Part shown: positions 1 to 64,000 of the stretch, piece by piece
Layout: the number at the start of each line of letters is the position of its first letter
How positions within the stretch are numbered: the first letter of the stretch is position 1
From: Acidobacteriota bacterium
GTDB taxonomy: Bacteria; Acidobacteriota; Thermoanaerobaculia; Gp7-AA8
Assembly: GCA_019244185.1 (NCBI GenBank)
Contig: JAFATB010000011.1
Location: 62,001-126,000 of the forward strand
Length of the DNA stretch: 64,000 nucleotides
Direction of reading: 5' to 3'
Made by a program: the position numbers and the translations under genes
Notes under the pieces: model-generated
Database searches by the model: none
What the model was told of the DNA's origin: nothing
The model's input: the letters and a program-made list of their open reading frames with translations, nothing else

Positions 1-1
1 C

Positions 2-1947
<1,946 letters not shown>

Positions 1948-1951
<4 letters not shown>

Positions 1952-4900
1952 CCGTGGACCCGCGTCTCAATGAGCGTTTAGCGAGTCTCTCGCCCGAGAA
2001 GCGCGCGCTGCTGCTTCAGCAAATCGCGCAGCGCGAGAAGCAGGCGAACGCGATCGCGCGCCGGCCGCGCCCCGCGCGCACCCCGCTCTCGTTCGCGCAG
2101 CAGCGCCTCTGGCTCCTCGATCAACTCGAGCCGGGCACGGCGAGCTACAACCTCGGCATCACCGCGTCGGTGCGCGGCCGCGTCGATGCCGCGCGCCTGC
2201 AACAGAGTCTCGACGCGGTCGTCGCGCGCCACGAATCACTGCGCACGACGTTCCCGTCCGAGAACGGCACGCCATGGCAGGAGATCGTGCCGTCGCTCGC
2301 GATTCCGCTGCAGCGCTTCGACGCGCGCGACCGCGCACACGCGCTCGACCTCGTGCGCGACGTCTACGCGACGCCGTTCGATCTCGCGCGCGGACCGCTC
2401 GCGCGCTTCCTGCTCATCCGCATCGGCGACGACGAGCACCTCCTCGCCGTCGCGTTTCACCACATCGTGATGGACGGCTGGTCCATCGGCGTCTTCTACC
2501 GCGAGCTGTTCGCGCTGTACGGCGGCGACACGCTCGACGAGCCGGCGCTGCAGTACGCCGACTTCGCGCTTTGGCAGCGCGAATGGCTGCAGGGCGACGT
2601 GCTCGACAAGCAGCTCGGCTACTGGAAAGACTGTCTCGCCGGCGAGCTGCCGGTGCTCGAGCTTCCGGCCTATCGCCCGCGTCCGCCCGTGCAGTCGTAT
2701 CGCGGCGAAGTCGCGCGCGTGAGCGTTCCGAACGACGTGCGGCGCGCGCTGCAGGAGCTCGCGCGGCGCGAGAACGCCACGCTCTTCATGGTTTTTCTTG
2801 CGGCGCTCAAGACGCTTTTGTTCCGTTACTCGGGACAGAGCGACGTCATCGTCGGCTCCGGCATCGCGAATCGCCACCGCCAGGAGCTCGAGCCGCTGGT
2901 CGGCTGCTTCGTCAACACGCTCGCGCTGCGCACCGACCTCGCCGGCAACCCGACGTTCCGCGAGCTGCTCGCGCGCGTCCGCGACGTCACGCTCGACGCG
3001 TACGCGCATCAGGACCTCCCGCTCGAACGCCTGCTCGAAGAGCTGCACGTCGAGCGCTCGATGAGCCGCTCGCCGCTCTTTCAGGTGATGCTCTTCTTCC
3101 AGAATCACGAGGGCTTCGCGACCAACGTTGCGGACCTCGAGCTGCGGCTCCTCGAGCTCGACGAGATCAACACCGGCACCGCGCGCACCGATCTCACGCT
3201 CTTCGTCGGCGTCGAAGCGGATCGCCTCGACGTCGTCTTCGAGTACGCGACCGATCTCTTCGACGCGGAGACGATCCGCGCGTTCGGCGCGCATCTCGTC
3301 GAGCTGCTGCGCCAGGTCGCGCGCGATCCCGAAGCGCGCGTCGGCGACGTCGTCTTCCTCTCCGATGCCGAACGCCACGAGCTCGTCGTCGCGCGCAACG
3401 CCACGCGACGCGACGTTCCCGCCGTTGCGGTGCATCGCCTCATCGAAGCGCAGGCCGCGAAGACGCCGGATGCGATCGCCGTCGTCGCGGGCAACGCGGC
3501 GCTCACGTATCGCGAGCTCGACACGCGCGCGAACGCGCTCGCCGCGGAATTGCACGCGCGCGGCATCGGGCGCGGCGATCTCGTCGGACTGCGCGCGGAC
3601 CGCGGCGTCGAACTGCTGATTGGACTCGTCGGCATTCTGAAATCGGGCGCCGCGTACGTGCCGCTCGATCCGTCGTTCCCCGAGGAGCGGCTCGCGTTCA
3701 TGATCGAAGACGCGGCGGTGAAGCTCGTCGTCGATGCGGCGATGTGCCGCATCGCGCGCGACGCCGAACGCATCGACGTCGAAGTCGATCCGAACGACCT
3801 CGCCTACGTCATCTTCACCTCGGGCTCGACGGGACGGCCGAAAGGCGTCGAGATCCCGCACGGCGCCGTCGTCAACTTCCTGCAGTCGATGGCGCGCACG
3901 CCGGGTCTCGCGGCGACCGACGTGTTCTGCGCCGTCACCACGCTCTCCTTCGACATCGCCGTGCTCGAGCTCCTGCTCCCGCTGACGGTCGGCGCGCGCG
4001 TCGTCATCGCCGATCGCGAAACCGCGGCCGACGGCATGCGCCTCGCGCGGCTCATCGCGGACAGCGGCACCACCGTCATGCAGGCAACGCCCGCGACGTG
4101 GCGCATGCTCGTCGACAGCGGCTGGAACGGCGGAGCGCATCTGAAGCTGCTGTGCGGCGGCGAGGCGCTGCCGCGCGAGCTCGCGGAGCGTTTGCTCGAT
4201 CGCTGCGGCGAGCTTTGGAATGTCTACGGCCCGACGGAAACGACAGTCTGGTCGTCGCTCGATCGCGTGACGAAGAACGACGCGATCACCATCGGCCGTC
4301 CGATCGACAACACCACGATGTACGTCGTCGACGCGCGTATGCAGCTCGTGCCCGACGGCGTCTCCGGCGAGCTGCTCATCGGCGGCGCCGGCGTCGCGCG
4401 CGGCTATCTCGCGCGTCCGGAGCTCACGCTCGAAAAGTTTATCGCCGATCCGTTCTCCGATGACGCGAACGCGCGCGTCTACCGCACCGGCGACATCGCG
4501 CGCTGTCGCCGCGACGGCCGTCTCGAAGTCCTCGGCCGCGGCGATCATCAGGTCAAGCTCCGCGGCTACCGCATCGAGCTCGGCGAGATCGAAAACGTGC
4601 TCGCGCGCCACGCGTCCGTCGTCGAATGCGTCGTCGTTGCGCGCGAAGATCGTCCCGGCGACAAGCGCCTCGTCGTGTACGTCGCCGGCGACTGCGACGC
4701 GAACGCGTTGCGCGCGCATCTGCGCGCGAGCCTGCCCGACTACATGGTGCCGTCCGCGTTCGTCGCGCTCGCCGCGTTGCCGCGCACGCCGAACGGCAAG
4801 ATCGACCGCAAGGCGCTGCCCGCGCCGGAAGCCGCCGACGTCGCCGTCGACGGCGCGCCGCGCAACGCCGACGAAGCGACGCTCGTGCAGATCTGGGCTG

Positions 4901-5184
4901 AGGTCCTCGGCACGCCGCGGCTCGGCATCCACGACGACTTCTTCGCGCACGGCGGACACTCGCTGCTCGCGACGCAGCTCATCGCGCGCGTCTCGAAATC
5001 GTTCGGCGTCGAGATTCCGCTGCGGCGGCTCTTCGATGCGCCGACGGTCGCGCAGTTCGCGGAAGCGGTCGTCGCGGAACAGCTCGCGCGCGTCGATGCG
5101 GCGGGACTCGACGCGATGCTGCTCGAGCTCGAAGGTCTTTCCGACGCGGACATTCGAGGAATGCTGGAGGCGGGATCGGCGTGA
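1948..5184 (+). CDS. Nonribosomal peptide synthetase, one module (C-A-PCP), glycine-like specificity code
   Basis: About 1078 aa. Residues ~40-470 are a condensation domain with intact HHIVMDG (first His near residue 171). Residues ~480-950 are an adenylation domain (FTSGSTGRPKG near 625, YGPTETTVWSS, NGKIDRKALP), and the carrier domain has GGHSLL with Ser near 1005. The ten-residue code read by eye is D-I-L-Q-L-G-V-V-W-K. The textbook glycine code (DhbF type) is DILQLGLIWK, so glycine is the best guess. The start is GTG at 1948, overlapping the previous stop as GTGA. GTG at 1954 is an alternative with better spacing from AAGGGA at 1940-1945. N-terminal helix (RLASLSPEKRALLLQQ) and C-terminal tail (LEGLSDAD) resemble short NRPS docking segments. 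Confidence 0.95.
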
Positions 5185-8100
5185 CGAACGAACCGCTCGC
5201 CGACCGGCTCGCGCGGCTCACGCCGCAACAGCGCGCGCTCCTCGCGCAGCAGCTCGCCGCGCGCGACAAAGGCGTGGTGCGCCGCGCCGATCCGCGCGCG
5301 CCGCTGCCGCTCGCGCCGGCGCAGCTGCGCATGTGGTTCCTCGAGGAACTGCAGCCCGGCACCGGCTCGTATCACGTCTATAACCACTACCGGCTGCGCG
5401 GCGCGCTCGACGTCGATGCGCTCGAACGCGCCGTGCGCGAGATCGTGCGGCGCCACGAGATGCTCCGCACGTCGTTCCACGCCGAAGACGGCGTGCCGGT
5501 GCAGGTGGTCGCGGAGAACGTCGAGCTCTTGATCGAGCGCGTCGATCTGCGCGGTGAAGCGGACCTCGACGCCCGCGCGCAGCGCATCGTCGACGACGCA
5601 ACCTTCCGTCCGTTCGATCTCGCACGCGCGCCGCTGATGCGCGTCGTGCTGGTCACGCTCCGCGACGACGAGCATCTGCTGCTGCTCGTCCTGCATCACA
5701 TCATCGCCGACGCGTGGTCGCTCGACGACGTCTTCGGCGGCGAGCTGGCCACGCTGTACAACGCGTCCGCCGCGAACGAGCCGTCTCCGCTCGCGGACGT
5801 GGCCGTGCACTTCGGCGACGTCGTGCTCTGGCAGCAGAGCGCCGCCCAACAGGCACGCGCGCAGGAACATCTGCGCTGGTGGAGTGACGAGCTGCGCGGG
5901 CTGCCCGACGCGCTCGATCTCCCGACCGATCGTCCGCGCCCGCTCGCACAGTCGTTCCGCGGCGCGCGGCACCGCTTCGCGCTCGAGAAGGAGCTGCTCG
6001 ACGCCCTGCAGGAGCTCGCGCGGCGCGAGCGCGTCACGTTGTTCATGCTCCTCCTCGCGGCCTTCGAAACGCTGCTGCATCGCTGGTCGGGGCAGGACGA
6101 CTTCGCGGTCGGCACGCCCGTGTCGACGCGCACGCGTCCGGAGATGGAGCCGGTGCTCGGGCTCTTCATCAACACCGTGGCCATTCGCGCGAGTGTCGCG
6201 GGCGATCCTACGTTTCGCGAGCTGCTCGTGCGCGTGCGCGACCGCGCGCTCGATGCGTTCGCGCATCAGGACGCGCCGTTCGAGCGCGTCGTCGAATCGC
6301 TCGGCCTCGAGCGCAGCACCAGCCGGTCGCCTGTCTATCAAACGATGCTCGTGCTCTGGAGCGGCGGCAACGTCGCGCGCGAGCTCGCCGGAATCACGCG
6401 CGAGTGGATCGAACCGGAGCAGCGCGTGTCGCGCTTCGACATGACGCTCGTCGCCGCCGCGGGCGACCGCGGTCTCGACGTGCTCTTCGACTACGCGACC
6501 GATCTCTTCGACACGCGGTCGATCGAGCGCTTCGGCCGCGCGTTCGCGACGTTACTGCGCGGCATCGTGCGCGATCCGGAACGGCGCGTCTCGCAACTGC
6601 CGCTGCTCGATGACGCCGAACGCGCGCAGGTGCTTCGCGCCTCGCGTGGCGAAACGCGCACGTGGCCGCGCACGACGCTGCATCAGCTCTTCAGCGAGCA
6701 GGCCGCCCGCACGCCCGAGGCGGACGCGATCGTCACGCCCGATCGCAGCGTCACGTACCGCGAGCTCGACATGTGGAGCGACGCCATCGCGTCCGACGTG
6801 CGCGGCGACATCGTCGCGTTCCACGCCGATCGTTCCGCCGACGCCATCGCCACGCTTCTCGGCATTCTCAAAGCGGGAGCGGCGTATCTGCCGATCGATC
6901 CGTCGACGCCCGCCGAACGCCGCGACTGGATGCTCGCCGACGCGGGCGCGGTGCTCTGGAATCGCGACAGCGACGCGCCGCGGCAGCGACGCGATGCGAA
7001 CGCCGCGTATCTCATCTACACCTCAGGCTCCACGGGACTGCCGAAAGGCGTCCTCGTCGAGCACGCGTCCGCGGTCAACCTCACGCTCGCGTTCATCGAG
7101 CTGCACGGCTTCGCCGGACATCGCGTGCTCGTGATTCCGCCGCTCGCGTTCGACGCATCCGTCGGCGACGTCTTCCCCGTGCTCGCCACGGGCGGCGCGC
7201 TTGTGCTGCATCCGTCGCCCGCGCAACTCGGCGCGGCGGAGCTCGCGGAGTTCTGCAGCGCGCGCGGCGTCACCGCGATCGACGCGCCGGCCGCACTCTG
7301 GCGCCGCTGGAGCGAAGAGTGGGTCGACATCCCCGCGCTGCGCATGATGATGGCCGGCGGCGAGAGCATCCCCGTCGAACAGGTGCGCCGCTTCGCGCGC
7401 GCGACACGCAACCGCGTCCGCTTCTTCAACCACTACGGGCCGACCGAGGCAACGGTGTGCGCGACGCTGTTCGCCACGACGGATGCGGCGGACGTGCAGG
7501 CGAGCGAGCTGCCGATCGGATTGCCGATCGCGAACGTCGCGGCGTACGTCGTCGATCGCAATCTCGAGCCGGTGCCCGATGGCGTCGCCGGCGAGCTTTG
7601 CCTCGGCGGCGCGGGCGTTTCGCGCGGCTATCTCGGACGTCGCGAACAGACGGCCGAACGCTTCGTCGCCGATCCGTTCAGCGACGTGGCGGGCGCGCGC
7701 ATGTACCGCACCGGCGACGTCGTGCGCCGCCAGAACGACGGCACGCTGCTTTTCCTCGGCCGCAGCGATCGGCAACTGAAACTGCGCGGCTTCCGCATCG
7801 AGCCGGGCGAGATCGAAGCGGCGATCCTCGCGTTCGGTGACATCCGCGGCGCGTTCGTCACGCTGCGCGAGCATCGGCTCGTCGCGTACGTCGTCGGCAG
7901 TTTCGACGCCGCCGCGTTGCGTGCGTTCCTGCAGGAGCGGCTGCCGGAGTACATGGTGCCTTCGGCGTTCGTCGCGCTCGACGCGCTGCCGCTCACGTCG
8001 AACGGCAAAGTCGATCAGCGCGCGCTGCCGGAGCCTCCGGTTGCGAGCGACCGCGCGATCGTCGCGCCGCGCAACGAGACCGAGGCCGCGCTCGTCGACA

Positions 8101-9473
8101 TTTGGCGCGCATTGCTGCGCGTCGACACGATCGGCGTCGACGACGACTTCTTCGAGCTCGGCGGCGACTCGCTGAAAACGATGCCGCTCGTCGTCCGCAT
8201 CCGCGAGCGCTTCGGCGTCTCGCTCCCGCTCGCCTCCATCTTCCAGTCGCCGACCGTCGCGCGCCTCGCGCAGCTCATCACCGGCGAGGCGAAGCTCGAA
8301 ACGATCTCGCTCGAGTCGCGCATCGGCGAGCCGATCGTGGCGGAGCCGGACGCGCTTCCCGCGACCTTCGCGCCGCCGCGCCACGTGCTGCTCACCGGCG
8401 CCACCGGCTTCCTCGGCGCGTTCCTGCTCCACGAACTGCTGCGCACGACGGATGCGGACATCGTCTGCCTCGTGCGCGCGAAGGACGACGCCGAAGGACG
8501 CGCGCGCATCGACAAGAACCTTGCCGCGTACGGATTGCGCGGCGATGCCTCGCGCATTCGCATCGTGCGCGGCGATCTCGCGCAGCCGCGGCTCGGCGTC
8601 GACGCCGACACGTGGGAACGCCTCGCGCGCGAGCTCGACGTCATCGTCCACAACGGCTCGACGGTCAGCTTCGTCACGCCGTACGAGAAGCTCGCCGCGG
8701 CGAACGTCGGCGGCACGCGCGAAGTGCTCCGTCTCGCGGGACGCGCGCGCATCAAGCCGGTGCACTTCGTCTCGACGCTCAGCGCGATCGACTTCGCGGC
8801 GGACGTCGTGAGCGACCGCGATCCGCTGCCGCCCGGCGAGCGCGTCGAAGGCGGCTACAACCAGAGCAAGTGGGTCGCGGACCGCATCGCCCAGGACGCG
8901 CGGGCGGGCGGTATTCCGGTGTCGATCCATCGCCCCGCGCGCGTCACCGGCGACAGCCGCACCGGCGCGTGGAACCACGCCGATCTTTTCCCGTCGTGGA
9001 TCAAGGCGTGCGTGCAGCTCGGTCTCATTCCGGAGAGTGATGCGGCGCTGAACATGACGCCGGTCGACTTCCTCGCCGCGGCGATCGTCCGGCTCGCGCT
9101 CGACCCGAACGCGCGGAACGGCACGTATCACTTCTTCAACAACCGCACGATGCCGCTCGCGCGCTTCGCCGACGCGTTGCGCGCGAAAGGCTTCGCGATC
9201 GAGAGCGTCCCCTACGCGACGTGGCGGCGCGCGCTCGTCGAGGCGATCGGCCGCGGCGACGACAACGCCCTCGCGCCGTTCATCGCGCTCTTTCCCGAGG
9301 AAGACGACAGCCGCGAGCCGCGCTTCGACACCGCGCACACCGACGACACGCTCGCCGCGCTCGGCCTCGTCTGTCCCGCCGCCGACGAGGCGCTCGTCTC
9401 CACGTACCTCGACTTCTTCATCGCGCGCGGGTTTCTGCCCGCGCCGCTTGCGGTCATCGGAGGCGAACGCTGA
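5181..9473 (+). CDS. Nonribosomal peptide synthetase, terminal module (C-A-PCP-thioester reductase)
   Basis: 1430 aa, GTG start overlapping the previous stop (GTGA), with GGAGG ten bases upstream. The condensation domain carries HHIIADAWS near residue 172, so the usual HHxxxDG glycine is alanine. Adenylation domain ~500-970 has YTSGSTGLPKG near 612 and YGPTEATVCAT; its code by eye is D-A-G-D-M-A-H-V-C-K, not assignable, though A-H-V recalls proline codes. The carrier serine is near 996 (LGGDSLK). From ~1065 a short-chain-dehydrogenase-type reductase follows: GATGFLG NAD(P)-binding loop, STLSAIDF and the YNQSK catalytic motif. Such domains release the thioester by NADPH reduction to an aldehyde or alcohol instead of hydrolysis. 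There is no thioesterase. It is the last NRPS gene of the operon. Confidence 0.95.
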   Translation: MTNEPLADRLARLTPQQRALLAQQLAARDKGVVRRADPRAPLPLAPAQLRMWFLEELQPGTGSYHVYNHYRLRGALDVDALERAVREIVRRHEMLRTSFHAEDGVPVQVVAENVELLIERVDLRGEADLDARAQRIVDDATFRPFDLARAPLMRVVLVTLRDDEHLLLLVLHHIIADAWSLDDVFGGELATLYNASAANEPSPLADVAVHFGDVVLWQQSAAQQARAQEHLRWWSDELRGLPDALDLPTDRPRPLAQSFRGARHRFALEKELLDALQELARRERVTLFMLLLAAFETLLHRWSGQDDFAVGTPVSTRTRPEMEPVLGLFINTVAIRASVAGDPTFRELLVRVRDRALDAFAHQDAPFERVVESLGLERSTSRSPVYQTMLVLWSGGNVARELAGITREWIEPEQRVSRFDMTLVAAAGDRGLDVLFDYATDLFDTRSIERFGRAFATLLRGIVRDPERRVSQLPLLDDAERAQVLRASRGETRTWPRTTLHQLFSEQAARTPEADAIVTPDRSVTYRELDMWSDAIASDVRGDIVAFHADRSADAIATLLGILKAGAAYLPIDPSTPAERRDWMLADAGAVLWNRDSDAPRQRRDANAAYLIYTSGSTGLPKGVLVEHASAVNLTLAFIELHGFAGHRVLVIPPLAFDASVGDVFPVLATGGALVLHPSPAQLGAAELAEFCSARGVTAIDAPAALWRRWSEEWVDIPALRMMMAGGESIPVEQVRRFARATRNRVRFFNHYGPTEATVCATLFATTDAADVQASELPIGLPIANVAAYVVDRNLEPVPDGVAGELCLGGAGVSRGYLGRREQTAERFVADPFSDVAGARMYRTGDVVRRQNDGTLLFLGRSDRQLKLRGFRIEPGEIEAAILAFGDIRGAFVTLREHRLVAYVVGSFDAAALRAFLQERLPEYMVPSAFVALDALPLTSNGKVDQRALPEPPVASDRAIVAPRNETEAALVDIWRALLRVDTIGVDDDFFELGGDSLKTMPLVVRIRERFGVSLPLASIFQSPTVARLAQLITGEAKLETISLESRIGEPIVAEPDALPATFAPPRHVLLTGATGFLGAFLLHELLRTTDADIVCLVRAKDDAEGRARIDKNLAAYGLRGDASRIRIVRGDLAQPRLGVDADTWERLARELDVIVHNGSTVSFVTPYEKLAAANVGGTREVLRLAGRARIKPVHFVSTLSAIDFAADVVSDRDPLPPGERVEGGYNQSKWVADRIAQDARAGGIPVSIHRPARVTGDSRTGAWNHADLFPSWIKACVQLGLIPESDAALNMTPVDFLAAAIVRLALDPNARNGTYHFFNNRTMPLARFADALRAKGFAIESVPYATWRRALVEAIGRGDDNALAPFIALFPEEDDSREPRFDTAHTDDTLAALGLVCPAADEALVSTYLDFFIARGFLPAPLAVIGGER

Positions 9474-10813
9474 TGGCTCTGAACGGCGCACGCGCATTTC
9501 TCGCCGTCTGGATCGGCCAGCTCGTCTCCGTCGTCGGCTCGCGTCTGTCGACGTTCGCGCTCGGCATCTGGGTGCTGCGCGAAACCGGTTCGACGACGAG
9601 CTACGCGTTCATCTTCGTATGCGCCGCCGTGCCCGCGCTGCTGCTCGTGCCGTTCGCCGGCGCGCTCGTCGATCGCTGGGACCGGCGCCGCGTGATGCTC
9701 GCGTGCGATGCGATCTGCGGCGCGACGATGCTCGTGCTCGCGGCGCTCCTCGCCACGCATCGCATCGCGCTGTGGCACATCTACGCCGGCGCCGCGGTGC
9801 AGGCATTCGCGAACGCGTTCCAGATGCCGGCGTACATGGCCAGCATCCCGCTGCTCGTTCCGAAGGAGCATCTCGCGCGCGCGAACGGCCTCGTGCAGAC
9901 GGCGTTCGCGACCTCGCTCATGCTCGGCCCCGCGCTGGCCGGCGTGCTGGTCACGCTCGTCGCGCTGCCGGGCGTGCTCGTCATCGACGGCGCGACTTTC
10001 TTCGCCGCGGTGATCGCGCTGACGCTCGTGCGCATCCCGCGTCCGCCGCGCGATCCGAACGAAGCGCCCGGCGCATTGCTGCACGAGGCGGCGGAAGGGT
10101 GGCGGTTCGTCCGCGATCGGCGTGGCCTCATCGGACTGCTCGCCATCTTCGGCACGACGAACTTTCTCTTCGGGATGCTCAGCATCCTCATCACCCCGCT
10201 CGTGCTCTCGTTCGCGAACGCCGCGCAGCTCGGCATGCAGATGTCGATCGGCGGCGCGGGACTCTTTCTCGGCGGCCTGGCCATGAGCACGTGGGGCGGT
10301 CCGAAGACGCGCATCCACGGCGTGCTCGCGTCGGTGATCGTCGCCGGCGTCTTTCTCGCGCTGCACGGCCTCTTGCCGTCGATCGCATTCGTCTCCGCGG
10401 CGGGCTTCTTCTTCTTCCTCACCGTTCCCGTGATGAACGCGTCGCAGGACGCGATCTGGCAGACCAAAGTCCCGGCCGAGCTGCAGGGCCGCTGCTTTGC
10501 GATCCAGCGCGTGCTGTCCGAGGCGGCGATGCCGGTGGGGTTTGTGCTCGCGGGACCGCTCGCGGATCGCGTGTTCGAGCCGCTGCTCGCGCCGCACGGC
10601 GCGCTCGCGTCGTCCATCGGCCGCGTCATCGGGACCGGCGCGGGTCGCGGCATCGCGCTGATGTTCATCGTCGCCGGCGTCGCCATAACGCTCGCCGGCA
10701 TCACCGGCTACTCCATCCGTCCGCTGCGTCGCGTCGAGCAGGAGCTCGATGACGCGCCGCTCGCGGACGACCGTTCTCTCGTTCAACCGTTGCAGCCTCT
10801 GGAGGAGTTATGA
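9473..10813 (+). CDS. MFS transporter (EntS-like MFS_3 family), probable product exporter
   Basis: 446 aa with about twelve hydrophobic segments. The N-terminal half, with WIGQLVSVVGSRLSTFALGIW and the loop DRWDRRRVM, is typical of the MFS_3/enterobactin-exporter group. The ATG at 9473 shares its A with the TGA of the reductase NRPS (TGATG), and GGAGG lies at 9459-9463, so the start is well supported and translation is likely coupled. In an NRPS operon such a carrier most likely exports the finished peptide and gives self-protection. This role is inferred from position; the family assignment is by sequence. Confidence 0.88.
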   Translation: MALNGARAFLAVWIGQLVSVVGSRLSTFALGIWVLRETGSTTSYAFIFVCAAVPALLLVPFAGALVDRWDRRRVMLACDAICGATMLVLAALLATHRIALWHIYAGAAVQAFANAFQMPAYMASIPLLVPKEHLARANGLVQTAFATSLMLGPALAGVLVTLVALPGVLVIDGATFFAAVIALTLVRIPRPPRDPNEAPGALLHEAAEGWRFVRDRRGLIGLLAIFGTTNFLFGMLSILITPLVLSFANAAQLGMQMSIGGAGLFLGGLAMSTWGGPKTRIHGVLASVIVAGVFLALHGLLPSIAFVSAAGFFFFLTVPVMNASQDAIWQTKVPAELQGRCFAIQRVLSEAAMPVGFVLAGPLADRVFEPLLAPHGALASSIGRVIGTGAGRGIALMFIVAGVAITLAGITGYSIRPLRRVEQELDDAPLADDRSLVQPLQPLEEL

Positions 10814-11538
10814 CCTGCCCGCACGCGAACGCGGCACCGAGCGCCACCACCGACGATCTCTACACCGCCTCCCAAGTCGAACGGCTCCTGGATCCGAGCC
10901 ATCCGCTTGCGCAGACGCTGGCTTGGGTGCGGCGCTTTCTCGCCAAGCCGAATCAGGAGCTCGGACGCCCCGGCGCCGTCTGTCCGTTCGTGCCGGGCGC
11001 GCTCGCACAGGACACGATCTGGCTGACGCTCGCGCCGCACACGCAGGCGCAGCGCAACGAGATCGTCGCCACCGTCGCGCGCTTCCGCGACCGCTTTCTC
11101 ACGCTCGATCCGAAAGACGGCGAAGACTCGATGAGCAAAGCGATCCTCATCGTCTTCCCGTATCTCACGTCCGCGGACGCGGGCCTCATCGACGACGTGC
11201 AGCTCGACCTGAAGCCGTCGTTCGTCGAGCACGGGATGATGCTCGGCGAGTTCCACGAGCGGAACGAGAGCCCCGGTCTGCGCAACCCGCAGTTCCGGCC
11301 GCTGCGCAGTCCCATTCCGATGCTCGCCATCCGCTACATGGTCGACTCCGATTTGCCGTTTCTGCATCGCTCGATTTACAACCCCGCGCTGCGCGCCGAT
11401 TTCATCCGCTCGTATCTGCGCCGCCTCGGCACGCGCGTCAGCCGCAACACGTTCGACGCGGCGGTCTCCGCGCTCGTCGCCGCCGAGATCGAGCAGCTCG
11501 ACGCCGTGAAGATCGTCGAGCTGATCATGACCCGCTGA
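10810..11538 (+). CDS. Unassigned conserved protein in NRPS operon (DUF6875-like)
   Basis: 242 aa, ATG overlapping the MFS stop by four bases (ATGA), with a strong GGAGGAG just upstream. It is soluble, with no signal peptide or membrane segment. Recognisable blocks are GRPGAVCPFVPGAL (~56-69), GMMLGEFHERN (~144) and FRPLRSPIPMLAIRYMV (~165-181). From memory these resemble the DUF6875 family, whose function I do not know. The cysteine in VCPF and the histidine in GEFHE are candidates for functional residues but no known catalytic motif is evident. Tight coupling to the exporter and the kynurenine monooxygenase implies a role in making or modifying the peptide. Confidence 0.8.
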   Translation: MTCPHANAAPSATTDDLYTASQVERLLDPSHPLAQTLAWVRRFLAKPNQELGRPGAVCPFVPGALAQDTIWLTLAPHTQAQRNEIVATVARFRDRFLTLDPKDGEDSMSKAILIVFPYLTSADAGLIDDVQLDLKPSFVEHGMMLGEFHERNESPGLRNPQFRPLRSPIPMLAIRYMVDSDLPFLHRSIYNPALRADFIRSYLRRLGTRVSRNTFDAAVSALVAAEIEQLDAVKIVELIMTR

Positions 11539-11546
11539 GGACCGCG

Positions 11547-12881
11547 ATGACGACGATGCAATCGCAGGAACATGTGGTGATCCTCGGCGGCGGACTGGCC
11601 GGCTCGCTCTTCGCGCTCTATCTCGCCCGCCGCGGCGCACGCGTCGATGTCTACGAACGCCGCGCCGATCCGCGCAAGCTCGGCGTGACGAAAGGCGGAC
11701 GCTCGATCAACCTCGGCCTCTCGAAACGCGGCATCACCTCGCTCGCCGAAGTCGGCTTGCGCGACGAAGTGCTCGCCACCGCCGTCGCCATGGAAGGGCG
11801 CGTCATTCACGATCTCGACGGCGCGCAACACTTTCAGCCGTACGGCAAGAACCGGCAGGAAGTGCTGCATTCGATCGACCGCAACGAGTTGAACGAGATC
11901 CTGCTCGATCGCGCCGAAGAGCATCCGAACGTCGCGCTGCACTTCGAGCATCGCTGCGTCGCCATCGATCACGCCACGCGCGAAGTCTCGATCGAGAAGC
12001 CCGGCGGCACGATCGAGCGTCTCCGCGCCGACTGGTTTCTCGGCGCCGACGGCGCGTTCTCGAAAGTGCGCGAGGAGATGCAGCGCGGCCTGCGCGCGAA
12101 CTACAGCCGCGAGTTTCTCGAATGGGGATACAAGGAGCTCACGCTCCCCGCGAATGCCGACGGCTCGTCGCAGCTGAAGCTCAACGCGCTGCACGTCTGG
12201 CCGCGCGGCCACTGCCTCATCGTCTCGCACGCGAACCGCAATGGCTCGCACACGCTCACGCTCTTCCTGCCGTTCGAAGGTCCGGACAGCTTCGAGCACA
12301 TCCACGGCCGCGCCGACATCGAGCGGTTGTTCCGCAAGTTCTTCCCCGATCTCGCGCCGTTGTTGCCGGACCTCTGCGACGAATGGGAGCGCCATCCGAC
12401 CGGCACGCTCGTCACGACCAAGACCGCGCCGTGGCATCTCGATGACTGGCTCGTGCTCGTCGGCGACGCCTGTCACGCGGTGTATCCGTTCTACGGACAA
12501 GGCATGAACTCCGCGTTCGAAGATTGCGCCGCGCTCTCGCGCGCGCTCGCGCAGCACGCCGATCGCGCGACCGCGTTCCGCGAATACGAGCGCTCGCGCA
12601 AGCCGCACACCGACACACTCGCGGAATTGTCGAAAGCGAACTTCGTCGAGCTGCGGCAGAAAGTCGCGTCGCCGCTGTTCCTGCTGCGCAAGCGGCTCGA
12701 CGTCTTTCTCAATCGATTGGCGCCCGAGGGATGGCTGCCGCTGTACACGATGATCGCGCATACGACGATTCCATACGGCGACGCGCTCGTACGCGCGCGC
12801 AAGCAGGATCGCGTGCTGCTCGCCGTCGCGACCACGGCGGCCGCGATCGCGGTGCTCGGCGCGGCGCTGCTCGTGCGCTAA
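11547..12881 (+). CDS. kmo: Kynurenine 3-monooxygenase-like FAD hydroxylase
   Basis: 444 aa. It has the FAD-binding GGGLAG (residues 14-19), the GADGAFSKVR motif and LVGDACHAVYPFYGQGMN, the last being characteristic of kynurenine 3-monooxygenase (KMO). Arg85 (GRVIH) and Tyr99 (QPYG) sit exactly where human KMO has its kynurenine-carboxylate-binding Arg85 and Tyr99, so kynurenine or a close analogue is a credible substrate. The C-terminus ends in a hydrophobic helix (LLAVATTAAAIAVLGAALLV), recalling the membrane anchor of eukaryotic KMO. ATG 11547 follows the previous stop by eight bases. No kynureninase or tryptophan dioxygenase is visible here, so the enzyme probably feeds 3-hydroxykynurenine or a derivative to the NRPS. 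It ends four bases from the convergent CHAT gene. Confidence 0.88.
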   Translation: MTTMQSQEHVVILGGGLAGSLFALYLARRGARVDVYERRADPRKLGVTKGGRSINLGLSKRGITSLAEVGLRDEVLATAVAMEGRVIHDLDGAQHFQPYGKNRQEVLHSIDRNELNEILLDRAEEHPNVALHFEHRCVAIDHATREVSIEKPGGTIERLRADWFLGADGAFSKVREEMQRGLRANYSREFLEWGYKELTLPANADGSSQLKLNALHVWPRGHCLIVSHANRNGSHTLTLFLPFEGPDSFEHIHGRADIERLFRKFFPDLAPLLPDLCDEWERHPTGTLVTTKTAPWHLDDWLVLVGDACHAVYPFYGQGMNSAFEDCAALSRALAQHADRATAFREYERSRKPHTDTLAELSKANFVELRQKVASPLFLLRKRLDVFLNRLAPEGWLPLYTMIAHTTIPYGDALVRARKQDRVLLAVATTAAAIAVLGAALLVR

Positions 12882-12885
12882 AACG

Positions 12886-15321
12886 CTACGAGCCCGCGTA
12901 CACGACGAACGTCGCCCAGTAGCGCGGCTGGCGGTAGATCGTCTGCGCGCGCTCGATCTCGAGCTTCGCGATGCGCAGCGCGGACGCGGGATCGCGGCCG
13001 CGATCGAGCTCGTCGTACATGCGGTTCATCAGCTGCGGTGTCGTCCGGTCGTCGACTTCCCACAGCGCGGCGATCACGTTCGACGCACCCGCGCGGAGAA
13101 ATGCCCACGCGAGGCCGACCAGACCTTCGCCGGTGAACGCGCGCGTGCCCGCGCCGTGGCAGCTCGAGATCGTGACGAGCCGCGCGTGCAGCGGCTGCAG
13201 CACGATGTCGCGTGCGAACAGCCGGTAGTGTTTCGTGGCGTCGTTGCCGAGGATGACGGAGGAATCGAGAGGACGCTTGCGCGTCGCCACGCCGTGCGCG
13301 ACGAAGTGCACGAACGCGAATCGTTCCGGCGACGCGCCGCGATACGCGGCCGGCGTCGCCTCGGGTCCCGCGAGCACTTTGCGGTGCGCGGGCGGGAAAT
13401 GCCGCGCGACGTTGTCGAGCTCCGCGCGCGCGAACTGCAGCGGCGGAAACTCGGGCGCGACCTGCGGCGGATTGCCGACGAGCAGCATCGACTTCGCGGA
13501 GTTCGCGGTTTGCGCGCGCGGGAGCAAGCGCAGCGAGCCGGCAGCGACGAGCGTGACGTCTTCGATCCAGTAATGCGGCGCCGGCTTCGGCGCGACGAGC
13601 GTCTCAAAGTTGAGCGCGTGCAGTTTGCCGTCCGCGATGACGATGACGCGCGCGCCGTTGCGCAGCGCGGCCGCGGCGGGTGGGACGAGCAGCGTGAAGA
13701 GGCGCTGCCCTGCATTGCCGCTCAGCTGCAGCGTGCCGCGCGCGCCGAGGAGGTTGCGGCGATACGTTTCGGCCGCGGTGTCGACGGTCGCATCGAGCGG
13801 CGCGACCGTCACGGCGTCCGGCGTCGCGCTCCACACCCACGAACGCTCGGTGCCGATCCAGTAGCTGACGAGCGTCGCGTTCTGCTGCCGTGCGACCGCA
13901 CGCGCGTCGAGCGGCGCGGATGCGCGCGCGTTGCCGAGACCTTCCTCGATCGTCCCGCGGCTCGTCTCCGTTACCGCTAGCGCATCGGCCGCGCGTCCGC
14001 TGCCGGCGAGATAGTCGACGTACGCGTCGAAGATCTCTTTCGATGGGTTGTAGAACGAGAGCCGCAGTTCGGGATCGGTCGTCGCCGCGCGCTGTTTGCG
14101 AATGAGCGCGAGCGCGCGGTCGAACGCCGCGACCGCGTCGCTGGCGCGTTTCGCGCGGCCGTAGGCTTCGCCGAGGCGGCCTTCCGCTTCCCAGCGCGTC
14201 CGCACGTCGGTGGCCGTCCCGAGCACCGACTGCAGCACGCGAACGGCGTCGTCGGTCTTGCCCTGCGCGGCGCTGATGCGCGCGTCGAGAATGCGCGAGC
14301 GCAGCTCGGCGTCGGCGGCGTGGTTCGTCTTCTTGATCGCGGTCGCGGCGCTGTTGAAGCGGCGCGCCTCGTCGTACTGCCCGCGGCGGATCGCGATCAC
14401 GGCGAGATTCGCGAGCGCGCTGCCGACGTCGTTCGCGTCCTTCGCGCCGTACGTCACGACGTCGCGGTAGAAGCGCTCGGCGGCAGCGAGATCGTGGCGC
14501 GCGTAGTAAATGTCGCCGAGGAGCACGAGCCAGGCGATGCGGCCGGCGCTGTGGGTGCGCGCGGCGATCGCTTCCGCGCGGACGAGCGGATCGATCGCGC
14601 TCTCATCGTCGCCGACTTCCCAGTACGCCCAGCCGACGTTTCCTTCCGCGCGCTCGAGCACCGACTGCAGATCGAGCTCGGTCGCGATGGCGCGCGCGCG
14701 TTCGCCCGTGGCGATGGCCTCGTTGTAGCGATGCGCGCCGACATACGCCTTCGTGAGATTCGCGAGCGCCTTCGCCTCGGTCACGCGATTGCCCGCTTTG
14801 CGCGCGAGCGTAATGGCGTCGAGCGTGTACGCCTCGGCGCGTTGCGGATGCGCCAGCGCGCGCATCAGCAGGACGTTCGGGACGAGCGCGGGCTGATGCT
14901 TCGTCGCGATCGCGTGCGCGGCGTCGATGAACTGCTCGGTCTCCGGCGACTGATGCGTCTGCGCGATGTACGCGAGCGCGATGAGCCGCCGCACCTCCGC
15001 TTCACTGGTGCGCCAGCGCGGCGGCGGCGGCTTCCTGAGAATCTTGTCCGCCGCCGCGGAATCGCCGGTCTGCATCAGTACTTCGCCGCGCATCACGCGC
15101 AGCGTCCACGCTGCTTCCGAATCGCTCGATGCAAAACGGCGCAGCGCATCGTCGACGATGCGCTGCGCCTGGGGGAGATGACCGCGGTCGAGCTCCGTCC
15201 GCGCCTGTTGCGCGGCGATGCGTTCCGCGTCGGGAACGGCCGGCGCTGCGAAGACCAACAGCAGCAGCGCCGGCGCGAGCCACGCGCGTCGTTCAGATGC
15301 GCGGCGGAATCGTGCTCCCAT
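12886..15321 (-). CDS. Exported TPR-CHAT caspase-like protease
   Basis: 811 aa from the ATG at 15321. The N-terminus has basic residues and a hydrophobic stretch (WLAPALLLLVFAAPAVP), a signal peptide or anchor. About residues 50-480 form helical repeats of TPR type (for example EGNVGWAYWEVGDDESAIDPL). The C-terminal third is a CHAT domain: catalytic dyad His676 (FVHFVAHG) and Cys721 (ISSCHGAG), then FTGEGLVGLAWAFLRAGA and ALWEVDD. CHAT proteins are clan CD cysteine peptidases related to separase and to the protease of CRISPR type III-E. The gene start overlaps the end of the preceding 291-aa gene by 29 bases, so it belongs to the sigma/anti-sigma operon. Confidence 0.92.
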   Translation of the reverse strand: MGARFRRASERRAWLAPALLLLVFAAPAVPDAERIAAQQARTELDRGHLPQAQRIVDDALRRFASSDSEAAWTLRVMRGEVLMQTGDSAAADKILRKPPPPRWRTSEAEVRRLIALAYIAQTHQSPETEQFIDAAHAIATKHQPALVPNVLLMRALAHPQRAEAYTLDAITLARKAGNRVTEAKALANLTKAYVGAHRYNEAIATGERARAIATELDLQSVLERAEGNVGWAYWEVGDDESAIDPLVRAEAIAARTHSAGRIAWLVLLGDIYYARHDLAAAERFYRDVVTYGAKDANDVGSALANLAVIAIRRGQYDEARRFNSAATAIKKTNHAADAELRSRILDARISAAQGKTDDAVRVLQSVLGTATDVRTRWEAEGRLGEAYGRAKRASDAVAAFDRALALIRKQRAATTDPELRLSFYNPSKEIFDAYVDYLAGSGRAADALAVTETSRGTIEEGLGNARASAPLDARAVARQQNATLVSYWIGTERSWVWSATPDAVTVAPLDATVDTAAETYRRNLLGARGTLQLSGNAGQRLFTLLVPPAAAALRNGARVIVIADGKLHALNFETLVAPKPAPHYWIEDVTLVAAGSLRLLPRAQTANSAKSMLLVGNPPQVAPEFPPLQFARAELDNVARHFPPAHRKVLAGPEATPAAYRGASPERFAFVHFVAHGVATRKRPLDSSVILGNDATKHYRLFARDIVLQPLHARLVTISSCHGAGTRAFTGEGLVGLAWAFLRAGASNVIAALWEVDDRTTPQLMNRMYDELDRGRDPASALRIAKLEIERAQTIYRQPRYWATFVVYAGS

Positions 15322-16168
15322 TGCCCTCCACGGATCCGCCCGTGAGCGAGCCGCCGCCGCCACCACCCGTCCCGCCGTCCTGCAGAACCAGCGGCATGAA
15401 TGCTTTGGCGACCGGCGCGGCATCGGGCGCCGCCGCGGGCGGGGCGGCGAAGCGCTCGTCGAAGTCGATGCGCACAAGGCTGACGCGGCGGCGTCCCGGT
15501 TTGAACAGGAACTCCGCGAGATTCACGCTGCCGAAATCGGGCACCAGAATGCGGTGGCCGGTGATGGCGATGCTCGTCTGCGCTTTGAGCTTGCCCGCCG
15601 GCGAGAGCGACTTGACCAGCGTGCCGGAGATCGCGGGGCGCGTCTGGCTCTTGAGCGCCTTGGTGAGCGCCGGCGCGGTCCCGTACCCGAAGCGTTTCGC
15701 GAAGTCGGCCGGCGCGGCGGAAAGACGGCGGCGGAAGTCGTCGTACGTCGAGCAGCCGAGCAGATCGAGGTCGAGCTCGGGGACGACCTCGTGGTCGTCG
15801 ATCGACAGCCCGCGATACGACGCGCGGAACTCGAACCGCGAGTCGTCTTCGTGGATGTTGCGGATCGACGTCATCGACGCCTGCATCATGCCCACTTTCA
15901 GGCGGCCGCGCACGGCGAAGTTGCTGATCAGCACATCGACGTACGTCGCGTACGTGCCGGCGGCGATCTTCTGGCCCACCACGCGGCTCTCCGCCTTCGT
16001 AAACGAGACGCCGTGACGGTTGTAATTCGTTTCCTCGGAAAATCCCTCGCCGCCCGTGGGCGCGAGAGCGACGGATGCGAGACTCGGGATGGCGGTCGCC
16101 GTGCTGCCGTTGGTGAGCAGGCCGCCGACACCGATCGCGCTGGCGTTGAACGTGAAGTCGTAGGACAT
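15293..16168 (-). CDS. Unknown protein with glycine-rich C-terminal tail, CHAT operon
   Basis: 291 aa with no recognised domain. There is no signal peptide: it starts MSYDFTFNASAIGVGG. The body is predicted beta-rich with conserved-looking blocks (RNIHEDDSRFEFRASYRG, LDLLGCSTYDDF, ITGHRILVPDFGSVNLAEF). The last ~45 residues are Ala/Pro then Gly/Ser rich (GGTGGGGGGSLTGGS), likely flexible. An AGGAGG-type ribosome site precedes ATG 16168. It lies between the anti-sigma factor and the CHAT protease and overlaps the latter by 29 bases in another frame, implying translational coupling. A substrate, chaperone or partner of the protease is possible; nothing in the sequence proves it. Confidence 0.85.
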   Translation of the reverse strand: MSYDFTFNASAIGVGGLLTNGSTATAIPSLASVALAPTGGEGFSEETNYNRHGVSFTKAESRVVGQKIAAGTYATYVDVLISNFAVRGRLKVGMMQASMTSIRNIHEDDSRFEFRASYRGLSIDDHEVVPELDLDLLGCSTYDDFRRRLSAAPADFAKRFGYGTAPALTKALKSQTRPAISGTLVKSLSPAGKLKAQTSIAITGHRILVPDFGSVNLAEFLFKPGRRRVSLVRIDFDERFAAPPAAAPDAAPVAKAFMPLVLQDGGTGGGGGGSLTGGSVEGNGSTIPPRI

Positions 16169-16230
16169 GGTTCCTCCTCTGGACGCCCGGAATGGGCGGG
16201 CGCTCTGCTTCCTCGAACCCTGTACTTCGT

Positions 16231-16884
16231 TTAAGGAACTACGCGGAACGGATAGCTGGTGATCTTCGAGCGGTTGCCGTCCTCGCGGACGCCCTCGATC
16301 ACCAATTCATAGCTGCCGGCCGGCAACGATCCGGGCAGCAATGAAAACGGGTTGTTCGCCTGTTCGGGCGACTTCTCGACCGGCTCGCCGATCGTCGCGC
16401 CGCGCGCGTCGACGGCGTGCAAGATGTACTTCACGAACGACGGATCGGTGGGGATGTCGAAGGGAAGCTGTTCCATCGCTCCCTTCCGCACCGCCGGCAC
16501 GTCGGACGCGCCGCGCGTTCCCGCGCTGAGCGACTTGCCCGCGTCGGCGATGACGAGCCGCGGCGGCGCGCTGCGCAGAACGAGCGGAACGGCGTTCGCC
16601 GCGAGCAGCACCGCGGCCGCGGCGGCGGGAATCCACTGCTTGATGCCGCGGCGCCGCGCGCGGAGGTCGACGACGTTGTCGCGTTGCGGCACCGCGCGCG
16701 CGTCGCGTTCGCCGCGCACGAGCTCGCGTCCGCTCTCCATCATCCGCAGTCCGTCGCGAACATCGTCCGCGCAAACGCGGCAGTCGAAGAAGTGCTGCTC
16801 GAACTCTTCGCTTTCGGAGTCGTGCATCTCGCGGAGGAGGTAGCGTTCCGCGGCCTGGCCGGCGATGGCGTCGTCGTGATTCAT
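16231..16884 (-). CDS. Membrane anti-sigma factor with zinc finger (zf-HC2/ZAS)
   Basis: 217 aa. Residues ~12-50 carry the zinc-binding anti-sigma motif H-x3-C-x2-C (QHFFDCRVCADD), the cytoplasmic part that binds an ECF sigma factor. A single membrane segment lies near 80-102 (WIPAAAAAVLLAANAVPLVL). The C-terminal ~110 residues would be outside the inner membrane and end in a beta-rich domain (GSYELVIEGVREDGNRSKITSYPFRVVP). ATG 16884 overlaps the sigma-factor stop by four bases, the usual arrangement of a sigma/anti-sigma pair. The outer domain may sense the signal and might be reached by the exported CHAT protease encoded downstream; that link is inference. Confidence 0.9.
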   Translation of the reverse strand: MNHDDAIAGQAAERYLLREMHDSESEEFEQHFFDCRVCADDVRDGLRMMESGRELVRGERDARAVPQRDNVVDLRARRRGIKQWIPAAAAAVLLAANAVPLVLRSAPPRLVIADAGKSLSAGTRGASDVPAVRKGAMEQLPFDIPTDPSFVKYILHAVDARGATIGEPVEKSPEQANNPFSLLPGSLPAGSYELVIEGVREDGNRSKITSYPFRVVP

Positions 16885-17498
16885 TCTCGTCTCTGGCTGG
16901 ATAGTGACGGATCGGCGCCAAACGTTTCACGAATCTCGCGGCGCCCGCTCTCGCGGCGCAGATATTCGGCGCGGAAGCGATCTTTGGCGCGGTGCAGCAG
17001 GACGCGCAGATAGCCGCGGTCGATGTCGAAACGGCGGCAGATCTCGTCCTTGTCGCTGTCGTCGAGAAAGACGGCGCGCAGGATGTCGGAGTCGCGCGGG
17101 TTGTGCGCCTCGAGCGCCGCGAGGACGCGCTTGACGCGCGCGCTGCTCATGCGGCGATCCTGCTCCTCCTCCAGCGCCGCCGAGCTCGCCGGCTCGTCGC
17201 GGGCGGGCTCGAGCGGCTCGGTCCGCGACTCGCCGCGCCAGTACTCCATCACCACGTGGTTGCAGACGCCGATGACGAATGCCCCGAGCTTGCGGCCGTC
17301 GCGGAGATCGCCCAGCTTGTCGAGGACGCGCACGAAGATTTCCTGGCGGATCTCGTCGATGGCCTGCATCGAGTGCACGCGCCTCCGCAGCGTGAGGAGC
17401 AGCAACTCGCGAAAGTACTCATAGAAATGAGCTTCCGTTTCGCGGTCTCTCTCTCGCAGACGCCGCACATAGTCGTCGTCGAACGCGAAAAGTTCCAT
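16881..17498 (-). CDS. ECF-type RNA polymerase sigma factor
   Basis: 205 aa. Region 2 is visible at ~25-90 (RRRVHSMQAIDEIRQEIFVRVLDKL, then LGAFVIGVCNHVVMEYWR). Region 4 at ~140-185 has a helix-turn-helix (DKDEICRRFDIDRGYLRVLLHRAKDRFR). An acidic spacer links them (EPARDEPASSAALEEEQ). It is first in a four-gene operon with its zinc-finger anti-sigma factor, an unknown protein and a TPR-CHAT protease. ATG 17498 is preceded by GGGGAG-like sequence in about 70 bases of leader. Its targets cannot be read from this window. Confidence 0.93.
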   Translation of the reverse strand: MELFAFDDDYVRRLRERDRETEAHFYEYFRELLLLTLRRRVHSMQAIDEIRQEIFVRVLDKLGDLRDGRKLGAFVIGVCNHVVMEYWRGESRTEPLEPARDEPASSAALEEEQDRRMSSARVKRVLAALEAHNPRDSDILRAVFLDDSDKDEICRRFDIDRGYLRVLLHRAKDRFRAEYLRRESGRREIRETFGADPSLSSQRRE

Positions 17499-17567
17499 GG
17501 GGAGTTACTTGTACTTTACTGCAAATCCGGCCAAACGGAGCGGCGGAAGGACGGCCGGGCGGCCGAT

Positions 17568-18005
17568 TCAGGCCGGCTGGAGACGCAGCAGGATCTGGCG
17601 GATCGCGGCGTGACCGATGGCCACGTCGACGTCGCGCTGCAGCAGCGTGAGGTAGCGATTGGCCTCGCCCGATTCCGTGTCGATCGCCGCGTTGACGCGC
17701 GCGACGATGGCGTCGACGTCGGCGCGCTCGAAGTCGGTGCGCGACATCGAGTCGATGTCGACGATGAGCGTCGTCATCGGCCGCAGCCACTCGAAGAACG
17801 GGTCTTCCTGCAGCAGCTTCAACAGATGCGTCGGCCCCGACACCGGCGCGACGTTCGCCGAGTACTCCGCGCTCGCCGCGTCGATCAGCGCGCGATGCAG
17901 CGGCATGAGCTGCTTCCACAGATCGCGCAGCGCCGCGCGCAGCTCGGCCCGCTGCGGATCGTCCGGCGTGTGCATCGTGCGCGCGTAGATGTCTTCTTTC
18001 TTCAT
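17568..18005 (-). CDS. Conserved hypothetical soluble protein
   Basis: 145 aa, predicted almost wholly helical, no signal peptide and no known motif. Distinct stretches are LRDLWKQLMPLHRALIDAASAEYS (~27-50), HLLKLLQEDPFFEWLRPMTTLIVDID (~59-84) and NRYLTLLQRDVDVAIGHAAIRQILLRLQ near the end. The composition and length are those of a compact helical bundle. The leader contains two inverted repeats (18025-18067 and 18081-18119), so it may be regulated post-transcriptionally or by a dimeric repressor. It is on the same strand as the ECF operon but separated by 69 bases, so co-transcription is possible. Confidence 0.75.
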   Translation of the reverse strand: MKKEDIYARTMHTPDDPQRAELRAALRDLWKQLMPLHRALIDAASAEYSANVAPVSGPTHLLKLLQEDPFFEWLRPMTTLIVDIDSMSRTDFERADVDAIVARVNAAIDTESGEANRYLTLLQRDVDVAIGHAAIRQILLRLQPA

Positions 18006-18024
18006 CGGGGAAAATCACGCCTCC

Positions 18025-18067
18025 ACGGTTGGCTGGGGAAGGGTGGGGTAGGCAGTTAGCCAACCGT
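18025..18067 (-). promoter_or_regulatory. 10-bp perfect inverted repeat in leader of the 145-aa gene
   Basis: ACGGTTGGCT (18025-18034) is exactly mirrored by AGCCAACCGT (18058-18067) across a 23-base G-rich spacer. On the minus strand this lies about 20 bases before the ATG at 18005, in the presumed 5' leader. It could be an RNA hairpin controlling translation or a split operator. No T-tract follows, so it is not a typical terminator. Confidence 0.6.
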
Positions 18068-18080
18068 AGAGGCCGTGAAA

Positions 18081-18119
18081 GCTTGCTGCAGCTCCAGGAA
18101 CTGCAAGTCTACAGCAAGT
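18081..18119. promoter_or_regulatory. Nested inverted repeats, candidate operator or cruciform
   Basis: The inner element 18087-18105 reads TGCAGCTCCAGGAACTGCA, palindromic except for one symmetric mismatch pair and its centre. It is framed by GCTTGCTG (18081-18088) and CAGCAAGT (18112-18119), which pair at seven of eight positions. It lies between the 145-aa gene leader and the tRNA-Arg promoter, and could serve either side. Confidence 0.5.
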
Positions 18120-18153
18120 AGTGCACCGGGCAACAGGCTGCAATTCGGCGCGC

Positions 18154-18182
18154 TTGCGGACCTCCGGCGAGGTGACTACAAT
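18154..18182 (+). promoter_or_regulatory. Sigma-70-type promoter of tRNA-Arg
   Basis: TTGCGG (18154-18159), a 17-base spacer and TACAAT (18177-18182), about 53 bases before the mature tRNA start. The same TACAATGCG string recurs before the HicA-like gene (33389) and RNase G (41524), supporting it as this organism's -10 plus discriminator. Confidence 0.6.
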
Positions 18183-18235
18183 GCGCCGCCGCCCCGGAAT
18201 GAAGACTCCGGTGGTGCGGTTAAGCTTCCGTGCTC

Positions 18236-18312
18236 GCACCCATAGCTCAATTGGATAGAGCATCTGACTACGGATCAGAAGGTTTGAGGTTCGAGTCCTC
18301 ATGGGTGCACCA
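18236..18312 (+). tRNA. tRNA-Arg (anticodon ACG)
   Basis: 77 nt with encoded CCA. The acceptor stem GCACCCA pairs with TGGGTGC, the anticodon stem TCTGA pairs with TCAGA around the loop CTACGGA, and the T-loop is TTCGAGT. Anticodon ACG requires A-to-I editing at position 34 to read CGU, CGC and CGA codons. The editing enzyme gene tadA follows 55 bases downstream. Confidence 0.97.
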
Positions 18313-18327
18313 ACCCTGAATCAACTC

Positions 18328-18360
18328 CGACGGCGGGCCGATGCCCGCCGTCGTATTCTT
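18328..18360 (+). terminator. Hairpin terminator after tRNA-Arg
   Basis: CGACGGCGGG (18328-18337) and CCCGCCGTCG (18344-18353) form a perfect 10-bp stem with loop CCGATG, followed by TATTCTT. This is a good Rho-independent terminator shape, although it ends only seven bases before the tadA start codon. Confidence 0.75.
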
Positions 18361-18366
18361 TGACAA

Positions 18367-18861
18367 ATGGATCAGGCGCAGTGGCAGTCCGAGGCGCTTG
18401 CAGAAGCGATGAACGTCGCCTTCGCGCTCGCCGAGGATGCGGCGCGCGATGGTGAGATCCCGGTGGGAGCGGTCGTCGTCGACCGCAACGGCGCGATCGT
18501 CGGACGCGGACGCAACGCGCGTGAGTCGGGCGACCCGCTCGGACACGCGGAGCTGTTCGCGATTCGCGAGGCCGCGCGGTCCATCGGCGACTGGCGGCTC
18601 GAAGGCACGACGATGTGCGTGACGCTCGAGCCGTGCGCGATGTGCGCGGGCGCGCTCGTGAACGCGCGCGTCGCACGGCTCGTCTTCGCGGCGTACGACC
18701 CGAAAGCGGGCTTCTGCGGCTCGCTCGGAAATCTCGTGCAGGACGCCCGCCTCAATCATCGGCTGATGGTCGAAGGCGGTTTCATGGAAGAACGCTCGCG
18801 GCAGTTGCTGCAGCAGTTCTTCCGCGAACTGCGCCAGCGGAATCAGAAGTTGCCTGCGTGA
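18367..18861 (+). CDS. tadA: tRNA-specific adenosine deaminase TadA
   Basis: 164 aa. It deaminates adenosine 34 of tRNA-Arg(ACG) to inosine. The zinc-binding and catalytic residues are clear: His60-Ala-Glu62 (GHAELFAIREAA) and Cys90/Cys93 (TLEPCAMCAGAL). The length matches the bacterial family. ATG 18367 lies seven bases after the terminator hairpin of tRNA-Arg(ACG), so enzyme and sole known bacterial tRNA substrate are neighbours. Guanine deaminases share the fold, but PCAMCAGA with RVARLVFAAYDPKAG is the TadA signature. Confidence 0.95.
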   Translation: MDQAQWQSEALAEAMNVAFALAEDAARDGEIPVGAVVVDRNGAIVGRGRNARESGDPLGHAELFAIREAARSIGDWRLEGTTMCVTLEPCAMCAGALVNARVARLVFAAYDPKAGFCGSLGNLVQDARLNHRLMVEGGFMEERSRQLLQQFFRELRQRNQKLPA

Positions 18862-18867
18862 TGAAAC

Positions 18868-18957
18868 GGAGAGGTGGCAGAGCGGTTGAATGCGGCGGTC
18901 TCGAAAACCGTTATACCTTCACGGGTATCGAGGGTTCGAATCCCTCCCTCTCCGCCA
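18868..18957 (+). tRNA. tRNA-Ser (anticodon CGA)
   Basis: 90 nt including CCA, with acceptor GGAGAGG / CCTCTCC and a long variable arm as in class II tRNAs. Anticodon loop CTCGAAA within stem GCGGT/ACCGT gives anticodon CGA, reading UCG. It begins six bases after the tadA stop. Confidence 0.96.
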
Positions 18958-18974
18958 CCCGGCCCGGCCGGGTG
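18956..18974 (+). terminator. GC-rich hairpin after tRNA-Ser(CGA)
   Basis: CACCCGGCC and GGCCGGGTG flank a single central C; a realistic fold is a 6-bp stem with a GC loop. It starts in the CCA end of the tRNA. No T-tract follows, so termination is uncertain; it may help 3' processing. Confidence 0.4.
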
Positions 18975-19035
18975 CGCTAAGGGCATAGCCCAGCTGCACG
19001 TGCGGCTGCAGCTCGAGGACACGCGGCGCAGGCGG
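18974..19035 (+). repeat. Dispersed intergenic element, copy A
   Basis: A 62-bp stretch sharing the layout GCGCT-AGGGC-TAGCC-TGCACGTGCGGCTGC-CTCGAG-GCAGGCGG with 33306-33368. The 15-mer TGCACGTGCGGCTGC is identical in both copies. It lies between two tRNA-Ser genes, directly behind a GC hairpin. It is non-coding and of unknown type. Confidence 0.65.
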
Positions 19036-19057
19036 TTAGCAGCGACGACCGAGATGC

Positions 19058-19147
19058 GGAGAGATGGCCGAGTGGCTTAAGGCGCACGCTTGGAAAGCGT
19101 GTGTACGTTAACCCGTACCGTGGGTTCGAATCCCACTCTCTCCGCCA
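19058..19147 (+). tRNA. tRNA-Ser (anticodon GGA)
   Basis: 90 nt with CCA. Acceptor GGAGAGA pairs with TCTCTCC; anticodon loop TTGGAAA gives anticodon GGA for UCC and UCU. The long variable arm (GTACGTTAACCCGTAC) is typical of tRNA-Ser. It is the second serine tRNA in a cluster of two. Confidence 0.96.
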
Positions 19148-19182
19148 CCATTGACGCGCATGATCCATTGATATTGTTCGAC

Positions 19183-19308
19183 GGCCCGCTGGGATGAGCC
19201 CGGGTCCTGTGCAGCAGGCGCACCGAACCTCGTCAGGTCCGGAAGGAAGCAGCGATAAGGTGCCTCACCTGCGTGACACAGTCCGGCCTGGGCTCTTCCG
19301 AGCGGGTC
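19183..19308 (+). ncRNA. ffs: Signal recognition particle RNA (4.5S-like)
   Basis: About 126 nt. The universally conserved domain IV is present as GTCAGGTCCGGAAGGAAGC with the following AGC. The ends pair (GGCCCGCT with AGCGGGTC), closing the long hairpin that sets the limits given. This RNA binds Ffh and targets membrane proteins co-translationally. It stands directly before dnaX, a frequent bacterial arrangement. A weak promoter (TTGACG at 19151, TATTGT at 19172, spacer only 15) may drive it, or it is read through from tRNA-Ser. Confidence 0.95.
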
Positions 19309-19336
19309 ATTTCGTTTCAGGTACACTCCACCCGCA

Positions 19337-20911
19337 ATGTCCTACCAGGCTCTCGCGCGGAAATATCGCCCCCAAACCTTTCAGGACATCGTCGGCCAGG
19401 AAACGGCCGTGCGGACGCTGCGCAATGCCATCGAGGACGAGCGCATCCATCACGCGTACCTCTTCTCCGGCGTCCGCGGCGTCGGCAAAACGACCCTCGC
19501 GCGCATCCTCGCCAAGGCGCTGAACTGCGAGCACGGACCGACGCGGGATCCCGACAACACGTGCACGATCTGCCGCGAGATCACCGAAGGCATCGACCTC
19601 GACGTCCGGGAGATCGATGCCGCGACGTACACCGGCGTCGACAACGTCCGGGAGCTCCGCGACGTCTCGCAGTTCCAGCCCGCGCGCGACCACTACCGCA
19701 TCTTCATCATCGACGAAGCGCACATGCTCTCCACCGCGTCGTGGAACGCATTGCTCAAGCTCATCGAGGAGCCGCCGCCGCACGTCGTCTTCATGTTCGC
19801 GACGACGGAGATGCAGAAGGTTCCCACCACGATCATCTCCCGCACGCAGAAGATCCTGTTGCGCAAGATCAACCTCGACGATCTGATCAAACGCCTCGCC
19901 GACGTCTGCCGCATGGAAGGCATCGAAGCCACGCGTCCCGCGCTCGAGATCATCGCCCGCCGCGGCGAAGGCAGCGTGCGCGACTCGCTCTCGCTGCTCG
20001 ACCAGATCATCGCCTTCAGCGGACGCTCCATCGACGTCGAGGACGTCGCCACGGTCCTCGGCCTCTCCGACACGAACTTCTTCGCGCGCGTCATCACCGA
20101 GATCGCCGACGGCGATCATGCGGCGATTCTCGAGGCGCTGCAGGAGGCTGCCGACACCGGCCGCGATTTCAAGATGCTGTATCGCGACCTCCTCAACTTC
20201 GTGCGCAACCTCATGCTCATCGCCGGCGGCGCGAACGAGTCGATGCTCTCCGTGCAGCCGGAAGATCTGCCGACGCTGCAGAAGGTCGCGGAAAAGTTCT
20301 CGTACAGCGATCTGCTGCGCATCGCGAACCTCCTCCTGCGCGACGACGAGACCGTGAATCGCGCCGAGCATCAGCGCCTCGCCGTCGAGATCGCACTGCT
20401 CAAAGCGGCAACGTTCCCGCGCCTCAAAGCCGTGGAACAGGTGCTCGCCAGCGACACGTCGACCGCGACCGCTTCGCCCGCCGCCCCGCGCGTGCGCGCC
20501 GTCGAGAAGCCGGCGCAGCGTCCCGCCGCCGCTGCGAACACGACGACGTCCGCCGCCAGCGTCGACACCGGCTCCGCCGACGCGTTTCTCGAGCGCGCGA
20601 AGAAAGCGCGTCCGCTCCTCGGCGGGTATCTCACCGGCGCGAAGCACGCGGCGAAAGAGGGCAATCGCATCACGCTGACCTTCGACGACCCGCACCTCGC
20701 CGAGCCGCTCGCCGATGAACGCGCGGCCCTCGAGAAGATCGCGGCCGAGGTGTATGGAGCGCCGACGCAGGTCATCATTGAGACCCACAACGACGAGAAG
20801 CCCGGCGGTCGACGCGCCGAAGACAAGCCGTCTCCGCTGCGCGACGATCCCGTGCTCAGCTCGTTCCGCAAGCACCTCGGCGGCGAGCTGCTGAAGGAGA
20901 GCAAACGATGA
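19337..20911 (+). CDS. dnaX: DNA polymerase III subunits gamma/tau
   Basis: 524 aa. This is the AAA+ clamp-loader motor of the replicative polymerase. Walker A is GVRGVGKTT (Lys51), the zinc-binding cysteines include Cys64, Cys76 and Cys79, and the Walker B/DEAH segment is IIDEAHMLS. Sensor 1 (TTIISRTQ) and the collar region follow. After ~375 an Ala/Pro/Thr-rich linker leads to a C-terminal tau-like domain (~405-490). I see no obvious slippery run for a programmed gamma frameshift. It follows the SRP RNA by 28 bases and overlaps ybaB by ATGA. Confidence 0.96.
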
Positions 20912-21204
20912 ACATCAAACAGCTGATGAAACAAGCGCAGCAGATGCAGGACCAGATGCAGCGCCAGATGTCTTCGATCAAGGTCGAAGGCACGGCCGGC
21001 GGCGGCATGGTCAAGGCGACGATGTCGGGCAACAAGGAACTGCTCGAGCTGACGATCGACAAGGAAGCGGTCGATCCCGACGACGTCGAGATGCTGCAGG
21101 ACCTCGTCAAAGCCGCGATCAACGAAGCCGCGCGCAAGGTCGACGAGGAGATGAACTCGTCCCTCGGCGCTATGACCGGCGGGATGAAGATTCCGGGTTT
21201 CTGA
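20908..21204 (+). CDS. ybaB: YbaB/EbfC family nucleoid-associated protein
   Basis: 98 aa, ATG overlapping the dnaX stop (ATGA). The N-terminal amphipathic helix is rich in Gln and Met ([15 protein letters not shown]), followed by the family core [18 protein letters not shown] and [20 protein letters not shown]. These small dimers bind DNA with low specificity. The dnaX-ybaB-recR order is widely conserved in bacteria and supports the call. Confidence 0.95.
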
Positions 21205-21208
21205 TCAC

Positions 21209-21802
21209 TTGACTGCACCGCCTCTCGCAAACCTCATCAACGAGCTGACCAAGCTCCCCGGCGTCGGCGGCAAATCGGCGGCGCGGCTCGCGTATCACAT
21301 CCTCAAACGCTCGGCCGCGGAAGCCGAGGCGCTGGCGACGGCGATTCTGGATGTGAAGACGAAGATCTTCCGCTGCTCGGTCTGCAACAACATGACGGAC
21401 GTGGAGCCGTGCGCGATCTGCGCGGATCCGCGCCGCGATCCGTCGCTCATCTGCGTCGTCGAGGAAGCCTTCAACATCCAGACGATCGAGTCGACGCGCG
21501 ACTTCAAAGGCGTCTATCACGTGCTCCTCGGCGCGCTCTCGCCGCTGAAAGGCATCGGTCCGCAGGACATCGATGTAGCCGGGCTCGTGAAACGCGTGCA
21601 GAGCGGGGAGCTGCGCGAGATCATCATCGCCACGAACCCGAACGTCGAAGGGGAGGCGACCGCGCTCTACATCGCGCAGCAGCTTCGCCCGCTGGGCGTG
21701 CGCACGACGCGGCTCGCGTTCGGCTTACCGGTGGGCGGCGACCTCGAATACGCGGACCAGGTGACGATGGCCAAAGCACTCGAAGGGCGTCGCGAGATCT
21801 GA
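21209..21802 (+). CDS. recR: Recombination protein RecR
   Basis: 197 aa, the usual length, from a TTG start at 21209 four bases after the ybaB stop. It has the helix-hairpin-helix [15 protein letters not shown], a four-cysteine zinc finger ([16 protein letters not shown]), and a Toprim domain ([14 protein letters not shown], then [15 protein letters not shown]). RecR works with RecO and RecF (recF is present at 48940) to load RecA on gapped DNA. Last gene of the dnaX-ybaB-recR unit. Confidence 0.96.
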
Positions 21803-21884
21803 TCCTCAGCGACAGAAATCTAGGCTCACAACTCGTCCTGTGCTATACATTTGCGTCCCTTCCGGGCAGAGAAAATGGTGAACA

Positions 21885-22385
21885 ATGGCGGCTCCTGATC
21901 TCGTGATGTACGAGGAGGAGTACCAGCAGATCAAGGACATCCTTCATCGTCTGCAGGTCGACTCCAACTCGAAGATCGTCTTTCTGGTCGACAAGAACGG
22001 CCAGCAGATCGCCGTGGAAGGCGACATGCGCGGCGTCGACGCGACGTCACTCGCTTCTCTCACCGCCGGCAACGTCGCCGCGACCGACGGCCTCGCGAAA
22101 CTGATCGGCGAGAAGGAGTTCTCGATCCTCTTCCACGAAGGGGAGCGCGACAACATCCACATCTCGCTCGTCGCGCAGCGCGTGATCCTCGTCGTCATCT
22201 TCGACGAGAAGTCATCGCTCGGCCTCGTGCGCCTGCGCGTGAAGAAAGCCTCGCAGGAGCTCGAGCGCACGTTCGAGCAGCTGCTCCGCAAGGCGGAGGC
22301 GGACCGCGGCTCGATGGCCAACCGCTTCGACTCGCCCTTCGCCGAGATTACCGACGAAGACATCGACAGCCTGTTCAGCGAATAA
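21885..22385 (+). CDS. mglB: MglB-like roadblock/LC7 protein, GTPase-activating partner of MglA
   Basis: 166 aa with a roadblock/LC7 fold: helix [37 protein letters not shown], then [36 protein letters not shown]. In Myxococcus MglB dimers activate GTP hydrolysis by MglA and mark the lagging cell pole. ATG 21885 is preceded by a possible -10 (TATACA near 21844). The C-terminal ~30 residues ([17 protein letters not shown]) extend past the fold and are acidic. It forms an operon with mglA five bases downstream. Confidence 0.92.
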
Positions 22386-22390
22386 GCCCC

Positions 22391-22975
22391 ATGACGTTCA
22401 TCAACTACGCTGCGCGGGAAATCAACTGCAAGATCGTCTACTACGGTCCCGGCCTCTGCGGGAAGACGACGAACCTGCAGTGGATCTACGACAAGACCAA
22501 CCCGCAGGCGAAAGGGAAGCTGATCTCCCTCGCCACCGAAACCGATCGCACGCTCTTCTTCGACTTCCTCCCGCTCGACCTCGGCACCGTGCGCGGCTTC
22601 AAGACGCGCTTCCACCTCTACACCGTTCCCGGCCAGGTCTTCTACGACGCGTCGCGCAAGCTGATCCTGAAGGGCGTCGACGGCGTCGTCTTCGTGGCCG
22701 ACTCGCAGGAAGCGCGCATGGAAGCGAACATCGAGTCGCTGCAGAACCTCGAGAAGAACCTCCGCGAGCAGGGCTACGAGCTGAAGACCGTGCCGTACGT
22801 CCTGCAGTTCAACAAGCGCGATCTCCCCACCGCGCTGCCCGCCGACCAGATGTACGGCCAGCTCAACTTCAAAGGCGAGCCGACGTTCGAGGCCGTGGCG
22901 ATGAACGGCACCGGCGTCTTCGACACGCTCAAGGCCGTCGCAAAGCTGGTGCTGACGGAGCTCAAGAAGAAGTAG
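22391..22975 (+). CDS. mglA: MglA-type small Ras-like GTPase
   Basis: 194 aa. P-loop [10 protein letters not shown], switch region [35 protein letters not shown] as the G3 region, and QFNKRDLP as the NKxD base-specificity motif. The prokaryotic MglA signature includes [17 protein letters not shown] at the N-terminus. With MglB it forms a polarity switch; in some lineages it governs gliding or pili, in others only polarity. No motility genes are in the window. It follows mglB directly. Confidence 0.94.
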
Positions 22976-22986
22976 GCTGTCGGCGT

Positions 22987-24189
22987 ATGGAACGCCGCTT
23001 CCGCGAGCTCTTCAACGCGCAGTTCACCAGCGAGCTGTACGAGTTCTACAAAGCCGATCTCTCCCGCCGCACCGGCACGTCGTTCGAGTTCCGCCTCGCC
23101 GAGTCGCCGCTCTTCCTCTCTGACGACTTCAAGCAGCGCGCGGTCGAGAGCGCGACGGCGATCGTCGAGCAGCTCTCCGATCCCGCGCTCATCGCGCGCA
23201 TGAAAGCCGCGATTCCGGAGCGGTGGAACACGCCCGGCATGGACGCGCTGCCGAACCTCGCGCAGGTCGACTTCGCGGTCGTCCGTGACGCGGACGGCCG
23301 CTACGTGCCGAAGCTCATCGAGCTGCAGGGCTTTCCCTCGCTCACCGCGCTGCAGATCGTGCAGCGCGACGCGTGGGTGGAAACGCTCGCGCGCATGGAC
23401 GGCCTCGACCTCGCGTGGTCGTGCTGGTTCTCCGGCTACGACCGCACGTCGTTCATCGATCTCGCGCGCCGCACCATCGTCGGCAAAAACGATCCCGCGG
23501 AAGTGATCCTCATGGATCTCGATCCGCCGCGGCAGAAGACGTATCCAGACTTCGCGGCGACGAAGCTCCTCTTCGACGTCGACGCCGTCGATCCGGTGAC
23601 GCTCGTCAAGCGCGGGAAGCAGCTCTTCCGCAGCGACGGCACGCCGGTGCGCCGCATCTACAACCGCGTCGTGTTCGACGAGCTGATCGCGAAGGGAATC
23701 ACGCTGCCGTTCGATTATCGCGAAGAGCTCGACGTCGAATGGGCGCCGCACCCGAACTGGTACTGGGTGTGGTCAAAGTACTCGCTGCCGTTCCTGCAGC
23801 ACGAGTCGGTGCCGCGCGCGACGTTCGTCTCCGACCTCGAGCGCATCCCCGACGATCTCTCGCGCTACGTGCTCAAGCCGCTCTTCTCGTTCGCCGGCGG
23901 CGGCGTGAACGTCGACCCGACGCGCGCCGACGTCGAGGCGATCCCGGAAGACGAGCGCCACGCGTGGTGCCTGCAGGAGAAGATCGAGTACGAGCCGGCG
24001 CTGCAAGCAGCCGACGGCGGCGGCGTGAAGATCGAGATTCGCCTCATGTTTCTGCGGCCCGATGACGAAGCGAAGCCGATCCTCGCGCAGAACCTCGTCC
24101 GTCTCTCGCGCGGCAAGATGCTCGGCGTCGACTTCAACAAGCAGTTCACGTGGGTGGGTTCGTCGGTCGGGTTGTCGCTCACTTCGTAG
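22987..24189 (+). CDS. ATP-grasp-like protein of unknown function
   Basis: 400 aa from ATG 22987, eleven bases after mglA. No signal peptide. The C-terminal half has features that recall ATP-grasp ligases of the glutathionylspermidine-synthase type: YVLKPLFSFAGGGVNVDPTRADVEAI as a glycine-rich phosphate loop, then WCLQEKIEYEPAL and VKIEIRLMFL. The middle carries HPNWYWVWSKYSLPFLQ. I cannot assign a substrate. The spacing suggests co-transcription with mglBA. The last eleven bases overlap the convergent lipase gene. Confidence 0.78.
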   Translation: MERRFRELFNAQFTSELYEFYKADLSRRTGTSFEFRLAESPLFLSDDFKQRAVESATAIVEQLSDPALIARMKAAIPERWNTPGMDALPNLAQVDFAVVRDADGRYVPKLIELQGFPSLTALQIVQRDAWVETLARMDGLDLAWSCWFSGYDRTSFIDLARRTIVGKNDPAEVILMDLDPPRQKTYPDFAATKLLFDVDAVDPVTLVKRGKQLFRSDGTPVRRIYNRVVFDELIAKGITLPFDYREELDVEWAPHPNWYWVWSKYSLPFLQHESVPRATFVSDLERIPDDLSRYVLKPLFSFAGGGVNVDPTRADVEAIPEDERHAWCLQEKIEYEPALQAADGGGVKIEIRLMFLRPDDEAKPILAQNLVRLSRGKMLGVDFNKQFTWVGSSVGLSLTS

Positions 24190-25042
24190 CGATGTGCTTC
24201 TCGACCATCCGCCACTGCACCTCGGCGGTGTGGTCCTTCACGCCGATGTGCGTGTACGGCTCCGCGTCGTACGTGACTTCCGCGTCCTGACCCGGAATGC
24301 GGCACGTCGACTCGTCGCCGACGAGCGTCTTGAAGCCGATCACGTTGTCCGCGCTCGACCAGATCGTGTAGACGTGCGCGCCTTCGTAGTGATGCCGTGT
24401 GTTGAGCGCGGCGAGAAATGCGGACGTTGGAGCAAAGCCGTCGGTCGGATTGCACGCGGGCATCCCCGGCGCGGCGAGCGCGCAGCCGGCGAGACCGCGA
24501 TTCGCGCCGGCGATGCCGACGAACGTGTCGATCGATGACGTGAGCGGCGCGCCGAGCGTTCCGCCGCCAGCGATGACGCGCCGCGCGAGCGTGACGCCCA
24601 TCGAGTGCGCGACGATGTCCACTCTCTTCGCGCCGGTGTACGCCTTCACCGCCTCGATGAATGCGCGCAGTCGCGTGACATACACGTCGCTGTGCGTCTG
24701 CAGCAACGCCTGCGAGAGATCCGCCGGACCCCACGTCGTCGCGTACAGCTCGGCCGGCGTGTAGCCGTGCGCCTGGAACTCGTCGATGCTCGCGCGCCAG
24801 CCGGTCAGTCCTTTCACGCCAGTGCCGAGCGCGGAGTCGGAGTTGCCGTGGATGAAGATCACCGGCTCGTGGCGCACGCGCTGCCGCGCCGACGTGCGTC
24901 CGCCGAAGCTGCCGCCGGGCACGTCCGCGCGCGCGAAGTCGTACGCGCCGTAGCCGTGCGTCTGCAGCCATTTCTGAAAATCCGGCGTGAGCTGCGCGTG
25001 CGCGGAGGTGGCGAGGAGCAGCGCGAGGAAGAGGTAACGCAT
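24179..25042 (-). CDS. Secreted lipase/esterase, alpha/beta hydrolase
   Basis: 287 aa with a clear signal peptide (MRYLFLALLLATSAHAQ, cleavage after AHA). The oxyanion region is EPVIFIHGNSDS and the nucleophile elbow is AHSMG (VDIVAHSMGVTLARR). The late SADNVIGFK and HIGVKDHT segments supply plausible Asp and His. The order fits the Lipase_2/EstA-type family. Cysteines in AGCALAAPGMPACN and ESTCRIPG may form disulfides. Its start is 24 bases from the divergent glycosylase gene, and its end overlaps the ATP-grasp-like gene. Confidence 0.88.
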   Translation of the reverse strand: MRYLFLALLLATSAHAQLTPDFQKWLQTHGYGAYDFARADVPGGSFGGRTSARQRVRHEPVIFIHGNSDSALGTGVKGLTGWRASIDEFQAHGYTPAELYATTWGPADLSQALLQTHSDVYVTRLRAFIEAVKAYTGAKRVDIVAHSMGVTLARRVIAGGGTLGAPLTSSIDTFVGIAGANRGLAGCALAAPGMPACNPTDGFAPTSAFLAALNTRHHYEGAHVYTIWSSADNVIGFKTLVGDESTCRIPGQDAEVTYDAEPYTHIGVKDHTAEVQWRMVEKHIATK

Positions 25043-25065
25043 ATGGCTTGCATGATACCGACGGC

Positions 25066-25713
25066 ATGAGGCTCGACAGCCAGCTGAACGTCGTCACCGC
25101 CGCGCCGCTCATTCCTCCGAGTCCGACGCTGACGAAGCTGCGGACCGTCGCCGCCGAATGCAAGGCGTGCGATCTCTGGAAGACGGGCACGCAGACGGTG
25201 TTCGGCGAAGGGAGGCCGTCGTCGCTGATCATGTTCGTCGGCGAGCAGCCGGGCGACAAGGAAGACCTCTCCGGAAAGCCGTTCGTCGGTCCCGCCGGCG
25301 CGCTGCTCGACAAGTCGCTCGAGGAAGCGGGCATCGACCGCGCGAAGGTCTACGTCACGAACGTCGTGAAGCATTTCAAATGGGAGCCGCGCGGCAAGCG
25401 CCGCATCCACAAGAAGCCGAACGCCGTCGAGATCACCGCGTGCCGGCCGTGGCTGCAGGCGGAGATCCGCGTGATCAAGCCGCGCGCGATCATCTGCCTC
25501 GGCTCAACGGCCGCGCAGGCGATCATCGGCCCGAAGTTCCGCGTGTCGACGCAGCGCGCGCAGTTCGTCGAGTCGGAGCTCGCCGAGTACGTGACCGCGA
25601 CCGTGCATCCGTCGTCGATTCTGCGCGCGCCGTCCGACGAGGCGCGGCATCTCGAACGCGCGCGTTTCGTCGACGATCTGAAGAAGATCCGCGCCGCGCT
25701 CGCGTCGCTGTAG
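25066..25713 (+). CDS. udgX: UdgX-type uracil-DNA glycosylase (Fe-S, covalent-trapping class)
   Basis: 215 aa from ATG 25066; an in-frame TTG at 25048 would add six residues. Motif A is GEQPGDKED (59-67) instead of the family-4 GEAPG, and the loop KRRIHKKP carries His115. Both are hallmarks of UdgX, in which this histidine forms a covalent bond with the abasic sugar after uracil removal. Motif B is HPSSILR. Cysteines in ECKACDL and ACRPWL probably ligate the 4Fe-4S cluster. Divergent from the lipase. Family membership is by these motifs; the covalent activity is known for Mycobacterium UdgX. Confidence 0.92.
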   Translation: MRLDSQLNVVTAAPLIPPSPTLTKLRTVAAECKACDLWKTGTQTVFGEGRPSSLIMFVGEQPGDKEDLSGKPFVGPAGALLDKSLEEAGIDRAKVYVTNVVKHFKWEPRGKRRIHKKPNAVEITACRPWLQAEIRVIKPRAIICLGSTAAQAIIGPKFRVSTQRAQFVESELAEYVTATVHPSSILRAPSDEARHLERARFVDDLKKIRAALASL

Positions 25714-25719
25714 TAGAAC

Positions 25720-28700
25720 TCACTTCAGCAGTTTGGGCGGTTCCGTCCGCACGAACTCCGCGAAGTCGCGCCGCGCCTCCGCTGCACGCGGGCGGTTCGC
25801 GCGCGTGTAGCAGTCCGCGCGCAGCTCGAGGATGTGGCGGCGCCACGGCACGTTCGGCTCGAGATCTTCGATCGCGGCGATGAGCGCCGGTCCGCAGCGT
25901 TCGTACTTTTCGGCGACGCCGACGCGGATGATGTCGCGCGCGTCTTCCCATTGCCATTCGGCGAACGGCTGGCGCAGCGCCTCGATCACGTACGGCGCGG
26001 CCGCGTGGTCGTCGGCCAGCGTCATGGCCGTGTCGTAGGAGTTGCGCATGATCGACGGCATCGGCCACGGGTTCGTGCGATAGCCGCCGTACGCGCGCAG
26101 CAGCGCCTGCGCGGCCTCGACGTTGCGCTGCTGCCGCATGCGCAGCCGCGCCAGCGCCGCATCCGCTTCGATCGGCTCCGAGCGGCGCAGCGCGGCGATG
26201 ACCGTCTCCGCATTGGGATCGTTCGCGTCCGCGAGCACCCATGCGAGCGTCATCAGCTCGTGCGAGTTCACCGGCTGCCACGGCCCGGCGTGCTGCCAGA
26301 TCTGATACGCCTGCGCGTACTCGCGCCGCTCGTACGCTGACGCGAAGCCGTAGCGCGGATCGTTCGCCGGAAAGACCGTGGCGCGGTTCCGCTCGACGAG
26401 CGCCCAGTCGAGCGGACCGCGCAGATCGGCGGGACGTCCGGCGTCGACCTCGCGCGCCGCGTCGTAGATGCTCATCATCGAGAACGAGCCTTGCGCGAGC
26501 GTGCGCGCGAAGCTGAACTCGATGATCGTGCGGTCGTCGGTGTTGAGCTCCGCGTCGCGCGCGATGCGGCTCGCCACGCGGCTCGACGCCATGAAGTGCG
26601 AGTACAGACCTTCGAGTGACTCGACGCGCCACGTGTCGTGAATGGCCGTGCGATACGGCTCGGTGAGCATCCGCCGGCGCAGCACGTCCGTGTCGCGCGT
26701 GAGCGGCTTCTTCGATGCGAGCAGCAGCAGGTCGCCCTTCGTCGTCCACCACGTCTCGATGTACGGAAAGACGGTGTGCAGCGTGCCGTAGACCGTGCGG
26801 ATCGTGTCGGCGTCCGCGGCGTACGTCTGCATCCATTGCGCGAAGATGCCGCCGTCGTTGAGGCGGTCCGCCGCGGAGCGATACCACTCGTGCGTGTAGA
26901 GGCTGGCGATGCCTGCGCGGTACGGATTCGACGGCTCCGAGAAGATGACGTCGTAGTGGCGGCGGCTCGTGACGAGGATCTCGCGCGCGTCGCCGACCGT
27001 GATGTGCACCTTCGGGTTGCGCAGCACGCCGCGGTTGACGAGCGCGTAGTCGTTCGACGCGTCGACCACCACCGGCTCGAGCTCGATCGCGTCGACGCGC
27101 TCCATCGACGGAATGCTGCCCAGCCATCCTGCCGTCGTTCCGGTGCCGAGGCCGACCACGGCACACGTGCGCGGATTCGGATGGAAGAACGCCGGCAGGA
27201 TGCCGCTCATCACCTGCGTGCCCGCATCGGCGCGCGCGGTGCCGTCCGACTTTCCGTTGACGATGAGGCTGAGGTCCGTCTCGCGATAGAGCGCGATGCT
27301 GCTCTCGCGGCCGTCGGCGTCCCACAGCAGCGTGCGCCGCTCCCGCGCCATCCAGTCGTGTGCTTCCTGCGCGCTCAGCGGCATCTTCGCGCGCGCGGCG
27401 CCGATGCCGGAGTGGCGCCACGGCGCGGTCGGGCCCATCGCGCGCGTCCCGAGCATCGCGAAGATCGCCGCGACGACCGCCGCGATCGCGAGCGCGCGCT
27501 GCTGCTGCCGCACCGCATGCAGCACCGCGACGAGACCGAGCAGCGTGAGCAGGATCGCCACGAGCTCCCACGCCCCGGGCGCGGTGAGGAGCGGCAGGAG
27601 ACCGAAGCCGCCGAGGAGCGAGCCGGTGATCGCGCCGGCGGTGTTCCACGCGTAGGCGAGACCGACGTCGTGGCCGACGCCTTCGCGTCCGCGCCCGAGG
27701 AGCGAGATCATCAGCGGGAACTGCACACCGGACACGAATGCCGCGGGGAACACCACCAGCGTCGTGATCATCGTCCAGCGCAGCACATGTCCGAAGAAGC
27801 CGAGCGTGCCGACCGGCTGCAGGTACAACGTGAAGAGCGCGATGCGATCGCCGAGCGCGTACGGGATGATCACGAACAGCGCCTCGAGCGTGCACGTGAG
27901 CGCGAAGCCGCCCGCCGACGCGGTGCCGCCGCGCGACCAGAACGAGTACGCCGCGCCGCCGAGTCCGATGCCCGCGAGCGCGACGGCGAGGATCAGTCCG
28001 AACATGAACGTCGTGCCGCCGAGGAGCGGCGAGAGCATGCGGTACCAGACCAGCTCCATCAGCAGGAAGACGAAGCCGGTCGTGCCGGCCGCGACGAGGA
28101 CGAAGCGTCGCGGCGTCGCCGCGGGCTCCGTGGTCTCGTGCGCGTCGGAGGTCGCGTGCGTGGTCGCGTCGCCGCGCGACGTCGCGATCGCGATTCCGCC
28201 GACGAGCACGTTGACGACGACCGCGAGGAGCAGCGTGCCGCGATTGCCGAGGTGTTCGAGGAGGTAGAACGACGACACGAGCGTGCCGGTGACGGCGCCG
28301 AGCGTGTTCGTGCCGTACAGCAGCGCGAGCCGCTTGCGTCCGGCGTCGTCATCCGTCTCGACCGCGCGCGCGGCGGCGGGCAAGGTGCCGCCCATGAGGA
28401 TCGTCGGCACGGCGAGCACGAGCGCGGAGAGCACGAGCCGCACGATCGTGGCGAGCACAAGTCCCATCGCCACCGAGCCGCCGCTCATGATGTAGATCCA
28501 GCGGACGAACAGCAGGATCAGCGGCGTGATCGCCGCCGAGAGCGCGATCGCGATCTCGAGCTTTCCGTAAAACGCGAGGGGACGTTCCGCGGCGTCGGCG
28601 CGACGTCCCAGCAACGCGCTGCCGACGCCGAGGCCGCCCATGAAGATCGCCAGGACGGCGGCGGTCGCGTACGTCGACGTGCCGAAGATGACGCGGAACT

Positions 28701-28785
28701 GCCGCAGCCACGACGTCTGATAGATGAGCGCGCACGCGCCGGAGCCGAAGAGGAGCGCCGCGGCTTTCCACGTACTCCGCGTCAT
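25720..28785 (-). CDS. Fused membrane transporter-like / spermidine synthase-like protein
   Basis: 1021 aa from ATG 28785. The first ~540 residues are a polytopic membrane domain (starting SGACALIYQTSWLRQFRVIFG, with GGTLPAAARAV and LLYGTNTLGAVTGT). Residues ~590-800 are a methyltransferase-fold aminopropyltransferase domain: VVGLGTGTTAGWL, DAIELEPVVV, VTVGDAREI-like [10 protein letters not shown] and DVIFSEPSNPY. The rest is helical and repeat-like (~850-1021). Such fusions are common in Acidobacteria and Planctomycetes; a true spermidine synthase role is unproven because the SAM/polyamine site (SEPSNP) differs from canonical SpeE. ATG overlaps the upstream gene's stop by four bases. Confidence 0.88.
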   Translation of the reverse strand: MTRSTWKAAALLFGSGACALIYQTSWLRQFRVIFGTSTYATAAVLAIFMGGLGVGSALLGRRADAAERPLAFYGKLEIAIALSAAITPLILLFVRWIYIMSGGSVAMGLVLATIVRLVLSALVLAVPTILMGGTLPAAARAVETDDDAGRKRLALLYGTNTLGAVTGTLVSSFYLLEHLGNRGTLLLAVVVNVLVGGIAIATSRGDATTHATSDAHETTEPAATPRRFVLVAAGTTGFVFLLMELVWYRMLSPLLGGTTFMFGLILAVALAGIGLGGAAYSFWSRGGTASAGGFALTCTLEALFVIIPYALGDRIALFTLYLQPVGTLGFFGHVLRWTMITTLVVFPAAFVSGVQFPLMISLLGRGREGVGHDVGLAYAWNTAGAITGSLLGGFGLLPLLTAPGAWELVAILLTLLGLVAVLHAVRQQQRALAIAAVVAAIFAMLGTRAMGPTAPWRHSGIGAARAKMPLSAQEAHDWMARERRTLLWDADGRESSIALYRETDLSLIVNGKSDGTARADAGTQVMSGILPAFFHPNPRTCAVVGLGTGTTAGWLGSIPSMERVDAIELEPVVVDASNDYALVNRGVLRNPKVHITVGDAREILVTSRRHYDVIFSEPSNPYRAGIASLYTHEWYRSAADRLNDGGIFAQWMQTYAADADTIRTVYGTLHTVFPYIETWWTTKGDLLLLASKKPLTRDTDVLRRRMLTEPYRTAIHDTWRVESLEGLYSHFMASSRVASRIARDAELNTDDRTIIEFSFARTLAQGSFSMMSIYDAAREVDAGRPADLRGPLDWALVERNRATVFPANDPRYGFASAYERREYAQAYQIWQHAGPWQPVNSHELMTLAWVLADANDPNAETVIAALRRSEPIEADAALARLRMRQQRNVEAAQALLRAYGGYRTNPWPMPSIMRNSYDTAMTLADDHAAAPYVIEALRQPFAEWQWEDARDIIRVGVAEKYERCGPALIAAIEDLEPNVPWRRHILELRADCYTRANRPRAAEARRDFAEFVRTEPPKLLK

Positions 28786-29252
28786 GGCTGGTTCGAGCGG
28801 CAACGCTCCGCATAAACGCTGGCAAGCGCGTGCGGATCGCCCGGCGCGACGATCGCGTGCACGAGCGCGACGAGATCCTTCGGCAGCGGCGGCTCGTCGA
28901 GCCACTTCGTCGCGCGCTTCGTGCCGGCGCGGTCGATCGTGAGATCCCACTCGATGCGATCGCAGCAAGTGTTCTCCGGCAGGTAGGATTCTTTCCACGT
29001 CCCGAGCCGCGCCGCCGCGAGCAGTTTCTCGACGCGCTGCAGTTCGGCGTCGCTCAGCTGATAGCTGCACTGCTTGCGCGTCATCGTCGTGACCGTCAGC
29101 GCGCCGGTCGAATCGAGCACGTAACTGCCGGCGCCGCGGCCGGCGATGCCGCCGCTCGATGCGAGCTCGAGGTGCCACGGACGGACGGGTCGCGGTGCGG
29201 CGGCACAGGCCGTCGCGAGGAGAGCGAGAAAAATCGCGCGAAGCGAAAGCAT
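28782..29252 (-). CDS. Small exported protein, probable lipoprotein
   Basis: 156 aa from ATG 29252 (a GTG at 29267 is also in frame). The N-terminus MLSLRAIFLALLATACAAAP has a lipobox-like LLATAC, suggesting lipidation at that cysteine. The mature part contains SGGIAGRGAGSYVLDSTG, a Cys-Cys pair in PENTCCDRIEW and further single cysteines, and is predicted beta-rich. No known family. It overlaps the start of the MFS/spermidine-synthase fusion by four bases, so the two are probably co-translated. Confidence 0.78.
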   Translation of the reverse strand: MLSLRAIFLALLATACAAAPRPVRPWHLELASSGGIAGRGAGSYVLDSTGALTVTTMTRKQCSYQLSDAELQRVEKLLAAARLGTWKESYLPENTCCDRIEWDLTIDRAGTKRATKWLDEPPLPKDLVALVHAIVAPGDPHALASVYAERCRSNQP

Positions 29253-29312
29253 CGGCGCATTCTCCACGTTGTAGAGTCCGCGCGCAAAATCAGCACGTTT
29301 TCATGCACTTTC

Positions 29313-29342
29313 TTGCGGGTTTTCGAACTGCCGTCGTACACT
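29313..29342 (+). promoter_or_regulatory. recA promoter with possible SOS-like half-sites
   Basis: TTGCGG (29313-29318), 18-base spacer, TACACT (29337-29342). Inside the spacer is GAAC-N7-GTAC (29325-29339), close to the GAAC-N7-GAAC spacing of some LexA boxes. The second half-site differs by one base, so the LexA assignment is weak. A strong ribosome site AAGGAG at 29422-29427 serves recA. Confidence 0.5.
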
Positions 29343-29434
29343 CGCTGCACCACACGAATGTCCCTGTCGAACCGACTTTTCCCGCGCCTCTCCTCGGCGA
29401 ACGCTTCCTCGGGAAATGAATAAGGAGAAGGCTG

Positions 29435-30505
29435 ATGGCCATGATACCCACTGACAAATTGAAGGCAGCCGAAACGGCTCTGTCGCAGATCGAGCGGCAG
29501 TTCGGCAAGGGCTCGATCATGCGGCTCGGGGCGAAAGAGTTCGCCGCGATCAGCGCGATCTCGACCGGCTCGATCGGCGTCGACGCCGCGCTCGGCGTAG
29601 GCGGCGTTCCGCGCGGCCGCATCATCGAGATCTTCGGTCCGGAATCGTCCGGTAAAACGACGCTCTCGCTGCACGTCATCGCCGAGGCGCAGCGGACGGG
29701 CGGTCTGGCGGCGTTCATCGATGCCGAGCATGCGCTCGACGCCGAGTACGCCAAGAAGCTCGGCGTCGACGTGGACAACCTCCTCGTCTCGCAGCCCGAC
29801 TCGGGCGAGCAGGCGCTGGAGATCGCGGAAGTGCTGGTCCGCTCCGGCGCCATCGACGTGATCGTCATCGACTCGGTGGCCGCGCTCGTCCCGCGTGCCG
29901 AGCTCGAAGGTGAGATGGGCGATTCTCATGTCGGTTTACAGGCACGATTGATGTCGCAGGCAATGCGCAAATTAACAGCCATTCTTGCGAAATCAAAAAC
30001 GTCCATGATTTTCATCAACCAGATCCGCGAGAAGATCGGCGTGATGTTCGGCAATCCCGAGACCACGACCGGCGGACGCGCGCTGAAGTTCTACTCGTCC
30101 GTGCGCATCGACATCCGCCGCACCAACCAGATCAAGGAAGGTGAGGAAGTGGTCGGCTCGCGCGTGAAGGTGAAGGTGGTCAAGAACAAGGTCGCCGCAC
30201 CGTTCCGGCAGGCGGAGTTCGACGTCGGCTACGGCGAGGGCATCTCCAAGACCGGCGAGCTCCTCGACATCGGCATCGAGCACAAGCTCATCGAGAAATC
30301 GGGCTCCTGGTTCTCCTACGGCGACGTCCGCCTCGGCCAGGGCCGCGAGAACGCGAAGCTCTTCATCAAGGAGAACGCCGATCTCTCCTCCGAGATCGAA
30401 GGCAAAGTCCGCCGCCTCCTCGGCATCGGCGGCCCGGAGCTGACCGTCATCGAAGGCGGCGAGCCCGCGATGCCGGCCAAGCCGGAACGCATGGTTCGCA
30501 AGTAA
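29435..30505 (+). CDS. recA: Recombinase RecA
   Basis: 356 aa, usual length. Walker A is GPESSGKTT, Walker B LLVSQPD and [10 protein letters not shown], and loop 1 and 2 regions include [18 protein letters not shown] and [29 protein letters not shown]. The C-terminus is basic. RecA forms filaments on single-stranded DNA for strand exchange and SOS induction. ATG 29435 lies well spaced from AAGGAG. Codons in 29921-30020 are unlike the rest of the gene: this 100-base stretch is 43% G+C by hand count and uses TTA, CGA, TTG, ACA and AAA, yet the protein is normal. Confidence 0.97.
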
Positions 30506-30516
30506 TCGCACTACAC

Positions 30517-30548
30517 TGAAGTGCGGCGGTTCGCGCCGCCGCACTTCA
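30517..30548 (+). terminator. 13-bp perfect hairpin after recA, abutting next start codon
   Basis: TGAAGTGCGGCGG (30517-30529) pairs fully with CCGCCGCACTTCA (30536-30548) around TTCGCG. It begins twelve bases after recA and ends one base before the next ATG at 30550. There is no T-tract. It may end recA transcripts, or hide the ribosome-binding region of the next gene. Confidence 0.65.
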
Positions 30549-30549
30549 C

Positions 30550-31275
30550 ATGCGTCTCGATCAAGCCGTCGCCGCGCGCCATCCCGAGATCTCCCGCCGC
30601 CGCGCGCGCATCCTCATCGCCGAACATCGCGTCCTCGTCAACGACCGCCCCGTCGCCGTCGCCTCGCGCGAAGTCAGCGACCGCGACCGCATCGCCATCG
30701 TGCAGGACGTTCCCGAGCTCGCCATCGTGAAGGAGACGCGCGACTGGATCGCCGTCGACAAGCCATCCGGACTCGCGACGCAACCGGTGCGCGAGCGCAA
30801 CCAGCGTTCGCTCGAGGAACTGCTGCGCGTGCGCTACGGCAACGTCTTCGTCGTGCATCGCATCGACACGCAGACGAGCGGCATCGTCGTCTTCGCGCGC
30901 CATCGCGAAGCGGCCGCGCAGCTGTCGCAGCTCTTCGCCTCGCGCGCCATTCGCAAAACGTATCTCGCCGTCGTCGAAGGCGCGATCGAGAGCGAGCTGA
31001 CCATCGAGTCGCCGATCGGCGGCAAGGACGCGCACACCCTCGTGCGCCCGTTGCGCCGCCTCGACGACCGCACGCTCGTCGAGGCCGAGATCTTCACCGG
31101 ACGCACGCACCAGATCCGCATTCACCTGCGCTCGATCGAACGCCCCGTCGTCGGCGACCGCCGCTACGGCTCGTCGATGCCCGCGCCGCGCATGCTGCTC
31201 CACGCGTGGAAGCTCGCCCACGAGGAGTTCGGCACGCTGATCGCGCCGGTGCCGGGCGACTTTCCGGCGTTGTGA
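30550..31275 (+). CDS. RluA-family rRNA/tRNA pseudouridine synthase
   Basis: 241 aa. An N-terminal S4-like RNA-binding domain ([31 protein letters not shown]) is followed by the synthase core. The catalytic motif is HRIDTQTSG, where the aspartate is invariant. [22 protein letters not shown] and VVGDRRYG are the other family motifs. At 241 aa it is shorter than RluD (~320). The exact target uridine cannot be told. A hairpin immediately precedes its ATG, leaving no room for a free Shine-Dalgarno sequence. Confidence 0.9.
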
Positions 31276-31325
31276 TTCCCGAAGGACGAGCCGCCTTCCA
31301 CCGCTCTGATACGATCCGCCGCGCT

Positions 31326-31865
31326 ATGGACGAGATGGTGATTCGCGCCACGACCGTCGTCTGCGTCCGCCGCGACGGCCAGGTCTCGCTCGCCGGCGAC
31401 GGGCAGGTCACGGTCGGCAACACGGTGATGAAACACGGCGCAGCAAAAGTGCGCCGGCTCTATCACGACAAGATCCTCGCGGGCTTCGCCGGCAGCGCCG
31501 CCGACGCATTCGCGCTCTTCTCGCGCTTCGAGGCGAAGCTCGAGGAGTATCGCGGCAACCTCGAACGCTCCGTCGTCGAGCTGGCGAAGGACTGGCGCAT
31601 GGACAAGTACCTGCGCCAGCTGCAGGCGATGCTGATCGTCGCGAACAGCGAGCGCGCGTACCTCATCTCCGGCACGGGCGATCTCATTCAGCCCGACGAC
31701 GGCATCCTCGCCATCGGCTCCGGCGGTCCGTTCGCGCTCGCCGCGGCACGCGCGCTGATGAAGCACAGCACGATGACGGCCGCGCAGATCGCCGAGGAGT
31801 CGCTGCGCATCGCGTCGGAAATCTGCATCTACACGAACGACAACATCACGGTCGAAAGCCTCTGA
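31326..31865 (+). CDS. hslV: ATP-dependent protease subunit HslV
   Basis: 179 aa from ATG 31326. HslV is the threonine peptidase of the HslUV complex. The mature N-terminus should be Thr9 ([10 protein letters not shown]), so an eight-residue propeptide MDEMVIRA is removed. Further motifs are [29 protein letters not shown] and [14 protein letters not shown]. The longer open frame upstream is not needed: the propeptide length fits other bacterial HslV. It sits four bases before hslU. Confidence 0.96.
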
Positions 31866-31869
31866 CGTC

Positions 31870-33270
<1,401 letters not shown>

Positions 33271-33305
33271 CCGGGAGCGCCTCCGGCGGGGCGGCACGGC
33301 CGCCA

Positions 33306-33368
33306 GCGCTTAGGGCCTAGCCGATTTGCACGTGCGGCTGCCCTCGAGCGCACTTATCGTGCAGGCGG
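33306..33368 (+). repeat. Dispersed intergenic element, copy B
   Basis: A 63-bp copy of the element at 18974-19035: GCGCTTAGGGCCTAGCC, then TGCACGTGCGGCTGC (identical), CTCGAG and GCAGGCGG. It is again preceded by a GC-rich inverted repeat (GGCGG-CACGG-CCGCC, near 33290-33304). It lies between hslU and the HicA-like gene, with no coding potential. Confidence 0.65.
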
Positions 33369-33402
33369 GATTGGTGCAGGAAATCCGCTACAATGCGGCT
33401 CG

Positions 33403-33657
33403 ATGACTCGCCGGGCGATCCTTCGTCACCTCGGGCTGCACGACGTCGTGGCAGACGAGAGCGGCCGCAGCGGAACGCTCGTGCGCAACACGCGCAACGG
33501 CCTCACGACGGTGCTGCCGCGCGGGGCGGTCATCGACGATCTGATTGTCGAGACGGTCTGCAAGCTGCTCGACGTGCCGCTGCCGCCGTCGCTCAGCGAC
33601 CGACCACGATCCGCTCGCGCCGGATCACGCGCGCCCTCGCGAAACTCTCGTGGGTGA
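33403..33657 (+). CDS. HicA-like small protein lacking the expected histidine
   Basis: 84 aa. It resembles the HicA group whose core reads RHSxWxNP...PRHxEIKDLLxxKICxDLGVPPP: here RSGTLVRNTRNGLTTVLPRGAVIDDLIVETVCKLLDVPLPP. HicA toxins are mRNA interferases with a catalytic histidine in the first motif; that position, and the His of PRH, are not histidine here. It may therefore be inactive or a relative. A -10 (TACAAT, 33389-33394) sits just nine bases before ATG. Its last 65 bases overlap the opposite-strand HicB-like gene tail to tail, encoding a basic tail. Confidence 0.6.
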   Translation: MTRRAILRHLGLHDVVADESGRSGTLVRNTRNGLTTVLPRGAVIDDLIVETVCKLLDVPLPPSLSDRPRSARAGSRAPSRNSRG

Positions 33658-33820
33658 CGCGGCGGTTCGCCGCGAGAATCAGCTCCACCGCTTCCGCGAG
33701 ATTCTTCCGCGCTTCGTCGACGTCCTTCCCCTGCGCATGCGCGCCCGGTAGTTCCTCGACGTACGCCACGCACACTCCCGACTCGCCCTCGACGAACACC
33801 GCGGTGAACATATGCTGCAT
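33593..33820 (-). CDS. HicB-like antitoxin
   Basis: 75 aa. The N-terminal half matches the HicB fold: FTAVFVEGESGVCVAYVEELPGAHAQGKDVDEARKNLAEAVELIL, the typical pattern YVEELPGA-QG-x-DEAxxNLxEA. No DNA-binding domain follows, only a short basic tail. ATG 33820 (or 33811) lies eleven bases from a TATACT -10 (33832-33837, minus). Standard hicAB genes are in tandem on one strand; this one faces the HicA-like gene and overlaps it by 65 bases. Orphan HicB-like proteins also occur, so partnership is not certain. Confidence 0.8.
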   Translation of the reverse strand: MQHMFTAVFVEGESGVCVAYVEELPGAHAQGKDVDEARKNLAEAVELILAANRRVTHESFARARVIRRERIVVGR

Positions 33821-33931
33821 GCGCGGTGTGTAGTATAGGTGGCTCGCTCGGAAAATTGAAGCGCTTCGCCGCCCCCTGTTTTACGCCGGAACTTACACAT
33901 TCCCCTCGGGTTAGCTTGCTCCGCGTGCAGG

Positions 33932-35032
33932 TCAGGAGACGGTCTTCTTGAACGCGCGCGCCGACGCCGCGATGAGCACCGCGGAGATCGCGAGCAGCGA
34001 CAGCACCGGCTCCCACAAATCCGCGAACGTGGCGCCGCGAATCACGATCCCGCGCGCGATCTTGATGAAGTGCGTGGCCGGCAACAGGTACGACACGACG
34101 CGCAACGGCGCCGGCAGCGACGCGAGCGGAAAGACGTAGCCGGACAGGAGCACCGACGGCAGCATGATCCCCATCGCCTGCTGCATCGCTTCCATCTGCG
34201 AGCCCGCGCGCGAGGAGATCAACAAGCCGAAGGACAGCAGCGCAAACAGATACACGCACGAGAGGCTGAGCAGCAGCACGACGCTTCCGTTGAACGGCAC
34301 GCGGAAGAGGAAGCGCATGAGCAGCAGCACGACCGTGAGCGTGACGTACGCGAGTCCGAGGTACGGCAGGATCTTGCCGAGGACCACGGCGAGCGGCGAG
34401 ACGGGCGTGACCATCAGCTGCTCGAGCGTGCCGCGCTCGCGCTCCTTCACGATCGCGAACGCGGAGAGGATCGTGCCGGAGAACGTGAGCAGGATGGCGA
34501 TGAGGCCGGGGATGAGCAGGTTCGCGCTGCGCATGTCGGGATTGAAGAGCATCACCGGATGCGCCTCGATGCGCGCGCGATTCCGCTGCTCCAGTAACGC
34601 TTGCAGATCGTTCTGCAGCACCACACCATTTGCAGCGGAAAGCGCCTGTGACGCGGTGCTCGAATCCGAGCCGTCGATGAGCACGAGCACGTGCGCGTCG
34701 CGTTGCGCCGCGAGATTGCGCGCGTAGTCGGGCGGGATCTCGACGCCGACCTGCGCGTGTCCGGCGACGATCTCGTGTTGTAGCTCGTCGCGCGACGGCG
34801 CCATCTCGATGATCCGCAAGAGTCCGGTCGCGCCGAATTGCTCGATGAGCCGGCGGCTCTCCTGCGTCTTGCTTTGATCGAAGACCACCGTCGGGATGTT
34901 CTTCGCGTTCATGTCGATGACGCCGAAGAGGATCAGCTCGAACACCGGCACCGCCAGCGCGAACATGATCGTGACGCGGTCGCGCATCATCTGCGTCAGC
35001 TCTTTGCGAAACACCGCGCCGAAGCCGTTCAT
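33932..35032 (-). CDS. ABC-2 type exporter permease
   Basis: 366 aa from ATG 35032. One N-terminal membrane helix (VTIMFALAVPVFELILFGVI), a large external loop (~40-180), then five helices, as in the YbhR/YbhS/ABC2_membrane_3 family. The conserved SAFAIVKERERGTLEQLMVTP is the coupling region of ABC-2 permeases. It is the last gene of a TetR-HlyD-ATPase-permease operon. E. coli ybhGFSR has two permeases; here there is one, presumably a homodimer. ATG overlaps the ATPase stop by four bases. Confidence 0.92.
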   Translation of the reverse strand: MNGFGAVFRKELTQMMRDRVTIMFALAVPVFELILFGVIDMNAKNIPTVVFDQSKTQESRRLIEQFGATGLLRIIEMAPSRDELQHEIVAGHAQVGVEIPPDYARNLAAQRDAHVLVLIDGSDSSTASQALSAANGVVLQNDLQALLEQRNRARIEAHPVMLFNPDMRSANLLIPGLIAILLTFSGTILSAFAIVKERERGTLEQLMVTPVSPLAVVLGKILPYLGLAYVTLTVVLLLMRFLFRVPFNGSVVLLLSLSCVYLFALLSFGLLISSRAGSQMEAMQQAMGIMLPSVLLSGYVFPLASLPAPLRVVSYLLPATHFIKIARGIVIRGATFADLWEPVLSLLAISAVLIAASARAFKKTVS

Positions 35033-35976
35033 CGCGTCGCTTCCAGTTCGGTGAGCCGCACGAACACGTCCTCGAGCGTCGGCTCGATGTCCTTCGTGCG
35101 CACGGCGCCGCTGCCGAACGACTGCAGGTCGCGGTCGAGGCGTTCGTTCGAGATGCTTTGATCGACCAGCAGATGCAGCGACGTGCCGAAGATCGTCGAC
35201 GCGTGCACATACGGCAGCGTGCGCGCGCTGGCCATCAGCGTCGCGACGCCTTCCCGGCCTTCCGCCTCGACGCGCCGCATGCCTTCCGGCGTGACTTCCT
35301 TCATCCGCTTCAGCGCTTCCGGATGTCCGCTCACGATGAGCTTCGAGAGGTAGAGATACGCGACCGTGCCGCAGCGCTCGGCCTCGTCCATGTAGTGCGT
35401 GGTGACGAACATCGTGACGTTCTCCGCGGCGAGGCCGAACAGCAGGTCCCACAACTCGCGCCGCGCGACGGGATCGATGCCCGCGGTCGGCTCGTCGAGA
35501 AAGAGCACGCGCGGCTGATGCATGAGCGCGGCGGCGAGCGCGAGTCGCTGCTTCCAGCCGCCGGAGAGTGCGCCCGCGAGCCGATCGCGATACGGGCCGA
35601 TGTGCGTCAGCTCGATCGCCCACTCCTTGCGCTGCTTTCGCTCCGCGCCTTTGAGCCGATAGATCGAGCTGAAGAAATCGAGGTTCTCATCGACCGTCAG
35701 ATCGCGATAGAGCGAGAACGCCTGCGAGACGTAGCCGATGTGGCGACGCACTTCCTCGCCCTCGCGGACCACGTCGATGCCGTCGACGCTCGCGCTGCCG
35801 GACGTCGGCGCGAGCAGACCGCACAGGATGCGGATGAGCGTCGACTTGCCGGAACCGTTTGGCCCGAGGAGGCCGAAGATCGTGCCGCGCGGCACTTCGA
35901 GGGAGACGTCGTCGAGCGCCCGTACGGAGCCGAACGCCTTCGAGACGTGACGGACGTCGATGCCGACGTCCGTCAT
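35029..35976 (-). CDS. ABC transporter ATP-binding protein (multidrug/ABC-2 type)
   Basis: 315 aa from ATG 35976. Walker A GPNGSGKST, Q-loop IGYVSQAFSLYRDLTVDENL, signature LSGGWKQRL, Walker B VLFLDEPTAGIDP, switch His in VTTHYMDEAERC. The signature has W where LSGGM/LSGGQ is usual, as in many ABC-2 exporters. The C-terminal ~90 residues (from ALKRMKEVTP) form the accessory domain of drug-exporter ATPases and end LEDVFVRLTELEA. Overlaps HlyD upstream and the permease downstream by four bases each. Confidence 0.95.
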   Translation of the reverse strand: MTDVGIDVRHVSKAFGSVRALDDVSLEVPRGTIFGLLGPNGSGKSTLIRILCGLLAPTSGSASVDGIDVVREGEEVRRHIGYVSQAFSLYRDLTVDENLDFFSSIYRLKGAERKQRKEWAIELTHIGPYRDRLAGALSGGWKQRLALAAALMHQPRVLFLDEPTAGIDPVARRELWDLLFGLAAENVTMFVTTHYMDEAERCGTVAYLYLSKLIVSGHPEALKRMKEVTPEGMRRVEAEGREGVATLMASARTLPYVHASTIFGTSLHLLVDQSISNERLDRDLQSFGSGAVRTKDIEPTLEDVFVRLTELEATR

Positions 35977-36938
35977 TCCGCGTTTCCTTCGACGCCGAGA
36001 TCCACCTCGGCGGCCATGCCTGCTTTCAGCCGCGCGTCCGGCGCGAGCACGACCTTCACGCCGTAGACTTGCTCGGCGCGTTGCGCCCGCGTCTGCACGT
36101 TGCGCGGCGTGTACTCGCCCTGGCTGGAAACGGTCGCGATGCGCGCCTGAAACCAGACGTTCGGAAACGTGTCGACGCGCACGCGCACCGGCATGTTGAC
36201 TTTGACGAGGCCGAGAAGCGTTTCCGGAACGTAGACGCGCACCCACAGCTGCGTCGGCTCGAGGATCTCGGCCACGGTCTGATCGGGCGCCACGATGTCG
36301 CCGGGACGCAGCGCGAACGACTGCACGGTGCCGGTGACGCTGGAGCGCACGACGGTTTCCGCGCGCTGCTTGCCGAGCGTCGCGAGGCGGCGCTGCTGTT
36401 GTTCGACCGCCGCGCGCGCGGCGGCGATGTCTTCTTTCCGCGTGCCTTCCTGCAACACCCGCAGATCCTCGGCGGACGTCTTCGCTTTTGTGGCCGCGTC
36501 TTCGTAAAGCTCGCGCGAGACGATGCCGTCGTGAAACAGCGCGGACGTGCGGCGGCGATCGCGCTCGTCGTTCTCCGCCACCGCGGCGGCTTTGCGGATC
36601 TCCTCGTTGCGCGGTCCGGCGATGGCCTTGGCGAGATTCGCCTGCGCGGCGGCGATGGCCGCTTCCTGTTCGGAGATCTGGCGGTCGAGCGTCTCGGTCT
36701 CGAGCGTCACCAGCACCTGGCCGGCGGCGACGGCGTTTCCTTCATCGACGTGAACGCGGCTGACGCGGCCGCCGACCAGCGACCCGACGTTCACCGTCCG
36801 CGCCTCGAGCGTTCCCGCGAGGACGAGCGGTTTCGGCTTTCGCTGCTGCCGCGCGTACAGCAGTCCCGCCGTCACGGCGCCGAGGACGAGAAGAATCGGG
36901 ATCACCCGCTTGAGGATGCGACTTGCTGCTGCTGCCAC
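35973..36938 (-). CDS. HlyD-family periplasmic adaptor (YbhG-like)
   Basis: 321 aa from GTG 36938 (MAAAASRILKRVIPILLVLGAVTAGLL, one membrane anchor); GTG 36905 is an alternative. A lipoyl half-motif (VGSLVGGRVSRVHVDEGNAVAAGQVLVTLE), a coiled-coil hairpin (~90-190, EQEAAIAAAQANLAKAIAGPRNEEI), a second lipoyl half (VRSSVTGTVQSFALRPGDIV) and beta-barrel follow. It links the ABC exporter to an outer-membrane channel. The start lies inside the reading frame of the TetR gene, with 197 bases of out-of-frame overlap. Confidence 0.9.
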   Translation of the reverse strand: MAAAASRILKRVIPILLVLGAVTAGLLYARQQRKPKPLVLAGTLEARTVNVGSLVGGRVSRVHVDEGNAVAAGQVLVTLETETLDRQISEQEAAIAAAQANLAKAIAGPRNEEIRKAAAVAENDERDRRRTSALFHDGIVSRELYEDAATKAKTSAEDLRVLQEGTRKEDIAAARAAVEQQQRRLATLGKQRAETVVRSSVTGTVQSFALRPGDIVAPDQTVAEILEPTQLWVRVYVPETLLGLVKVNMPVRVRVDTFPNVWFQARIATVSSQGEYTPRNVQTRAQRAEQVYGVKVVLAPDARLKAGMAAEVDLGVEGNAE

Positions 36939-37554
36939 GACGACCTCCCACGATCGCGCCGTCGCTCCAGAGTGCGAACAGCGCGTCGAGATAGCGGTCG
37001 AGCGGATACGCCGGCTCGATCGCCAGAAGCTGATGGATGAAGACGTACGACTGGAGCTGCCCGACGAAGAGCAGCGCGTACGCGCGCGGATCGCCGCGGC
37101 GGATGACGCCGGCATTCATGGCCCGGCGGAAGTACTGCGTGACGATGCGAATGCCTTTGCGCGGCGGCGTCTCGTCCGCGCGCGTGTCGAACGGCACGAC
37201 CAGCGTCGTCTGCGCGGACGCGGCGTGCATCTGCACGGCGATCGCGGAGCGGATGATCGTGCTGGCGAACGGGATCATCTGTTCGGCGAAACGGCGCAGC
37301 ACGACCCGCGGATCGGACGCGGGATCGACGCGCGCGAGCTCGTCGATGAAGGGAGGCGCGTCGATGCCGCGCGCGCTCATCGCGGCGGCGAAGAGATCCT
37401 GCTTGCTCGGGAAGTAGCGGAGGATCGCCGCGGGCGTGACCTCGATGGCCGCGGCGACGTCGGCCAGCGTCGTGGCGGCGAAGCCGCGGGCGGTGAAGGC
37501 CGCGCGGGCGGCGGCGAGGATCTGCTCGGCGTTGATGCGCGGCGGGCGGCCCAT
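36742..37554 (-). CDS. TetR-family regulator with unusual overlapping C-terminus
   Basis: 270 aa as read. Residues 1-60 are a TetR helix-turn-helix (TTLADVAAAIEVTPAAILRYFPSKQDLF), followed by a ligand-binding domain to ~205. The last ~65 residues (from SDGAIVGGRRG) are Arg/Pro rich and run out of frame through the start of HlyD. A regulator of about 205 aa would be normal, so a lost stop codon or sequence error is possible. It heads the exporter operon, as CecR does for ybhGFSR, and probably represses it. A palindrome lies just upstream (37567-37581). Confidence 0.85.
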   Translation of the reverse strand: MGRPPRINAEQILAAARAAFTARGFAATTLADVAAAIEVTPAAILRYFPSKQDLFAAAMSARGIDAPPFIDELARVDPASDPRVVLRRFAEQMIPFASTIIRSAIAVQMHAASAQTTLVVPFDTRADETPPRKGIRIVTQYFRRAMNAGVIRRGDPRAYALLFVGQLQSYVFIHQLLAIEPAYPLDRYLDALFALWSDGAIVGGRRGSSSKSHPQAGDPDSSRPRRRDGGTAVRAAAAKAETARPRGNARGADGERRVAGRRPRQPRSRR

Positions 37555-37566
37555 TTGTAAATGAAT

Positions 37567-37581
37567 GTTTAGTTACTAACC
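37567..37581. promoter_or_regulatory. Candidate TetR operator
   Basis: GTTTAGTTACTAACC has a perfect 11-bp core palindrome TTAGT-T-ACTAA (37569-37579). It is AT-rich in a GC-rich genome and starts 13 bases upstream of the TetR start codon, between that gene and the divergent aldehyde dehydrogenase. TetR regulators usually bind such sites in their own promoter. Confidence 0.55.
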
Positions 37582-37636
37582 GGCTGTTTGTCAAGTGCAC
37601 TATGACAATCGGCGGCTTGCTTATGATCGGCAGGTC

Positions 37637-39043
37637 ATGGCCATCGCCAGCGTGAACCCCGCCACCGGAGAAACCATCGCCACCTTCGAGCCGCTGTCGA
37701 ACGCGGACATCGAGCAGAAGCTGCAGAAGTCGATCGAGGCGTACGCGATCAACCGCGCGCGTTCGTTTCCCGAGCGTGCCGCGCTCCTCCTGCGCGCCGC
37801 CGATCTTCTCGACCGCCGCGCGCACGACTACGCGACGACGCTCACCACCGAGATGGGCAAGACCATCAAAGCGGCCGTCGCCGAGGTACAGAAGTGCGCG
37901 ATGGTCTGCCGCCATTACGCGCAGCACGGCGAGGCGTACCTCGCGCCGGAGCGCATCGCCACCGACGCGCGCGAGAGCTACGTCCGCTTCGATCCGATCG
38001 GCCCGGTGCTCGCGGTCATGCCGTGGAACTTCCCCTTCTGGCAGGTCTTCCGCTTCGCTGCACCGGCGCTCATGGCCGGCAACGTCGGGCTGCTCAAGCA
38101 CGCGTCGAACGTGCCGCAGTCCGCGCTCGCGATCGAAGACATCCTTCGCGAAGCCGGCTTCGACGCGGGCGAGTTCCAGACGCTGCTCATCACCTCCGAA
38201 CAGGTGGCGCCGCTCCTCGACGACGAGCGCATCCGCGCCGCCACGCTTACCGGCAGCGCGCCCGCGGGCGCGAGCGTCGCGGCCGGTGCCGCGAAGCGCA
38301 TCAAGAAGAGCGTTCTCGAGCTCGGCGGCAGCGATCCATTCGTGGTAATGCCGTCGGCGAATCTCGACGAGGCGGTGAAGACCGGCATCCGCGCGCGCAT
38401 CGTGAACAACGGCCAGTCGTGCATCGCGGCCAAACGTTTCATCGTGCACGAGGACATCGCCGACGCGTTCGAGCACCGCTTCGTCGCGGCGATGAACGCG
38501 CTGCGCGTCGGCGATCCGATGGACGAGGCGACGGACGTCGGGCCGATGGCGATGCCGCAGATCGTGAACGATCTCGAGAAGCAGGTCGACGCGAGCGTCA
38601 GCGCCGGCGCGACGCTGCTCACGGGCGGCAAGCGTCTCCACGACCGCGGCAACTTCTACGCGCCGACGGTGCTGCGCGACATTCCGCGCGACGCGCCGGC
38701 GTACGCCGAGGAGACGTTCGGTCCGGTCGCGTCGCTCTTCCGCGTGCGCGATGCCGACGAAGCGATCCGGCTCGCGAATGCAACGCCGTTCGGACTCGGC
38801 GCGAGCGTCTGGACGTCGGACGACGGCGAGGCGGAGCGCTTCATCGCCGGCATCGACTCGGGTCAGGTGTTCGTCAACGCGATGGTCGCGTCGGATCCGC
38901 GCATGCCGTTCGGCGGCACGAAGCATTCCGGCTTCGGGCGCGAGCTCGGCGTGTATGGCATCCGCGAGTTCACGAACATCAAGACGGTGTGGATCGCGAA
39001 GAATCCGGCGCGCAACGACGTCAAGCGCGAAGCGGCGGAGTAA
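37637..39043 (+). CDS. NAD(P)-dependent aldehyde dehydrogenase (succinate-semialdehyde type)
   Basis: 468 aa from ATG 37637 (MAIASVNPATGETIATFEPLS). Rossmann and active-site motifs: PWNFPFWQVFRF, LTGSAPAGASVA, the general base in LELGGSDPFVV, and the nucleophile in NNGQSCIAAKRFIV (Cys). EETFGPVASLFRV and PFGGTKHSGFGRELG complete the family. The pattern is closest to succinate-semialdehyde dehydrogenases (Sad/GabD), which make succinate; other short aldehydes are possible. It is divergent from the TetR exporter operon and convergent with the SufR-like regulator six bases away. Confidence 0.92.
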   Translation: MAIASVNPATGETIATFEPLSNADIEQKLQKSIEAYAINRARSFPERAALLLRAADLLDRRAHDYATTLTTEMGKTIKAAVAEVQKCAMVCRHYAQHGEAYLAPERIATDARESYVRFDPIGPVLAVMPWNFPFWQVFRFAAPALMAGNVGLLKHASNVPQSALAIEDILREAGFDAGEFQTLLITSEQVAPLLDDERIRAATLTGSAPAGASVAAGAAKRIKKSVLELGGSDPFVVMPSANLDEAVKTGIRARIVNNGQSCIAAKRFIVHEDIADAFEHRFVAAMNALRVGDPMDEATDVGPMAMPQIVNDLEKQVDASVSAGATLLTGGKRLHDRGNFYAPTVLRDIPRDAPAYAEETFGPVASLFRVRDADEAIRLANATPFGLGASVWTSDDGEAERFIAGIDSGQVFVNAMVASDPRMPFGGTKHSGFGRELGVYGIREFTNIKTVWIAKNPARNDVKREAAE

Positions 39044-39049
39044 CGCGCG

Positions 39050-39685
39050 CTATTCGGGCCGGAAGCGCCACGTCGCGGGATCGATCGGCTCGTCGCTGCT
39101 CACGCGAAACACGCAGCGGCCGTCGCCGTTCTGGAACTTCTCTTCGCGCTGGACGCGATGCCCGAGGAGGCGCGTCAGCGCGTTGACGGACACGCTGCAG
39201 AGCGCGGGGCGGCGCATGGCCGTGTTGTAGAACGGGCAGTTGCGCTCGATGAGGCGCAGCTCGTCGCCGGTCTCGACGTCCATGTACGGATCGTCTTCGA
39301 GGTACCAGTGCTTGAGCGCGGCGAGTTTCTCGTGCAGCGTGAGCCCTTCGAGCAGCGGCGCGACCGCGGCGACTTTGTCGTTCGACACGCGCTCGAGCAC
39401 GCGCATGGCCGCCTCCGTCCCGAGCTCCTCCGCGACGGCGTCGATCACCGCGATCGACAGCATGTCGTAGTGCTTCGGAAAGAGATGATCGCCCGCGTCG
39501 CTGAGGCGGTACTGCGCGGCGGGACGTCCCGTGCGTCCGCGCGCGGCCTCGCGGTCGACGCGCGCGTCGACCCACCCTTCGCGCTGCAGCTGCAGGAGCT
39601 GCTGCCGCACCGCTTCGCCGGTCAGTTGCAACGCGTCGGACAGCTGCGCGATCGTCGCCGCGCCCTGCTGTTTGAGCGCGAGCAA
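39050..39685 (-). CDS. SufR-like helix-turn-helix regulator, probable Fe-S sensor
   Basis: 211 aa from TTG 39685; the frame stays open upstream and typical residues (TRAILTLQQLPDSRRAIL) suggest a longer N-terminus with an unclear start. The winged HTH is QQGAATIAQLSDALQLTGEAVRQQLLQLQREGW, followed by a GRPAAQYRLSDAGDHLFP wing. The C-terminal domain has three spaced cysteines (ERNCPFYN, PALCSVSV, DGRCVFRV), the pattern of SufR-type regulators that ligate a 4Fe-4S cluster. No suf genes are in the window, so its target is unknown. Confidence 0.82.
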   Translation of the reverse strand: MLALKQQGAATIAQLSDALQLTGEAVRQQLLQLQREGWVDARVDREAARGRTGRPAAQYRLSDAGDHLFPKHYDMLSIAVIDAVAEELGTEAAMRVLERVSNDKVAAVAPLLEGLTLHEKLAALKHWYLEDDPYMDVETGDELRLIERNCPFYNTAMRRPALCSVSVNALTRLLGHRVQREEKFQNGDGRCVFRVSSDEPIDPATWRFRPE

Positions 39686-39782
39686 AATCGCGCGCCGGCT
39701 GTCGGGTAGCTGCTGCAGCGTCAGAATCGCCCTCGTCCTCCGCTGCCTGCAACAGCGGATGTAGCCGGTTTCATTCGCGCCG

Positions 39783-40847
39783 CTACAGCCGATGGATGGC
39801 GCACCAGCCGTCGAAAGCGAGACAGACGCCCTCGCTAAGGGTCAGGAGCACTGGCAGCGAGCTTTGCAGTTCGGGAATGAGCGTGGCGTAGTAGCCCTCG
39901 ATGTGCTGATACACCATCTGCCGCAGCCACGCGCAGCTGACGCCGGGCGCGGGCACGTCCACGTCGCCGTCGAAGGTTCCTTCGAATGTGACGAACGGCA
40001 GGTCCGTGTACGTGTTGCCTTTCAGCGCGGGCGTGAGGAGATCGTTGACGAGCGTCTGTACGCACGGGACCGGCCGGCCGCCGAGCAGCGGCGGATACAA
40101 CGCCGGCAGCTCCGCGAGTTGCGCCCACGCGCGCGGGATGGCGTCGAGGGTGTTGCGTACGTTCTGGTTCCACGCGTTGAATGGGTTGTCGCCGACGGCG
40201 GGGAACGTCTTCGTGAAGAGCTGCATGAACGCGTCGTTGCCCGGCGTCGGACCGGCGCTTGGATACACGTAGACGTTCTTGAACTTGCTCGTATCCAGTC
40301 CCTGGCTGACGACGAGATCGAGCGCGATTGCCGGCGACAGCGCGCCGCCAAGGGAGTGGCCGGTGAAGATGAGGTTCGCGTTCGTCGGCGGGAGCTCGTC
40401 GAGGAAGTTGCGCAGCGTCTGCGTCGTGCGCGGGTCGGTCATGTTCTGCAGCGCGATGATGCCGGTCTGCGTCCCTTTCGAGATCTCCGCGCCGGCCAGG
40501 CCGCCGAAGCCGACCACGGTGCCGACCGCGAGGTCTTCGATGGCGGCGTCGAAGAGTGAGCCGGGATTGGTGCCCGCGATCGCGACCACGTGATCGTTCG
40601 TCTCCGCGCTCCGCGCGACGTACATCGCGTTGTCGGCTTCGTCGGAGAAGATCGAGCCCTTCGTGATCTGCGGCCCCCACACCACGTCCCACCGGCCGAT
40701 GTACTGCGTGAACGTGGAGCTCTGCAGCGCCTCGGTGAGCTGCTGTTCGAGCGATTCGCGGAGGTCGCCGACCGATCCCTTGCGGTTCGAGGCGAGGTTC
40801 GAGAGGATCGAAAGGACCGCTGTCCGCTGCTGGGCGGTGTACGCCAT
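39783..40847 (-). CDS. Class-3 lipase-like alpha/beta hydrolase
   Basis: 354 aa. The nucleophile elbow is FTGHSLGGALSPAIALDL, diagnostic for Lipase_3, preceded by HVVAIAGTNPGS as the oxyanion strand. VYPSAGPTPGNDAF is typical of the region before the catalytic Asp. No signal peptide is visible, so it is probably cytoplasmic or exported by another route. The ribosome-binding GGAGAG lies in the 3' arm of an 8-bp hairpin (40851-40875). It follows tRNA-Asn on the same strand. Confidence 0.85.
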   Translation of the reverse strand: MAYTAQQRTAVLSILSNLASNRKGSVGDLRESLEQQLTEALQSSTFTQYIGRWDVVWGPQITKGSIFSDEADNAMYVARSAETNDHVVAIAGTNPGSLFDAAIEDLAVGTVVGFGGLAGAEISKGTQTGIIALQNMTDPRTTQTLRNFLDELPPTNANLIFTGHSLGGALSPAIALDLVVSQGLDTSKFKNVYVYPSAGPTPGNDAFMQLFTKTFPAVGDNPFNAWNQNVRNTLDAIPRAWAQLAELPALYPPLLGGRPVPCVQTLVNDLLTPALKGNTYTDLPFVTFEGTFDGDVDVPAPGVSCAWLRQMVYQHIEGYYATLIPELQSSLPVLLTLSEGVCLAFDGWCAIHRL

Positions 40848-40850
40848 GCT

Positions 40851-40875
40851 ATCTCTCCTTTTCTGCGGGAGAGAT
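40851..40875 (-). promoter_or_regulatory. Hairpin covering the ribosome-binding site of the class-3 lipase
   Basis: On the minus strand ATCTCTCC pairs exactly with GGAGAGAT around a nine-base loop (CGCAGAAAA), and the 3' arm contains the Shine-Dalgarno GGAGAG three to eight bases before ATG 40847. It could limit lipase translation or mark the end of tRNA-Asn transcripts. Confidence 0.55.
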
Positions 40876-40907
40876 ATTATGACGGAATGATGTCAGTGTC
40901 GAGAAAA

Positions 40908-40983
40908 TGGCTCCGGCAGTAGGACTCGAACCTACGACCCGCGGATTAACAGTCCGCTGCTCTACCAACTGAGCTATGCCGGA
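40908..40983 (-). tRNA. tRNA-Asn (anticodon GTT)
   Basis: 76 nt with encoded CCA. Acceptor TCCGGCA pairs with TGCCGGA. Anticodon loop CTGTTAA gives GTT, and the T-arm is GTAGGTTCGAGTCCTAC. A promoter is visible just upstream at 41008-41036 on the minus strand. Confidence 0.97.
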
Positions 40984-41007
40984 GTACTAACGCTCCGAAG
41001 GGGGCGG

Positions 41008-41036
41008 AAAATAGCACCGCGATACCCCCTCGTCAA
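41008..41036 (-). promoter_or_regulatory. Promoter of tRNA-Asn
   Basis: Read on the minus strand: TTGACG (41036-41031), 17-base spacer, TATTTT (41013-41008), placing the start about 15-20 bases before the tRNA. A second TTGACC lies just upstream in a short direct repeat. Confidence 0.65.
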
Positions 41037-41043
41037 GGTACGG

Positions 41044-41493
41044 TCAAGGTAAGCGGTCGGAGTAACCCGCGGCGCGGCGGATGGATTCCAGAAGGCGCGG
41101 CAGCAGTTCCTCCACGATCTCGTACGTCAGCAGCACGATCCCGGGATCGCCGGCAACCATGGCGCTGCAGCGCGTCGTGTGCGCGGGGCGGTACAGCGCG
41201 ATCACCGGAATGCCGCGCCGGTGGCGTGCGTAGGCGAGCTCGTAACCCACGCCGGTGGACGGCATCGATACCTCCGCAACGACGAGATCGGCGTCATCGA
41301 GCCAGCCGAGGTCGCGCGCGAAGATGAAGTCGGGCGTGAGCATCTCGCCGCCGGCGCCGACGTCTTCGGCCGCGACGGCGCCGGCCAGGACGCGGTGTCC
41401 CTCCGCTTCGAGCGCGGAAACGAGACGGCGATACAGCGCGACGTCGGCGCGGCCGCCGGAGATCGCACCGGAGAAGTAGATCGTCCGCAGCAT
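41044..41493 (-). CDS. DNPH1/Rcl-like 2'-deoxynucleoside 5'-phosphate N-hydrolase
   Basis: 149 aa. It belongs to the nucleoside 2-deoxyribosyltransferase superfamily: IYFSGAISGGRADVALYRRLVSAL, DFIFARDLGWLDDADLVVAEVSMPSTGVGYELAYA, then CLFRP-like IALYRPAHTTRCSAMVAGD. The match to vertebrate DNPH1 (GSIRGGR, VVAEVTQPSLGVGYELG) is strong and collinear. DNPH1 hydrolyses modified deoxynucleoside monophosphates such as 5-hydroxymethyl-dUMP, cleaning the nucleotide pool. Catalytic Glu is expected in VGYELAYA. Divergent from RNase G with 45 bases between starts. Confidence 0.88.
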   Translation of the reverse strand: MLRTIYFSGAISGGRADVALYRRLVSALEAEGHRVLAGAVAAEDVGAGGEMLTPDFIFARDLGWLDDADLVVAEVSMPSTGVGYELAYARHRRGIPVIALYRPAHTTRCSAMVAGDPGIVLLTYEIVEELLPRLLESIRRAAGYSDRLP

Positions 41494-41538
41494 CGCGAGC
41501 GAAGTCTATCGCCGTCCGCCGGTTACAATGCGCGCCGC

Positions 41539-43038
41539 ATGTCCCGCGAGATCGTGATCAACGCGACGCGACACGAGTCGCGGATCGCCGTGCTCGACGA
41601 AGGCCAGGTCGTCGAACTGTGGGTCGAGCGCACCCGCCACCGCACGATCGTCGGGAACATCTACAAAGGGCGCGTGACGAAGGTGCTCCCGGGGATGCAG
41701 TCGGCGTTCGTCGACCTCGGGCTCGAGCGCGACGCTTTTCTCTACGTCTCCGACGTCATCGAAGATCTCGAAGAATACGAGAGCGAAACGCCGGACGAGT
41801 TGCATCTCGACGACGTGCCGCAGCCGCACCGTACCGAGGCGTCGATCTCCGATCTGCTGCGCGAAGGACAGGAGATCGTGGTGCAGGTGTCGAAGGACAC
41901 GATCGCCGGCAAGGGCGCGCGCATCACGAGTCACATCACGTTGCCCGGCCGCTTCCTCGTGTACATGCCGACGGTGAATCACGTCGGCGTCTCGCGCCGC
42001 ATCGAAGACGAAGAAGAGCGCGTGCGGCTCAAGGAGATCCTCGAGCGCATTCGTCCGCACGGCCACGGCGGCTTCATCGTCCGCACGGCGGGTGAAGGTC
42101 GCGGCGAGGAAGAGTTCCTCGCCGATCTGCGCTATCTCACGGAACTGTGGGAACAGATCCGCCGGCGCGCGGAGAAATCGTCGGCGCCGAATGCGATCCA
42201 TCACGATCTCGACCTCGTGCTGCGCACGATCCGCGACGTGCTCTCGCCGGAGTTCAAGAGCGTCTGGGTCGATTCCGTCGATCAGTACCAGCGCATCGTC
42301 GAGTTCCTCGACCAGATCCAGCCGCAGCTCGTCTCGCGCGTGCGCCTCTTCCGCCGCGAGGAGCCGATCTTCGACGAATTCGGCATCGAGCCGGAGATCG
42401 CGAAGGCGCTGAAGTCGAAGGTGTGGCTCAAGTCGGGCGGATACATCGTCATCAATCAGACCGAGGCGCTCGTCGCGATCGACGTGAACACGGGCAAATA
42501 CGTCGGGCGCAAGAACCTCGAAGAGACGGTGTTCCGCACGAACATCGAGGCGGCGAAAGAGATCGTTCGCCAGATCCGTCTGCGCGACCTCGGCGGCATC
42601 ATCGTCCTCGACTTCATCGACATGGAAGAGCCGGCGAACCGTCAGCGGCTCTTCGAGGCGCTGGAAAACGAGATCCGCAAAGACCGCTCGAAAACGAAGA
42701 TCCTGCAGATCTCCGAGTTCGGCCTCATCGAGATGACGCGCAAGCGCGTGCGTCAGAGTCTCGAGCGTTCATTGACGCAGGCGTGTCCGTACTGCGGCGG
42801 CAGCGGACGGATCAAGTCGAACACGACGATCGCGCTGGAGGTGTGGCGCGAGCTCATGAAGCTGCGCGACTTCCACGAAGGGCAGGACGTCATCGTGCGC
42901 GTGAACCCGATCGTCTACGGCACGTTGCACGCCGGCGATCCGATCTTCGAGGAAGTGGAGCGGACGCTCGGCATTCATCTCGTCTTCAAGCCGGATGAAT
43001 CGCTCCACCACGAGCAGTTCGACCTCATGCGGATGTAG
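41539..43038 (+). CDS. rng: Ribonuclease G
   Basis: 499 aa from ATG 41539, ten bases after a TACAAT -10 (41524-41529), so the leader is short. An S1 RNA-binding domain (VGNIYKGRVTKVLPGMQSAFVDLG) contains an insert rich in Glu/Asp. The RNase E/G catalytic core has AIDVNTGKYVG and IIVLDFIDMEEPANR with the metal-binding aspartates. The zinc-link motif is CPYCGGSG. It lacks the long C-terminal scaffold of RNase E, hence RNase G. It matures 16S rRNA 5' ends and initiates mRNA decay. Confidence 0.96.
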   Translation: MSREIVINATRHESRIAVLDEGQVVELWVERTRHRTIVGNIYKGRVTKVLPGMQSAFVDLGLERDAFLYVSDVIEDLEEYESETPDELHLDDVPQPHRTEASISDLLREGQEIVVQVSKDTIAGKGARITSHITLPGRFLVYMPTVNHVGVSRRIEDEEERVRLKEILERIRPHGHGGFIVRTAGEGRGEEEFLADLRYLTELWEQIRRRAEKSSAPNAIHHDLDLVLRTIRDVLSPEFKSVWVDSVDQYQRIVEFLDQIQPQLVSRVRLFRREEPIFDEFGIEPEIAKALKSKVWLKSGGYIVINQTEALVAIDVNTGKYVGRKNLEETVFRTNIEAAKEIVRQIRLRDLGGIIVLDFIDMEEPANRQRLFEALENEIRKDRSKTKILQISEFGLIEMTRKRVRQSLERSLTQACPYCGGSGRIKSNTTIALEVWRELMKLRDFHEGQDVIVRVNPIVYGTLHAGDPIFEEVERTLGIHLVFKPDESLHHEQFDLMRM

Positions 43039-43096
43039 CCGCCGCCGGTCACGGCACGTCGCTTGCTCTAATCCCGGGTCCGGAGTTGTCGAACCT

Positions 43097-43384
43097 TTGG
43101 AAGAGACGTTTACCAATCTCGCAGCTTTCCTGAACAGTCTGGATGCGGAAGGGGAGCAGAAGTTCGAGCTCTCGCACTCGCTGGTCATCATCTGCCCGGA
43201 CTGCGGAAAGAACATCGCCTTTCGCGGACGTTGCCCGAAGTGCGCGGGCAACAGCTGGATTCCGGCCGGTCACGCCGGCGGCATCTTCGAGCGGATGAAA
43301 GCGCAGCGGCTGCGGAAGATGATCGCCAGCCCCGACGACACCGCGTCGCTGAAGGCGGCGCCGGAGCCGGACGACTCGAATTAA
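43097..43384 (+). CDS. Small zinc-ribbon protein
   Basis: About 95 aa from TTG 43097, with GGAG eleven bases upstream; no ATG or GTG fits better. A helical N-terminus (TNLAAFLNSLDAEGEQKFE) precedes a four-cysteine knuckle pair, CPDCGKNIAFRGRCPKC, a rubredoxin-like zinc ribbon. The C-terminus is basic then acidic (MKAQRLRKMIASPDD). Function unknown; such ribbons bind nucleic acid or partner proteins. It follows rng by 58 bases and overlaps the convergent DUF507 gene by four bases. Confidence 0.72.
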   Translation: MEETFTNLAAFLNSLDAEGEQKFELSHSLVIICPDCGKNIAFRGRCPKCAGNSWIPAGHAGGIFERMKAQRLRKMIASPDDTASLKAAPEPDDSN

Positions 43385-43665
43385 GAGTCGAGCCCCTCGC
43401 GCAGATACTCTTCCTCGACGAGCTTGCCGAACAACGCGTCCCATTCGGCAGTGCCGCGTTTCGGCGCGTTGCGCATCGCCGCGATGCGGCGGCGCGCGTT
43501 GTCCTGACGCTCCTGTTCGCGGCGCAGCTCGTCGGTGAGCGCCTGCGCCATCGCCTGGCGCACCACCTCGCGGTCTTTCAGCAGGATGACCGCGCGCGAG
43601 CGCGCGAGCACGTCGACGAGCTCTCGTGAGAGATGCTCGAGCCGCTCGCGGGACGGGCGCGCCAT
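43381..43665 (-). CDS. DUF507 family protein
   Basis: 94 aa from ATG 43665 (MARPSRERLEHLSRELVDVLARSRAVILLKDREVVRQAMAQAL). The length, helical character and the late RNAPKRGTAEWDALFGKLVEEEYLREGL fit DUF507, a small family of unknown function. A charged central helix (DELRREQERQDNARRRIAAM) may be a short coiled coil. It lies just downstream of gyrA on the same strand, 25 bases away, so it may share its transcript. Confidence 0.85.
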   Translation of the reverse strand: MARPSRERLEHLSRELVDVLARSRAVILLKDREVVRQAMAQALTDELRREQERQDNARRRIAAMRNAPKRGTAEWDALFGKLVEEEYLREGLDS

Positions 43666-43690
43666 ACGCGAATTGTACGGTTTCGCGCCG

Positions 43691-46384
43691 TCAGTGGACC
43701 GGTTCTTCGCTCGGCGGTTCGTCGTCGGCTTTGCCTGTCGTTCCGTCCGTTGCTGCTTCAGAGCTGCCGTTTTCATCCGGCTCCGGGGTCTCCTTGTCGT
43801 CGTCGCGCTCGACCAGTTTGACGGCGCCGACCACGACATCGTTCTCATCGATGTGAATGATGCGCACGCCCTGCGTCTTGCGGGCGGCGATGCGGATGCT
43901 GGCGACGTCGGTGCGGATCATCATTCCCTGTTCGGTGATGAGCAGCACCTGTTCGTCGTCGCCCACGTGCGCGATGCCGGCGACTTTGCCGTTCTTGTCG
44001 GTCACCTTCATGTTCGCGATGCCGAAGCCGCCGCGGCGCGTCAGGCGATACGCCGAGACCGGCGTGCGCTTGCCGAAGCCTTTCTCCGTGATCGTGAGGA
44101 TGTAGCCGCGATCGTCGGCCGGCAGCGTCGCTTCGTCTTCGGCATCGCCGTCCGGCGTTTCCTCGGCGACGAGCTCCTGCTCCACCGCGACCTCTTCGGT
44201 GGCCGCCTCGTCTTCGCTGCCTTCGACGACCGGCGCTGCATCCGCCGATCCCGGCAGCACGTCCATCTCCACGACGTAGTCATCACCGCGCAGCGCGATC
44301 GCTTTCACGCCGGCGGCGCCGCGTCCCATCGGACGCACGCCCGACTCGTGGAAGCGGATGGCGTTGCCTTCGTGCGTGCCGACGAAGATCTCGCAGTTGC
44401 CGTTCGAGAGGCCGACGCTGTGCAGGTCGTCCTCTTCGCCGATGTCGATGGCGATGATGCCGGTAGCGCGCACGTTGGAGAACGCGGCGAGCTCGGTCTT
44501 CTTGATCTTGCCGCCGCGCGTCGCCATGACGACGTACTTGCCCTCGGTGAAGTCGCGCGAGGTGAGCAGCGCGCGGACGTTCTCGTTTGCTTCGAGCGGC
44601 AAGAGGTTCACGATCGCTTTGCCGCGCGCATTCGCCGCGACTTCCGGCACCGCGTACACCTTCAGCCAATACATGCGGCCGCGGTCCGTGAACACGAGCA
44701 CGTACGCGTGCGTCGACGCCACGAAGAGATGCTCGACGATGTCCTCTTCCTTCGTCTGCATCCCGATGCGGCCTTTGCCGCCGCGCCGCTGCGCGCGATA
44801 GAGCGACAGCGGCGAGCGCTTGATGTAGCCGCCGCGCGAGACGGTGATGACCATGTCCTCGTCCGCGACGAGGTCCTCGATCGAGATCTCCGACGTGTCC
44901 GGCACGATCTCGGTGCGGCGCGCGTCGCCGTACGCTTCTTTGATCTCGCGCAGCTCTCGCGCGATGATCTCGAGCACGAGCCGCTCGGATGCGAGGATCG
45001 CGCGCAGGCGCTCGATCGTGGCGAGGATCTCGTGGTACTCCGCGATGAGCTTCTCGCGCTCGAGTCCCGTGAGGCGCTGCAGGCGCATGTCGAGAATCGC
45101 CTGCGCCTGGATCTCGCTGAACTGCCACCGCGCGATGAGACCGTCCTTCGCTTCCTGCGGCGTGCGGCTGCCGCGGATGAGCGCGATGAGCTCGTCCAGC
45201 ACGTCGAGCGCTTTGACGAGACCTTCGAGGACGTGCGCGCGCTCTTCTGCTTTCCGCAGTTCGAAGCGCGTGCGGCGCACCACGATCTCTTTGCGGTGAT
45301 CGATGAAGTGCCGCAGCATCGTGCCGAGGTCCATGACCTCGGGTTTGTTGTTCACGATGGCCAGGAAGATGATGCCAAACGTCGTCTGCATCTGCGTGTT
45401 GCGATACAGGTGGTTCAGCACGATCTCCGCGATCGCGTCGCGCTTCAGCTCCACGACGATGCGGATGCCTTCGCGATCCGATTCGTCGCGCAGGTCGGAG
45501 ATGCCTTCGATGCGCTTGTCGCGCACCAGCTCCGCGATCTTCTCGATGAGGCGCGCCTTGTTCGTCATGTACGGAATCTCCGTCACGACGATCTGCTGCT
45601 TTTCGCTTTTCTTCTGCGTCTCGATGATCGCTTTCGCGCGCACCTGAATGATGCCGCGGCCGGTATCGTACGCCTGCCGGATTCCCTCGACGCCGTGGAT
45701 GTAGCCGGCGGTCGGAAAATCAGGTCCGGGGACGACCGTCATCAGCTCCTTGATCGTCGCGCCGGGATGCTCGATGAGCATGAGGCACGCGTCGATGATC
45801 TCGCCGAGGTTGTGCGGCGGGATGTTCGTGGCCATGCCGACGGCGATGCCGGAGCTGCCGTTGACGAGGAGGTTCGGGAACTTCGCCGGCAGCACCGACG
45901 GCTCGGAGAGCGAGCCGTCGTAGTTCGGCACCCAGTCGATCGTCTCTTTGTCGATGTCGTCGCGCATCAGCTCTTCGGCGAGGCGCGTGAGACGCACTTC
46001 GGTGTAGCGCATGGCCGCGGGGTTGTCGCCGTCGAGCGAGCCGAAGTTGCCCTGGCCGTCGACGAGGCGGTAGCGCATCGAGAAGTCCTGCGCCATGCGC
46101 ACGACCGTGTCGTAGATCGCCGAGTCGCCGTGCGGGTGGAACTTGCCCATCACGTCGCCGACGATGCGCGCGCTTTTCTTGTACGCCTTGCCCGCGGTGT
46201 TCCCCTGCTCGTACATGCCGTAGAGGATGCGGCGGTGGACGGGCTTGAGGCCGTCGCGGACGTCGGGCAGCGCGCGCCCGATGATGACCGACATCGCGTA
46301 GTCGAGATACGACCGGCGCATCTCGTCTTCGATGTTGACCGGGAACCGCTGCTCGTTCGAATTCGGATAATCCGTTTCAGCCAT
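43691..46384 (-). CDS. gyrA: DNA gyrase subunit A
   Basis: 897 aa. The active-site tyrosine is Tyr127 ([10 protein letters not shown]). The quinolone-determining region [13 protein letters not shown] has wild-type Ser88 and Asp92. The gyrase-specific GyrA box QRRGGKG is present, separating it from ParC. The C-terminal beta-pinwheel is interrupted by an acidic stretch of about 45 residues (around [14 protein letters not shown], nucleotides ~44120-44255), and the protein ends in another acidic tail. Together they make it longer than usual. It follows gyrB by 60 bases. Confidence 0.98.
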
Positions 46385-46444
46385 GCTTTATCGCGTCTGA
46401 TTCCGCTTGCGTTTCGTACGCTTTCCGTTCGCTTTGCGTACTGA

Positions 46445-48928
<2,484 letters not shown>

Positions 48929-48939
48929 TTATTGCCTTC

Positions 48940-50025
48940 TCAGGCGAAATCCCGCACTGCCGTAACTCGTCCGTTTTCAACGTTTAAACGCCGATGCGGA
49001 CCGGCCTGTAATGCCTGCAGAAAGACCTCTTTCGCGGAGGTGGCAAAGACCTGCGTCGAAACCGGCAGATTGGAGAGCAAATCCTGCAGGATTTCGAGGT
49101 CGAGCTCGGCATCGACGTCGTCGAGCAAAAACAGCGGCGCGTCGTCGTGGCGGCGCCGAAACAGCTCGAGCTTCGCGAACTTCAAAAACAACACGATCAT
49201 CTTCTGCTCGCCGCCCGACAACACCTCGGACGCCGGACGGCCGTCGACGAGGAACTCGAGAAGATCGCGTTGCGGCCCATGCAACGTCGTACGGGCGCGG
49301 ATCTCGTCGCGCCGATGTTTCGCGAGCTCCGCCGTCTCGCTCGGGCGATAGATCATCGCGACGTTCGACACGTGATAGCCGTGACGCTGCACGATCTCCG
49401 CGAAGACGTTCGCGAGATCGGCGACGTACGCGGCGCGAGCGCGATGCACCACCGCCGCCGCGACCATCAACTCGTTGTCCCACGCGTCGAGCGATGCAGC
49501 GGCTTGACGATGCTGCGCGATCTCCGCGAGCAACGCATTGCGCTGCCGCAACACGCGCGTATAGCGAGTCAGTTGTTCGAGATATGCGGGGTTGATGCTG
49601 GCGATGCCGCGGTCGAGAAAACGGCGCCGCTCTTCCGGCGCGCCGCGCATGATCTCGAGTCGCGACGCCGAGTACGCGAAGACGCTCAGCGCGTTGAGAT
49701 ACGACGGCAGCGTGACTTTCTCGCCGTTGATCATCAGCACGCGCCGCTTCGCTTCGCCCGTTTCGAGCCCGACCGAAAGCGTCTTGTCGACGGCGTCGCG
49801 ATGTACGACCCCGCTCACGAAAACATCGTTTTGCGTGAAGCGGAAAAGGCTGGCGACGCGCGCGGTGCGGAACGACTTCGTCGTCGCGAGAAAGTAGATC
49901 GCCTCGAGGACGTTCGTCTTCCCCTGGCCGTTGCGGCCGACGAAGATGTTCGCCTGCGGATGAAACGCCGTCTCGGCTTCTTCGAGATTGCGAAAGTTGC
50001 GGGTCGTGAGGCCGCGGAGGATCAA
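48940..50025 (-). CDS. recF: DNA replication and repair protein RecF
   Basis: 361 aa. SMC-like ATPase: Walker A GRNGQGKTNVLEAIYFL, signature VLSGGEQKMIVLFLKFA, Walker B LFLLDDVDAELD. RecF recognises gap ends and works with RecR (21209). The start ATG at 50025 overlaps the dnaN stop by four bases, as in many bacteria. The usual ~360 aa length is kept. Confidence 0.96.
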   Translation of the reverse strand: MILRGLTTRNFRNLEEAETAFHPQANIFVGRNGQGKTNVLEAIYFLATTKSFRTARVASLFRFTQNDVFVSGVVHRDAVDKTLSVGLETGEAKRRVLMINGEKVTLPSYLNALSVFAYSASRLEIMRGAPEERRRFLDRGIASINPAYLEQLTRYTRVLRQRNALLAEIAQHRQAAASLDAWDNELMVAAAVVHRARAAYVADLANVFAEIVQRHGYHVSNVAMIYRPSETAELAKHRRDEIRARTTLHGPQRDLLEFLVDGRPASEVLSGGEQKMIVLFLKFAKLELFRRRHDDAPLFLLDDVDAELDLEILQDLLSNLPVSTQVFATSAKEVFLQALQAGPHRRLNVENGRVTAVRDFA

Positions 50026-51158
50026 GCCAGCCGCATCGGCATCACGACGTACAGGTAATCGTACGGAAGGTCCTCACCCGTCGACGCCGGCTTGCCGATG
50101 CACTGGCTGTTCTCGTCTTTGAGATCGAGCGAGACGCTCGGCGTGTCGGTCGCGGAGAGAAAATCCATCACGTACGCCGCATTGAGCCCGACAAAGAACG
50201 GCTGTCCCGCGTAGTCGATGGGCACGGTCTCGCGCGCGTCGCCGAGCTCGGGATTCGTCGACGACACCGTGAGTTTGCCCGGCGCGAAATCGAAACGCAC
50301 GGCGCGCGTGCGCTCGTTGGCGACGAGCGAAATGCGCTTGATCGTCGACAGCAGACGTTCGCGATCGACCATGACATGACGGTCGTTGTCGCGCGAGATC
50401 ACTTCCATGTAGTTGGGGAAGTTGACGTCGATCATGCGCGCGAGGAGGCGGCGATCGCCTGCTTCGAAGAAGAGCTGGTTGTCGGAGACGCCGAAGCGCA
50501 CCGCATCTTCCGACGCATCGGCTTCGAGCCGCAGGATCTCATCGAGCGCTTTGCGCGGGATGAGAATCGTGAGGTCCGATCCCTTTTTGCCTTTGCCACC
50601 CGTGATCGACGCGGGAAAGTTGATGAGCGCCATGCGATGGCCGTCGGTGGCGACCATCTCCATTTTGTTCGGCTGCACCTTGAGCAGCGCGCCGTTGAGT
50701 TGGAAGCGCGTCTCCTCGTGCGTGATCGCGAACTTCACTTTCGCGACCATCGTCTTGAGCTCGCCGAGCGGGATGCTGAACCCTTCGGCGACGTTGACGG
50801 TCGGCAGCGTCGGGTAATCCTCGGCCGGCAAACCGAGGAGACGAAACTTCGCGGTGCCCGACTCGACGGCGACGGAGTTGTTGTCCTGCAGCGTGATGTG
50901 TACGTCGTCGTCGGGAAGCGAGCGGACGATGTCGAAGAGGCGCTTCGCTTCGATCGTGACGCCGCCGGGCGTGGTGATCCGCGCGGCGCAGGAACTGAGA
51001 ATCGTGACGTCGAGATCCGTGGCGGCGATCTGCAGACGTCCGTCCGCGGCCTTCAGCAGAACGTTCGACAGGATCGGAATCGTCGAACGTTTCTCGACGA
51101 CCCCCTGGCAAAGCTGGAGTTCTTTCTGAAGATCCGCTTTTCCGACGGTCAGCTCCAT
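50022..51158 (-). CDS. dnaN: DNA polymerase III beta subunit (sliding clamp)
   Basis: 378 aa, three topologically similar clamp domains. Conserved parts: VEKRSTIPILSNVLLKA at the N-terminus, ATDLDVTI, ATDGHRMALI, and the C-terminal YLYVVMPMRL that forms the partner-binding cleft. RBS GGAAGAGA precedes ATG 51158. Transcription probably starts in the 247-base gap to dnaA, which carries TATACT (near 51256, minus) and one DnaA-box-like site. Confidence 0.97.
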   Translation of the reverse strand: MELTVGKADLQKELQLCQGVVEKRSTIPILSNVLLKAADGRLQIAATDLDVTILSSCAARITTPGGVTIEAKRLFDIVRSLPDDDVHITLQDNNSVAVESGTAKFRLLGLPAEDYPTLPTVNVAEGFSIPLGELKTMVAKVKFAITHEETRFQLNGALLKVQPNKMEMVATDGHRMALINFPASITGGKGKKGSDLTILIPRKALDEILRLEADASEDAVRFGVSDNQLFFEAGDRRLLARMIDVNFPNYMEVISRDNDRHVMVDRERLLSTIKRISLVANERTRAVRFDFAPGKLTVSSTNPELGDARETVPIDYAGQPFFVGLNAAYVMDFLSATDTPSVSLDLKDENSQCIGKPASTGEDLPYDYLYVVMPMRLA

Positions 51159-51213
51159 GTGGTCTCTTCCTTCAAGACAAGTCTTTTTCTCTTGTAGAGG
51201 TAGTAGTAGGCGG

Positions 51214-51222
51214 TGTGGATAT
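51214..51222 (-). promoter_or_regulatory. DnaA-box-like site upstream of dnaN
   Basis: Minus-strand ATATCCACA matches the DnaA box TTATCCACA at eight of nine positions, 56 bases before dnaN in the dnaA-dnaN gap (51159-51405). That gap holds no convincing gene. Confidence 0.45.
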
Positions 51223-51405
51223 CGTGGTCGGAGGACGCAAAGCCTTCAAAAGTATAGCAGTCTTCAGCGTTCCGACCTGTGAGTCCGGCTGCGGGGAAAC
51301 ACCGGAAAATCGGGGCGTTTTCCGCAGAGGTCCGCGTGTCGCGAGCGAGGGTCGAATCCGTCCACATCTTTTCCGGGCTGCTTTCCGCAGGCGTTGCGGA
51401 TTCCG

Positions 51406-52707
51406 TCATCGGAACTGCTTCGACAACGTCTCGACCGTGCGCGCGAACTGCTGATCGTTGTCCATCTTCTTTTTGATCTGCTGCACGGAGTACATCACGG
51501 TCGAGTGGTGCTTGTCGGCGAAGAGCTTGCCGATCTCGGGATAGGAGAGGTCCGTCAGTTCCTTGCAGAGGTACATCGCGACCTGACGAGGAAACGCGAT
51601 CGTCTGCGCGTTGCTCTTCTGCTTGATGTCGGAGACTTTGAGGCCGTAGTGCGTGGCGACGACGCGCAGGATCTCGGTCGGCGTGATCGGCTTGTCTTCC
51701 TTCGAGAGGCTGTCCTTCAGGGCTTCCTTCACGACATCAATGGTGATCGCGCGTCCGACCATCGAAGCGAAGGCGATGATCTTGTTGAGGTGTCCTTCGA
51801 GCTCGCGGATATTGGAGCGAACGCGTTCGGCGACGAAGATCGCCACCTCCTGCGGAACCTCCACGCCTTTTTCCTCCGCCTTCTTGCGCAGGATGGCGAC
51901 CTTGGTCTCGAGATCGGGCGGCTGAATGTCGGCCGTGAGCCCCCATTCGAAACGCGAGCGCAGCCGCTCCTCGAGGGTCGGGATCTCTTTCGGCGGACGG
52001 TCTGAAGTGAAGATGATCTGTTTTTGCGATTCGTACAGGGCGTTGAACGTGTGGAAGAACTCTTCCTGCGTGCGTTCTTTGCCGCCGATGAACTGGATGT
52101 CGTCGAGAAGGAGCGCGTCGACGGAACGGTAGCGGTCGCGAAACGACTGCATCCGGTCGTAGCGGATTGAGGTGATGAGCTCGGTCACGAACGACTCGGC
52201 CGACATGTAAGCGACCTTGAGCTTCGGCCGCATCTCGCGCACCTGCTGGCCGATGGCCTGGATGAGATGCGTTTTGCCGAGGCCGGCGCCGCCGTAGATG
52301 AAGAGCGGATTGAACGAACCGCTGGGATTCTCGGCGATCGACTTCGACGCGGCGTACGCGAGCTGGTTCGAGTTGCCGACGACGAACGTCTCGAAGCGGT
52401 AGCGCGGACTGAAGACCGCGTTGGGGAGCTCGTCCTTGGGAGGCGCGATGGCGAACGGGATGTCGTCACCGCTGCCTTCGACGACGAAGTGGATCTGGAT
52501 CCGCTCGGGAGTGATCTCGTTCAGAAAGCCGCGGATACGGGCGCCAAAGCGTTCGCGGATCTCATCGACATAGCGTTGCGTCGGCACCGCGAGCTCGATC
52601 GTGTCGCCCTTTTGGCCAAGGAAGCGCGTCGGAGCGAGCCACGTGTCATACTCCGCTCTGTCAACGACTTGCTCGATACGCGCGAGGACTTCGCTCCATG
52701 TGCTCAT
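51406..52707 (-). CDS. dnaA: Chromosomal replication initiator DnaA
   Basis: 433 aa from ATG 52707 (MSTWSEVLARIEQVVDRAEYDTWL, the normal domain I start; the longer frame upstream lies in the origin region). Domain III: Walker A GGAGLGKTH, Walker B ALLLDDIQFIGG, sensor FTSDRPPKEIP. Domain IV has the DNA-binding signature FADKHHSTVMYSVQQI. Domain II is short (~85-110, proline containing). DnaA melts the origin; the origin candidate lies directly upstream. Confidence 0.97.
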   Translation of the reverse strand: MSTWSEVLARIEQVVDRAEYDTWLAPTRFLGQKGDTIELAVPTQRYVDEIRERFGARIRGFLNEITPERIQIHFVVEGSGDDIPFAIAPPKDELPNAVFSPRYRFETFVVGNSNQLAYAASKSIAENPSGSFNPLFIYGGAGLGKTHLIQAIGQQVREMRPKLKVAYMSAESFVTELITSIRYDRMQSFRDRYRSVDALLLDDIQFIGGKERTQEEFFHTFNALYESQKQIIFTSDRPPKEIPTLEERLRSRFEWGLTADIQPPDLETKVAILRKKAEEKGVEVPQEVAIFVAERVRSNIRELEGHLNKIIAFASMVGRAITIDVVKEALKDSLSKEDKPITPTEILRVVATHYGLKVSDIKQKSNAQTIAFPRQVAMYLCKELTDLSYPEIGKLFADKHHSTVMYSVQQIKKKMDNDQQFARTVETLSKQFR

Positions 52708-52968
52708 CGGGGGACCGGGACGCCGCATCTCATTGAGAATCCACAGGTTTTCCGCAATTGTGGAAATTCCTGGAGCTGCGGCGGGCGAGCGAGCATAGCA
52801 CAGGGGTAGGGGGTGCGAAAGGGTCAAAATGCGCGCCCGGAACGCCGTGGAATAAGGCCATTCGAAGGAGGCGTTTGCGCGCTCGGCCTGCGGACTCCGG
52901 AGGGCGCTCGTTGACCGCCGCAGTCGCGCCGTCTATACTCACCGCTTTCATTTTCAGAGGGTTAGCAA
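52708..52968. other. oriC: Candidate oriC between dnaA and rpmH
   Basis: 261 bp between divergent dnaA and rpmH with no gene. Two DnaA-box-like 9-mers lie in inverted orientation: GAATCCACA (52737-52745) and TGTGGAAAT (52759-52767), sharing TCCACA/TGTGGA arms 13 bases apart; each matches TTATCCACA at seven of nine positions. Flanking genes diverge, and all origin-marker genes are present. An AT-rich unwinding stretch is not obvious. The dnaA promoter (TATGCT at 52797-52792, minus) and the rpmH promoter are also here. Confidence 0.65.
52911..52939 (+). promoter_or_regulatory. rpmH promoter
   Basis: TTGACC (52911-52916), a 17-base spacer and TATACT (52934-52939), a near-consensus sigma-70 promoter 29 bases before rpmH. 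It probably drives rpmH-rnpA-yidD-yidC and onward. Confidence 0.75.
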
Positions 52969-53109
52969 ATGGCATCGAAGCGTACCTATCAGCCGAACAA
53001 CCGCCGTCGCAAGCGCACGCACGGCTTCCTCGTCCGGATGCGGACGAAGGACGGACAGGCCGTCCTCTCGCGCCGTCGCCGCAAGGGCCGCAAGCGTCTC
53101 GCTGTCTAG
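52969..53109 (+). CDS. rpmH: 50S ribosomal protein L34
   Basis: 46 aa, very basic, the normal size. It begins [20 protein letters not shown] and ends with the typical [19 protein letters not shown] and the HGFLVRM motif are diagnostic. It is first gene of the rightward origin-proximal unit and lies 20 bases before rnpA, as in most bacteria. Confidence 0.97.
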
Positions 53110-53129
53110 CGGACGCTCGCGGTGCTCCG

Positions 53130-53510
53130 GTGGAACGCCTTCGGTCCGAGGCTCTGCCGAAAACGAAGAGGCTGGCGAAACGCCGCGAGTTTCTTCGGGT
53201 CTATGAAACGGGCCACAAGCAGTTTTCCCGCTACACGGTCCTCTTCGTCGCTGCCAACGGACTCGCCCATTCGCGACTCGGCATCACGGCGACGAAGAAG
53301 CTCGGAAAGGCCAACGTTCGCAACCGTCTGAAGCGCTGGACGCGCGAGATCTACCGGCGGAACCGCGAGCCGCTCGGCCTCGACGCTCTCGCGCTCGACA
53401 TCGTCGTCAATGTCAAGCCGAATGCCGCGCAGACCTCGTTCCAGGAATTCAGCCGCGACCTCGGCCGCGGGCTGGAACGCATGCTGACCGCAACGGCCGC
53501 GCGATCATGA
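53130..53510 (+). CDS. rnpA: Ribonuclease P protein component
   Basis: 126 aa from GTG 53130 ([21 protein letters not shown]). The RNR motif is [16 protein letters not shown], and [30 protein letters not shown] is the preceding strand region. The protein helps the RNA subunit remove tRNA 5' leaders. The start has no strong Shine-Dalgarno and could shift a few codons. It overlaps yidD by four bases (ATGA). Confidence 0.93.
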
Positions 53511-53725
53511 ATCCCGCCCGCAGCATCGCGCTGTTTCTCCTTCGCTTCTACAAGCGTTTCCTCTCGCCGCTGTTGCCGCCGATGTGCCGCTTCGAGCCGA
53601 CGTGCTCCGTCTACACGATGCAGGCCGTCGAAAAATATGGCGTCGGCCGCGGCGTCTGGCTTGGTGCGCGGCGTCTCGCGCGCTGCCATCCGTTCAATCC
53701 TGGAGGTTGGGACCCGGTCCCCTGA
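53507..53725 (+). CDS. yidD: Membrane protein insertion efficiency factor YidD
   Basis: 72 aa. The amphipathic N-terminus ([37 protein letters not shown]) and the C-terminal [14 protein letters not shown] are family signatures. Three cysteines are conserved. It aids YidC, the next gene, whose ATG is two bases after the yidD stop codon. Confidence 0.95.
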
Positions 53726-53726
53726 C

Positions 53727-55391
53727 ATGGAAAAACGAATTTTCCTGGCCATTGGTATTTCGATCGCGCTGCTGTGGATCTGGGCGGCGCTCGCTCCGAA
53801 GCTGTTCCCGGAGCTCGCGAAGAAACCGCTGCCGCCGAAGCCCGCGGTGACGTCGACGACCGCATCGAGCACTACGTCGACGGCGCCTGCCACTTCGAGC
53901 AGCGCTCCCACGGCTGTCGCCACACCGACGATCGCGCCCGCTCCGGCGATGACGCAGGTCGTTTCCGCGACGCGCGTGCAGCCGTCGGTCTTTCGCAACG
54001 ACGGCGAGTACGTGGCGACGTTCTCCAATCGCGGCGCGCAGCTCGTTTCATTCAAACTGCTCCGCTACAAGCAGAAGCACAGCCGCGATGTCGTCGAGCT
54101 GGTGAAGGCGCGCGCGGCGACGCGGACCGACTTTCCGTTCAGCATCGAGGCGCAGGACGCGGCATTCGCGCGGCGTGTGAACAGCGCGCTGTACGCGGTG
54201 AGCGAGCGCGAAGAGCGCGGCCGCCACGTCATCGAGTACCGCTATTCGGATGGCGCGGTGTCGGTGACGAAGACGTTCCGGCTCGACATGCTGCAGCCGT
54301 ATCTCTTCGACTTCGCGATCAGCATCAATCCGCCGGTGCCGTATCGCGTCGTGATCGGTCCCGGCCTCCGCACGCTGAGCGCGGACGAACATGACAGCCG
54401 CGTGGTGATGACCGGCAACGGCGTCATCGAGCGCGAGTCGAAGTTCCGCGTGATCAATCGCGAGAAAGCGCCGCTGTTCCAGAGCTACGACGGACTGCAG
54501 TACATCGGCGTCGAGGACAACTATTTTCTCAGCGTGCTCCGCCCGACGCATGGCGGCGCCGGCGTGCTGCGCCGCATCGACATCTACAGCGGTCCGAAGG
54601 AAAAACGCGCGGAGCTCTACGCCGGCGTCAATGCATCGACCGACGGCGCGGTGGCGGGGCAGGCGTTCTTCGGTCCGAAGGAAACGCAGCTCCTCGACCG
54701 CTACGATCTCGCCGGCGCATTGCAGTTCGGCTTCTTCGGCGCAATCGGCCGCTTCTTCCTCCGCGCGCTCGTCTGGATCAATACGGCGACGAAGAACTAC
54801 GGCTTCGCCATCATCGTGCTGACGATTCTCATCAAGATCGTGCTCTACCCGCTGCAGCACAAGAGCATCCTTTCGATGAAGAAGATGCAGCGCGTGAATC
54901 CGAAGGTCGAGGCGATCAAGGCGCGTTACAAGAAGGCGAAGAGCGACGCCGAGCAGCGCCAGAAGATGAACATGGAAGTGATGGCGCTCTATCAGAAGGA
55001 AGGCATCAACCCGATGGCGGGCTGCCTTCCGCTGGTGTTGCAGCTCCCGATTCTGTGGGGCTTCTACGGTCTGCTCTCGCGCGCGATCGAGCTGCGCGGC
55101 GCGCCGTTCATCCTCTGGATTCACGACCTCTCGGACAAGGATCCGACCTTCGTGCTGCCGATCCTGATGACCGCAACGATGTTCATCCAGACGTACATCA
55201 CTCCGTCCACGGGCGATCCGTCGCAGCGGAGAATGTTCCTGGTGATGCCGCTCTTCTTCGGATTCCTCTTCAAGGACTTCCCGAGCGGCCTCGTGCTGTA
55301 CTGGCTCGTGCAGAACATCTTGACGATCGTGCAGCAGTCGATCATGAATAAATGGTGGAAAGAGCATCCTGCGGAATTGCAGAATGCATAG
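53727..55391 (+). CDS. yidC: Membrane protein insertase YidC
   Basis: 554 aa. An N-terminal membrane anchor (IFLAIGISIALLWIWAAL) is followed by an Ala/Thr/Pro-rich linker and a large periplasmic beta domain (~95-330). The conserved five-helix core starts at YGFAIIVLTILIKIVLYPLQHKS, with the coiled loop KMQRVNPKVEAIKARYKKA and QLPILWGFYGLLSRAIELR. It inserts membrane proteins alone or with SecYEG, including the ATP synthase subunits encoded nearby. Long Gram-negative type. Confidence 0.97.
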   Translation: MEKRIFLAIGISIALLWIWAALAPKLFPELAKKPLPPKPAVTSTTASSTTSTAPATSSSAPTAVATPTIAPAPAMTQVVSATRVQPSVFRNDGEYVATFSNRGAQLVSFKLLRYKQKHSRDVVELVKARAATRTDFPFSIEAQDAAFARRVNSALYAVSEREERGRHVIEYRYSDGAVSVTKTFRLDMLQPYLFDFAISINPPVPYRVVIGPGLRTLSADEHDSRVVMTGNGVIERESKFRVINREKAPLFQSYDGLQYIGVEDNYFLSVLRPTHGGAGVLRRIDIYSGPKEKRAELYAGVNASTDGAVAGQAFFGPKETQLLDRYDLAGALQFGFFGAIGRFFLRALVWINTATKNYGFAIIVLTILIKIVLYPLQHKSILSMKKMQRVNPKVEAIKARYKKAKSDAEQRQKMNMEVMALYQKEGINPMAGCLPLVLQLPILWGFYGLLSRAIELRGAPFILWIHDLSDKDPTFVLPILMTATMFIQTYITPSTGDPSQRRMFLVMPLFFGFLFKDFPSGLVLYWLVQNILTIVQQSIMNKWWKEHPAELQNA

Positions 55392-55400
55392 CCGAAAACC

Positions 55401-56342
55401 ATGAGCCAGCGTTTCGAAGGCCACAATCTCGAGGAAGCGCTCACGCACGCGTCGCAGACGCTCGGAGTCGAGCGCTGGCAGTTGACCTACCACGTTCTTC
55501 TCGAAAAGCGCGGATTTCTGGGTGGCGTGAAGCGCGTGGTCATCGAAGCGGAGATCAACCGCGAGGCGGCGGCGCCCGCGACACCGCAGCCGGCACCGCC
55601 GGCGGAGGTCGCGCCGCATCGCGCGCCCGCGGAATCGCGGAGTGGTCGCGCCGACGGTGGCGGCGGTGGTCGCAGTCGTGGAGGACGCAGCGGTCGCGAT
55701 CGCGGACCGCGCTCCGACGATCGCGGCGGTGAACGGCGTGGTGGACGTGGACGTCGCGGCGGCGGCGGTGGTGGCAATCGCGATGAGCTCCGCACGGGCG
55801 ACTTCGAGCAGTTCTTCGCCGAGGTGCCGGAGCAGGGGCCGGAGTCCGACGCGGCGCGCGTCGTACGCGAATGGTGCGAGAGCGTGATCTTTCTCGCGCG
55901 ACTCGATCTCGTCGTGCGCACCGAAGAGAAGGACGAGCAGATCATTCTGCGGCTGTTCGGCGCGGACGCGCGACGGCTCACGGAGCAACACGGCGAGCTG
56001 CTCGACGCGATTCAGGTGCTCGCGAACAAAGCGCTCACCGGACGCAAGGTCGAGAAAGAGATCGAGTTCGATTGCGAGGCGTTCAAGGACAAGCGCGTCG
56101 AGGAGCTCGGCGCGCGTGCGCGTGAAGTCGCGGACCGCGTGCGCCGCGGCGGACGCGAGGAGCTGCTGCCGGCGATGACGCCGATCGAGCGGCGCATCGT
56201 GCATCTCGCGCTGCAGGACGACCAGGACGTGACGACCGAGTCGCGCGGCGACGGCTTCTACAAGCGCGTGGCGATCGTCATGCGTCCCGCGGGCGAACCG
56301 CGCGCGAACGACGCGGACGCCCAGCCGGCGCCGGAAGCGTGA
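55401..56342 (+). CDS. khpB: KhpB/Jag-type RNA-binding protein with Gly-Arg-rich linker
   Basis: 313 aa. Jag_N domain (~1-52, FEGHNLEEALTHASQTLGV, FLGGVKRVVIEAEI), then a linker (~70-125) extremely rich in Gly, Arg and Asp (GGGGGRSRGGRSGRDRG and similar RGG-type repeats). The KH domain (~165-225) and the R3H domain (REELLPAMTPIERRIVHLAL) follow, with a short tail. The linker is much longer and more RGG-like than in Firmicutes KhpB. It follows yidC by nine bases, the normal place for jag, and overlaps mnmE by GTGA. Confidence 0.93.
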   Translation: MSQRFEGHNLEEALTHASQTLGVERWQLTYHVLLEKRGFLGGVKRVVIEAEINREAAAPATPQPAPPAEVAPHRAPAESRSGRADGGGGGRSRGGRSGRDRGPRSDDRGGERRGGRGRRGGGGGGNRDELRTGDFEQFFAEVPEQGPESDAARVVREWCESVIFLARLDLVVRTEEKDEQIILRLFGADARRLTEQHGELLDAIQVLANKALTGRKVEKEIEFDCEAFKDKRVEELGARAREVADRVRRGGREELLPAMTPIERRIVHLALQDDQDVTTESRGDGFYKRVAIVMRPAGEPRANDADAQPAPEA

Positions 56343-57649
56343 GCGAGCCGGCGTTCGACACGATCGTCGCTCCGGCGACGCCGGTCGGACTCAGCGCGCT
56401 CGCGATGGTGCGCATCGACGGTCCCGGCAGCACCTCCATCCTGACGGAGTTAACACGGTCGGGATTGCCGGCTGTCCGTAACGCCACCCTGGTGGAGTTG
56501 CCGGAGATCGACCAATGCGTCGTGGTGCGCTACGCGGCGCCCCACTCGTTCACCGGCAACGATCTCGTCGAGCTCACGCTGCACGGCAATCCGGTGCTGG
56601 TCGAGCAGGTGATCGCCGCGTGCGTCGCGCACGGCGCGCGCATCGCGGAGCCGGGGGAGTTCACCGAGCGCGCGGTGCTGAACGGCAAGCTCGATCTCGT
56701 GCAGGCGGAGTCGATCGCGGACCTCATCAACGCGCGGACGGCATTGCAGGCGAAGCTGTCGCTGTCGAACCTCGAAGGGGTGCTGAGCCGGAAGGCGACG
56801 GCGGTGCGGCAGACGCTACTCGAGGTGATCGCGCGGCTCGAGGCGGCGCTCGACTTTTCGGAAGAAGGGTACGAGTTCATCGCGCGCGACGAGGTGCGCG
56901 AGCGGCTGAACGAGGCGCAGCGGGAGATCGCCGCGATGGCGGAGACATACCGCCGCGGCCACGCCACCGCAACCGGCCTGAACGCGGTGATTCTCGGCCG
57001 GCCGAACGCGGGCAAGTCGACGCTGCTCAACCGGCTGGTCGGGACCGACCGGGCGATCGTGACGCCGATCCCGGGGACGACGCGCGACATCGTGCGCGAG
57101 ACGATCGAGATCGGCGGACTGCCGGTGACGCTGGCGGACACGGCGGGGTTGCGAGCGACGGCTAACGTGGTGGAAGGCATCGGCGTCGAGCGAGCCCGGG
57201 CGGCGGCGCGGTCCGCCGATCTAATTATTTATTTGGTAGATGCAACGGTCGGTTTGACGGCCGCCGATCAGGCTGAACTGGACAGCTTGGACGGCGACGT
57301 CCTACTGGTGTTTACCAAAGCCGACTTGACGCACGTCAACGCTGAGCTTTCCATAAGTGCCGTAATTGATCACGGAATCGATGAGTTGCTGCGCGTGCTC
57401 GACCATCGCGTCCGCAAGCAGTTCGTCGCGTCCGAAGGCGCGCTAGTCAACGAGCGACAGCACGCGGCGGTGCTCGAATGCTGGGGGGCGCTCGCCGCAG
57501 CGCAGCAGGCGCTCGCTACCGCGCTCGACGAGCAGATGGTTCTCGTCGACCTCTACCGTGCTGCGAATTCGCTTGGGCTCCTCGTCGGCGCGATCACTCG
57601 CGACGACATCCTCTCCGAGATCTTCGGAAAGTTTTGTATCGGAAAGTGA
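56339..57649 (+). CDS. mnmE: tRNA modification GTPase MnmE
   Basis: 436 aa from GTG 56339, overlapping khpB. N-terminal tetrahydrofolate-binding domain (DTIVAPATPVGLSALAMVRIDGP), helical domain, embedded G domain with GRPNAGKSTLLNRL, GTTRD, DTAGL and FTKADL, and the C-terminal FCIGK cysteine motif. With MnmG it makes the carboxymethylaminomethyl group on wobble uridine. In 57215-57385 codon use drifts to ATT, TTA, TTG and CTA, lowering G+C compared with the flanks. Confidence 0.97.
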   Translation: MSEPAFDTIVAPATPVGLSALAMVRIDGPGSTSILTELTRSGLPAVRNATLVELPEIDQCVVVRYAAPHSFTGNDLVELTLHGNPVLVEQVIAACVAHGARIAEPGEFTERAVLNGKLDLVQAESIADLINARTALQAKLSLSNLEGVLSRKATAVRQTLLEVIARLEAALDFSEEGYEFIARDEVRERLNEAQREIAAMAETYRRGHATATGLNAVILGRPNAGKSTLLNRLVGTDRAIVTPIPGTTRDIVRETIEIGGLPVTLADTAGLRATANVVEGIGVERARAAARSADLIIYLVDATVGLTAADQAELDSLDGDVLLVFTKADLTHVNAELSISAVIDHGIDELLRVLDHRVRKQFVASEGALVNERQHAAVLECWGALAAAQQALATALDEQMVLVDLYRAANSLGLLVGAITRDDILSEIFGKFCIGK

Positions 57650-57650
57650 T

Positions 57651-57664
57651 GTTCCACGTGGAAC
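57651..57664. promoter_or_regulatory. parS: parS centromere site 1
   Basis: GTTCCACGTGGAAC, a perfect 14-bp palindrome matching the bacterial parS core (consensus TGTTTCACGTGAAACA with the common CCACGTGG variant). It fills the gap between the mnmE stop and mnmG start. ParB nucleates at such sites, and parB is 3.2 kb away. Confidence 0.92.
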
Positions 57665-57668
57665 GTCG

Positions 57669-59552
57669 ATGAACCCGCAGTACGACCTGATTGTGATTGG
57701 CGGTGGCCACGCCGGCGCCGAAGCTGCTCGCGTGGCCGCGCGAGGCGGCATTCGCGTGGCGATGGTGACCATGCTGCGCGAAGCGATCGGTCGCATGTCC
57801 TGCAACCCCGCCATCGGAGGTCTCGCCAAGGGGAACCTGGTCAAGGAGATCGACGCCCTCGGCGGGTTGATGGGCGAGGCGACCGACCGCGCCGGGATCC
57901 AGTTCAAGGTGCTGAATCGCTCGAAGGGTCCTGCGGTGCAGGGGCCGCGCGCGCAGTGCGATCGCGATCTCTACGCTACGGCTGTCCAGGAGTTGCTGAC
58001 TGCGGAGCCGAATCTGACCATCGTCGAGAGCTCCGTCTCGTCGCTGATCATCGACGGCTCCGCCGTTCGCGGTGTGGTTCTCGGCGACGGCGCCCGCCTC
58101 TCCGCCCGCGCCGTCATCGTCACTACCGGCACGTTCCTCCGCGCGCTCATGCATTCGGGTGAGGTGAAGCGCGTCGGCGGACGCTTCGGCGAACCGTCCG
58201 CGGAGACGCTCTCGGATTCCCTTCGCGCGCTGGGCCTCGAGCTCGGCCGCCTCAAGACCGGCACCCCGCCACGCGTCGATCACAATACGGTTGACTTCGC
58301 GGCGCTCGAGGAAGCGCCAGGCGACAAGCACCCGCGGCCGTTTTCGATCCTCACCGACGCGCTTCCGCAACCGCAGATCCTCTGCTGGCTGACCTACACC
58401 AGCGCTTTCGCGCACGAGCTGATCCGCGCGAACCTCCACCGCGCACCGATGTACTCGGGCCAGATTCAGGCGATCGGGCCGCGCTACTGCCCCTCGATCG
58501 AGGACAAGGTGGTGCGGTTCGCGGAGAAGGAGCGCCATCAGGTCTTTGTCGAGCCCGAGGGCCTGCAGCACCCGTGGCTGTACCTCAACGGGATCTCGAC
58601 GTCGCTCCCGCCGGACGTTCAGGACGCGGTGGTGCGCTCGCTGCCCGGGTTTGCGAACGCGCAGATCGCCCGCTACGGCTACGCGGTCGAGTACGACTTC
58701 GTGAATCCCGAGCAGCTCGACGCGACGCTGCAGGTTCGCGGCGTCGACGGTCTCTGGCTGGCCGGCCAGATCAACGGCACCTCCGGCTACGAAGAGGCGG
58801 CCGCGCAGGGGCTCCTCGCTGGGATCAACGCGCTGCAGGCGATTCGCGGCGGCGAGCCCGTCATCCTCCGCCGCGATCAGGCCTACGCGGCCGTCATGAT
58901 CGACGACCTCGTCACGCACGGCACGACGGAGCCGTACCGGATGTTCACCTCCCGCGCGGAGCATCGCCTGCTCCTCGGCTGCGACTCGGTCTACGAGCGG
59001 CTCTCACCCGTCGCGTCGCAACTCGGCCTCCTGGATGCCGAGCGGCAGCGACGCGTCGAGCAGCGCATCGCGCGCATGTCGCGTGCCGTTGCTACCGGAA
59101 CGATCGAGCTTCGGCCCGACCGCGAGACCATCGCCTGGCTCGCCGGCGCGGGGCTCGAGCTCAGTGCGCAAACCACCGTGGAAAAGCTGCTCCAGCGTCC
59201 GAATGTCGATATCGATCGCCTCGTCGCCGCCGCAGAAAACGCGCAGCCAGAGTTCGCGGCCGCGTTCCGGGCGCTGAGCGAGGACGAGCGGGAAGGCGTT
59301 GTCAGCCGCCTTCGCTACGCCGGCTACATCGAACGGCAGCAGCGGGAAGCGGAACGTCTCCGCGCCGACGAAGCCCTGCGAATCCCGCAGACGATGACCT
59401 ACGCGCTTCCGGGGCTCTCGCGCGAAATGACGGAGAAGTTGACGCATGTGCGGCCGGCGTCGCTGGGGCAGGCGAGCCGGATTCCGGGCGTCACGCCGGC
59501 GGCGATTGCCATTCTGCGCATGCACCTCCGTCGGGGCGAGCGGGTGGCGTAA
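57669..59552 (+). CDS. mnmG: tRNA uridine-5-carboxymethylaminomethyl modification enzyme MnmG
   Basis: 627 aa from ATG 57669. FAD-binding GGGHAGAEAA, then MSCNPAIGGLAKGNLVKEIDALGG, GRLKTGTPPRVD, and the C-terminal helical domain (RPASLGQASRIPGVTPAAIAIL). These are family signatures of GidA/MnmG. It is partner of MnmE encoded directly upstream, with a parS site in the 19-base gap; a role of ParB binding in its expression is conceivable. Normal length. Confidence 0.97.
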   Translation: MNPQYDLIVIGGGHAGAEAARVAARGGIRVAMVTMLREAIGRMSCNPAIGGLAKGNLVKEIDALGGLMGEATDRAGIQFKVLNRSKGPAVQGPRAQCDRDLYATAVQELLTAEPNLTIVESSVSSLIIDGSAVRGVVLGDGARLSARAVIVTTGTFLRALMHSGEVKRVGGRFGEPSAETLSDSLRALGLELGRLKTGTPPRVDHNTVDFAALEEAPGDKHPRPFSILTDALPQPQILCWLTYTSAFAHELIRANLHRAPMYSGQIQAIGPRYCPSIEDKVVRFAEKERHQVFVEPEGLQHPWLYLNGISTSLPPDVQDAVVRSLPGFANAQIARYGYAVEYDFVNPEQLDATLQVRGVDGLWLAGQINGTSGYEEAAAQGLLAGINALQAIRGGEPVILRRDQAYAAVMIDDLVTHGTTEPYRMFTSRAEHRLLLGCDSVYERLSPVASQLGLLDAERQRRVEQRIARMSRAVATGTIELRPDRETIAWLAGAGLELSAQTTVEKLLQRPNVDIDRLVAAAENAQPEFAAAFRALSEDEREGVVSRLRYAGYIERQQREAERLRADEALRIPQTMTYALPGLSREMTEKLTHVRPASLGQASRIPGVTPAAIAILRMHLRRGERVA

Positions 59553-59553
59553 G

Positions 59554-60123
59554 GTGCAGGGCGCGCTCGATACGTACCGTTCCGAGCTCCTGCGCTGGAA
59601 CGCGAAGATCAATCTGATCGGTCCGGAGGCGCGGGAGCATCTCGACGAGCACATAGCCGAGGCGGTATCTGCGGCGGAGATCCTTCAGCCGCGGGGGAAC
59701 GTGCTCGATTTCGGCTCCGGCGGCGGCTTGCCCGCGATCCCGATGGCCATCGTTTCGCCGGACGCGCGCTTTCATCTGGTGGAGGCAGACCAGAAAAAGT
59801 GGGCATTTCTCAAGCACGTGGTGCGGGAGTGCGGATTGAACTCGGTGGTTTACGGTGATAGATTGGCGCGCCTTCTGCCGCGGCTCCCACCCGAACTCCG
59901 GTTTTCGCTCGTCGTCTCGCGCGCGGTCGGAAACCCCGAGGAGTGGGTTCCGTCGCTGAAGGAGCATCTGGAACCGGGCGCGCGGGTCGCGCTCTTTCAG
60001 GGCACGCCGGACGCACCGGCACTGGAAGGATTCACCGCCGGCGAAACCGTTCCGCTGCCGCGCGGCACATCCAACTATCTCGTCGTGCTGACGTTCCGTT
60101 CCACGTGGAACATTGAACAATGA
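59554..60123 (+). CDS. rsmG: 16S rRNA (guanine527-N7)-methyltransferase RsmG
   Basis: 189 aa from GTG 59554, one base after the mnmG stop. SAM-binding motif VLDFGSGGGLPAIPMAI, then FHLVEADQKKWAFLKHVVRECGL and VVSRAVGNPEEWV. RWNAKINLIGPEAREHLDEHI is the N-terminal signature. Slightly short compared with ~205 aa in E. coli. Its 3' end contains the second parS, so the protein ends in a parS-encoded FRSTWNIEQ. It overlaps parA by ATGA. Confidence 0.94.
   Translation: MQGALDTYRSELLRWNAKINLIGPEAREHLDEHIAEAVSAAEILQPRGNVLDFGSGGGLPAIPMAIVSPDARFHLVEADQKKWAFLKHVVRECGLNSVVYGDRLARLLPRLPPELRFSLVVSRAVGNPEEWVPSLKEHLEPGARVALFQGTPDAPALEGFTAGETVPLPRGTSNYLVVLTFRSTWNIEQ
60098..60111. promoter_or_regulatory. parS: parS centromere site 2
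   Basis: A second perfect GTTCCACGTGGAAC, lying inside the last codons of rsmG and nine bases before the parA ATG. Placement next to parAB is classical; ParB binding here may also autoregulate the operon. Confidence 0.92.
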
Positions 60124-60893
60124 GCAAGATCGTCACGCTCGTGAATCAGAAGGGCGGGGTCGGAAAGACGACCACCGCCATCAACCTCGGCGCCTCACTG
60201 GCCGCCTGCGAGCGCAGCGTTCTTCTCGTCGATCTCGACCCGCAGGCCAACGCCACCTCCGGCGTCGGGATCCCCAAAAATCAGGACAAGTCGATCTATC
60301 CCGTTCTCACCGACGGGATGAACATCCGCGAGGTCATCCAGCAGACCGAGCTGCCGAACTTCCACGTCGCGCCGTCGTCGGTCGACCTCGTCGCGGCCGA
60401 GCTCGAGCTCTCCGACGCCATCGGACGCGAGTTCTACCTCCGCCGCGCCCTGCAGGAAGTTGCCAAAGACTACGACTACATCCTCATCGACTCACCGCCA
60501 TCCCTCGGCCTCCTCACCGTCAACGGCCTCACCGCCGCCGCGTCGGTGCTCGTGCCGATGCAGTGCGAGTACTTTGCGATCGAAGGCGTCGCCCAGCTCC
60601 TCAACACCGTCGAGCGCGTCCGCGACATGCTCAACCCCGGGCTCGAGATCGAAGGCATCGCTCTCACGATGTTCGACGAGCGGATGAACCTGGCGCGCCA
60701 GGTCGCCGAGGAGGTGCGGTCGCATTTCGCGGAAAAGGTCTACAAGACGGTGGTGCCGCGGAACGTGCGCCTCGGCGAGGCGCCGTCGTTCGGCAAGCCG
60801 ATCATCCTCTACGACATCCGCAGCCGCGGCAGCGAGGCGTACATCAATCTCGCCAAAGAGTTCATCCAGCGGGCGGAGACCGTTCTACCGTGA
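60120..60893 (+). CDS. parA: Chromosome partitioning ATPase ParA (Soj)
   Basis: 257 aa. Deviant Walker A KGGVGKTTTAINL with the signature lysine (Lys11), VLLVDLDPQANATSGVG, and DYILIDSPPSLGLLTVNGL. It is a short chromosomal ParA without an N-terminal HTH. It forms an ATP-dependent gradient that moves ParB-parS complexes. ATG overlaps rsmG; parB begins 13 bases downstream. Confidence 0.97.
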   Translation: MSKIVTLVNQKGGVGKTTTAINLGASLAACERSVLLVDLDPQANATSGVGIPKNQDKSIYPVLTDGMNIREVIQQTELPNFHVAPSSVDLVAAELELSDAIGREFYLRRALQEVAKDYDYILIDSPPSLGLLTVNGLTAAASVLVPMQCEYFAIEGVAQLLNTVERVRDMLNPGLEIEGIALTMFDERMNLARQVAEEVRSHFAEKVYKTVVPRNVRLGEAPSFGKPIILYDIRSRGSEAYINLAKEFIQRAETVLP

Positions 60894-60906
60894 GGTCGCA
60901 ACACTG

Positions 60907-61791
60907 ATGAGCACGCAGAAGAAAGCGCTCGGCAGGGGACTGGGCGCCCTCATTCCGACGAAACCGGTCGAAGCGGCGCCCGCCGCGCCGCCGCCCGTTC
61001 CGGGTGCCGGACTCGCGCAGGTGCCGATCGAGCAGATCTCGCCGAACCCGTATCAGCCGCGCCGGACCTTCAACGATGCGTCGATTGAGGACCTCGCGCG
61101 CAGCGTCCGCGAGCACGGCATCATCCAGCCGCTCGTCGTCACGCGCATTTCTGACAATAAGTATCGGCTGGTCGCGGGCGAGCGCCGCTTCCGCGCCGCG
61201 CAGAAAGCGGGTCTCGCCTCCGTCCCCGTCGTCATCAAAGAGACGATGACGGACAGCGACACGCTGCAGGTCGCGCTCATCGAGAACATCCAGCGCGAAG
61301 ACCTCAATCCGATCGAAGAAGCGTACGCCTATCATCAGCTGCATGAAGAGTTTGGCCTCACGCAGGAGGAGATCTCGAAGCGCGTCGGCAAGGAGCGCTC
61401 GACCGTCGCGAACTTCCTGCGGTTGCTGCGGCTGCCGGATGGCGTCAAGAAGTTATTAGCCGCGGGCCAGCTGAGCATGGGCCACGCGCGGGCGATCCTC
61501 GCGGTGGAGTCGTCGAAGAAACAGGAGCAGCTCGCCGACCGCGTCGTCAAGCGCAACCTCAACGTGCGCCAGACGGAAATGCTCGCGGCGGAAAGCTCGC
61601 CGAAAGCGGCGGCGGAGCCGGAGAAAGAGAAGGATATCTTCACGCGCGACGCCGAAGAGAAGCTGGCGCGGACGCTGCGGAGCAAGGTCGAGATCGACCG
61701 CAAGCGCCGCGGCGGCGTCATTCACATCCGCTTCGGCAGCGAAGATGAATTGATCCGGCTCGTGGAAGAGTTGATGGGAAGACGGAGATGA
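60907..61791 (+). CDS. parB: Chromosome partitioning protein ParB (Spo0J)
   Basis: 294 aa. N-terminal ParA-interacting peptide (ALGRGLGALIPTKP), a Pro/Ala linker, the CTPase/ParB_N domain (ISPNPYQPRRTF, VAGERRFRAAQKAGL, ENIQREDLNPIEEA), helix-turn-helix (LTQEEISKRVGKERSTVANFLRLL) and a C-terminal dimer domain (IHIRFGSEDELIRLVEELMGRRR). GERRFRAA is the CTP-binding motif. It overlaps the bactofilin gene by ATGA. Confidence 0.97.
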   Translation: MSTQKKALGRGLGALIPTKPVEAAPAAPPPVPGAGLAQVPIEQISPNPYQPRRTFNDASIEDLARSVREHGIIQPLVVTRISDNKYRLVAGERRFRAAQKAGLASVPVVIKETMTDSDTLQVALIENIQREDLNPIEEAYAYHQLHEEFGLTQEEISKRVGKERSTVANFLRLLRLPDGVKKLLAAGQLSMGHARAILAVESSKKQEQLADRVVKRNLNVRQTEMLAAESSPKAAAEPEKEKDIFTRDAEEKLARTLRSKVEIDRKRRGGVIHIRFGSEDELIRLVEELMGRRR

Positions 61792-62165
61792 CCATGAAGG
61801 GCAAGAGCGGAGATCTGAATGGCTTCCTCGACCGCGGCTCGTCGTTCAAAGGCGAGCTCGAGTTCGAAGACACGATGCGCATCGACGGCAAGTTCAACGG
61901 GCGTATTTACTCGAAGAACGAGCTGATCGTCGGCGAGAGCGCGCACATCGAAGGCGACGTCCACGTCGGCCGCATCGCCATCAGCGGCACCGTCGTCGGA
62001 AAGATCGTGGCCGAGCAGCGCGTGGAGATCCATCGCAACGGCAAGGTGTTCAGCGACATCGACACGCCGGCGCTGGTCATCGAAGAGGGCGCGATCTTCC
62101 AGGGCAACTGCGTCATGGGCGACCGCAAAGGCGCGACGGTGGCGAACATCGCCGCGAAGGCGTAG
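61788..62165 (+). CDS. Bactofilin cytoskeletal protein
   Basis: 125 aa, with a DUF583 beta-helix core: SSFKGELEFEDTMRIDGKFNGRI, VGESAHIEGDVHVGRIAISGTVVGKI, VEIHRNGKVFSDIDTPALVIEEGAIFQGNC. Regular ~18-residue repeats give the right-handed beta helix that polymerises without nucleotide. It is translationally coupled to parB (ATGA). In Myxococcus xanthus bactofilins BacNOP scaffold ParABS at the subpolar region, so the same role is plausible here. Confidence 0.95.
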   Translation: MTMKGKSGDLNGFLDRGSSFKGELEFEDTMRIDGKFNGRIYSKNELIVGESAHIEGDVHVGRIAISGTVVGKIVAEQRVEIHRNGKVFSDIDTPALVIEEGAIFQGNCVMGDRKGATVANIAAKA

Positions 62166-62171
62166 CTACAA

Positions 62172-62212
62172 CCAGCCGCGCATCCGCGCTATAGCCAGCC
62201 GCGCATCCGCGC
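62172..62212. repeat. Tandem 18-bp duplication at the 3' end of the YkgJ gene
   Basis: CCAGCCGCGCATCCGCGC occurs at 62172-62189 and again at 62195-62212 (period 23). The second copy encodes the last codons of the YkgJ-like protein; the first lies mostly beyond its stop. It looks like a recent slippage or short duplication. Confidence 0.8.
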
Positions 62213-62746
62213 GACCATGACGATCGCCTCGGGGATCGTGAACTCGTCTTCCGGCCCGAGGACGTCCTCCCACCGCAGGTCCCAGGCGGCATTCCGTCGT
62301 TCCTGCGAGGTGGAATTCGTGAAATTCAGCTCGCAGACGTCGCCGAGATACTTGCGTCCCTCGCGCAGCGGCAGACCGAACGTGCGGCAGACGAGGGGAC
62401 GATGCTCGTACATCATGCACAGTCCGGCGTCGTCGAGATTCGGACACGGCGTCGACTGCGTGCGATCGAAGAACGCTTCCTTCTCTTCCGGCGAGCACTC
62501 GCGCAGATTCGGATGCTCGCTCGAGTCGACGATCGCTTTCGCCCGCGCCACGATCTTCTTCCGCCGCGCCGGATGCAACTGCTGCAAACCCTCGGCGATC
62601 ACCGGCACGTCACCCGAGCCGATCTCGAAGAGACCGTAGCAGCAGAGCGAGCATCCCGCGCCGCATTGCAGGTTCTGCGGCTGCGCGCGCATGACGGCCG
62701 AAAAGTGCTCGTCGGCGCGCTCGAGGATCTTGCGATAATCGTCCAT
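62189..62746 (-). CDS. YkgJ-family cysteine cluster protein
   Basis: 185 aa from ATG 62746 (MDDYRKILERADEHFSAVM). Characteristic cysteines: CGAGCSLCCYG near 41-51, then CPNLDDAGLCMMYEHRPLVCRTFGLP, as in the CxxCxxCC family (UPF0153/YkgJ), which probably bind a metal or Fe-S cluster. A later single Cys is in GDVCELNF. Function is unknown in general. It is inserted against the general direction between the bactofilin and the atp operon. Upstream frame extension is not needed. Confidence 0.9.
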   Translation of the reverse strand: MDDYRKILERADEHFSAVMRAQPQNLQCGAGCSLCCYGLFEIGSGDVPVIAEGLQQLHPARRKKIVARAKAIVDSSEHPNLRECSPEEKEAFFDRTQSTPCPNLDDAGLCMMYEHRPLVCRTFGLPLREGRKYLGDVCELNFTNSTSQERRNAAWDLRWEDVLGPEDEFTIPEAIVMVARMRGWL

Positions 62747-62765
62747 TCGCACGGGTAACACCCGC

Positions 62766-62795
62766 GCGTGACAACGTTCTTTCCGATGTGGTATA
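62766..62795 (+). promoter_or_regulatory. Probable promoter of the atp operon
   Basis: GTGACA (62766-62771), 18-base spacer, TATACA (62790-62795), about 80 bases before the b' gene and just upstream of the divergent ykgJ start. A leader of ~70 bases would result. Confidence 0.55.
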
Positions 62796-62873
62796 CAGCG
62801 GCGGCTTTGGGGTGTGGTGCGCTCTTCGAGCCCTCCTCGCCGCGCCCGAAAGCATCGGATTTCCCGAACAACT

Positions 62874-63308
62874 ATGCAGATCAATCTAACGCCCGATCTC
62901 TCTCTGCTCGCGATCATGGTGATCTTCCTGATCAACTACCTGATCGTGCGCAAGTTTTTTCTCGAGCCGGTGAACGCGGTGCTCGAGGCGCGCGAGACCG
63001 AGACGAAGACGGCCGAGTCGCTGTACGAGGACGCGCTGGCGCGCTACAACGAGGCCACCTCGCGGATGGAGACGCAGCTCCACGCCGCGCGCCGCGATGC
63101 GTCCGACGTGCGCGACCGCTTCCGTCGCGAGGCGTCGGCGTTCCGGCAACAGACCGTCGAGCGCACGAACGGCCAGGCGAAAGAGATCATCACCGCGGCC
63201 GAGGCGAAACTCTCGGGTGACGTGGCAGCGGCGCGCGAGCAGATCGTGCGCGAGTCGGAATCGCTCGCGCGGTTGACCGCTGAGCGCATTCTCGGGAGGG
63301 CGGTCTGA
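62874..63308 (+). CDS. F-type ATP synthase subunit b' (stator)
   Basis: 144 aa from ATG 62874 (MQINLTPDLSLLAIMVIFLINYLIVRKFFLEPVNAVLEARE). One N-terminal membrane helix then a long charged helix that forms the peripheral stalk coiled coil. FFLEPVNAVLEARE is the hinge motif after the membrane. It pairs with the second b-type gene 63308, and presence of two b-like genes indicates a b/b' heterodimer stator. TGATG joins the two genes. Confidence 0.9.
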   Translation: MQINLTPDLSLLAIMVIFLINYLIVRKFFLEPVNAVLEARETETKTAESLYEDALARYNEATSRMETQLHAARRDASDVRDRFRREASAFRQQTVERTNGQAKEIITAAEAKLSGDVAAAREQIVRESESLARLTAERILGRAV

Positions 63309-63958
63309 TGCGGAGAACACTGCTGCTCCTCCTCGCGCTGTTCGTCGCGTTCGTGGCGTTCGCGCAGAAGAGCGAGCCGAACGACGTCGCGCACGGTGCC
63401 GAAAAAGCGGCGCACGAGCAGGCGCATCCGACCGAGGATCACGAAGGCGGTGCGGGTGAAGCGCCGAAGACGTACTTCGGTATCCCGGCGTGGATCCTCA
63501 AGCTCGCGAACATGCTGCTCTTTCTCGGCGTGCTGGGCTATCTCCTCGGCGGGCCGGTGAAGAAGGCATTCAACGAGCGCAGCGAAGCAATTCGCCGCGC
63601 GGCGGACGAGGCGCGCGAGCGCCGCACGAAAGCCGATCAGATGGCGGGCGAGATTCAGGCGCGCCTCACCGCGATCGAGCAGGAAGTGCGCACGATCCAC
63701 GAGCGCGCGCAGGCGGAAGGCGAGCGGCAGAAGCGCGAGCTCGTCGCCGCGGCCGAAGACGAAGCGCAGAAGATCCTCACCGCGGCGCGGAACGAAGTCG
63801 ACAATCGCCTCAAGCACGCGCGGCACGAGCTCACCGAATATGCGGGGCAGCTCGCGACCGAGCGCGCCGAGGCCATTCTGCGGAGCGAGATGACGGAGAA
63901 CGACCAGCGCCGGCTGTTCCAAGAGAGCCTGCGCGAGGTGGGTGAGGTGCGGTCATGA
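63308..63958 (+). CDS. atpF: F-type ATP synthase subunit b with N-terminal signal-like extension
   Basis: 216 aa. The N-terminus resembles a cleavable signal (MRRTLLLLLALFVAFVAFAQ), followed by a ~35-residue His/Glu-rich stretch (HGAEKAAHEQAHPTEDHEGG), then the usual membrane helix (ILKLANMLLFLGVLGYLL) and stalk helix with KKAFNERSEAIRRAADEA. The extension is absent from E. coli b subunit; it would put a small acidic/His segment outside. ATG overlaps the b' stop (TGATG); atpH starts in the last four bases. Confidence 0.9.
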   Translation: MRRTLLLLLALFVAFVAFAQKSEPNDVAHGAEKAAHEQAHPTEDHEGGAGEAPKTYFGIPAWILKLANMLLFLGVLGYLLGGPVKKAFNERSEAIRRAADEARERRTKADQMAGEIQARLTAIEQEVRTIHERAQAEGERQKRELVAAAEDEAQKILTAARNEVDNRLKHARHELTEYAGQLATERAEAILRSEMTENDQRRLFQESLREVGEVRS

Positions 63959-64000
63959 TGATCCGCCGCTTTGCACGTCCGTACGCGCGCGCGATCGTCG
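63955..64000 (+). CDS. atpH: F-type ATP synthase delta subunit, 5' fragment
   Basis: Only ~15 codons are in the window: MMIRRFARPYARAIV, matching the RRYARAL-type start of AtpH. ATG 63955 overlaps the atpF stop by four bases; ATG 63958 is an alternative. The position after atpF is where atpH normally stands. The rest is beyond the edge. Confidence 0.8.
   Translation, partial: MMIRRFARPYARAIV

What the first reader, a model, noticed from the sequence alone, without database searches (positions are those of the whole stretch)
12886..17498. Sigma / anti-sigma / unknown / TPR-CHAT protease operon: a possible protease-gated transcription switch
Seen: an ECF sigma factor, its zinc-finger membrane anti-sigma factor (ATGA overlap), a 291-aa unknown protein and an exported TPR-CHAT protease (His676, Cys721) are in one run on the minus strand. 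Known: in type III-E CRISPR a TPR-CHAT protease cleaves Csx30, which releases an RpoE-type sigma factor. Here no CRISPR parts exist, but protease and sigma control are again linked. Inference: the CHAT protein may cleave the anti-sigma outer domain or the unknown protein and so set sigma activity.
Basis: partly seen in the sequence, partly recalled or inferred. Interest (0 to 1): 0.82.

Follow-up and report, generated by a model that had tools for sequence, protein, structure and literature searches.

The report
Protease-linked sigma factor operon in Acidobacteriota
Soil bacteria of the phylum Acidobacteriota carry a conserved set of four genes in which an exported caspase-like protease sits next to a gene switch (sigma factor) and its membrane lock (anti-sigma factor); the lock has a strongly conserved Arg-Gly spot in a floppy stretch outside the membrane, which the protease may cut to turn the switch on.

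Summary
On the minus strand, 17498-12886, lie an ECF sigma factor, a zinc-finger membrane anti-sigma factor, a 291-aa unknown protein and an exported TPR-CHAT protease (His676, Cys721). The unknown family occurs in 25 of 396 genomes sampled from the phylum, always near a CHAT gene where the neighbourhood could be read, usually in the order sigma, anti-sigma, unknown, CHAT. Its CHAT partners form one clade (100/98 support) with no unknown-lacking member among 48 others. So this is an inherited module. The unknown protein is a leaderless relative of NCBIfam 'choice-of-anchor P' (13 of 21 members match) with a confident beta-meander model and no solved fold.

For mechanism, the data favour the anti-sigma over the unknown as CHAT substrate. 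CHAT and the anti-sigma ectodomain share the exported side; the unknown protein lacks a signal peptide. A [S/T/A]-R-[G/S] motif lies in the disordered juxtamembrane linker (R124, 18 of 20) and is among the most conserved positions in 58 related anti-sigmas. This ectodomain co-occurs with CHAT: 68 of 69 genomes, and the exception lacks the motif. Cleavage is untested, and some anti-sigmas without an adjacent CHAT carry the motif. It is not a CRISPR Craspase.

The parts
16881..17498 (-). ECF-type sigma factor, 205 aa
   Evidence: Pfam Sigma70_r2 above cut-off; orthologues match regions 2 and 4; adjacent orthologue in most relatives
16231..16884 (-). membrane anti-sigma factor, 217 aa: zinc-binding H31-x3-C35-x2-C38 domain (1-62), TM 81-102, disordered linker 103-130, Ig-like ectodomain 131-217
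   Evidence: AF2 model; zf-HC2 in 18 of 19 orthologues; Ig/FnIII/CopC-like ectodomain, weak Foldseek hits only; ATGA overlap with the sigma gene
16507..16518 (-). codons 123-126 (T-R-G-A) of the anti-sigma factor: conserved [S/T/A]-R-[G/S] linker motif, candidate CHAT cleavage site
   Evidence: R 18/20 (17 aligned plus L061, shifted by the aligner), G/S 20/20 in the four-gene set; R 53/58, plus two shifted by the aligner, in the wider family; R124 lies in the pLDDT<50 segment 122-124
15293..16168 (-). 291-aa leaderless beta protein, relative of NCBIfam choice-of-anchor P
   Evidence: 13/21 family members match NF040603, best 4.2e-10; L013 member 39.6 bits against cut-off 27; AF2 pLDDT 85.7, no PDB or viral fold match at E<=0.001
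12886..15321 (-). exported TPR-CHAT protease, 811 aa, catalytic His676 and Cys721
   Evidence: Pfam CHAT 2e-51; H and C invariant in 22/22; signal sequence here, lipobox-like N-terminus in most orthologues; clade shared with all other unknown-linked CHATs

Best explanation
This is an inherited four-gene signalling module. The sigma factor is held by the zinc-finger domain of the membrane anti-sigma factor. The TPR-CHAT protein is exported (usually as a lipoprotein) and probably acts as the site-1 protease. When its TPR part receives a signal, the CHAT domain cuts the anti-sigma factor in its disordered outer linker, most likely at the conserved Arg124-Gly125, and sheds the Ig-like ectodomain. 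The remaining stub is then removed by general proteases and the sigma factor is freed. The 291-aa protein is a dedicated partner of this one CHAT clade; lacking a signal peptide, it is more likely a cytoplasmic regulator or output of the module than the protease's substrate. Shown: gene order, conservation, domain make-up, catalytic residues, CHAT signal sequences, the motif and its co-occurrence with CHAT. Inferred: cleavage, the exact site, the signal, later proteolysis, and the role of the 291-aa protein.
For: Co-inheritance: unknown family in 25/396 phylum genomes, with CHAT in every locus that can be read and with sigma and anti-sigma in most. The unknown-linked CHATs form one clade, 100/98, with no unknown-lacking CHAT inside it among 48 others. 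Compartment: CHATs carry signal sequences and the anti-sigma ectodomain is outside the membrane. Motif: [S/T/A]-R-[G/S], R 18/20 and G/S 20/20; R 53/58 in the wider family; R124 lies in a segment with pLDDT<50. Association: anti-sigmas with this ectodomain have a CHAT within 5 kb in 27/38 cases against 5/26 (p=9e-5). At genome level 68/69 have CHAT against 249/396 overall (p=1e-14), and the one exception, G362, lacks the Arg-Gly. In 14 of 15 anti-sigmas from genomes without a detected CHAT, neither ectodomain nor motif is seen. Catalytic His and Cys are invariant. Precedent: CHAT cleavage of Csx30 relieves inhibition of a sigma factor (PMC10028731).
Against: No cleavage data. Anti-sigmas of families f51/f56 with another Ig-type ectodomain carry an Arg-Gly with no CHAT within 5 kb, although those genomes do encode CHAT elsewhere, so the motif could be structural or serve another protease. 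One genome without a detected CHAT (G393, a fragmented assembly) also has it (L161). Three of the 58 aligned anti-sigmas lack the Arg (L056, L059, L147) although each has a CHAT within 5 kb. Craspase CHATs cut at non-conserved residues (A|S, L|D, M|K; PMC11106740), so a fixed Arg is not required by this fold. Genome size and shared ancestry inflate the association p-values. L013 and L015 keep unknown, CHAT and anti-sigma without an adjacent sigma gene.
Confidence: 0.48

Rival explanations
1. CHAT and the 291-aa protein are outputs of the sigma factor, not its regulators: the sigma and anti-sigma pair senses envelope stress by another site-1 protease and switches on a protease effector with its partner. 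The Arg-Gly motif is then structural or a site for that other protease.
For: Arg-Gly also occurs in anti-sigmas without an adjacent CHAT. The 291-aa protein and CHAT co-vary most tightly: L060 keeps only these two, and in L013/L015 no sigma gene is adjacent.
Against: Many CHAT genes without the 291-aa protein are still next to a sigma and anti-sigma pair with this ectodomain. By eye, the region upstream of the sigma gene resembles a housekeeping -10 rather than an ECF autoregulated promoter, which gives no sign that the sigma drives the operon.
Confidence: 0.27
2. CHAT cleaves the 291-aa protein, as Csx29 cleaves Csx30 or caspases cleave gasdermins, and a fragment acts on the sigma system or on the membrane.
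For: Strict one-to-one evolution of the two genes and overlapping reading frames; conserved C-terminal N-G-x-x-x-P end.
Against: No signal peptide in any of 23 members, whereas CHAT is exported. The model is compact and has no conserved disordered loop. No gasdermin-like or other solved fold match.
Confidence: 0.15
3. The genes are neighbours by chance or hitchhiking and have no joint function.
For: The module is patchy: 25 of 396 genomes.
Against: The same set recurs in many families of the phylum, and the loss of one part usually means loss of all.
Confidence: 0.03

Closest known systems
Type III-E CRISPR Craspase (Csx29 TPR-CHAT, Csx30, Csx31, CASP-sigma/RpoE)
   Same: A TPR-CHAT protease is genetically linked to an ECF-type sigma factor and its inhibitor; Csx29 is the best, but weak, PDB match of the CHAT domain.
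   Different: No Cas7-11 or CRISPR parts found nearby; the protease is exported; the inhibitor is a membrane zinc-finger anti-sigma; fails the Csx29 profile (17.1 bits against 300); the 291-aa protein matches no family and its relatives match choice-of-anchor P.
RseA/DegS/RseP and RsiW-type regulated proteolysis of anti-sigma factors
   Same: Single-pass membrane anti-sigma with an outer domain; predicted site-1 cut on the outer side.
   Different: The proposed site-1 protease is a caspase/separase-fold CHAT protein encoded in the operon, not a PDZ serine protease.
ECF54 sigma factors with CHAT, subtilase or carboxypeptidase genes in their context (PMC8999054)
   Same: ECF sigma with a CHAT protein in the neighbourhood, proteolytic control proposed.
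   Different: That proposal is for sigma factors without an anti-sigma factor; here a zinc-finger membrane anti-sigma is the neighbour of the sigma gene.
Choice-of-anchor P family (NCBIfam NF040603)
   Same: 13 of 21 relatives of the 291-aa protein match (best 4.2e-10); one exceeds the curated cut-off.
   Different: No signal peptide in any member, and no recognisable anchor; a conserved C-terminal N-G-x-x-x-P end instead.

Membership tests
CHAT peptidase family (PF12770) | CHAT domain over curated cut-off with catalytic His and Cys | tested here: met
   175.6 bits against 24; H676 and C721 in 22/22 orthologues that reach the columns
CHAT peptidase family (PF12770) | Proteolytic activity | not testable with these tools
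   needs purified protein
Type III-E Craspase (Csx29) | Match to the Csx29 profile NF041237 over its cut-off | tested here: not met
   17.1 bits against 300
Type III-E Craspase (Csx29) | CRISPR array and Cas7-11 nearby | tested here: not met
   no CRISPR-like direct repeats in 9000-22000; no CRISPR RNA in Rfam scan of the window; neighbouring genes at 5181-12881 are NRPS, MFS, DUF6875 and FAD monooxygenase
ECF sigma with zinc-finger (ZAS) anti-sigma | Sigma regions 2 and 4; anti-sigma H-x3-C-x2-C plus TM | tested here: met
   (region 4 of the window protein itself is below cut-off, orthologues match)
ECF54 group | CHAT in context and no anti-sigma factor | tested here: not met
   anti-sigma present; ECF group models were not available, so group assignment itself was not tested
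Choice-of-anchor P (NF040603) | Profile match over cut-off | tested here: inconclusive
   window protein: no match; relative L013 39.6 bits against 27, L053 27.0, others below
Choice-of-anchor P (NF040603) | Signal peptide (and C-terminal anchor) of a surface protein | tested here: not met
   no N-terminal hydrophobic segment with a signal-peptide pattern in 23 members; anchor judged by eye only
Bacterial gasdermin next to a CHAT/caspase protease | Gasdermin fold | tested here: not met
   AF2 model with pLDDT 85.7; no PDB match at E<=0.001 and no gasdermin among listed hits

The most novel reading that the evidence does not exclude
Exported CHAT (separase/caspase-fold) proteins are the dedicated site-1 proteases of a large Acidobacteriota class of ECF anti-sigma factors that share an Ig-like ectodomain with an [S/T/A]-R-[G/S] cut site, and one clade has added a leaderless choice-of-anchor P relative as an obligatory partner that gates or carries out the response. 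This would be CRISPR-free, envelope-facing caspase-type control of transcription, and a possible source from which CRISPR Craspase sigma control was built.
Probability: 0.33. Interest if true: 0.82.

Novelty: new variant of a known kind. Interest (0 to 1): 0.62.

Why it matters
If CHAT cuts the anti-sigma at the conserved Arg-Gly, a caspase/separase-type protease would take the place of DegS-type site-1 proteases in a phylum with many unexplained CHAT genes (10 in this genome), and the link between CHAT proteases and sigma factors known from CRISPR Craspase would appear as one case of a wider pattern. It gives a single-residue, testable prediction and a first candidate substrate for these exported CHAT proteins. 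It also defines a protein family with a confident predicted structure that matches no solved fold.

Tried and rejected
(1) CRISPR membership: Csx29 profile and repeat search negative. (2) Gasdermin-like or porin-like fold for the 291-aa protein: Foldseek PDB and viral searches gave nothing at E<=0.001. (3) Known defence system: PADLOC gives only a weak TPR hit. (4) tblastn of the L013 relative of the 291-aa protein against plasmids: no match. (6) An S1-pocket argument for Arg specificity from separase: the phmmer alignment is too weak (E about 1) and the separase pocket residue is known to me only from memory, so I do not use it. (7) An ECF autoregulation motif upstream of the sigma gene: by eye none seen; a -10-like element (GCAGTAAAGT, TGTAAACT, TGCTATACT) recurs instead (not tested statistically).
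Full report
OBSERVATION. The sigma gene (17498-16881) and the anti-sigma gene (16884-16231) overlap by ATGA. The unknown gene starts 62 nt later (16168-15293). The CHAT gene most likely starts at 15321, with a Shine-Dalgarno-like GGAGGGC in front and a 29-nt overlap with the unknown gene. Pfam gives sigma region 2 above cut-off and CHAT at 2e-51 with TPR repeats. zf-HC2 is weak in the window protein but matches 18 of 19 orthologues, and all 19 full-length orthologues keep H-x3-C-x2-C. The window lies in the phylum Acidobacteriota: loci of the same module were fetched with organism names from Edaphobacter lichenicola and Granulicella.

CO-OCCURRENCE. The 291-aa protein was searched as a single sequence and then as a profile in 396 genomes of the phylum: 25 have it. 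I fetched the surroundings of nearly all of them and annotated them with profiles built here. The usual order is sigma, anti-sigma, unknown, CHAT. Exceptions: L013 and L015 have unknown, CHAT, anti-sigma and no adjacent sigma; L016 is cut by a contig end, with the sigma and the first half of an anti-sigma at the end of another contig of the same genome (L102); L062 has the unknown gene divergent from sigma, anti-sigma and CHAT; L060 has unknown and CHAT only; L063 is a contig fragment with unknown and CHAT. In a CHAT-domain tree of 55 sequences all 22 unknown-linked CHATs form one group (support 100/98). After adding CHATs from genomes of the Edaphobacter/Granulicella family without the unknown gene, they are still exclusive among 70. 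In those genomes the CHAT genes lack adjacent sigma and anti-sigma genes of this type. So the unknown gene joined one CHAT lineage once and has stayed with it in every case sampled.

THE UNKNOWN PROTEIN. No library hit for the window protein itself, but 13 of 21 relatives match NCBIfam choice-of-anchor P, best 4.2e-10, one above the curated cut-off (L013, 39.6 bits against 27). AlphaFold2 with the 21-row alignment gives pLDDT 85.7 and a long antiparallel beta meander. Foldseek finds no PDB or viral match at E<=0.001. The conserved C-terminal end is N-G-x-x-x-P. I see no signal peptide in any member, which sets it apart from secreted choice-of-anchor proteins (that those are secreted is my own knowledge) and puts it, by default, in a different compartment from CHAT.

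THE PROTEASE. Most CHAT orthologues begin with a signal sequence followed by a lipobox-like Cys (for example L014 GFAAC, L021 VAAC, L051 AVGC, L056 ITGC); the window, L012, L055, L057 and L058 have a hydrophobic signal without it. The lipobox call is by eye and pattern. His676 and Cys721 are invariant. The only CHAT-type PDB relatives found by sequence are Csx29 and separase, both weak.

THE ANTI-SIGMA. AlphaFold2 shows a helical zinc domain, a TM helix at 81-102, a low-confidence linker and an Ig-like domain at 131-217, which resembles Ig, FnIII and CopC folds weakly. In the linker, [S/T/A]-R-[G/S] is conserved: R in 18 of 20 (17 aligned plus L061, shifted by the aligner) and G or S next in 20 of 20. 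In 58 anti-sigmas with this ectodomain, with or without the unknown gene nearby, that Arg is at least as conserved as any other column (53, plus L062 and L105 shifted by the aligner), while the linker around it varies in length and sequence. R124 lies in the segment of lowest model confidence (122-124). A conserved dipeptide in a disordered linker is what a processing site looks like, but it is not proof.

CONTROLS. Near genes: anti-sigmas with this ectodomain have a CHAT within 5 kb in 27 of 38 cases, those without it in 5 of 26 (p 9e-5). Genomes: 68 of 69 with the ectodomain have CHAT, against 249 of 396 overall (p 1e-14); genome size and shared descent inflate this. The exception, G362, has the ectodomain without the Arg-Gly and without a recognisable sigma-binding domain. 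In 15 anti-sigmas from genomes without a detected CHAT, 14 show neither the ectodomain nor the motif; L161 (from a 90%-complete assembly) has an Arg-Gly. Against this, families f51/f56 carry V-R-G in another Ig-type ectodomain with no CHAT close by, though each of those genomes encodes CHAT elsewhere. So the motif is tied to CHAT at genome level but is not restricted to CHAT operons. The genome-level search scored only the top candidates per genome, so absences are less certain than presences.

MECHANISM. My preferred model is regulated proteolysis with CHAT as site-1 protease on the anti-sigma linker, and the unknown protein as a dedicated cytoplasmic partner. The steps that are inferred are named in Best explanation. 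The main rival is that CHAT and the unknown protein are outputs.

KNOWN OR NEW. CHAT control of a sigma factor is known for Craspase, where Csx29 cuts Csx30 and relieves inhibition of CASP-sigma (PMC10028731), at sites that differ between orthologues (PMC11106740). CHAT in the context of ECF54 sigma factors without an anti-sigma has been noted (PMC8999054). Full-text searches for CHAT domain with anti-sigma found only the Craspase paper, within an open-access library that is incomplete. The combination here (membrane zinc-finger anti-sigma with Arg-Gly linker, exported CHAT, leaderless choice-of-anchor P relative) was not found described. I rate it a new variant of a known kind.

Noticed in passing
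window 1-12881 (+): Nonribosomal peptide synthetase genes ending in a condensation, adenylation, carrier and terminal NAD-binding reductase protein (5181-9473), followed by an MFS exporter, a DUF6875 protein (10810-11538) and a FAD monooxygenase (ends 12881): probably a peptide aldehyde or alcohol cluster, ending 4 nt from the CHAT stop.
   Followed up: partly
G000:C4:109500-124000 (L109) and G000:C4:727000-740500 (L174): The same genome has ten CHAT genes; at least two more sit back to back with a sigma and anti-sigma pair of the Arg-Gly type (G-E-R-G), without the 291-aa protein.
   Followed up: partly
L114-L116, L119-L122, L125, L127, L128, L130, L131, L133, L161: Another anti-sigma ectodomain class (V-R-G-x-x-I-T-L-I-S-P ... 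Y-S-W-Q-V-K-A-F) with the same Arg-Gly and no adjacent CHAT; several of these genomes hold a CHAT pair (+ and - strand) about 35-90 kb away on the same contig.
   Followed up: partly
upstream of the sigma gene, window 17499-17530 (-), and L012, L051, L053, L055, L058: A recurring -10-like element (GCAGTAAAGT, TGTAAACT, TGCTATACT) close to the sigma start suggests a housekeeping promoter and a short leader (seen by eye only).
   Followed up: no
G051, G063, G368: Some relatives have very many CHAT candidates in the first look (46 to 66 per genome), unexplained.
   Followed up: no
window 19198-19296 (+): Bacterial small SRP RNA between a tRNA-Ser gene and dnaX.
   Followed up: no

Follow-up and report, generated by a model that had tools for sequence, protein, structure and literature searches.

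The HicA toxins and their HicB antitoxins have been described from hicAB and hicBA operons (PMC11594946) and, in the description of TADB 3.0, type II–VII toxin–antitoxin loci typically lie in tandem on one strand, an operon rule that is kept in TAfinder 2.0 (PMC10767807). Gerdes (2024) distinguished 14 contexts of HicA, the class list of which contains no convergent one; solitary hicB genes are mentioned in the same work (PMC10865869), and a marine survey counts HicB among the common orphan antitoxins (PMC12654330). No convergent hicA/hicB pair was found in the literature that we searched, which left most subscription papers and supplements outside its scope. In the locus described here a HicA-like gene and a hicB gene face each other behind hslU. 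As judged from its sequence and from those of its relatives, the pair appears to be a disarmed member of a convergent HicA/HicB toxin–antitoxin variant that is so far known from one Acidobacteriota family.

The pair and the identity of its two proteins

The window, by which we mean the whole stretch of 64 000 nucleotides that was analysed, corresponds to G000:C15:62001-126000, G000 being the window's own genome, and has a G+C content of 66%. The features of the locus are as follows.

31870..33270, + strand: hslU (ClpY), from the ORF list and by synteny; its C-terminal part is matched in 17 of 17 genomes
33389..33394, + strand: TACAAT, a −10-like box 8 nt upstream of the hicA ATG
33403..33657, + strand: HicA-like gene of 84 codons without the histidines (ATG 33403, TGA 33657); the HicA domain is codons 1–62
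33593..33657, both strands: coding overlap of the hicA-like gene and hicB, 65 nt including the stops
33593..33820, − strand: hicB, 75 codons with a single UPF0150-like domain (ATG 33820, TGA 33593)
33832..33837, − strand: TATACT, a −10-like box 11 nt upstream of the hicB ATG
33932..35623, − strand: right-hand neighbour, an ABC-2 type permease ORF, the function of which was read from the sequence alone

The sequence-only reading had placed a HicA-like gene on the plus strand and a HicB-like gene on the minus strand, converging with an overlap of 65 bases; both ORFs lie at these positions and the overlap is exactly 65 nt. Elsewhere in the window, at 541-9473, we note two large ORFs (1547 and 1430 aa) which, from the ORF list only, resemble non-ribosomal peptide synthetases.

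Long chance ORFs are common at 66% G+C, and Pfam and NCBIfam scans of the 84-aa protein gave no match at E 10, PF07927 included. A search of the PDB by sequence also returned no HicA, the sole result being an Ankyrin row at E 1.5 that we ascribe to chance. The base composition and the lack of a Pfam match would suit a chance ORF next to an orphan hicB, but this reading is already contradicted by the profile score of the protein and by synteny with G014, a genome of the same family in which an intact HicA has the same position and orientation, and we give it next to no credence. The profile in question combines 37 HicA domains, all from other loci; the window and G010, a genome of a different genus, contributed none. 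It gave 26.4 bits for the window protein and 14.4 bits for that of G010, above the best scores from 2000 shuffles of each (10.7 and 8.3 bits, respectively, with 1696 and 1675 scored). The window protein also ranked first among the 750 ORFs of at least 40 codons in the window, ahead of 749 others, the best of which reached 5.9 bits. Homologues of this protein, the absence of which would have counted against the sequence-only reading, do exist: a protein search of the genomes of 60 relatives gave HicA matches in G024, G017 and G047 with E values from 8.9e-6 to 4.8e-4. From these scores we regard the 84-aa ORF as a true HicA homologue over the whole domain. A PADLOC scan of the protein gave a single row, AbiP2 at E 0.054, which was taken as chance.

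An AlphaFold2 model, made with 25 HicAs from viral contigs in the alignment, has the element order H-E-E-E-H with a mean pLDDT of 83.4; the HicA relatives in the alignment do bias such a model toward the HicA fold. The closest structure to the model is that of E. coli HicA (6hpb_A; Z 9.1, r.m.s. difference 1.4, 55 residues), for which Foldseek gives a probability of 0.99 with an E value of only 0.15. A model from the single sequence reproduces this order, with a pLDDT of 55.7. The protein is thus predicted to adopt the α-β-β-β-α dsRBD-like fold of the HicA family.

The HicB protein matches the Pfam family UPF0150-like with an E value of 1.9e-5 and 24.9 bits, slightly below the cut-off of 27.3, and HicB_lk_antitox with an E value of 0.008, and homologues are present in 21 of the 60 relatives. 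These matches show homology with the HicB antitoxin family (UPF0150/HicB domain). A domain search found no DNA-binding domain in the 75-codon HicB. Compared with seven relatives, the identity of hicB is 0.60–0.70, 0.63–0.73 and 0.36–0.41 at the first, second and third codon positions, respectively; the third positions being much more variable than the other two, the HicB protein is under purifying selection. The position of the TATACT box differs among hicB copies and shows no conservation.

The convergent layout and the region behind hslU

The sequence-only reading held that known hicAB modules are tandem, and this agrees with our survey: with 31 partial hits excluded, 151 of the 154 full-length HicAs that have a HicB neighbour are tandem and three (those of the window, G014 and G017) are convergent. 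The class-level set of 47 distinct full-length HicAs comprises 41 tandem hicBA, one tandem hicAB and three convergent cases and two without a HicB neighbour. The 89 phylum loci (L255-L343), which are the stronger of the listed HicA matches beyond the loci fetched earlier, include 79 full-length HicAs (74 BA, four AB and one with neither). The PF07927 set of the family, with repeats removed, has three BA, four AB and one with neither, and the viral contigs have ten, 14 and eight, respectively. The G010 protein fell below the threshold of the layout script and its convergent pair was added by synteny. We also note tandem hicBA loci with hicA split over two frames and hicB intact (L074:13159-13564, L079:1324-1692 and L097:989-1372).

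Looking for the same convergent layout elsewhere, as had been proposed, turned up intact pairs in G014 and G017 and a pair without the histidines in G010. The G017 pair (hicA 619-813, + strand; hicB 814-1068, − strand) is on a separate contig from hslU and lies behind gene X. Both intact convergent HicAs exceed the Pfam HicA_toxin cut-off of 27 bits, at 46.6 for G017 and 38.0 for G014. None of the four pairs, in the window, G014, G017 and G010, has the tandem same-strand order of a type II module. From its recurrence in these genomes the convergent layout appears to be an inherited arrangement and not a private accident of the window.

The region behind hslU was read in 18 genomes of the family, in five of which it holds the pair, whole or partial. 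In G014, hslU is followed by an intact hicA, hicB on the opposite strand and gene X; in G000 by the hicA without histidines, hicB and the permease; and in G010 by a second, different hicA without histidines, hicB and the permease. In G001, which belongs to the genus of the window, hslU is followed by a 19-codon hicA remnant, consisting of the two ends with the middle gone, an intact hicB and the permease. G005 has an N-terminal fragment of hicB behind hslU and then gene X. The pair is absent from G002, which has gene X in this place, from G007, G008 and G015, which have the permease, and from G011, which has a hemerythrin-like gene and then the permease, so that the permease is also found behind hslU in G001, G010, G007, G008, G011 and G015. 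Other genes, and no pair, lie behind hslU in G003, G004, G006, G009, G012, G013, G016 and G017. A profile scan up to 2.5 kb behind hslU covered 101 of 104 loci (18 + 6 + 80; hslU was not found in three) and, beyond the five family genomes, gave one clear HicA/HicB pair, L119, which is on the same strand and about 1.5 kb behind hslU. Gene X belongs to a family of secreted-looking proteins that lies beside the pair, on differing sides, in G005, G014 and G017 and occurs behind hslU without the pair in G002 (L003:137-568 and the regions behind hslU in L057, L060 and L102).

With orthology of all five copies assumed, the simplest history would be that of one convergent module behind hslU which on several occasions was either disarmed or lost. 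The alignment of 45 HicB rows offers too few columns for its tree to decide how the copies beside hslU descended. The G010 genome is 86% complete and 6% contaminated. A common ancestor of the window and G010 genes that already lacked the histidines was considered and is not established. The residue counts point the other way, with 14 of 62 residues identical between the two HicAs and 20 of 61 between those of the window and the intact G017. A four-gene tree leaves the two genera ungrouped, with grouping neither supported nor rejected (p-AU 0.358), and the HslU tree leaves their relation without resolution.

Loss of the histidines and the fate of the toxin gene

Histidines were counted by alignment column in 167 distinct full-length HicA domains, those of the window and G010 included. 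Both the catalytic histidine, at the start of β2, and the histidine of the PRH motif are present in 156 of these. The catalytic histidine is found in 162 and is missing from five rows, among which L040 is probably a one-position alignment slip; six domains lack only the PRH histidine. Both are missing from just two, the window and G010, each from the hslU-side locus. The aligned columns of the window protein hold Gly and Gly, as expected from the earlier statement that it has no histidine at the catalytic position or in PRH. It is also without the nearby basic residues, and many near-invariant residues of the family are gone. In gonococcal HicA the residue that matches the catalytic histidine, His24, is needed for growth arrest and the later His40 is not, and mutation of His24 abolishes toxicity (PMC12297915). 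Having lost the catalytic histidine, the PRH histidine and the nearby basic residues, the window HicA should not cut RNA, and by analogy with the gonococcal protein it is predicted to be non-toxic. We note two further HicAs, at L026:1498-1671 (G138) and L287 (G167 C71), in which the catalytic histidine is replaced by Leu or Asn, PRH is kept and the order is the ordinary hicBA; these are further candidate inactive toxins.

The sequence-only reading had offered two views of the pair: it could have been remodelled into a system under antisense control, or the toxin could have decayed and left the antitoxin behind. A working remodelled system, in which the two RNAs control each other as antisense and the HicA-like protein functions although the usual histidines are missing, would draw on the 65-nt coding overlap and on the separate −10-like boxes. 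It would also draw on the fact that a scan of 33150-34000 found no intrinsic terminator, nor any sigma-70 site; lacking a terminator there, the transcripts may run into each other. The coding sequences of the intact convergent pairs, however, do not overlap, being separated by a 3-nt gap in G014 and having abutting stops in G017, so that the overlap is confined to the disarmed copies and does not have to underlie any mechanism. At its C-terminal end the HicA-like protein has ~20 residues of Arg-rich read-through on the strand antisense to hicB. Past codon 62 the tails of G000 and G010 are conserved at codon positions 1 and 3 and not at 2, and thus follow hicB, not hicA, as if hicB alone were constrained. 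When it is added that the PRH histidine and the basic residues were lost besides the catalytic histidine, a system of this kind seems very improbable to us. What the comparison supports in the earlier proposal is a toxin whose RNase residues are gone, next to a HicB that purifying selection maintains; antisense control might still operate, but the overlap on which that idea was based is absent from both intact pairs. The Arg-rich tail was also considered as a new RNA-binding part, an idea that was dropped because its conservation tracks hicB.

Plain decay would make the toxin gene a pseudogene in progress with a frame that is still open, and HicB would survive by neutralizing other HicAs or by inertia. 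Several observations are consistent with this. At the hslU locus G001, of the same genus, keeps only the two ends of hicA with its intact hicB, and G005 retains just the hicB fragment. Frame-split hicA genes lie beside intact hicB in the family and the class (G001 C21, G009 C48 and G081 C163), and the solitary hicB genes already on record (PMC10865869, PMC12654330) fit as well. There are HicB copies without HicA in the fetched flanks in G000 C6, G001 C21 and G017 C30, and G000 encodes a further HicA of canonical type at C26:114332, so that HicB could persist even in the absence of the window HicA. The first of these HicB copies (L072:1396-1672 in G000 C6) is 57% identical to the HicB of the window, lacks a HicA within the 3.3 kb retrieved and is flanked by a small HTH-like gene and a LexA-like gene.

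Set against decay is the state of the toxin gene itself, which despite the lost near-invariant residues keeps its start, −10 box, open frame and codon composition, and does so in two genomes of different genera. The G+C contents at the three positions of codons 1–62 are 0.74/0.45/0.89 in the window and 0.58/0.42/0.87 in G010, compared with 0.68/0.38/0.89 in hslU; the differences between the third and second positions (0.44 and 0.45, respectively) are near that of hslU (0.51). Translation of the 84-aa frame is suggested by this codon signature. The pattern TANAAT precedes the start by 6–8 nt in all four open convergent hicA copies (G000, G010, G014 and G017) and is lost in the G001 remnant; on the plus strand of the window it precedes one of 1621 ATG or GTG codons, and the hicA site fits it. 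The −10 boxes were first spotted by eye and counted afterwards. A TANAAT lying only 6–8 nt from the start (L003, L076, L082 and window 33389-33402) suggests mRNAs with little or no leader. The geometry of the window and G010 pairs is identical (84 and 75 codons, a 65-nt overlap and the same phase), and the distance from the hicA start to the hicB stop is 190 nt in both, 198 nt in G014 and 195 nt in G017.

Neutral evolution was simulated by substitutions without indels, stopped at the observed profile score. With G014 or G017 as ancestors, 0–0.2% of runs kept the frame open together with the start, the box and the codon signature; starting from low-scoring ancestors emitted by the profile, all features were retained in 6.9–7.9% of runs for the window and 0.5–1.1% for G010. 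In an earlier simulation the codon signature alone was kept in 0–1% of runs at matching scores. The similarity between the window and G010 genes is above chance at the first two codon positions (p 0.003 jointly) and not clearly so at the third (p 0.19), a pattern that fits coding constraint without dating its end. In our view these data place retention of the dead HicA slightly above its decay, and we treat decay as a serious possibility, if not the one that we would choose.

Proposed history and comparison with known systems

The account that we favour, with modest confidence as a whole, is that of an ancestral convergent module whose toxin was disarmed in the window and whose dead HicA has probably been retained. 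A small HicA/HicB module resembling Class 2 of Gerdes would have turned convergent, most simply via inversion of one gene, and its position behind hslU would go back to an ancestor of this Acidobacteriota family. In its ancestral form, as in G014, hicA would have had its own −10 box by the start codon and intact RNase residues. In the species of the window HicA would then have lost the catalytic histidine, the PRH histidine and the nearby basic residues, and HicB would have been kept by purifying selection. Since the dead HicA retains a start codon, a −10 box, the core that forms the fold and the codon signature of a coding gene, we think it more likely than not that the protein is still produced and that the gene is not a pure pseudogene; it would serve HicB as a partner that does no harm, or regulate it, and in either role it would presumably bind HicB. 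A more far-reaching version, which we offer tentatively and think rather unlikely as it stands, is that this lineage made a type II module convergent at the 3′ end of hslVU and that at least two genera disarmed the toxin yet kept it as a non-catalytic HicA-fold partner or sink for HicB under its own promoter, the −10 box of which lies near the start codon, with head-on transcripts lowering the output of each other.

Finders that look for operons on one strand, such as TAfinder 2.0 as described (PMC10767807), would miss convergent protein–protein pairs by design. The intact pairs of G014 and G017 would exemplify a type II module to which neither translational coupling nor an antitoxin-first order is available, and the decay series behind hslU would offer stepwise loss of a toxin with the antitoxin kept, which makes the reuse of dead toxins testable.

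The convergent arrangement matches none of the HicA context classes 1–14 of Gerdes, as these are given in the class list without the supplementary tables. The closest described system is the Class 2 hicBA module (PMC10865869), which likewise has a small HicA and a small HicB (63–103 codons) without a recognisable DNA-binding domain, and hicBA is the order of nearly all of the relatives found in the phylum. It differs in being a tandem operon with the antitoxin first, whereas the genes of the window converge on opposite strands. Class 1 hicAB modules share the small HicA and the small HicB without a DNA-binding domain, but they are tandem with the toxin first, and the nearest relatives of the convergent HicAs are mostly hicBA. 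The E. coli HicAB system (6hpb) resembles the window in the predicted fold of HicA; its HicB, in contrast, has an HTH domain and its genes are described as tandem (PMC11594946). Type I systems, as characterized in TADB 3.0 (PMC10767807), also have the toxin gene and the antitoxin on opposite strands, but there the antitoxin is an RNA and in the window it is the HicB protein. Finally, the solitary hicB genes and orphan antitoxins mentioned by Gerdes and in the marine survey (PMC10865869, PMC12654330) are like G001 at the hslU locus in that HicB has outlasted its toxin; the window and G010 differ from these in that a full-length ORF with the predicted HicA fold persists.
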